Virus record (IMG/VR): IMGVR_UViG_3300035698_005008
Coordinates: 1 to 21,964 of that record
Reading direction: 5' to 3' (one strand)
Source of the DNA: a virus
DNA: 21,964 nucleotides
The notes below the pieces were generated by a model. The model ran no database searches. It saw nothing but the letters and a program-made list of their open reading frames with translations, and had not been told where the DNA came from. Each line of letters begins with the position of its first letter. Position 1 is the first letter of the stretch. Below, piece by piece: positions 1 to 21,964 of the stretch. The position numbers and the translations under genes are program-made.

Positions 1-1
1 C

Positions 2-130
2 GGCTCCGGCTACGGCTACGGCGGCGGCTCCGGCGGCGGCTCCGGCGGCGGCGACGGCTACGGCGGCGGCTACGGCTCTGGCGGCGGCTCCGGCGACGGC
101 TCCGGCTCCGGCTACGGCGACGGCGACGGC
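2..130 (+). repeat. GGC-N-N-C low-complexity tract
   Basis: About 129 bases of an imperfect six-base repeat of the form GGC followed by TCC, TAC, GAC or GGC. It is internally redundant, so replication slippage could change its length in steps of three or six bases without breaking the frame. It does not have the unit-plus-unique-spacer structure of a CRISPR array. Confidence 0.75.
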
Positions 131-133
131 TAA
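2..133 (+). CDS. C-terminal end of a Gly/Ser/Tyr/Asp-repeat protein (5' truncated by window)
   Basis: The frame opening at base 2 is open to TAA at 131-133 and gives 43 residues consisting only of G, S, Y and D. Every odd residue is Gly (GGC throughout). Every even residue is encoded by TCC, TCT, TAC, GAC or GGC, which mostly differ from each other by one base. The upstream part, including any folded domain, is outside the window, so no function can be given. Similar GSGYGDG tails occur at the ends of small phage proteins of unknown role (recollection, not searched). The tract is far more GC-rich than its neighbours. It is read as coding because of the clean frame, the stop at the end of the repeat and the same strand as the following operon. 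Confidence 0.6.
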   Translation, partial: GSGYGYGGGSGGGSGGGDGYGGGYGSGGGSGDGSGSGYGDGDG

Positions 134-183
134 TACTATCCCTTTGGTATTGGTTTTCATAAACCCACACAAAAGGAGGCCAA

Positions 184-210
184 GGCGGGATAGCATCCGG
201 CAATCCCGCC
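184..210 (+). promoter_or_regulatory. Leader hairpin upstream of the small early genes
   Basis: Bases 184-191 (GGCGGGAT) pair perfectly with 203-210 (ATCCCGCC) around an 11-base loop. CAA at 181-183 and TTG further downstream could extend the stem past an internal loop. The hairpin lies in the 108-base gap between the repeat-protein stop and the first small ORF at 242. No T-run follows, so it is not a typical intrinsic terminator. A Shine-Dalgarno-like AAAAGGAGG lies just upstream (171-179) with no start codon at usable distance. The hairpin could be a processing site, an mRNA-stabilising element or a weak attenuator. No convincing promoter was recognised in 134-241. Confidence 0.45.
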
Positions 211-241
211 GCTTCCTTGCCAGATTAAAAGGAGAAGGGTA

Positions 242-349
242 ATGAGTCCAGAAGATAAATGTCCGAGATGTGGCACTCATCCATTTATATACTGGCACCT
301 TGGAATGATGGCGAAATGTCATGTCTGCGGTACAAAGTGGAAAGTATGA
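242..349 (+). CDS. 35-residue zinc-ribbon-like protein
   Basis: ATG at 242 follows AAAAGGAG at 227-234 at ideal spacing. The product has two CxxC knuckles, CPRCG at residues 7-11 and CHVCG at 26-30, the classic arrangement of a minimal zinc ribbon (CxxC-x15-CxxC). The intervening residues are aromatic and His-rich (HPFIYWHLG). Function is unknown; small zinc ribbons in phage early regions may bind nucleic acid or host proteins, which is inference. The stop TGA overlaps the next start in an ATGA, implying translational coupling. The same bases can also be read in another frame from 259, but that reading has no ribosome binding site and merges into the next gene's frame. Confidence 0.7.
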   Translation: MSPEDKCPRCGTHPFIYWHLGMMAKCHVCGTKWKV

Positions 350-585
350 GTGATTGGCTACCTACACCAGAAAGCATTAACGCCCTGCCGGAACCATTGC
401 GGAGATACATTCACGATCTCGAATCTTTTTCAGGTGCCGAGTTGATTCAGGAAAACTTTGAGTTGAGGCAGAATTTCGAAGGGGTCAAGGCGCTTGCATT
501 ATCGTATAAAACTAAACCACCGTCAATCTTACAGGAGAAATGTAATGAAAGAGAGAATCAACAGAACGTTTGCGTTAGAGGGTGA
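346..585 (+). CDS. Small helical phage protein, 79 residues
   Basis: The start at 346 is chosen over the in-frame ATG at 259 because it overlaps the stop of the zinc-ribbon gene as ATGA and begins with a sensible N-terminus (MSDWLPTPESINALPEPL). Residues 11-50 look alpha-helical and charged (PLRRYIHDLES, then ENFELRQNFEGVKAL). The 'LPEPLRRYIHDLE' pattern is reminiscent of a common family of small coiled-coil proteins in tailed phages; their role is not known to me. The last 14 residues lie inside the next gene, a 41-base overlap in a different frame, and have a different, Asn/Gln-rich composition. The natural end may therefore be shorter or recently altered. Confidence 0.6.
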   Translation: MSDWLPTPESINALPEPLRRYIHDLESFSGAELIQENFELRQNFEGVKALALSYKTKPPSILQEKCNERENQQNVCVRG

Positions 586-817
586 CGATTCTATTTCATC
601 CGTTGTTTTCGACGACAAGAGAGCCGGGGCGCTTATTTTGGGTACGGATCTCGTAGTTAATTTCACCCTGTCTCAGGGTAAAGAGATGGCAGGCAAAATA
701 TTGGAGACTGTAGCGGAGATGGGTGGCGCAACGACTGACGATACACCATGCCCAGAATGCCAGCAGAACAGAGAGGACGATATGAGTTTTTGCGCCAATT
801 GCGGGCTTGAGCTATGA
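545..817 (+). CDS. 90-residue protein with C-terminal zinc knuckle
   Basis: ATG at 545 is preceded by AGGAG (533-537) at 7 bases, which decides this start over the upstream in-frame ATG at 494. Residues 1-60 form a hydrophobic/polar alternating segment (SSVVFDDKRAGALILGTDLVV) likely to be beta-rich. Residues 69-86 carry CPEC and CANC, a four-cysteine zinc site close to the C-terminus. I do not recognise the family. The last bases overlap the next start as ATGA. The first 41 bases overlap the end of the preceding gene. Regulation is presumably by coupling within the early operon. Confidence 0.65.
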   Translation: MKERINRTFALEGDDSISSVVFDDKRAGALILGTDLVVNFTLSQGKEMAGKILETVAEMGGATTDDTPCPECQQNREDDMSFCANCGLEL

Positions 818-975
818 GTAAATTAATGGGCACCATAGACGTAGATGTAACCCACGAAGTCAAGTATCTGGTGGATACCGATGGAAAGCCGCGCATATTC
901 GACGATAAATTTGAGCTACCGGAAGCCGAAGTTTTTAGATTAATTTTAGAGGATATGGAGGATGTGGAGCCATGA
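814..975 (+). CDS. Small acidic hypothetical protein, 53 residues
   Basis: The ATG at 814 overlaps the preceding stop (ATGA) and the TGA at 973-975 overlaps the following ERF start (ATGA), so this frame is locked between two coupled genes. The product is acidic, especially at the C-terminus (LILEDMEDVEP). It has a short beta-like middle (VKYLVDTDGKPRIFDDKFEL). It lacks cysteines, membrane segments and recognisable motifs. It also carries the ribosome binding sequence for the ERF gene (GGAGG at 957-961). Function unknown. Coding status is inferred from the tight double overlap and absence of an alternative frame. Confidence 0.6.
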   Translation: MSKLMGTIDVDVTHEVKYLVDTDGKPRIFDDKFELPEAEVFRLILEDMEDVEP

Positions 976-1607
976 AAGAAAAATTAAATATTTACCAACG
1001 CCTGAATGAGATTCGCAAATCGGTTGATTATCTAAAAAAAGATGCCAAAGTTCAAGGATACAAGGCCGTATCTCACGACATGGTTACGTCCGAAGTCAGG
1101 AAGCATCTAATAACAAACGGGGTTATGGTTGTTCCGCGCCAAATATCGGGGGTAATCGAAGATGCCGGGAAAGCATCCTCAAACGGTGTTCCATTCACTC
1201 GTTATGTTGCTTTCTATGAAATAGACTTCGTTAATATTGATGACCCTGATGATAAATGCACCGTTTCAATAGGTTCTGTGGCTGAAGATTTAAACGACAA
1301 GGGACCGGGCAAGGCTGTTTCTTACGCTACGAAATACGCCTTCCTGAAAGTGTTTTCCATCGAAACCGGAGAGGATGACGAAAGCAGGCAAGAGCAAAAA
1401 CCTGTGCCGGTGACAGATGCCCAGGTAATATCGCTTAGAGAGATTTGCGAGACAAAAAACTTTCCTGTTGACCGTACCTTGAAAAAACTTGCCGGTAAGT
1501 GGGGTAAAAAGAAAATCGAGGAAATATCTCAAAAAGAATATGATGCCGTGTCTGTGTTTCTGAATGAACAACCGGCCAACGAAGATTTACCGGAGAAATC
1601 CAAATAA
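972..1607 (+). CDS. erf: ERF-family single-strand annealing recombinase
   Basis: A 211-residue protein whose first about 140 residues match the ERF (essential recombination function) pattern. It opens with NIYQRLNEIRKSVDYLKKD, then VQGYKAVSHDMVTSEVRKHL, a beta-strand core (FYEIDFVN), and the conserved GPGKAVSYATKYAFLKVFSIETGEDD-like end of the domain. ERF proteins form rings on single-stranded DNA and anneal complementary strands during phage recombination and replication. Residues 145-205 are a separate Lys/Glu-rich helical tail whose role is not clear. The start overlaps the upstream stop as ATGA, and GGAG lies just upstream. The stop overlaps the YqaJ start by one base (TAATG), so annealer and exonuclease are co-translated, the usual two-component recombination pair. 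Confidence 0.9.
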   Translation: MKEKLNIYQRLNEIRKSVDYLKKDAKVQGYKAVSHDMVTSEVRKHLITNGVMVVPRQISGVIEDAGKASSNGVPFTRYVAFYEIDFVNIDDPDDKCTVSIGSVAEDLNDKGPGKAVSYATKYAFLKVFSIETGEDDESRQEQKPVPVTDAQVISLREICETKNFPVDRTLKKLAGKWGKKKIEEISQKEYDAVSVFLNEQPANEDLPEKSK

Positions 1608-2203
1608 TGGAACAACGCACCCCGGAATGGTTTGCCGCCCGTAGGGGTAAGATCACAGCATCAAGATTTGGCGATGTGATGGCCGGTAAAGGCACCAAGC
1701 GCCGCAAAGCCTATTTGGATGATGTGGTTGACGGCCTGATGGGTGTTCCTGAATTTCCTGACGATCCGCCATGGTTTGCTCACGGGATCAGAAATGAAAA
1801 AAAGGCTTGCGGGTCATACGAATGGGAAAAGGAGATGGCCGGTGAGCCTGTTGATGTAGGTCATATCGGCATGTTCGTTCATCCAGAATATCCGTTTATC
1901 ACTTATTCTCCCGATGGTGTTATGGTTGGAGACGGACGGCTTGAAATTAAGTGCCGTAAGTCGCTAAGATCGCATCTTGAGAGTGTTCGTACCGGGATAG
2001 ACTCTTGCTATAAGCCTCAATGTCAAGGCGGTCTATGGGTGTCTGGGGGCGAATGGTTGGATTTCGTGTCTTATTACGAAAGTGAAAACTTAGGCATGAC
2101 CCTGACTCATATTTACAGAATCAAGCCCGATGAAAAATATATACAGAAAATAGAAACCGCGTGCCTTGAGTTTTGGCGCGAAGTTCAAGAGGCGATAAGA
2201 TGA
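1607..2203 (+). CDS. YqaJ-like (lambda-exonuclease-type) viral recombinase nuclease
   Basis: This 198-residue protein has the features of the YqaJ/lambda Red-alpha exonuclease family. An N-terminal 'RTPEWFAARRGKITASRFGDV' segment is followed by an acidic site at HGIRNE (Glu64), then SPDG (Asp103), then EIK (Glu113 and Lys115), and a downstream Gln-rich QCQGGLW (138-144). These are the PD-(D/E)xK metal-binding and catalytic positions. The enzyme is expected to degrade one strand of duplex DNA ends, exposing the single strand used by ERF. The start is fixed by the TAATG overlap with erf and a GGAGA about 10 bases upstream. The length is typical of the family and all key residues appear intact. 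Confidence 0.88.
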   Translation: MEQRTPEWFAARRGKITASRFGDVMAGKGTKRRKAYLDDVVDGLMGVPEFPDDPPWFAHGIRNEKKACGSYEWEKEMAGEPVDVGHIGMFVHPEYPFITYSPDGVMVGDGRLEIKCRKSLRSHLESVRTGIDSCYKPQCQGGLWVSGGEWLDFVSYYESENLGMTLTHIYRIKPDEKYIQKIETACLEFWREVQEAIR

Positions 2204-2247
2204 CCGAATACGCAATCCTTGACGATTATATGGAGGCCAACGCATGA
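2200..2247 (+). CDS. Possible 15-residue coupling peptide
   Basis: ATG at 2200 overlaps the YqaJ stop (ATGA) and is preceded by AGAGG at 2188-2192. Its TGA at 2245-2247 overlaps the next ATG (ATGA). The peptide would be MTEYAILDDYMEANA. The reading frame also contains GGAGG (2232-2236), the ribosome binding site of the following gene. It could be a real micro-protein, a translational relay, or simply an intergenic leader that happens to be open. Both junctions having the same ATGA form as the rest of the operon is the main argument for translation. Confidence 0.4.
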   Translation: MTEYAILDDYMEANA

Positions 2248-2558
2248 TTAGCCAAACAGTACCATTACCGCCGTGCTTGAGAAAGCGCCTTGTTTTCGGT
2301 GATCGTGAACAGATAGATGCCTTGCGCCAAATGGAATATGATATCGAGGTTCAGGAAAAAAGAACCAAAGATAAATTAGACGGAGTTCTAAAAAAATATG
2401 CTGTCACTATTTCATATTCCGGCGACAATTACGATAGTGTATGGGCCACGTCAAAAAAAGAGGCCATGTCGATAGCGAAGGGAGACTTTTGTGATCCTGA
2501 CAATTGGGAAATAGATCACGTTTCGGCAAGCGAAATAAAACAGGGGGCCACCGCATGA
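2244..2558 (+). CDS. Hypothetical early protein, 104 residues
   Basis: Start ATG 2244 is preceded by GGAGG at 2232-2236. The product has a charged helical N-terminal half (residues 20-50, REQIDALRQMEYDIEV then EKRTKDKL). A compact C-terminal half (about 50-95) reads KYAVTISYSGDNYDSVWATSKKEAMSIAKGD..., a beta-beta-alpha-like pattern seen in small phage proteins of unknown function. No catalytic or metal-binding motif is evident. The stop overlaps the next start as ATGA. Its position directly after erf and the exonuclease suggests a role in DNA metabolism or host takeover, but nothing in the sequence proves it. Confidence 0.65.
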   Translation: MISQTVPLPPCLRKRLVFGDREQIDALRQMEYDIEVQEKRTKDKLDGVLKKYAVTISYSGDNYDSVWATSKKEAMSIAKGDFCDPDNWEIDHVSASEIKQGATA

Positions 2559-2743
2559 AACTCACAGACCCATACCCGAAGAGAAGCACCTCCGAGCGCA
2601 TGAGACTTGTTATGGCATCAGGCCGGTACGATGGGCGATGGGACAATGCCCGTACGCTGTGGGATATGCACGAAGCTGAAAAACCGGTTGCCTTTGAATC
2701 TCAAGGGGCATTCAAAAGATTCTGGAACATATTCTGTAAATAA
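2555..2743 (+). CDS. Small basic hypothetical protein, 62 residues
   Basis: The start at 2555 is chosen because it overlaps the upstream stop as ATGA; in-frame codons further upstream (from 2504) would overlap the previous gene deeply. A run of G (about 2543-2547) can serve as the ribosome binding site. The product is basic and Trp/Arg-rich (MRLVMASGRYDGRWDNARTLWDMHEAEKP) and ends FKRFWNIFCK. It is likely a small helical protein. I do not recognise it. A 26-base gap separates it from the next gene, the first real gap in this operon since the leader. Confidence 0.6.
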   Translation: MKLTDPYPKRSTSERMRLVMASGRYDGRWDNARTLWDMHEAEKPVAFESQGAFKRFWNIFCK

Positions 2744-2769
2744 AGGGCTCCGGCCCGGAAGGTTGAGAG

Positions 2770-2955
2770 ATGGATTCAATAGTTTTTTATTGCAAGGGTT
2801 GTGGAAAGATGTTTTTCGCCACCGTTGATAGACCTGATTGCATGGATAAAGACACAACCAATGAAATAGCCCAATATCTCCACGAAGGGCACCGACTTGA
2901 AAAGGTTAACGTTGAGACTGTTCGTAAAGAATTTAACGGGTGCGATTGTAAATGA
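2770..2955 (+). CDS. Small Cys-rich zinc-finger-like protein, 61 residues
   Basis: ATG at 2770 is preceded by GGAAGG at 2757-2762. The N-terminal half contains FYCKGCGKMFFATV (a CxxC knuckle with flanking aromatics) and a further Cys at DRPDCMD; the C-terminus ends CDCK. A His pair lies between them (HEGHRL). These residues could form one zinc site, of CxxC plus His/Cys type. This is another of several tiny metal-binding-type proteins in the operon. No catalytic function is suggested. The stop overlaps the next start as ATGA. Confidence 0.65.
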   Translation: MDSIVFYCKGCGKMFFATVDRPDCMDKDTTNEIAQYLHEGHRLEKVNVETVRKEFNGCDCK

Positions 2956-3038
2956 AACTCAAACTCAAATACGCCGCCGCCTTTGCGCTTTTCTATTCCG
3001 TGGCGATGTGGGCTTGTGCGGGGTTGGGGTGCTTTTAA
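2952..3038 (+). CDS. 28-residue membrane peptide
   Basis: ATG at 2952 overlaps the preceding TGA and the frame runs to TAA at 3036-3038. The peptide starts KLKLKY and continues with one hydrophobic stretch (AAAFALFYSVAMWACAG), the size of a single membrane span or a signal peptide, ending LGCF. The positive N-terminus predicts N-in orientation. It precedes the lipoprotein gene. It could be a small holin-like or regulatory membrane peptide, but single-span peptides are common and no family is recognised. The ATGA junction is the main support for translation. Confidence 0.45.
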   Translation: MKLKLKYAAAFALFYSVAMWACAGLGCF

Positions 3039-3044
3039 AAATTT

Positions 3045-3074
3045 AAAGGAGATATTATGGAGACATCAAAGGAG
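3045..3074 (+). promoter_or_regulatory. Two Shine-Dalgarno sites for alternative lipoprotein starts
   Basis: AAAGGAG occurs at 3045-3051, five bases before ATG 3057, and again at 3068-3074, nine bases before the in-frame ATG 3084. Either could be used. The forms would differ by nine residues (METSKESRS) in front of the signal peptide. Confidence 0.5.
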
Positions 3075-3533
3075 TCAAGGTCTATGCAACCGAAAATAAA
3101 CAAAACGGTACTAAATAATAGCAAACTGTTTACAGTAGTGTTCGGGCTCCTGGTTGCCCTATCCCTGATCCTATGGCTATCCGGGTGCGTGACCACCGCG
3201 ACCAGCCAGCGGAAGCTCGGATTCAATGAGATGCAAAGAGGGTTTGCGACACTGGAAAAACGCCCTTCTCTTCATGAAACCATCACACTTGATAACATTA
3301 CTGTCCACATTGTCGGAAACCGGGATTCCTTTAAATGGGATAAAGCCGCTGCATTCGGATCTCCGGTGCTCGGATATGCCACACGCAAAAACGAGATCTA
3401 CATTTTCGGTGCTTATGCCGGGGGAAAAATCATTATCAACCAAGGTATCCTGGGGCATGAGCTTAACCATCTGTTGAATTTTAAAAACCCCGTAATTGCA
3501 GATCCTGACAAGCTGGATGATCTGGGGGCTTAA
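3057..3533 (+). CDS. Lipoprotein with HExxH metallopeptidase-like motif
   Basis: A 158-residue protein with a long N-terminal region, one hydrophobic segment (residues 24-40) and a clear lipobox LSGC (41-44). Residue +2 is Val, so the mature lipoprotein should go to the outer membrane by the Lol rule. The mature part contains a beta-rich domain and HELNH at 134-138, the zinc-binding HExxH signature, followed by a short tail NFKNPVIADPDKLDD. The third zinc ligand is not obvious because the protein ends 20 residues later. Two starts are plausible: ATG 3057 and ATG 3084 (residue 10), each with its own AAAGGAG; the second has the better spacing and gives a more typical signal peptide. Possible roles are lysis, superinfection exclusion or surface alteration, all inference. 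Confidence 0.7.
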   Translation: METSKESRSMQPKINKTVLNNSKLFTVVFGLLVALSLILWLSGCVTTATSQRKLGFNEMQRGFATLEKRPSLHETITLDNITVHIVGNRDSFKWDKAAAFGSPVLGYATRKNEIYIFGAYAGGKIIINQGILGHELNHLLNFKNPVIADPDKLDDLGA

Positions 3534-3880
3534 ACCATCCCGTTATCCCGAGCCTTGCCGCCACCGAATAGCCAAGTAACAGGCCACCAATAGATAGCCC
3601 GTGCATACCGCATCTCAGCCCACAAAATATCGCATAGCACAGTTGAGGCCATCCAATTTGTGCAAGTTGACCCATCTGTAAATTGACCGAGGTTACACAG
3701 TTTATCATGCACCCACCATGCCAGGGACGGAATATCGAGGGCTCCGGTAGCACCGTCGCTCCACATGCCTTTTTTAAGATGCACCCACCTGAGATACCGC
3801 TTGCTGTGGTAGTTTACATCTTCATCCAGAATATAGCCGCCATCTGGGGCAACATGATATTTTGGGATTTGGTGTGTCAT
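3530..3880 (-). CDS. DUF1353-like phage protein
   Basis: A 116-residue protein with GMWSDGATGALDIPSLAWWVHD at residues 38-59. This resembles the DUF1353 core, where a 'DGAS-P' turn is followed by a Trp-rich helix and a conserved VHD. Further on, CDILWAEMRYARAI (83-96) matches the position of the family's second helix ('AD.IF...M...G'). DUF1353 proteins are widespread in phages, often near tail or lysis genes; their biochemical activity is not established to my knowledge. The start is supported by GGAAGGG about 10 bases upstream on the minus strand. The gene is the last of the late operon, and its stop shares bases with the stop of the convergent lipoprotein gene. Confidence 0.6.
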   Translation of the reverse strand: MTHQIPKYHVAPDGGYILDEDVNYHSKRYLRWVHLKKGMWSDGATGALDIPSLAWWVHDKLCNLGQFTDGSTCTNWMASTVLCDILWAEMRYARAIYWWPVTWLFGGGKARDNGMV

Positions 3881-3946
3881 GTCAAAGCCCTTCCATTTGC
3901 AAACAGCGTAGTAGGTATTTTTTTTACGATTTATTCTGAATACTTA

Positions 3947-4285
3947 TTATTGTGACATACCCACCCTGACAGTATTCGGATGGACTTGCAAATGGAGATG
4001 GTACTGCCCCGTTTTGGTTTTATGATACATGCAACATACTTTCTCGGGTCTGCTCGGATCATACTGCCAGTAAGAGTTAACGTATCCCTCAACAGCTTTT
4101 CCAATCGCTTCATGCCGGCACCCGAAGTCAAGACCCCTCAACGGTAACTGGCCATGAACCCCATTGTCTCCAATTCGATACAGGCTGGTAATTTCAAATT
4201 CAACCCTGAAACTACTCTCCGTCTCTATCGCCATATGGCGCAGTTTTAAATCGATAAACTCAAGCTGCATGATGTCTATTTTCAT
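3947..4285 (-). CDS. Possible M15-like zinc peptidase (endolysin candidate)
   Basis: A 112-residue protein whose second half reads GVHGQLPLRGLDFGC (42-56), then a helix AIGKAVEGYVNSYWQYDPSRPEK-like, then CCMYH and YHLHLQVHPNT (95-105). A His followed by Asp nine residues on, and a late HxH, is the layout of metal ligands in M15/VanY-type or Hedgehog-fold peptidases that cut peptidoglycan stem peptides. The H-to-D spacing here is longer than in VanX, so the assignment is tentative. The small size and the position at the late end of the virion operon fit an endolysin. No better endolysin candidate is seen in the window. ATG 4285 has a weak GAGA-type binding site; Met6 (4270) is an alternative start. 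Confidence 0.45.
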   Translation of the reverse strand: MKIDIMQLEFIDLKLRHMAIETESSFRVEFEITSLYRIGDNGVHGQLPLRGLDFGCRHEAIGKAVEGYVNSYWQYDPSRPEKVCCMYHKTKTGQYHLHLQVHPNTVRVGMSQ

Positions 4286-4313
4286 TTTATCATCTCGGCT
4301 ATTTTGTCAAGGT

Positions 4314-5870
4314 TCACGGAGTATTCACCGCCCACACCTGATTATTGGCATCGTTCGTTTCCGTCCCGGCTGATATGAAAACATAACCAGCCAGAACCCC
4401 AGTTCCATAATGGTTCAGCTCGGTTGCGCTGACCTTGTAAACGGTATTGATCACGCATGTTCCGGTTGATATAAGCGCACCAACCCCAAACCGAATAATA
4501 GTTGCTTCAGCTACGTTATCGCCAAACTTGCCGTGAAGTTTATTGTAGATAACGGAAGCATCGGAAACGGTCTCGCGGGTCTGGACAACATCATCGTAGA
4601 TTACTGTGACATCTTCGCCTTCTTTGATCGTTATCAACTCAGCCGCTGCGGAATAATCTACATAGCTCGTATCAAGCACGGTCTCAACTGAGGCAACTCG
4701 CTTCAGGGTGGTAACTGTGGGTTGCATTAGTTGGATGGAAACATTATCCCAATATACACCTCCGTCGCCTTCGGTGTTACCTTCACGAAAACCAACGTAT
4801 CGAGTATTGGAACTATAAGTAAACTCATACACCAATGGAACAAAAGCAACATCGGCTTTAACATAAGTCTTTATAGTGACAGCATTTATAGTTATTGCTG
4901 TATTGGCAGCAGTTTTTAAAGCTACCTGACCAGTTCCGGCACCGGTTCCGTCACTACGAATAGTGGTAGATAACTGAACCCTATCACCAACCGAAAACTT
5001 ACTATCGAGATCGTAGTAACAAGTGTCATTATTGTTCACAGATGCATAATGTAGTGCATAACTACCAACAGATTTTACAACACCCTGAGACTCAAGTGTT
5101 GCAGTTGCGTAAGCTACCCACCCCGTAGTAGCATCAGCCTCATTCCCATTAGGATCACTTGCTGCATTGGCATCTGTGTGAAGCTCCGTCCCATTCGCCC
5201 TCAGTGTCCGGTCCAGCTCCGTCAGGATTGCGTTGCTGCCGGAGAGTTTGCGGAGGGATGTCCAGTGGATTGTGCAACCCTCGCTTGCACCAAAGGCGAA
5301 GTTAACTGCGCCTGTTAATGTGTCGGTTGCAGTAAAAACCTTACGGTTATAACCAGCCGATAAATTTTCTGCGAATTGAATCGTGGCACCACCGTCTCGC
5401 GAAACTCGCCATTGTGGAGTAAGCACAATTCCTGACACATAACATTCAGCAAGCCATATTTCACCAGTAGTGATTGATATTCCGGCTGTAGCAAATTTAC
5501 AGAAACTGACCGCACTGAAGATTGTTTGATAATCGTTTGCTGTTTTAGAAGCGGTAACTGTGCCGCCAACACCTGCTTCAACATTCCAGCCTGTGGCAAT
5601 ATCTCCATTAGCTGTACCTGCACCAGAGGTCGTCCCAGCAGTCCCAGACATATCAGCGCCGGGCTGTAAATTCGCACCATACGGATCATCGGCAGAATCA
5701 GCAGAGGTTTTCAGACCAGTTGCTTCTCCTGCGGCTATTGTTGCGGCCAACTCAGCATAATAGTTGGAAGACCCAAGCGTACCGGAAACCATTGCAGGGT
5801 TCAGCCATGCGCCGGCAGGAATCGCGACTGCGAGAATTAACAGTATTATTAACCAGCGTAATTTTTTCAT
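4314..5870 (-). CDS. Exported fibre/adhesin-like protein with duplicated carbohydrate-binding-like domains
   Basis: 518 residues. Residues 1-21 form a Sec signal peptide (MKKLRW, then a hydrophobic core, then IPAGAW). Two related modules follow, about 53-210 and 229-383. Each opens with a TSADSADDPYG or TDANAASDPNGNE type sequence leading to TGW, and each closes with a W-x-S/N-x-S-L/I strand (IHWTSLRKL; VYWDNVSIQL), as in jelly-roll carbohydrate-binding modules. The C-terminal about 130 residues are beta-rich with GVGALISTGTCVI and a final Asn-rich end. Low Cys and high Thr/Ala/Gly content are typical of phage fibres. ATG 5870 follows GGAGG formed at the upstream stop. Likely an extracellular or periplasmic receptor/surface-binding protein; exact role unknown. 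Confidence 0.65.
   Translation of the reverse strand: MKKLRWLIILLILAVAIPAGAWLNPAMVSGTLGSSNYYAELAATIAAGEATGLKTSADSADDPYGANLQPGADMSGTAGTTSGAGTANGDIATGWNVEAGVGGTVTASKTANDYQTIFSAVSFCKFATAGISITTGEIWLAECYVSGIVLTPQWRVSRDGGATIQFAENLSAGYNRKVFTATDTLTGAVNFAFGASEGCTIHWTSLRKLSGSNAILTELDRTLRANGTELHTDANAASDPNGNEADATTGWVAYATATLESQGVVKSVGSYALHYASVNNNDTCYYDLDSKFSVGDRVQLSTTIRSDGTGAGTGQVALKTAANTAITINAVTIKTYVKADVAFVPLVYEFTYSSNTRYVGFREGNTEGDGGVYWDNVSIQLMQPTVTTLKRVASVETVLDTSYVDYSAAAELITIKEGEDVTVIYDDVVQTRETVSDASVIYNKLHGKFGDNVAEATIIRFGVGALISTGTCVINTVYKVSATELNHYGTGVLAGYVFISAGTETNDANNQVWAVNTP
4722..5714 (-). repeat. Internal duplication within the 518-residue exported protein
   Basis: Residues 53-210 and 229-383 share the order: Asp/Ala-rich opening with 'SDP-G' or 'DDPYG', then 'ATGW' or 'TTGW', then beta-rich middle, then a closing Trp-containing strand. 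The similarity is at protein level and divergent; it was judged by eye, not by alignment software. Confidence 0.45.
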
Positions 5871-6521
5871 TTATCCTCCGTTGCTCCAGTCCCCACCGAC
5901 ATAACCAAGCGTTCTCCATCCGTCAGTTCCAGACCCATCGGCATCGTCTGTGCTCATAATACATATAATATCCCCTGGCTGTCCAGGGGAGTCTATTGAT
6001 TCGCCGGCTGCAAGTGCTACCCCATGAAGATTAAACTTTTCAGCATTATCGGGGTTGAGGTTTAATGTTTCAGCGATGTCTTGAACTATGAACATAGCCA
6101 GCGCACCATAACCAGCATCGGCGGCGGCATCAAGAGTCACAATTGCAGCAGCAGTAGCAAGATATATTTTACCGCGCAAGTCTGTGGTGTTGAGGGCTAT
6201 ATTGGTCGTTATGTTGGTTCCCAGAGGAGCAAGTCCAGAAATCGAATCGCCCGAAATTATAGTGCTTTTGACATTTAATCCCCCGTTTGATAAGGTAAGG
6301 TCTTTGTTGTAAGTCAAATCCCCGCCGGCACCAACCGTCATAACACCGGTCACACCACCGGCACCGTCTGTGTAATTTATAGGAGACTCAAATGTTTGCG
6401 TTCCGGTCCATGTATGATCTCCAGACAAATCTACACCCCCGGCGGTATTAATTTCCGGGCCTGCAAGGGCAACGCCGGCGCTAAATATGATTGCCAAAAT
6501 CGTTCTAAATAAAGTTTTCAT
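5871..6521 (-). CDS. Exported fibre-like protein, 216 residues
   Basis: The start at 6521 (MKTLFRTIL) is preferred over the upstream in-frame start at 6572 because GGAG lies about 10 bases upstream and it gives a clean signal peptide ending GVALAG. The next segment, NTAGGVDLSGDHTWTGTQTFE, followed by GDLTYNKDLTLSNGGLNV, is the repetitive beta style of tail-fibre shafts. The C-terminal third (ATAAAIVTLDAAADAGYGALAMFIV) resembles small globular fibre tips. No enzymatic motif is present. The 425-residue upstream gene ends four bases before this start. The signal peptide closely resembles that of the 425-residue neighbour (MKxLFRxxLAxxxSxGxAxAG), suggesting the export signals share ancestry. Confidence 0.65.
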   Translation of the reverse strand: MKTLFRTILAIIFSAGVALAGPEINTAGGVDLSGDHTWTGTQTFESPINYTDGAGGVTGVMTVGAGGDLTYNKDLTLSNGGLNVKSTIISGDSISGLAPLGTNITTNIALNTTDLRGKIYLATAAAIVTLDAAADAGYGALAMFIVQDIAETLNLNPDNAEKFNLHGVALAAGESIDSPGQPGDIICIMSTDDADGSGTDGWRTLGYVGGDWSNGG

Positions 6522-6525
6522 ATCC

Positions 6526-7803
6526 TTATATCTCCTGTATTTCGAGCCAAATCTGAATGGTTTTGCCGGCAACTTCGCATCCTGCCGATGCAGATATCCG
6601 AGTCCCTTTGTTAAAAATAAAATCAGTACCAGGCGAAGCGCCTTGTGCTTTATTCTTTTTAGTCTCTGTCATGGCCATATCAAACCATGTGCTTCCAGAA
6701 TCGGCAGAAAACCTCATCACAAATTTCTTTTCTTCTGACGGTTCAAATCGATAGCCGACAATTTTAAAAGGCTTCGTTGCGGCGGCAGCACTTCTTAACT
6801 CAGTATCCGCACCCCAAGTATCTTCTCCTGCACTGACCACAACACCGGCATAATTAACACCGCCAAGAGGCTCAATTGCAATCGGAAACTCACCGATCAT
6901 ATTATTGTAATGCTGATCCTCAACGTCATCGTCTATGTTGACCGTATTATGATGAAGTTGAATTGTATCAAAATGCTGTTCGTTCCCGGCATCTATATCA
7001 ATCGCAATTCCACTGGCATCGTCACAATCTCCAATATCGAAAAAACTAAATAGATTTTCATCAGAGGCAGCATTGTCGATATGGATTGCTTTTAAACATT
7101 CATGGATTCTAAATCTTTCAAATAATCCGCTGGCAACTTTATCCAATTTCAGCCCCGTCATAAATTCCGGTTCCCCGGTCATAAAAACATCGTGCGCCTT
7201 ACCGTTTTTTAAAGTCGTACCCCCGGTTGCTCCATCTAAAATCAAAGCAGTTGCTGCGCCTGTTAAATCTGACCCGACAAATTGAATACGGTTAAGCCTG
7301 AAAGCACCCTTTGTAATTATAACCCCGTTGCAATCATCCACTCCGAGATTGAAATTTAAATCTTTCAGCGAAACATAACCAGTGAATTTCATTATCGAAG
7401 TGGCGGAGCCATCGGTATTTTTTATCTTTACCCATGTTCGGTGAGATCCAACTATCTCGTAATTTCCAGTCCACGTAGGATCGCCTGCCGTGTCAATATC
7501 GTAATTATCCGTTGGCCCGGTGGCAACAGCAATCAAAATGAGAGTTAAATCATTGATATCTGTGCTGGCTGCATCGAGGGCGTCCTGAATTTTATTATAT
7601 GCTTTTCCCCATGTCGAACCGTCTGTATTATCGCCATTCTTAGAAACATGGAGCTTTGCGGTAATAGCACGATTAATAACAGCGGAACCCATTTTCTCGT
7701 TAATCGATTCAGCCCTTCTCCTCGTTGAAACAGAATCAATGCCCGCAAATGCTATTCCCGAACTAAGCAGAACCGCTAAAAATATTCTAAATAAGATTTT
7801 CAT
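6526..7803 (-). CDS. Exported right-handed beta-helix-like protein
   Basis: 425 residues from ATG 7803, which follows GGGGTG ending the previous gene; the in-frame TTG at 7821 lies inside that gene and is unlikely. Residues 1-20 are a signal peptide (MKILFRIFLAVLLSSGIAFAG). Residues 49-80 carry KLHVSKNGDNTDGSTWGKAYNKIQDALDAA-type sequence, the usual entry of pectate-lyase-like beta-helix proteins. The middle has short repeating strands with Asn/Asp turns (GVIITKGAFRLNRIQF, FSFFDIGDCDDASGIAIDI, LHHNTVNI), consistent with helix coils. The last 110 residues form a separate beta domain with Trp. Such folds in phages often bind or cleave polysaccharide; catalytic residues cannot be assigned. Confidence 0.65.
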   Translation of the reverse strand: MKILFRIFLAVLLSSGIAFAGIDSVSTRRRAESINEKMGSAVINRAITAKLHVSKNGDNTDGSTWGKAYNKIQDALDAASTDINDLTLILIAVATGPTDNYDIDTAGDPTWTGNYEIVGSHRTWVKIKNTDGSATSIMKFTGYVSLKDLNFNLGVDDCNGVIITKGAFRLNRIQFVGSDLTGAATALILDGATGGTTLKNGKAHDVFMTGEPEFMTGLKLDKVASGLFERFRIHECLKAIHIDNAASDENLFSFFDIGDCDDASGIAIDIDAGNEQHFDTIQLHHNTVNIDDDVEDQHYNNMIGEFPIAIEPLGGVNYAGVVVSAGEDTWGADTELRSAAAATKPFKIVGYRFEPSEEKKFVMRFSADSGSTWFDMAMTETKKNKAQGASPGTDFIFNKGTRISASAGCEVAGKTIQIWLEIQEI

Positions 7804-7805
7804 TT

Positions 7806-8555
7806 CTACACCCCGAACCAATCTCTTTCAGATTTAAATATCGTCAACCAATCTGAAGCACTAAGCGCCCTGTTCCAAATTCTCGGACGCGACATTTTAC
7901 TTTTATACCAGTTGGCGTCTTTGGTGTATCGGCAACCGATAACGAAATCACGATTGCAAGTATCCGGGTCCAGCATTCCAGATACTTCATAGGCCATTGT
8001 GAGAGCTACCCCGTTCCGATAATGAACAGGATATAAATCACCGCCCGTTCTCGATATTCCCAATAGAGCCCATGTGCCAGGTGTCCACCCGGTTGAAAAA
8101 CAAGTGCTGTTCGTGTTTGGTGCCAAGCTCACATGGCTATGCCTTTGAGAAACAGTATTCCGGCCCCCACTCACATTTAAATATGTTTCCCACCCGTCCA
8201 AATTAACCCCATACCGCGCCATTATTATTTCAGACCAGCTCCCGGCAGAGTTCCAGTTTATCCATGCCGAAAGGCTGTAATCTCCGGCTGTAAAATTCAA
8301 ATCAACCGTTTTAGCAGCAGGGCAATCAAGATAAACTCCATCGTTAAAACCACCACCCACCGTAACAAAATCCAATACCATAAGACCAGAGGCTAAGGAA
8401 GTCCACGCAAACGAACCACCCCCCGGATCGTTCATCGTCATTGGGTGATGAGGCTTTGCGTGATCCATTGTAACTGCCCCAATACCTTCGCGAAATGGCA
8501 AATCAAGCAAAATATCTTCATTTATAGGTATATTGTCATAACCTTTATAGGGCAT
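7806..8555 (-). CDS. LamG/concanavalin-like lectin protein without signal peptide
   Basis: The start at 8555 (MPYKGYDN) has CGAGG eight bases upstream and overlaps the previous gene by 11 bases; ATG 8573 would add six residues with a poorer site. About 249 residues show a LamG-like jelly roll: ILLDLPFREG, GVYLDCPAAKTVDLNFTAGDYSLSAWINW, WALLGISRTGG, HYRNGVAL, and the closing SRPRIWNRALSASDW that is typical of the family. These domains bind glycans or proteins. It is the only one of six adjacent genes that lacks an export signal; the frame is closed by a TAG a few codons upstream, so a longer signal-bearing form is excluded. Probably a virion adhesin or a partner of the exported set. Confidence 0.65.
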   Translation of the reverse strand: MPYKGYDNIPINEDILLDLPFREGIGAVTMDHAKPHHPMTMNDPGGGSFAWTSLASGLMVLDFVTVGGGFNDGVYLDCPAAKTVDLNFTAGDYSLSAWINWNSAGSWSEIIMARYGVNLDGWETYLNVSGGRNTVSQRHSHVSLAPNTNSTCFSTGWTPGTWALLGISRTGGDLYPVHYRNGVALTMAYEVSGMLDPDTCNRDFVIGCRYTKDANWYKSKMSRPRIWNRALSASDWLTIFKSERDWFGV

Positions 8556-9135
8556 AGAAAACCTCGTAATCATAATCCCGGTTGGTGCCTACTGTCTTTT
8601 CCATTGTAACCTTTATACCGTATCGATTATTTTCCAATTCTACATGAATCAATAACGGATCTTGAACGCCTGCAAAAGTGACCTCATCCAACATTATGTA
8701 ATTACCACCTGATTTAATTCTATAGTATTCACGGATCACAACCGTTTCACCGGCAGTATGGGCAGTGAAATTTAAGAAAATATTCTCTGGGGTATAAATT
8801 CCCGAAGGTGCATTGTTGATGTAAATATTCTGCTCAGTTCCATCGGTGGTTAACGTTCCACCCGTTTCTGTGAGAGTGAAAATCGAAGATGATATTGTAG
8901 AAACAACGCTGTAAATCTCTTTAATAATTGCGACGATTGACGTAGTATTCGAAGCTGCCGCCGCCGTGTCAGTCTTATTGCCTATAACATCCTGCATCTC
9001 GTCATTATCAGTGCTGTCCTGAGATGGAACCGAACCATCAAACACACCAGAAGATACCATTGGACCCGCCGGCACCCGAGGAACAAAGAGGAACAACGCA
9101 ATAACAGCGCAGAATAAAGCTAATGATTTTTTCAT
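8545..9135 (-). CDS. Exported fibre-like protein, 196 residues
   Basis: ATG 9135 follows AGAGG at the end of the previous gene. Residues 1-24 are a signal peptide (MKKSLALFCAVIALFLFVPR...PAG). Residues 45-80 contain DVIGNKTDTAAAASNTTSIVAIIKEIYSV-type sequence, a heptad-like segment seen in trimeric phage fibre proteins. This is followed by a beta-rich head (GGTLTTDGTEQNIYINNAPS, then VVIREYYRIKSGGNYI). No catalytic motif. The combination of a fibre trimerisation-like segment with a Sec signal is unusual, since fibres normally assemble in the cytoplasm. Function in receptor binding or surface coating is inferred from style only. Confidence 0.6.
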   Translation of the reverse strand: MKKSLALFCAVIALFLFVPRVPAGPMVSSGVFDGSVPSQDSTDNDEMQDVIGNKTDTAAAASNTTSIVAIIKEIYSVVSTISSSIFTLTETGGTLTTDGTEQNIYINNAPSGIYTPENIFLNFTAHTAGETVVIREYYRIKSGGNYIMLDEVTFAGVQDPLLIHVELENNRYGIKVTMEKTVGTNRDYDYEVFYAL

Positions 9136-9138
9136 AGC

Positions 9139-9513
9139 TTACCTCTTTTTAAAATAGGGTACAAATTCAACGGTTCCGGCTGTCGTCACATCGATGTATA
9201 TTCCGGTGAAACATCTTACCGGAGGCCACAAGCTGAGTGCCTGGACTCTATCATTTCCTGCACTCGTTACAACCCAAGACGGTATGATCTTCGTTCCTGT
9301 GGCGGTGGTGCTATCATATACATCAACAGTGACGGAGTTGGTACCGTCTGTGGATACGATCAGCCCGTGAAATAAGCAATCACCGTTATGCACAAGATCG
9401 TCAGTCGTCGCAACATCTCCAGGCTGTACCCAAGAATCCTCTCCGGCCTTGTTTCCTGCGTAGACCAAAGAAGCGGTAAAAATTACTAAAATAATGATAA
9501 AGAGTTTTTTCAT
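9139..9513 (-). CDS. Exported small beta-rich protein, 124 residues
   Basis: ATG 9513 has AGGAG about 10 bases upstream. Residues 1-19 form a textbook signal peptide (MKKLFIIILVIFTASLVYAG), with cleavage expected after Ala-Gly. The mature part is a single beta sandwich: DCLFHGLIVSTDGTNSVTVDVYDSTTATGTKI, then VQALSLWPPVRCFTGIYIDVT, resembling small phage decoration or tail proteins. It has two cysteines (in GDCLF and RCFTG) that could form a disulfide in the periplasm, which would fit export. It is the first of the exported cassette after the ejection-type genes, separated from them by 42 bases. Confidence 0.65.
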   Translation of the reverse strand: MKKLFIIILVIFTASLVYAGNKAGEDSWVQPGDVATTDDLVHNGDCLFHGLIVSTDGTNSVTVDVYDSTTATGTKIIPSWVVTSAGNDRVQALSLWPPVRCFTGIYIDVTTAGTVEFVPYFKKR

Positions 9514-9555
9514 TGTGTGGTCTCCTGTGCTGCTTCAATTGCTTGTCTATCTATT

Positions 9556-11097
9556 TTATTGAGCATTCTCACCGCCCTGCCTACCTGCCTGGAATAATCC
9601 CAGAGAAACAAATCCAGAAGTAGGAGATATCTGGACGCCTTCTTTTATTAATTCATTCAGTACTATACCGAGTTTCGCCTTGAATGCAGGCGTATCAAAC
9701 AACCCTAACGCTATGGCACCCGCTGCGCCTGGCCCACCGGCTATCATCCCGCCCGTGGTTCCTTTTATCGGGATACCGATCCCTAATAGATCTCTATTTG
9801 AAATCCTGTTTGCAGGTTGTTCGAGAGCCTTTTTTAATTCAATAAATGCGCCCTCTGCCTTGTTTAATTGCTTTATTTCTGGAAAAAAAACCTCAATAGA
9901 TTCCTTCGCTGCTTTTGCGACTGCGAGCTGTGCCTGTGCTGACGCTGGACTTTCCGTTGTTTTATTGTAAAGGCTTTCGTTTTGTTTATATATTTTTTGT
10001 TTTAATTTTTGTGCATCTGCCGGGCTCAATGGCCGTGTTACTCTCCTTGATCCTTTGACGGTCTTGTCAATCATAACCGGATTACCCTTAGAATCAACGA
10101 GACCAGAAGCGACTTTTCTGACTCTACCAACAGGAACTAATTTTGTATTTGCAAGATTTATTTCTTTTTGAACATTAAGGATTTCCCGCTTGGCTTTTAA
10201 TGGCCTGCCTGACAATCTGAACTCTTCTTTTAATTCATTGAAACCTTTGAAAAGATTTTTCACCGGTATTTTTTGCCCGGTTTCTACAGCAGCGTCAATC
10301 CTTGCTGTTATTTCTGCATTAAGTCCATTTATCTTTCCTCTGATTTTATCTAACCCTTTAATATTGGGCATTATTTTGTTATCAAGGGCGGTTCTTGTCA
10401 TTGCTGCCCGTTGTGCTGCGTTAAATTTTGACGGAGGAAACTTGACTGCGCTTTCAAATAATTTACCAGGTAACGATTTTGGAATGAACTGTTTCCCGAT
10501 CTTGGCGGCTGTTTTTGTGCCAACAGTAAAAGGATCAACCGCCGCCCCGAGCTTTCCTGCTGCCCTTCCTATCTTTGATAGTTTTTCGACTTTTGATAAC
10601 CCGCCAACCCCTTTGACTATTCCACCACCAGCTACCAGCACAGACGCTATATCACCGGCAATTCCTACTGGATCTGTCTTAACTGTTTTCGCTAAGTTAT
10701 CAATAGAACCGTATCTATCTTTGAAAAACTGAATTAAATTATCAACTGCAACTTCGCTGTCTTGTGTCCCCGGAACAAATATCTTTTCCGCTATTCCTTG
10801 ACCCAGAGAACCTATTGCTTTTGCTGTGTCAAACGGGTGAATAAATGGCGTTATTAAATCCTCAACGAATCCCAAAGCGCTCTTTGGTACGTTTATTGCT
10901 GTCTCAGCCATGAACGCACCAAACCCTCCGTCTGGTTCCTGTGCAAAAAGATTGCCTGCAACCTCTGACTTTACGCTATCTGAAAGGGCGTTAAAATTGG
11001 GATCAACTGAGTTAAGAACCTCGACCTTCGCTTCGTCACTAAGGTTCAGAAATTCCGTATTTTTCTTGAGAGAATCTATTGTAATTTTTGGAGCCAT
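9556..11097 (-). CDS. Ejection-type internal virion protein, 513 residues
   Basis: ATG 11097 is preceded by AAAGGA located in the previous stop region. The N-terminus is helical (LKKNTEFLNLSDEAKVEVLN). It is followed by amphipathic segments and a Gly/Ala-rich hydrophobic stretch (IAGDIASVLVAGGGIVKGVGGLSK) in the centre. A Lys-rich helical region spans about 240-410, and another Gly-rich hydrophobic segment is near the C-terminus (GGMIAGGPGAAGAIALG). These are features of podovirus proteins that leave the capsid and form a channel through the envelope. No lytic transglycosylase motif is visible. It forms a pair with the upstream 502-residue gene, two bases away. Assignment rests on composition and context. 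Confidence 0.5.
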   Translation of the reverse strand: MAPKITIDSLKKNTEFLNLSDEAKVEVLNSVDPNFNALSDSVKSEVAGNLFAQEPDGGFGAFMAETAINVPKSALGFVEDLITPFIHPFDTAKAIGSLGQGIAEKIFVPGTQDSEVAVDNLIQFFKDRYGSIDNLAKTVKTDPVGIAGDIASVLVAGGGIVKGVGGLSKVEKLSKIGRAAGKLGAAVDPFTVGTKTAAKIGKQFIPKSLPGKLFESAVKFPPSKFNAAQRAAMTRTALDNKIMPNIKGLDKIRGKINGLNAEITARIDAAVETGQKIPVKNLFKGFNELKEEFRLSGRPLKAKREILNVQKEINLANTKLVPVGRVRKVASGLVDSKGNPVMIDKTVKGSRRVTRPLSPADAQKLKQKIYKQNESLYNKTTESPASAQAQLAVAKAAKESIEVFFPEIKQLNKAEGAFIELKKALEQPANRISNRDLLGIGIPIKGTTGGMIAGGPGAAGAIALGLFDTPAFKAKLGIVLNELIKEGVQISPTSGFVSLGLFQAGRQGGENAQ

Positions 11098-11099
11098 TA

Positions 11100-12608
11100 T
11101 TACAATCCTTTTAGAAATTCGCTTGCCTCCAATGATAAGCCGTTTGGCTGTACTTCCCGCTGTGGTGCTACGGTAGGCTGTGCCGGTGGTTCTGCTTCGC
11201 CTGTCTTATCTGCAAACCGCTTAATGCCAAAAGCCTTGTAAAACGGTGACATATCGGCGATGTCTTCAAAGGTTGAAAGCCAACGCCTAAACTCTTGTTC
11301 CGCTTCCTGCCCCATCAAACTTGTCTTATTTACAATCGTTTCAAAAGAATCTCCAGAGCTTGGCATCCATGCAAGAGCTGATTTCATTTCGCTATCGGTT
11401 ACGGCGGTCCCCATGAACTTTTTACGCTCATCTGAAGTCATTCTCTGAATCCTTGCGACTGCTGTGGCCGTTGGATTATCTCCGCTTAAACCTTGATCCT
11501 GGAGCCACTTATTGATAGTGTTCCCCCATTTACCGGCAACTTGATCCCATATTCCTTCGTCATTGGCCTTTTTTAGATTTGCCTGGACTTCTGGATCTGC
11601 AAGTAATTCGTTTAATTCATTGGCATCATCCCACTGTTCACCTAAACCAATTATGGCTTTTATGTTGGTTCTTTTTCCGGTTGCTTTTGTAAACGGATCC
11701 ATCCTTACGGGTGCATTGGTGATTGGATCAAGGAACAAACTGCCATCTTCGTTTTGTCTGAAATTATGCACTTCATGAAAAGTGTTTGGGTCTTCCGTGG
11801 CCTGCTGCGATAGATTATCTATTGCGCCCCTGAGCCTTTCTGTTTCTCTCTCTGCTGCCGAAGGTTTAATACCTACCGTCTGTGTGCCTTGAACAAACCC
11901 CTGCTTTGTCAATTGCGCTTCCTGTTCTGAACCAGGCTCAACATTTTTAATCGTCCTGATTGAACCATCATCGAGTTTCTTGGAAAATGTTTTAGGCTCT
12001 TGGTCTGTGGCTATATCATCAGGCAATGTCCCACGGACAAAACCCTGTGCCTCAAGTTGTTTCGCTGTGGACGAGTTTGGATCTATGTTTTTAAGAACCC
12101 GCCCGGTTGCTTCATTGGTAAACGTGGCCGTTTGTGGCTTGAACTTACTTGCCGGAAACGTGCCAAGTTTAAAACCCCTCTGGGCAAGCTGTATGGCCTG
12201 CTGTGAGCCTTCTGCCACACTCACGGCCTGACCTGTATTCGGGTCGGTCATCGTAACACGGACGGGCGTCTTGGGCTGTGGCATCGCAGAAATAGCATTA
12301 AAACCGGTATTCAAAACATCCGGGTCCGTAATCCCACCAGACAACAACCTTTCAATCATCTGCTGCGCCGTGTTCTGTGGCACATTGGGAACGCCCTGGG
12401 GGAACTCTATTTGACCGCCTGCGCCACGGGTTGGCTGTTGGGGTTGCTGCTGTTTGAATATTTCGCCCAAAAGGGAAAGCTGTTTTTGCTGCTCCTGTTT
12501 CTTCTGCTGACCTGCAAAGATTTGAAGCATTTGCATTAATGAATTAGACGTGCTCCCTGCTGGGCCACCGAGTGAATCTTTATTTAATCCTTGGAATGTT
12601 ATCGCCAT
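11100..12608 (-). CDS. Gln-rich virion/ejection-type protein with three repeats, 502 residues
   Basis: ATG 12608 follows GAGGTG. The N-terminal 60 residues are Gln-rich (QQKKQEQQKQ, FKQQQPQQP) and likely coiled-coil or disordered. Three repeats of about 35-45 residues then occur at 116-150, 160-194 and 206-242, each ending in a motif like QRGFKLGT, AQGFVRGT or KQGFVQGT. The C-terminal half is helical with several Trp (IWDQVAGKWGNTINKW, ALAWMPSSGD) and a Pro-rich tail near 470. No enzyme motif. The repeats suggest several binding surfaces along a filamentous or DNA-contacting protein. Placement between the S74-tailed protein and the 513-residue ejection-type protein supports a virion role. Confidence 0.5.
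   Translation of the reverse strand: MAITFQGLNKDSLGGPAGSTSNSLMQMLQIFAGQQKKQEQQKQLSLLGEIFKQQQPQQPTRGAGGQIEFPQGVPNVPQNTAQQMIERLLSGGITDPDVLNTGFNAISAMPQPKTPVRVTMTDPNTGQAVSVAEGSQQAIQLAQRGFKLGTFPASKFKPQTATFTNEATGRVLKNIDPNSSTAKQLEAQGFVRGTLPDDIATDQEPKTFSKKLDDGSIRTIKNVEPGSEQEAQLTKQGFVQGTQTVGIKPSAAERETERLRGAIDNLSQQATEDPNTFHEVHNFRQNEDGSLFLDPITNAPVRMDPFTKATGKRTNIKAIIGLGEQWDDANELNELLADPEVQANLKKANDEGIWDQVAGKWGNTINKWLQDQGLSGDNPTATAVARIQRMTSDERKKFMGTAVTDSEMKSALAWMPSSGDSFETIVNKTSLMGQEAEQEFRRWLSTFEDIADMSPFYKAFGIKRFADKTGEAEPPAQPTVAPQREVQPNGLSLEASEFLKGL
11883..12263 (-). repeat. Three tandem protein repeats ('GF..GT' units)
   Basis: Residues 116-150, 160-194 and 206-242 of the 502-residue protein share a pattern: a Thr/Phe strand, Asn/Asp-rich turn with 'GR/GS' or 'TGQ', then 'V..GS..A.QL...GF..GT'. 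DNA identity is low, so the duplications are old or under selection for protein sequence. Confidence 0.65.
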
Positions 12609-12610
12609 CT

Positions 12611-13627
12611 TTACACCTCAAGTATTTGAGATAATTTGCCGTAATTTATTGCGTCAGGCTTCCCATCTTTGAATATTACAGCTTCCGGGTAAACTTCCAC
12701 CACATCTTCGGCAATGAAACCAAACTGTCTGCCGGGCGATGTCTTTTCTGGATAATCGAGAATAGCCTTTTGTGTGTAATCGAAGGTTACGGGCTGAATG
12801 CATTTAACCCTTGGGCCACACGGCTTAATGTTTTCTTTATATTTTTTAGATGAAAGCGCATACGCCATCATAGCGGCGGGAGCCAAATCCTGCACAAGCC
12901 CACTCTGCTGAGTCGGACCCTGCACAATAGGCTCAAACGCCTTTGTGCCGAATGCGGTATTTAAGAAACTGAGTGCCGGATTGTTAAACGGTTGGCCCTC
13001 CTGGAACTGCCTGAAAATATCTTGTAGGCCCTGGGTTTCAATTCCACGCTGAGTCTCCCCGCCCATTGTCCCTGCACCAAAGATCGAATTGAGAAGATTT
13101 TGACCGCCTGCCTGCTGCCTGTTTAGCGAAGATTCTTGACCGCTGAATAATAGCTGTGCAAGCTGTGCATCAAGTCCCTGCTGAACGTCAGCACCTGCCC
13201 CGGCAATAGCCCTGTTGGCTGCCCCCGAGCGCCCCGCATTCTGCCCGATAAAAGATTCCTGTATCATGGGCAGTATATCTTCTTGGAACCCCTTCAAAGC
13301 AGGATCACGTATCGAGGTATTGAAAAAGTCAGTCGTGGCCTGTGGGTCAAAGTCCGCGAGGGAAGTCTGTAAAGCCTGTTCACCGGTTCCAAAAAGGCCA
13401 CCCTGCCCGAATAGATCACCGGTTGCTCCGAATAGCTGATCCTGAATTGAAGACGGACCGGCAACGGTTTGACCACCAAACACTGGCCCCGGCTGTCCAA
13501 GCTCACCACCCAGCAAGGTTGTAAGCTGGTCAAGTAAATCGGTCTGCCCCGGTGTTAAAGTTGGAGCGTTGCCTATCTGCTTTGCATCTTCTGACGATCC
13601 GAAAAGAAAATCACCTATGCCACCCAT
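12611..13627 (-). CDS. Gly-rich virion protein with C-terminal Peptidase_S74-type chaperone domain
   Basis: 338 residues; ATG 13627 follows GGAGG at six bases. Residues 1-250 are Gly/Gln-rich and helical (GDFLFGSSEDAKQIG, then LFGQGGLFGTGEQALQ, then AQLLFSGQESSLNRQQ), more like an injection-type protein than a fibre. Residues 258-338 carry the S74 intramolecular chaperone pattern: LSSKKYKENI with Ser259 and Lys264 as the probable self-cleavage dyad, VTFDYTQK, RQFGFIAEDVVEVYPEAV, and INYGKL. In the family this domain drives trimer folding and is then cut off. The protein may therefore be a trimer whose tail is shed. It overlaps no neighbour; the GNAT stop lies just upstream. Confidence 0.7.
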   Translation of the reverse strand: MGGIGDFLFGSSEDAKQIGNAPTLTPGQTDLLDQLTTLLGGELGQPGPVFGGQTVAGPSSIQDQLFGATGDLFGQGGLFGTGEQALQTSLADFDPQATTDFFNTSIRDPALKGFQEDILPMIQESFIGQNAGRSGAANRAIAGAGADVQQGLDAQLAQLLFSGQESSLNRQQAGGQNLLNSIFGAGTMGGETQRGIETQGLQDIFRQFQEGQPFNNPALSFLNTAFGTKAFEPIVQGPTQQSGLVQDLAPAAMMAYALSSKKYKENIKPCGPRVKCIQPVTFDYTQKAILDYPEKTSPGRQFGFIAEDVVEVYPEAVIFKDGKPDAINYGKLSQILEV

Positions 13628-13628
13628 G

Positions 13629-14045
13629 TCATGCCTCCAATATCGTTAAATCACTCTTTTTAAATCCCCACCGCTCAAACTTTTCAGGTGTTGCGGTTGA
13701 GAATACTATACTTTTCAATTCGTGCTTTTCCTGTATTTTTTTCAGCAATCCCCATGCCTCACCGATTATTCCCCGGCCCCGGTATTCCTTATCAACACAA
13801 AGGTGCTGCACCATTATTTTCCGGGTTAAAGGATTGATTGTCGCCCACATATAGCCCTTTATAACAAATCCATCCTGCTCTACAAATGCACCCAATATGC
13901 TTATTGGATTGTTGCATATTGCAGGGCCAAGCCGGTAAAGATCGTCAATATCAAAATCAAGGGGTTCAACCTGTTCAATTAATGAACGTGGTATTAAGTT
14001 GAAGTCTCTGATCGGTATCCATTTTAGTCCGGTTCCCTTGCGCAT
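13629..14045 (-). CDS. GNAT-family N-acetyltransferase
   Basis: A 138-residue protein with the GNAT motif A: a strand MVQHLCVD (78-85), then KEYRGRGI (86-93), which forms the acetyl-CoA pyrophosphate loop (Q/R-x-x-G-x-G/A type), then the helix EAWGLLKKI. A preceding strand KGYMWATI and a later strand SIVFSTATPEKFERWGF complete the fold; the 'ERWGF' end is a common GNAT signature. Substrate unknown; it may acetylate a virion or host protein or a small molecule. Its 5' end overlaps the upstream gene by 71 bases in another frame. No later ATG, GTG or TTG occurs before the core, so the overlap seems genuine. Such genes within phage structural operons are sometimes accessory cargo. Confidence 0.75.
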   Translation of the reverse strand: MRKGTGLKWIPIRDFNLIPRSLIEQVEPLDFDIDDLYRLGPAICNNPISILGAFVEQDGFVIKGYMWATINPLTRKIMVQHLCVDKEYRGRGIIGEAWGLLKKIQEKHELKSIVFSTATPEKFERWGFKKSDLTILEA

Positions 14046-14376
14046 AATATGGATATTTCCTATCTATTGCATCCATTATAACCAAAAGAGCATCCAGCCG
14101 GGTCGTGTTACCCCTTGCGTTTAACATCAAAGCAACAGCCATCTCTCTTGTTCTCGGATATTCCAACTCTCTTTTCTCATCTTGCGTAAGTTCAGGTATT
14201 TCGGATTCAATCAGGGCTTGAAATTCTGAGTCCGTAACAAACTTTGATTCTATGTCATCAATATTGTAACCAGCCCTGATAGCATTATCGGTCAGAGTGT
14301 CGAGATGATCTTGCGTAGACCCGCCACTTTGAGACTCGATTAATTTGTCAGTATTTTTGTTTATACAAACTCGCAT
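13975..14376 (-). CDS. Hypothetical virion-operon protein, 133 residues
   Basis: ATG 14376 follows GAGG at the previous stop. The product is mostly helical and acidic in the middle (DIESKFVTDSEFQALIESEIPELTQDEKRELEYPRTRE), followed by a helix MAVALMLNARG, another helix DALLVIMDAIDRKYPYYAQGN and a polar tail. No cysteine cluster or membrane span. The last 23 residues lie over the start of the GNAT gene. Similar small helical proteins appear between tail fibre and ejection genes in podoviruses, where they may act as chaperones or fibre adaptors; here this is inference from position only. Confidence 0.6.
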   Translation of the reverse strand: MRVCINKNTDKLIESQSGGSTQDHLDTLTDNAIRAGYNIDDIESKFVTDSEFQALIESEIPELTQDEKRELEYPRTREMAVALMLNARGNTTRLDALLVIMDAIDRKYPYYAQGNRTKMDTDQRLQLNTTFIN

Positions 14377-14379
14377 ATT

Positions 14380-15114
14380 TTACCTCAATACAAAATAAAG
14401 ATTACCTAATGTTCCGGTTGGATTGAGTGTCTTTGACCATACAATAGTGAATCCATCCGCATCCAGAGAGAATAGTTCCCCGTTGTGCACGTTGGTTCCG
14501 TCAGTGATAAGTGAGCAATTACTATTTGAAAATCGCCATGTCGAAGCTACCGCATTGTGATTATCGTACAAAACTAAATGATCGGCTAATGTATCAAATC
14601 CGATTGACATTTTGCCTGCTGCACCGTTAACCAAACTTATAATAAAAATTATTGACGGTTTAAAACCAACCCCGTCAATACTCTGGTTTCCAGCAGCCAC
14701 CGACATATCTCTAATGAACGATCCAGCATATACGCCCGAATCCCATTCAGGCAAAGTCCCGGCAGCATTCACAAACAGTTTTTCATTTGCGCTACCTATC
14801 GCAAGTTTTGAAAGCACCCCCACTGCCGAAGCATAAAGTAAATCGCCAATCGTATAGGATGACAACCCAGTGCCGCCTGAAGCAACGGCAAGCGCATTAG
14901 TAAGCGTTAGGGTGTCAATCCCTGCTATGCCTGCTGTAATGTCCCCAACAAATCGATGAGCCCCGGTAACTATAGAATCTGCCTCGTTATCAGTCTTGGC
15001 TCCAAGCTCCTTTTTTAATTGAGTAACGAGAGAAAACAGATACTTGGCTAATTCGTTCTTGTCTTTCGACAAAATAGCTTTTTCATCATATGGAAGTTGA
15101 ACAATATCAGGCAC
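14380..15114 (-). CDS. Tail-fibre-like protein, 244 residues
   Basis: The start is GTG at 15114, chosen because GGGAGG lies about 6 bases upstream and it overlaps the previous stop by eight bases; no ATG fits. Residues 1-40 are helical (KDKNELAKYLFSLVTQLKKEL). They lead into a shaft-like stretch, LTNALAVASGGTGLSSYTIGDLLYASAVG, whose 'ASGGTG' and 'GDLLYAS' motifs are hallmarks of phage tail fibres. The C-terminal 110 residues form a beta-rich head (SIDGVGFKPSIIFIISLVNGA, then ADGFTIVWSKTLNPTGTLG), similar to small fibre head domains. No signal peptide, unlike the fibre-like genes further downstream. Likely part of the tail tip. Confidence 0.7.
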   Translation of the reverse strand: MPDIVQLPYDEKAILSKDKNELAKYLFSLVTQLKKELGAKTDNEADSIVTGAHRFVGDITAGIAGIDTLTLTNALAVASGGTGLSSYTIGDLLYASAVGVLSKLAIGSANEKLFVNAAGTLPEWDSGVYAGSFIRDMSVAAGNQSIDGVGFKPSIIFIISLVNGAAGKMSIGFDTLADHLVLYDNHNAVASTWRFSNSNCSLITDGTNVHNGELFSLDADGFTIVWSKTLNPTGTLGNLYFVLR

Positions 15115-16639
15115 GGTTCAGCCTCCCTAATGGTTTAAAAAACGGCATAATTGCATGTATTTGTGGAGCCCTGCCCGATTCGGTATGATAAAGTCTTATC
15201 CTGTGTGAAGATCCAACGGCCCCGGCGTATAGCCGAACCCATGACTTTTCTGCCGACTGGTCAAAGCTAAGTGTTTGAGTTACATACGGAACGTCCTCGA
15301 AATCTAAATAAAAATCAACCGAAACATCAATATCACCTATCGAAGATACAAGAAAATCAATATAACCGAGTCTGGCTTTCATGCCTGCCTTGGTGTACGG
15401 ATTCCACCGCCCGGACATAACTTCAAAAGATATATCCGACCCATCGTCTTGCCCTGTGTCGTTAAGTTTGAAAACCTTACCAGATAAATCTCCAGCAAGT
15501 ATAGTCGGGAACCCTGCGCTATTCGAAGATTCTAACCACGGCCCCGTGTCATTCGCCCATGTAACCCCGGCTGATTCTGTCCACGTTTGCCCGGACTCAA
15601 CCGTGTAGTCTCCCATGACCGTAAACGGAAATCCGAAATTGGCCCAGCTTGCGTCATCATAGTTTAGCACAAGCGCCTTGTCAGAGTCCGTATTGCCAGG
15701 CGACGGGTACAACATGAGAAGGTGTTCTAAAGAATCATCACGCCACGAAAAGGCAGCGCCAACATTCGCAGAATCAAAAGACTCTACTATGTCTGGTATT
15801 TTAGAATCGATTCTATCGACATTAATTCCATCACAAATTGTTACACCGATCTTAGACATTGCGAATGTATCTTGCTTTAGGGCTATTGGGCTGAAAGGTG
15901 CCGCTGATCCTTCATACACAGAAATTTGTTCCCACCTGAACGGCAAGACGGAGTTTCCAGTATATTTTAAAATCCAGACAGAAGAATCAAAATAAACAAC
16001 TATATCGTCGCCCCGATAGGCGACACCTTGTATCCATTCCGCTGTCGGGCAGTCAACGAACTCGTCACCTGTCCAGTCTGCAGGGTTTCCAGCGGCACAC
16101 CATCTCGCTCTTTGTGGATACAGTGTTCCTCCCTCTGTATTTCTGAACGTTATTAACCTTTCTTTTTGAACCGCAAAAAACGCAACGGTTGTTACGTCGT
16201 TGCCGCCCCCGTCAATATCCATATCGAAATCTGCTACCACTGTTCCGTTGTAAGTCCTGGGGCGGTCGTTGTTGTTGGTCATATACATGGTGCCGTCCCA
16301 ATTGACCCAATTGATAAATTCTTGATCCGAACCACTCAACTTATCCGACCCGTCAATATCGGTTAAAACTCCGGCTGAATTTGTGAACAGTCTTTTGGTA
16401 TCGTGAACTAAAAGTTCATTTGATCCGTCTGTCTTAACATAGTTCATCAACCCTATAATTGGGTGAGCGTCCCCCGTATCTGCAAACTCTGTATATCCGA
16501 GTCTCTTTTGAAGAATACCACGCCTTAAAAATGCGTTGTCCAGCGTCTTGAAAGCATCCTGAGGCAACAGCCACGGCTCAAGATCAAGCTCAAGGCCGAC
16601 TCTGAAATTTGCTATTAAAAATGGTTGATAGCTACCCAT
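15107..16639 (-). CDS. Beta-propeller-like podovirus tail/stabilisation protein, 510 residues
   Basis: ATG 16639 overlaps the upstream stop by one base (TAATG). The N-terminus, ELDLEPWLLPQDAFKTLDNAFLRRGILQKRLGYTEF, is a recognisable opening of large tail proteins in podovirus-like genomes. Repeated four-strand blocks follow (ELLVHDTKRLFTNSAGVL, WDGTMYMTNNNDRPRTYNG, VYFDSSVWILKYTG, TICDGINVDRIDSKIPDIVE), which look like propeller blades. The last 150 residues form a separate beta domain. This resembles P22 gp10-type stabilisation or related nozzle proteins that plug the portal channel; the assignment to that family is by resemblance and gene order, not by search. Confidence 0.55.
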   Translation of the reverse strand: MGSYQPFLIANFRVGLELDLEPWLLPQDAFKTLDNAFLRRGILQKRLGYTEFADTGDAHPIIGLMNYVKTDGSNELLVHDTKRLFTNSAGVLTDIDGSDKLSGSDQEFINWVNWDGTMYMTNNNDRPRTYNGTVVADFDMDIDGGGNDVTTVAFFAVQKERLITFRNTEGGTLYPQRARWCAAGNPADWTGDEFVDCPTAEWIQGVAYRGDDIVVYFDSSVWILKYTGNSVLPFRWEQISVYEGSAAPFSPIALKQDTFAMSKIGVTICDGINVDRIDSKIPDIVESFDSANVGAAFSWRDDSLEHLLMLYPSPGNTDSDKALVLNYDDASWANFGFPFTVMGDYTVESGQTWTESAGVTWANDTGPWLESSNSAGFPTILAGDLSGKVFKLNDTGQDDGSDISFEVMSGRWNPYTKAGMKARLGYIDFLVSSIGDIDVSVDFYLDFEDVPYVTQTLSFDQSAEKSWVRLYAGAVGSSHRIRLYHTESGRAPQIHAIMPFFKPLGRLNRA

Positions 16640-17796
16640 TATCTAAACCTCACAATTGCGTCATCTTGTAAATTTGGGGGGAAGATAGTCCGTCCAGATG
16701 CACCCATGTCGAGCCTGCCTACCGCGTCTCGGGCTTCTATTTCACCAGCAAGGCTTCTGTATTGATCGTTTGCTGTACCCTGCATATTGATAGTATCTTG
16801 ATACCCGAGTTCTTGCAATTTGCCAACCAGACCCTCGCGTTTATTCATTAATTCAGAATATCGTGGTGTTCCAATTGCATCACTCATTTGTTTATTGAGT
16901 TCTGATATCTGACTTTCTATCTTATGTTTTCCTTTCATCGCGGGGTTTAAAAATTCTTCAACACTACCACCCCTTGCAAACCCCTCTATACCCTGAACCG
17001 TGTGTTGCAATTCATGCAGAATGACCTCTCTTGCTTCACCCATATTCAAATCGTCGCTTATGTATATATTTTTACCGGACACATACCCTTTAGCCCCACG
17101 CATACTTGCACTATTAGCAGGTATCTCTGATATTTTATAATCCCAAGGCAAGGATGGGTACGCCTCGTATAATTTATCATGTTTGAACACGTCCCCAAGC
17201 TCTGTCACTCTAAAATGTTTGCTACGAGCTTCCTTCATTACGTCCTTAAATGGAACATAATCATTGTTTCCTTTGGTGTTTTGCCCAATAATACGAGCAG
17301 CATCATCGTCAATCTCAGACCTCCACATTCCGTCCATACCCTTAAACCATCCGGTCTCTTTCCTGACGGCCTCAGAAGTCTCACCGGCTTTACGCATCTT
17401 TTTTGCAAGAGGCAAAAAGTCAGCTACTTTCCCAGCGCCCTTGATTCCCCGGAATATCCCTCCAAGTAAAGGTATTGTTCCAACCGAATTAGTAAACGCA
17501 TCAAGATAGTCAAACCCGGCATCCTTATACCGGCCCTCGGACAACGCTATTTCGGCCTTGTTACCAGATGCGAGTGTGTCCCCTACAGCTATGGCCTCAC
17601 CACTACCAGGGGCTACGTTTGCTCCAAATTCTCCGAGAATCTTCATTGTTTGAGCAAGTTCTTTTAGCTTTAACATTTTTTCATCAAACGTTGGTATCTG
17701 CTCACCGGTAATTGTGCTCGTGGGCCTACCGAACAACGAACCTAAAACCTTGTGACTGCTACCCATACCTAATATTTCGAGCAAATCATTGTCCAT
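16639..17796 (-). CDS. Zincin-like metallopeptidase of the polyvalent-protein type, 385 residues
   Basis: Residues 147-358 hold a recognisable module found in phage and plasmid polyvalent proteins. It consists of ETGWFKGMDGMWRSEIDD (147-164), LGDVFKHDKLYEAYPSL (200-216), and a strand NIYISDDL. HELQH follows at 261-265, then EGFARGGS (271-278) and YRSLAGEIEAR (346-356). HExxH supplies two zinc ligands and the general base; Glu in GEIEAR is a likely third ligand. The first 140 residues include a Gly-rich hydrophobic segment (SVGTIPLLGGIFRGIKGAG) that could insert in membranes. Here the module is free-standing and sits between virion genes, so it may be injected with DNA or process a virion protein. 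The start overlaps the upstream gene by 11 bases. Confidence 0.65.
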   Translation of the reverse strand: MDNDLLEILGMGSSHKVLGSLFGRPTSTITGEQIPTFDEKMLKLKELAQTMKILGEFGANVAPGSGEAIAVGDTLASGNKAEIALSEGRYKDAGFDYLDAFTNSVGTIPLLGGIFRGIKGAGKVADFLPLAKKMRKAGETSEAVRKETGWFKGMDGMWRSEIDDDAARIIGQNTKGNNDYVPFKDVMKEARSKHFRVTELGDVFKHDKLYEAYPSLPWDYKISEIPANSASMRGAKGYVSGKNIYISDDLNMGEAREVILHELQHTVQGIEGFARGGSVEEFLNPAMKGKHKIESQISELNKQMSDAIGTPRYSELMNKREGLVGKLQELGYQDTINMQGTANDQYRSLAGEIEARDAVGRLDMGASGRTIFPPNLQDDAIVRFR

Positions 17797-18103
17797 TGAT
17801 TTGTTTCCGGTCGAAGTTTATAACCGCCCCTGGGTTGTCCTGCACCATCTCAACGACTTTGGCGAGGCCCTTGAATACATTATGCGAGGCGTTTCTTTCC
17901 TGCTCTGAAGACTTTTGAACACCGAGCATGTTGTTTGAAAGGTTTTGAATCTCAAGCAACATTCTCCGGGGAGCGCAGTCGTTTAATTTCTTGAAAGCAC
18001 CCTTGTCGTCAGTCCACCCGGTTTCAATGTAGTTAGGGCATTGCTCCATTCGGTCAAGGAGTCCGGCGAAATAACAATCTTTGAATGTGCAGGTATCTTG
18101 CAT
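17786..18103 (-). CDS. Small Cys-containing hypothetical protein, 105 residues
   Basis: ATG 18103 follows AAGGA. The N-terminal region holds four cysteines (DTCTFKDCYF, EQCPNY, NDCAPR) that could bind zinc. The rest is helical (LLEIQNLSNNMLGVQKSSEQERNASHNVFKGLAKVVEMVQDN). The family is not recognised. It lies between the collar-like gene and the zincin gene with overlaps or gaps of a few bases, so it is translated from the same transcript. A structural or assembly role is possible from position only. Confidence 0.6.
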   Translation of the reverse strand: MQDTCTFKDCYFAGLLDRMEQCPNYIETGWTDDKGAFKKLNDCAPRRMLLEIQNLSNNMLGVQKSSEQERNASHNVFKGLAKVVEMVQDNPGAVINFDRKQINGQ

Positions 18104-18104
18104 A

Positions 18105-18830
18105 TTAATCCTTCGTGGCTATTATGCAATTATATGCTGCTGGTCGCCATGTGTTAGCCGTTGCTCCACCCGCCGTAGTTCCGGAAGCCGCACCTGTTGA
18201 ATTAACCACACCCGAAATATTTGAGTCGTGAGACCATGATTGATTAGCGTCTATAGCCCCTGCCCCTGATCCACCGGCAATACCCTTAACTGTATGCACA
18301 TGAGCAATTACTGTGTTGTAGGTGTGTGAGTGGTTTGGCTGAGTCCATGTACCTGTAGCGTGAGCAATTCCACCAGCAAGGCCACCCGCCACCGATCCTT
18401 TTGTGACAAATACAAGTTTATCATTTACTGTGGCATCTATCGTGAACCCTGTTGGGGCAGCGTCTTGATAAAAAAGCATCTTTGACCCAGACGGTATAGC
18501 TCCGTCGAGGGCTCCCGCACTGGTCAATTGAAGTTCGTTGCCGTCCTCGTCTTCGAAATGAAGCTCTGCCTTGCCTGCAACATCTTTTAAATATAAGAAA
18601 CCCTTGTTTGCAACATTGGCAGGCGTAGCGATTGGCTCATGAAACGTAATCTGTCGATGTTCTCCATGATCTGCCTGGACCCCGGCAAGAGCCATGTAAT
18701 GATCGACATCTATACGCTCTTGTGTATCTGTTTTTTCGTCTCTAATTCTCAGCGCACCCTCTGACCTGTCGGCGCTATCTGCTGGAATTGCCTCGTATGC
18801 TGCGTTCCAATTGTTCGAAAAGGCTGTCAT
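18105..18830 (-). CDS. Tail-collar-like fibre protein with HxH motifs, 241 residues
   Basis: ATG 18830 follows GAGG in the previous stop. Residues 63-115 contain a shaft (FHEPIATPANVANKGFLYLKD, GKAELHFEDEDGNELQLTSAG). Residues 115-240 resemble a collar-type head: GSKMLFYQDAAPTGFTID (the 'P-GW/F' turn), LVFVTKGSVAGGLAGG, then HSH (167-169) and HVH (177-179), and the closing TANTWRPAAYNCIIATKD that ends many collar/fibre proteins. HxH pairs in T4-type fibres bind iron between strands; metal binding here is therefore plausible. It is probably a short tail fibre or tip protein. No signal peptide. Confidence 0.7.
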   Translation of the reverse strand: MTAFSNNWNAAYEAIPADSADRSEGALRIRDEKTDTQERIDVDHYMALAGVQADHGEHRQITFHEPIATPANVANKGFLYLKDVAGKAELHFEDEDGNELQLTSAGALDGAIPSGSKMLFYQDAAPTGFTIDATVNDKLVFVTKGSVAGGLAGGIAHATGTWTQPNHSHTYNTVIAHVHTVKGIAGGSGAGAIDANQSWSHDSNISGVVNSTGAASGTTAGGATANTWRPAAYNCIIATKD

Positions 18831-18831
18831 G

Positions 18832-19485
18832 TTAGAACCTCGGCTTTCCTCTCATGCCCAAAGGAAACTGCTTGACCTGTTTCGTGGCGCATGAGGTTAG
18901 GTGAAATTTTCTTAAATCGAACAGTCTTGACGCTTCGTCGTCTTCCCCTGCTTCCTGCAATATCTCAATAGAAGCAGAATAGGCAATCAGCGGCCCCCAC
19001 TTCTTGTCTGACGGGCTTTGATCGGTTGCGGTAAGGTCTGTGGGTTCCTGGGAGATAGAGGCAAATTTCAGGGTATAGACTTCATCAGGGACCGGCCTAA
19101 TATAAACAACACGGCCATAAACCAGTATTGCGGCAGGCTGGTCTCTCTCGTCTGCTTCGTCGTTATCGTCTTCAGGGTAAATCTCAAAGAATTTATTAAT
19201 ATCTGTGTAAAGTTCAACCGGATAAACAACATCATCTGAGTCTTTAATCGTGACCGTTCCGCTGACCGTTAAAACATCGGATGCAAGAGTCGTTTCTCCG
19301 GTGCCGGCCACTGTCGTGTATTCTGTAAACCCATCAAATTCATGGGCAGAAAGATCAAAGGGAAGAACGAGCGTGTAATAACTATTTATAGCATCGTCAA
19401 GATCAGTATTTGAAAGCTGATTCGTGCCAGGTCTTCCGGTTAATTTTCTAACCTTCGTCCGTATGTCTGCAAGGGTCCAATCCAT
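18832..19485 (-). CDS. Head-tail adaptor/connector-like protein, 217 residues
   Basis: ATG 19485 follows AAGGA about 7 bases upstream. The helical N-terminus, DWTLADIRTKVRKLTGRPGTNQLSNTDLDDAINSYY, is characteristic of podovirus head-tail adaptors (P22 gp4-like) that ring the portal. A beta-rich insertion (residues 45-120) follows, then 'PAAILVYGRVVYIRPVPDEVYTLKF', and a final helical bundle (WGPLIAYSASIEILQEAGEDDEASRLFDLRKF). The overall layout of helices, a beta insertion and a C-terminal helix fits the group. The gene overlaps the O-antigen-ligase-like gene by 38 bases. Family resemblance is from memory. Confidence 0.65.
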   Translation of the reverse strand: MDWTLADIRTKVRKLTGRPGTNQLSNTDLDDAINSYYTLVLPFDLSAHEFDGFTEYTTVAGTGETTLASDVLTVSGTVTIKDSDDVVYPVELYTDINKFFEIYPEDDNDEADERDQPAAILVYGRVVYIRPVPDEVYTLKFASISQEPTDLTATDQSPSDKKWGPLIAYSASIEILQEAGEDDEASRLFDLRKFHLTSCATKQVKQFPLGMRGKPRF

Positions 19486-20545
19486 TTTGAGTCCTTAATT
19501 TTCTTTCAAGTATAGATATGTATGCCAGCACTATTAATGCCAACGGTGGCAAATGAAGAGGAAAACTAACAAAACAGTTCACAGCCACGCCAATCAAAAC
19601 AGCCGCTGGAATTATTGCATCCAGAGTCATTCTTGAATAAACGTCAATTGCGTATCCAAAGATAAAAAGCGGTCCCATGAATCCAATGCCGAGCCATATT
19701 TGAATAAATTCGTTATGGGCATGGAGTTGACCCGTTACAAGCGGCCACAATCCCACACCTACTCCCAGAACAGGATTTTGCCAGATTGCAACGTCTCCGA
19801 GGTGCCAAATTCTTACCCGTTCAGTTACAGCAGAAGAGGTAAACGGATCTTGATAATACATATAAATTGCAACACCGACCAACACGGCAACCATAGGCCA
19901 TGCCTTACGATTTTTAGCAAACCAGTAAAAAATCAGCATAGCAGCAAGAGCCAGGACGCCACCTGTGGATTCGGCTAAAATAAGGCCCGCAACAGGTATG
20001 AAAACAATCAACTGCTTAAAATCCATGTATTTATAGCTCCAGCATTCAGTTATGGGCATCCATTCCTTACGCCAAAATGCAAAGAAGCAGAAAGCAAACA
20101 GCGCAGAGGCCTCGTTCTGATTTGCCATCAGACCAACCGGGTGATTACAAGTTGCTTTCATTAAACCAAATGTGACTATACCAAATGGATCAACCCCCAT
20201 AGTTTGCAATGAAATGAATATGAAATTTACCACCGTGATAAAAACCATGCTATTTAGCAGAACTTTTTCGCTTGTGTACTTGAAAACAAATAAGGCCACA
20301 ACCCCGAACAAAACAGCATTCTTAGCAAGATACGAGACTTTCTGAATTGCCTGTATATCGTACCTGAACGTAGTCACGCCCCAAGACACGATGACTAAAG
20401 CAACTAACATGCCAATCCATTTATTAAATTTATGGAAAACATACCCCGCAACGATAATCCCCGTCCCAAGTTCAAACAGAAATCGCATTGACGCCCGCAT
20501 TTGATTTGCAGGGACCGGAATACGAATCAAGGCAACAGCCAGCAA
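19448..20545 (-). CDS. O-antigen ligase/polymerase-like polytopic membrane protein
   Basis: A roughly 365-residue protein with about ten hydrophobic spans. It carries the Wzy_C/WaaL-type features: AESTGGVLALAAM in a membrane span (191-203), then a periplasmic loop with RVRIWHLGDVAIWQNPVLGVGVG-type sequence (243-265), and LHAHNEFIQIWLGIGFMG (274-291) with His277 and Asn278. In WaaL and Wzy proteins the equivalent Arg and His residues in this loop transfer or polymerise lipid-linked glycans. It should therefore act in the inner membrane on host surface polysaccharide. Start is uncertain: the frame's first usable codon is TTG 20545 without a good binding site, while homologous-looking hydrophobic sequence extends further upstream. 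Its stop overlaps the head-tail adaptor gene by 38 bases. Confidence 0.75.
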   Translation of the reverse strand: MLAVALIRIPVPANQMRASMRFLFELGTGIIVAGYVFHKFNKWIGMLVALVIVSWGVTTFRYDIQAIQKVSYLAKNAVLFGVVALFVFKYTSEKVLLNSMVFITVVNFIFISLQTMGVDPFGIVTFGLMKATCNHPVGLMANQNEASALFAFCFFAFWRKEWMPITECWSYKYMDFKQLIVFIPVAGLILAESTGGVLALAAMLIFYWFAKNRKAWPMVAVLVGVAIYMYYQDPFTSSAVTERVRIWHLGDVAIWQNPVLGVGVGLWPLVTGQLHAHNEFIQIWLGIGFMGPLFIFGYAIDVYSRMTLDAIIPAAVLIGVAVNCFVSFPLHLPPLALIVLAYISILERKLRTQNGLDPCRHTDEG

Positions 20546-20570
20546 TAAGCCGACCGCTGCCAGGTTCCAT

Positions 20571-21482
20571 TTATTGTTTCTTAATGTATTCAGCCCACAC
20601 CGCCTTTATTTCGGTATTATCACCCCCTGTGGAAGCATTGAATATTTCCAGCGATATTACCGCACCGTCTACGAATAGTGCTGCACCCGTGGCGTCTGGT
20701 GTAAGCGTCAAGACATCGTTTTTCGTATCAAGGGACAAACTCGTTGATGCGACAACGGCCTGATCTCTGGTAGTGCCAAAAACCGTATCGTCTTTATTCT
20801 GGGTAAGTGCCCAATCAATTCTAACGTCCGTGCCGGTAGCTTCGCTTGAGCTTATACTGGCATAAAATATCATGGTCGATACATAATCATCCGGCGTAAT
20901 AAAAGACCACTGGACCGGCGTCACTTCGGTAGAATCATCATACAAAATAGCTGCTACATCATCCACTGTGGCAAGAGCCGGACCCGTGCTGGAAAGTATC
21001 GGCCCGGTTCCGTCTACCATTGTGGCACCGAGAGGAAAATTAATCACTCCGATATTATTTACGATGTTCGTGGCCGTTACAATATCGGTTCCGACAAAAG
21101 CAGACTGTACAGTACCCGTAGGCGTGATATTACCGGATAGTGTAGCTGCACCGGAAATAGTGGTTGGCCCTGATAAGGTATTGGTGCCTTTCGCATCAAA
21201 CTTTTTTTCGGTGGCGATATCGTTATAGAACCGTTCCTTTTGCCTGTGGGGTATTTCAGCGTTTGCCGGAACAACGAGCAGACCGATCATAAAAATTGCC
21301 AGGATAATTGAGGCCACGGTTGACCCTTTTACGAGCTTGTTGATTTTGGTGGCCTGTCTTTTAACTTTCATTTCAAGATCCCCGACTCTTTCTCGTAGAG
21401 CCTCGGCTTTGTCGTTCATTTTATCGAGCGTCTTTCTAAGCGCGCTTGGGGTTGTTACGTCATACTGGGCTACTTTCTTCAT
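20571..21482 (-). CDS. Coiled-coil, membrane-anchored fibre-like protein, 303 residues
   Basis: ATG 21482 follows AAAGGAG and overlaps the upstream gene by 23 bases. Residues 12-50 form a charged coiled coil (LRKTLDKMNDKAEALRERVG, MKVKRQATKINKLVKG). One membrane span follows (about 54-72, VASIILAIFMIGLLVVP), then ANAE at 73-76, a possible signal-peptidase site. The remaining 225 residues look like a fibre: GTNTLSGPTTISGAATLSGN is a short beta repeat, then a beta-rich globular end with WSFITPDDYVSTMIFYASIS. The expected topology is a cytoplasmic coil with an external beta domain, which may be released by cleavage. No enzyme motif. Confidence 0.6.
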   Translation of the reverse strand: MKKVAQYDVTTPSALRKTLDKMNDKAEALRERVGDLEMKVKRQATKINKLVKGSTVASIILAIFMIGLLVVPANAEIPHRQKERFYNDIATEKKFDAKGTNTLSGPTTISGAATLSGNITPTGTVQSAFVGTDIVTATNIVNNIGVINFPLGATMVDGTGPILSSTGPALATVDDVAAILYDDSTEVTPVQWSFITPDDYVSTMIFYASISSSEATGTDVRIDWALTQNKDDTVFGTTRDQAVVASTSLSLDTKNDVLTLTPDATGAALFVDGAVISLEIFNASTGGDNTEIKAVWAEYIKKQ

Positions 21483-21876
21483 GTTTTCGCTCCTTTGATG
21501 GCTCCAGGTAATCCATATCGGTTGGCATCAGAGCAAAGCGGGGTTTTCTCCCGATCATTTGTCTTTCGGGATTCGGGGCAGGATCATCCATATGCCTGAT
21601 CGTTTTTGGATCATCAGGCGGTGCATAAATGGGCGTTGATCTCGATTGAAGGTGCTTAATAACCGAACCCGGCAAGGAATGTACCTGCCCGTCAATAAGC
21701 CTCCAGTTCACGTTCAAGTATGTGAACGTTAATTCAACACCCGGCATATCAAGGTTTTGAAACATAACATCAACCCGTTTTTCCTTTTTCAGTGCCTTTG
21801 CAATGTCTGCGTTGGCCTTTGTAACCCGCTTTTTCTGCTCTTGTAATCTTGTTTTTTCTTCTTTATCCATACCCAT
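21460..21876 (-). CDS. Small phage protein of unknown function, 138 residues
   Basis: ATG 21876 follows GGAGGG about 8 bases upstream. The N-terminus is a Lys/Glu-rich helix (DKEEKTRLQEQKKRVTKANADIAKALKKEKRV), followed by a small beta segment (VMFQNLDMPGVELTFTYLNVNWRLIDGQVHSLPGSV) and a Pro-rich disordered tail (TPIYAPPDDPKTIRHMDDPAPNPE). I have the impression that this layout recurs next to capsid genes in podovirus-like genomes, but no function is known to me. It is the first complete gene of the leftward operon in the window, downstream of a strong hairpin. Confidence 0.6.
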   Translation of the reverse strand: MGMDKEEKTRLQEQKKRVTKANADIAKALKKEKRVDVMFQNLDMPGVELTFTYLNVNWRLIDGQVHSLPGSVIKHLQSRSTPIYAPPDDPKTIRHMDDPAPNPERQMIGRKPRFALMPTDMDYLEPSKERKHEESSPV

Positions 21877-21901
21877 TTTTATGCCCTCCAGATAGGCTTA
21901 T

Positions 21902-21926
21902 GCCCCCCGGCGTCAACCGGGGGGGC
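21902..21926 (-). terminator. Strong GC hairpin between two late genes
   Basis: GCCCCCCGG at 21902-21910 pairs with CCGGGGGGGC at 21917-21926 (one bulged G) around a six-base loop. On the minus strand, in which the genes run, it is preceded by an A-rich segment and followed by ATAAGCC rather than a U-run. It is therefore likely a partial terminator, attenuator or 3'-end stabiliser for the upstream gene. On the plus strand it is followed by CTTTGTTT, which would fit a terminator of rightward transcription. Confidence 0.5.
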
Positions 21927-21931
21927 TTTGT

Positions 21932-21964
21932 TTAAGCGTTAATGTCTCCATGATCAACGTCACG
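21932..21964 (-). CDS. C-terminal end of an upstream late gene (truncated by window)
   Basis: On the minus strand the frame is open from the window edge to TAA at 21932-21934, giving the last ten residues, RDVDHGDINA. Only ten codons are visible, so coding is inferred from position: the stop sits directly before the hairpin and in line with the tight spacing of the operon. By podovirus gene order a capsid or related head protein would be expected here, but the visible residues do not allow identification. Confidence 0.4.
   Translation of the reverse strand, partial: RDVDHGDINA

Follow-up and report, generated by a model that had tools for sequence, protein, structure and literature searches.

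In the window studied here, which spans an entire IMG/VR fragment (21,964 bases) of an uncultured tailed phage, the late operon ends with a cassette of six genes, five of which encode proteins that, judged as sequence, carry canonical cleavable Sec signal peptides; their translocation and cleavage in the cell are predicted. By comparison of gene order with relatives, the cassette occupies the tail-fibre locus, and export in this group of phages is, as far as homologous proteins indicate, a facultative module and not a property of one protein family. Once exported, the cassette proteins probably have their function outside the cytoplasm, exerted when the cell lyses or afterwards. There is an even chance, in our estimate, that these fibre- and lectin-type proteins would then dock on released particles as outer fibres or decorations. 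The features are listed in Table 1.

Table 1. Main features of the window, with positions and strands (a slash marks the predicted cleavage site)
Feature	Position	Strand	Remarks
Early genes	259-3533	+	ERF-like and YqaJ-like proteins among them, recognised by eye
Long late operon	21876 to 3530	-	convergent with the early genes
G1, 518 aa	4314..5870	-	signal peptide MKKLRWLIILLILAVAIPAGA/W, AGA/W site read by eye; long beta-rich mature part
G2, 216 aa	5871..6521	-	signal peptide, ALA/G; beta-rich mature part
G3, 425 aa	6526..7803	-	signal peptide, AFA/G; mature part beta-helix-like by eye
G4, LamG lectin-like protein	7806..8555	-	no signal; Pfam Laminin_G_3
G5, 196 aa	8545..9135	-	signal peptide, VPA/G; beta-rich mature part
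G6, 124 aa	9139..9513	-	signal peptide, VYA/G; beta-sandwich domain
t1, internal virion (ejection) protein	9556-11097	-	borders the cassette
t7, virion structural protein phrog_3287	15107-16639	-	E 1.4e-32; served to place the phage
t10, 241 aa, conserved virion-operon protein	18105..18830	-	collar-type by reading; no signal in the window
SU10-type adaptor	18832-19485		late operon
t13, 303 aa	20571..21482	-	coil of ~50 residues, internal signal-peptide-like segment VPANA/E, then fibre-like part

Judging from its late operon, the window phage is a relative of the LUZ24-like podoviruses. Distant matches of t7 are found in the Pseudomonas phages NV1, UFV-P2, and Bjorn and in Microcystis phages, and t1 resembles an internal virion protein that, in the record of Sinorhizobium phage phiM5, is noted as detected in particles. 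Single-protein pattern searches with t7, G3, and G6 gave no close relatives, profile patterns being needed; the profile of t1 retrieved 80. Cellular relatives were found only in Desulfatibacillum alkenivorans DSM 16219 and in one Desulfatibacillum MAG, which makes a diderm sulphate reducer a reasonable guess for the host lineage of the group, a guess not extended to the window phage itself. In these two genomes (L160 2063-13799 and L161 2048-13803, respectively) there are clusters of particle-gene relatives comprising t11, t10, t7, t4, and t3 relatives, terminase, portal, and capsid genes recognised by eye, and a holin-like gene. On one side, both clusters are bounded by similar host genes; genes for integrase, replication, or ejection were not seen in them, and they are perhaps a domesticated element resembling a gene-transfer agent.

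Several other features of the window deserve mention. The contig starts with low-complexity DNA (1-240), one frame of which codes for Ala/Pro/Thr repeats, perhaps a repeat that stopped the assembly. Where the early operon converges on the late one, adjoining the cassette, lies the gene of a predicted lipoprotein (3057-3533, plus strand; LSGC lipobox from an internal start) with an HELNH motif, possibly a metallopeptidase. A virion-operon protein (16639-17796, minus strand) contains the polyvalent-protein domain LPD23 and has weak metallopeptidase and eCIS-core matches. The virion operon also includes a Wzy_C O-antigen ligase/polymerase-type membrane protein (19448-20545, minus strand; Pfam 41.9 bits, cut-off 31.7), present as well in the sister record (L128 7612-8538), and phage-driven seroconversion of the host through such a protein is possible. 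Models of anti-phage defence gave no match.

The preliminary description had singled out five proteins by their N-termini. Their open reading frames are present at the claimed starts (5870, 6521, 7803, 9135, and 9513), and all five begin with MK, continue with a hydrophobic core and an Ala/Gly cleavage site, and are scored as signal peptides. The positive n-region, the hydrophobic core, and the small residues at -3 and -1 are the type I (SPase I) criteria for Sec signals. The scorer is home-made and was applied to the 27 proteins of the window, among which it picks exactly G1, G2, G3, G5, and G6. Among controls, it calls OmpA, MalE, PhoA, LamB, Bla, and OmpF signal peptides, Lpp a lipoprotein, and FtsH TM, and it calls none in LacI, GroEL, and RecA. 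It is negative for G4, the sole cassette gene without a signal, as had been noted; the start of G4 at 8555 is again preferred, the frame being also open to an ATG at 8573. The internal signal-peptide-like segment of t13 is an addition to the earlier list. A usable ribosome site (GGAGG, AGGAG, or GAGG) precedes four of the five signal genes, and the remaining one (start 7803) is joined by stop-start coupling to the gene before it. In the DNA of the leader region only G2 and G3 stand out, being 64% identical against 39-47% in the other pairs.

Two other readings of the N-termini were rejected. G1-G3, G5, and G6 are called non-lipoprotein signals and have no lipobox cysteine, G4 being signal-less. 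As for outer-membrane barrels, G1 to G6 end in NTP, NGG, QEI, FGV, YAL, and KKR, with no terminal aromatic residue, and the model of G6 is a beta sandwich.

Five signals in one run exceed chance. With the same scorer at a stricter cut, and with the genes of the relatives (mostly fragments) taken from a simple gene caller, signal genes make up 5 of ~20 late genes in the window versus 0/380 in 28 distant-relative loci (Fisher 1.9e-7); there are none among 145 genes in seven stretches of isolate phages. An AxA-type site lies near 62% of internal hydrophobic segments versus 39/43 N-terminal ones; the motif is thus frequent by chance and weak evidence if taken alone. Cysteine, whose enrichment would point to the periplasm, is not significantly enriched (p 0.14).

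The position of the cassette in a virion operon, proposed earlier, is borne out by the relatives, which have tail-fibre or virion genes beyond the same border gene. Past the t1 homologue there are signal-less proteins matching tail-fibre families in three loci (L012, L056, and L067) and one matching a virion structural family in a fourth (L015). In phiM5 the operon stops after the t1-like gene, and minus-strand genes come next. Cassettes of the same type, sought in related phages as had been suggested, recur in a sister genome and in three other uncultured phages, with mature parts that are mostly unrelated. The sister record (L011, L092, L093; 36,350 bases) breaks off inside t1; at its opposite contig end, after ERF-like and YqaJ-like genes, it has two signal-bearing late-strand genes (584 and 182 residues), and this gene order suggests that the two ends are adjacent in the genome. 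In L029 a signal-bearing G6 homologue is accompanied by three more genes with such N-termini, and L090 has three or four signal-bearing genes. L120, found through G6 in a 47 kb uncultured phage, has six consecutive signal genes (4918-10736), a run longer than that of the window and at a different genome position, between terminase-like and portal-like genes (names by eye). Apart from G6, the cassette proteins of the window have no convincing homologue in the L011, L029, L090, and L120 loci. Elsewhere, two signal-bearing proteins are inserted between t10 and t7 homologues (L115 3999-5975, identical to L130 8013-9989).

The label "fibre-like", given earlier to all six products, holds for G4 and G6; for G1, G2, G3, and G5 it reflects composition and position only. 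G4 matches Laminin_G_3 (Pfam, 44.7 bits against a cut-off of 27.6; 2e-11) and is the only protein of the cassette to qualify as a LamG, or concanavalin-like, lectin. The mature part of G6 is modelled as a beta sandwich with a mean pLDDT of 81 (~90 across most of it). Among PDB folds the model finds nothing at E 0.001 or better, only generic beta sandwiches, and its best matches among modelled folds are phage proteins, mostly of 91-103 residues. For G1, G2, G3, and G5 neither Pfam nor PHROG gave a confident family and no fibre homologue was detectable, and the two of them searched for relatives of solved structure have none. G2 has a weak, sub-threshold Phage_OMP match confined to residues 1-66, and a single-sequence fold of G3 was discarded (mean pLDDT 42). 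None of 50,697 phage records searched by tblastn gave a match to G1, G3, G5, G6, or the Wzy-like protein.

Tail families are matched by the mature parts of some signal-bearing proteins in the relatives. The mature part of L090:14077 matches a tail-fibre family (PHROG, 8.5e-8), and its residues 206-361 match minor tail proteins of Microbacterium phages. Weaker matches to tail families were obtained for L126:14262 and L120:4918, and the former contains the repeat ALGGTNATTAAGARSSLGV, which by eye we take to be one from phage tail fibres. L090:16920 has DUF2341 and GH43 domains, and L093 has a weak, sub-threshold match to a disaggregatase-related family. One could view the cassette as cargo, a region of exoproteins captured from bacteria (adhesins and glycan-active proteins) that alter the surroundings of the infected cell and are unrelated to the particle. 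The variable content, the recurrence at another genome position in L120, the GH43 domain, and the disaggregatase-related match would fit such a cargo. Yet a number of the mature parts have matches among phage tail families and phage folds, and with late expression the cell would have little time to benefit; we consider this origin very unlikely.

Three protein families occur both with and without a signal: t10, the coil family in the slot of t13, and the G6 domain. The t10 protein of the window starts with MTAFSNNWNAAYE. Its orthologue in L128/L011 has an exact signal prefix and starts with MKRVFIGLSIILFAVTVYA-ANTRTWNASYE, directly behind the upstream gene; in L126 a different leader precedes the same start. 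No signal is present in the remaining t10 relatives that were checked. In the L011 record the signal-bearing t10 is the only copy found, and the t7 tree, a polytomy, is compatible with one signal gain on t10. In the t14-t11 slot (the connector region), L125, L126, L128, and L117 have a signal-like N-terminus followed by a coil conserved around NPxxLxxxLNxxDxExDA, although the scorer labels the L126 member "TM". L166 has two signal-less copies there, whose starts are close to the mature-protein starts of the signal-bearing relatives. In the window this slot is filled by t13, where the coil comes first, the signal-like segment next, and the fibre-like part last. The beta sandwich of G6 is preceded by a signal in the window, L029, and L120; in L063 it stands, within the virion operon, behind a different, signal-less N-terminal segment. 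These three families suggest that export is a module gained or lost on virion-type fibre and decoration proteins. The premise of the preliminary description, that Sec export removes proteins from virion assembly, is weakened accordingly: t10 is a virion-operon protein, yet it bears a signal in two relatives and none in most, so that export and a role in the particle need not exclude each other.

The same comparison bears on whether the hydrophobic N-termini are uncleaved docking peptides, holding the proteins in the particle or at the membrane during assembly. The replacement of the leader by another N-terminal segment in L063, as if both were attachment devices, and the location of most homologues of the window proteins in a virion operon are what one would expect of such peptides. 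The starts, however, are rich in Lys, the cores short, and the cleavage sites of the A/G kind, as in type I signals, and in most relatives t10 works without any such segment, which makes uncleaved peptides improbable.

If the leaders are cleaved signals, the lack of a lipobox, an outer-membrane barrel end, or another recognised anchor implies that the exported proteins would stay soluble once in the periplasm and be of use chiefly after lysis, the outer surface being out of reach before it unless another exporter helps. The roles proposed in the preliminary description (coating the infected cell, masking receptors, trapping glycans, or joining particles after lysis) look alike at the level of sequence. 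The missing lipid or outer-membrane anchor, together with the gain and loss of signals on virion-type proteins, favours action at or after lysis. A protein functional with or without its leader would act most simply where the two pools meet, and docking on released particles is ranked first for this reason. Late in infection, as general knowledge of the Sec pathway would have it, the precursors would cross the inner membrane through SecYEG and signal peptidase would cut off the leader. Folding of the fibres would take place in the periplasm, in parallel with particle assembly in the cytoplasm, and the exported proteins would remain soluble until lysis mixes both pools and allows them to dock. 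This would be two-compartment virion assembly in a tailed phage. The wider claim that this clade of phages routes some components of its own particle through the host Sec system (outer fibres and decorations, and in some members a conserved collar-like protein) and mounts them after lysis is held tentatively, at somewhat less than even chances.

According to the main rival to docking, the exported proteins act without the particle: as lectins, either periplasmic or released, they would occupy or block receptors much as T5 Llp does, and the benefit would be superinfection exclusion or protection of progeny from loss on debris. In line with this rival are the signals themselves, domains of a lectin or glycan-active kind (the window's LamG, GH43 and DUF2341 in L090), and a Wzy_C gene in the same operon, which makes a change of the envelope plausible; phages also do export such proteins, T5 Llp being periplasmic and blocking FhuA (PMC9586334). 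However, before lysis a soluble lectin in the periplasm has no access to glycans at the surface, the cassette genes are late whereas superinfection exclusion tends to be an early function, and the signals on t10 are left unexplained, t10 being a conserved protein of the virion operon with no second copy seen. Receptor blocking is rather unlikely, and docking after lysis remains our preferred reading.

Tailed phages are described as assembling the whole particle in the cytoplasm. Signals that come and go on virion-operon proteins, and exported proteins filling the tail-fibre locus, make this view testable. The significance would lie either in assembly, by the addition of fibres after lysis, or in the control by the phage of envelope and superinfection, and phage annotation may be missing secreted fibre proteins. 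A literature search, with most subscription papers outside its reach, returned no description of signal-bearing tail-fibre cassettes.

Among known systems, lambda Lom is similar in being a signal-bearing gene amid tail genes (PMC12309495), but Lom is an outer-membrane beta barrel, whereas G1 to G6 lack barrel ends and the Phage_OMP match of G2 is sub-threshold and covers the first 66 residues. The superinfection-exclusion lipoproteins T5 Llp and Cor are also phage-encoded, exported, and periplasmic (PMC9586334), export in the window being predicted from sequence. They are small lipoproteins, unlike the window proteins, which have no lipobox, reach 518 residues, belong to a late operon, and occur several per genome. 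PblA and PblB of Streptococcus phage SM1 are comparable as phage-encoded surface components mediating binding (PMC2920869), and no anchor for display on the host surface was found in the sequence of the window proteins. PblA and PblB are also tail proteins; they are set apart by having, as far as known, no signal peptide and a release by lysis-gene action, and by the Gram-positive host and the temperate phage. Ordinary tail fibres differ in having a virion-attachment N-terminus and no signal, and G1, G2, G3, and G5 resemble none of them detectably. The tail fibres of LUZ24-like and related podoviruses nevertheless occupy the same locus after the internal virion proteins, and the signal-bearing relatives match tail PHROGs in their mature parts.
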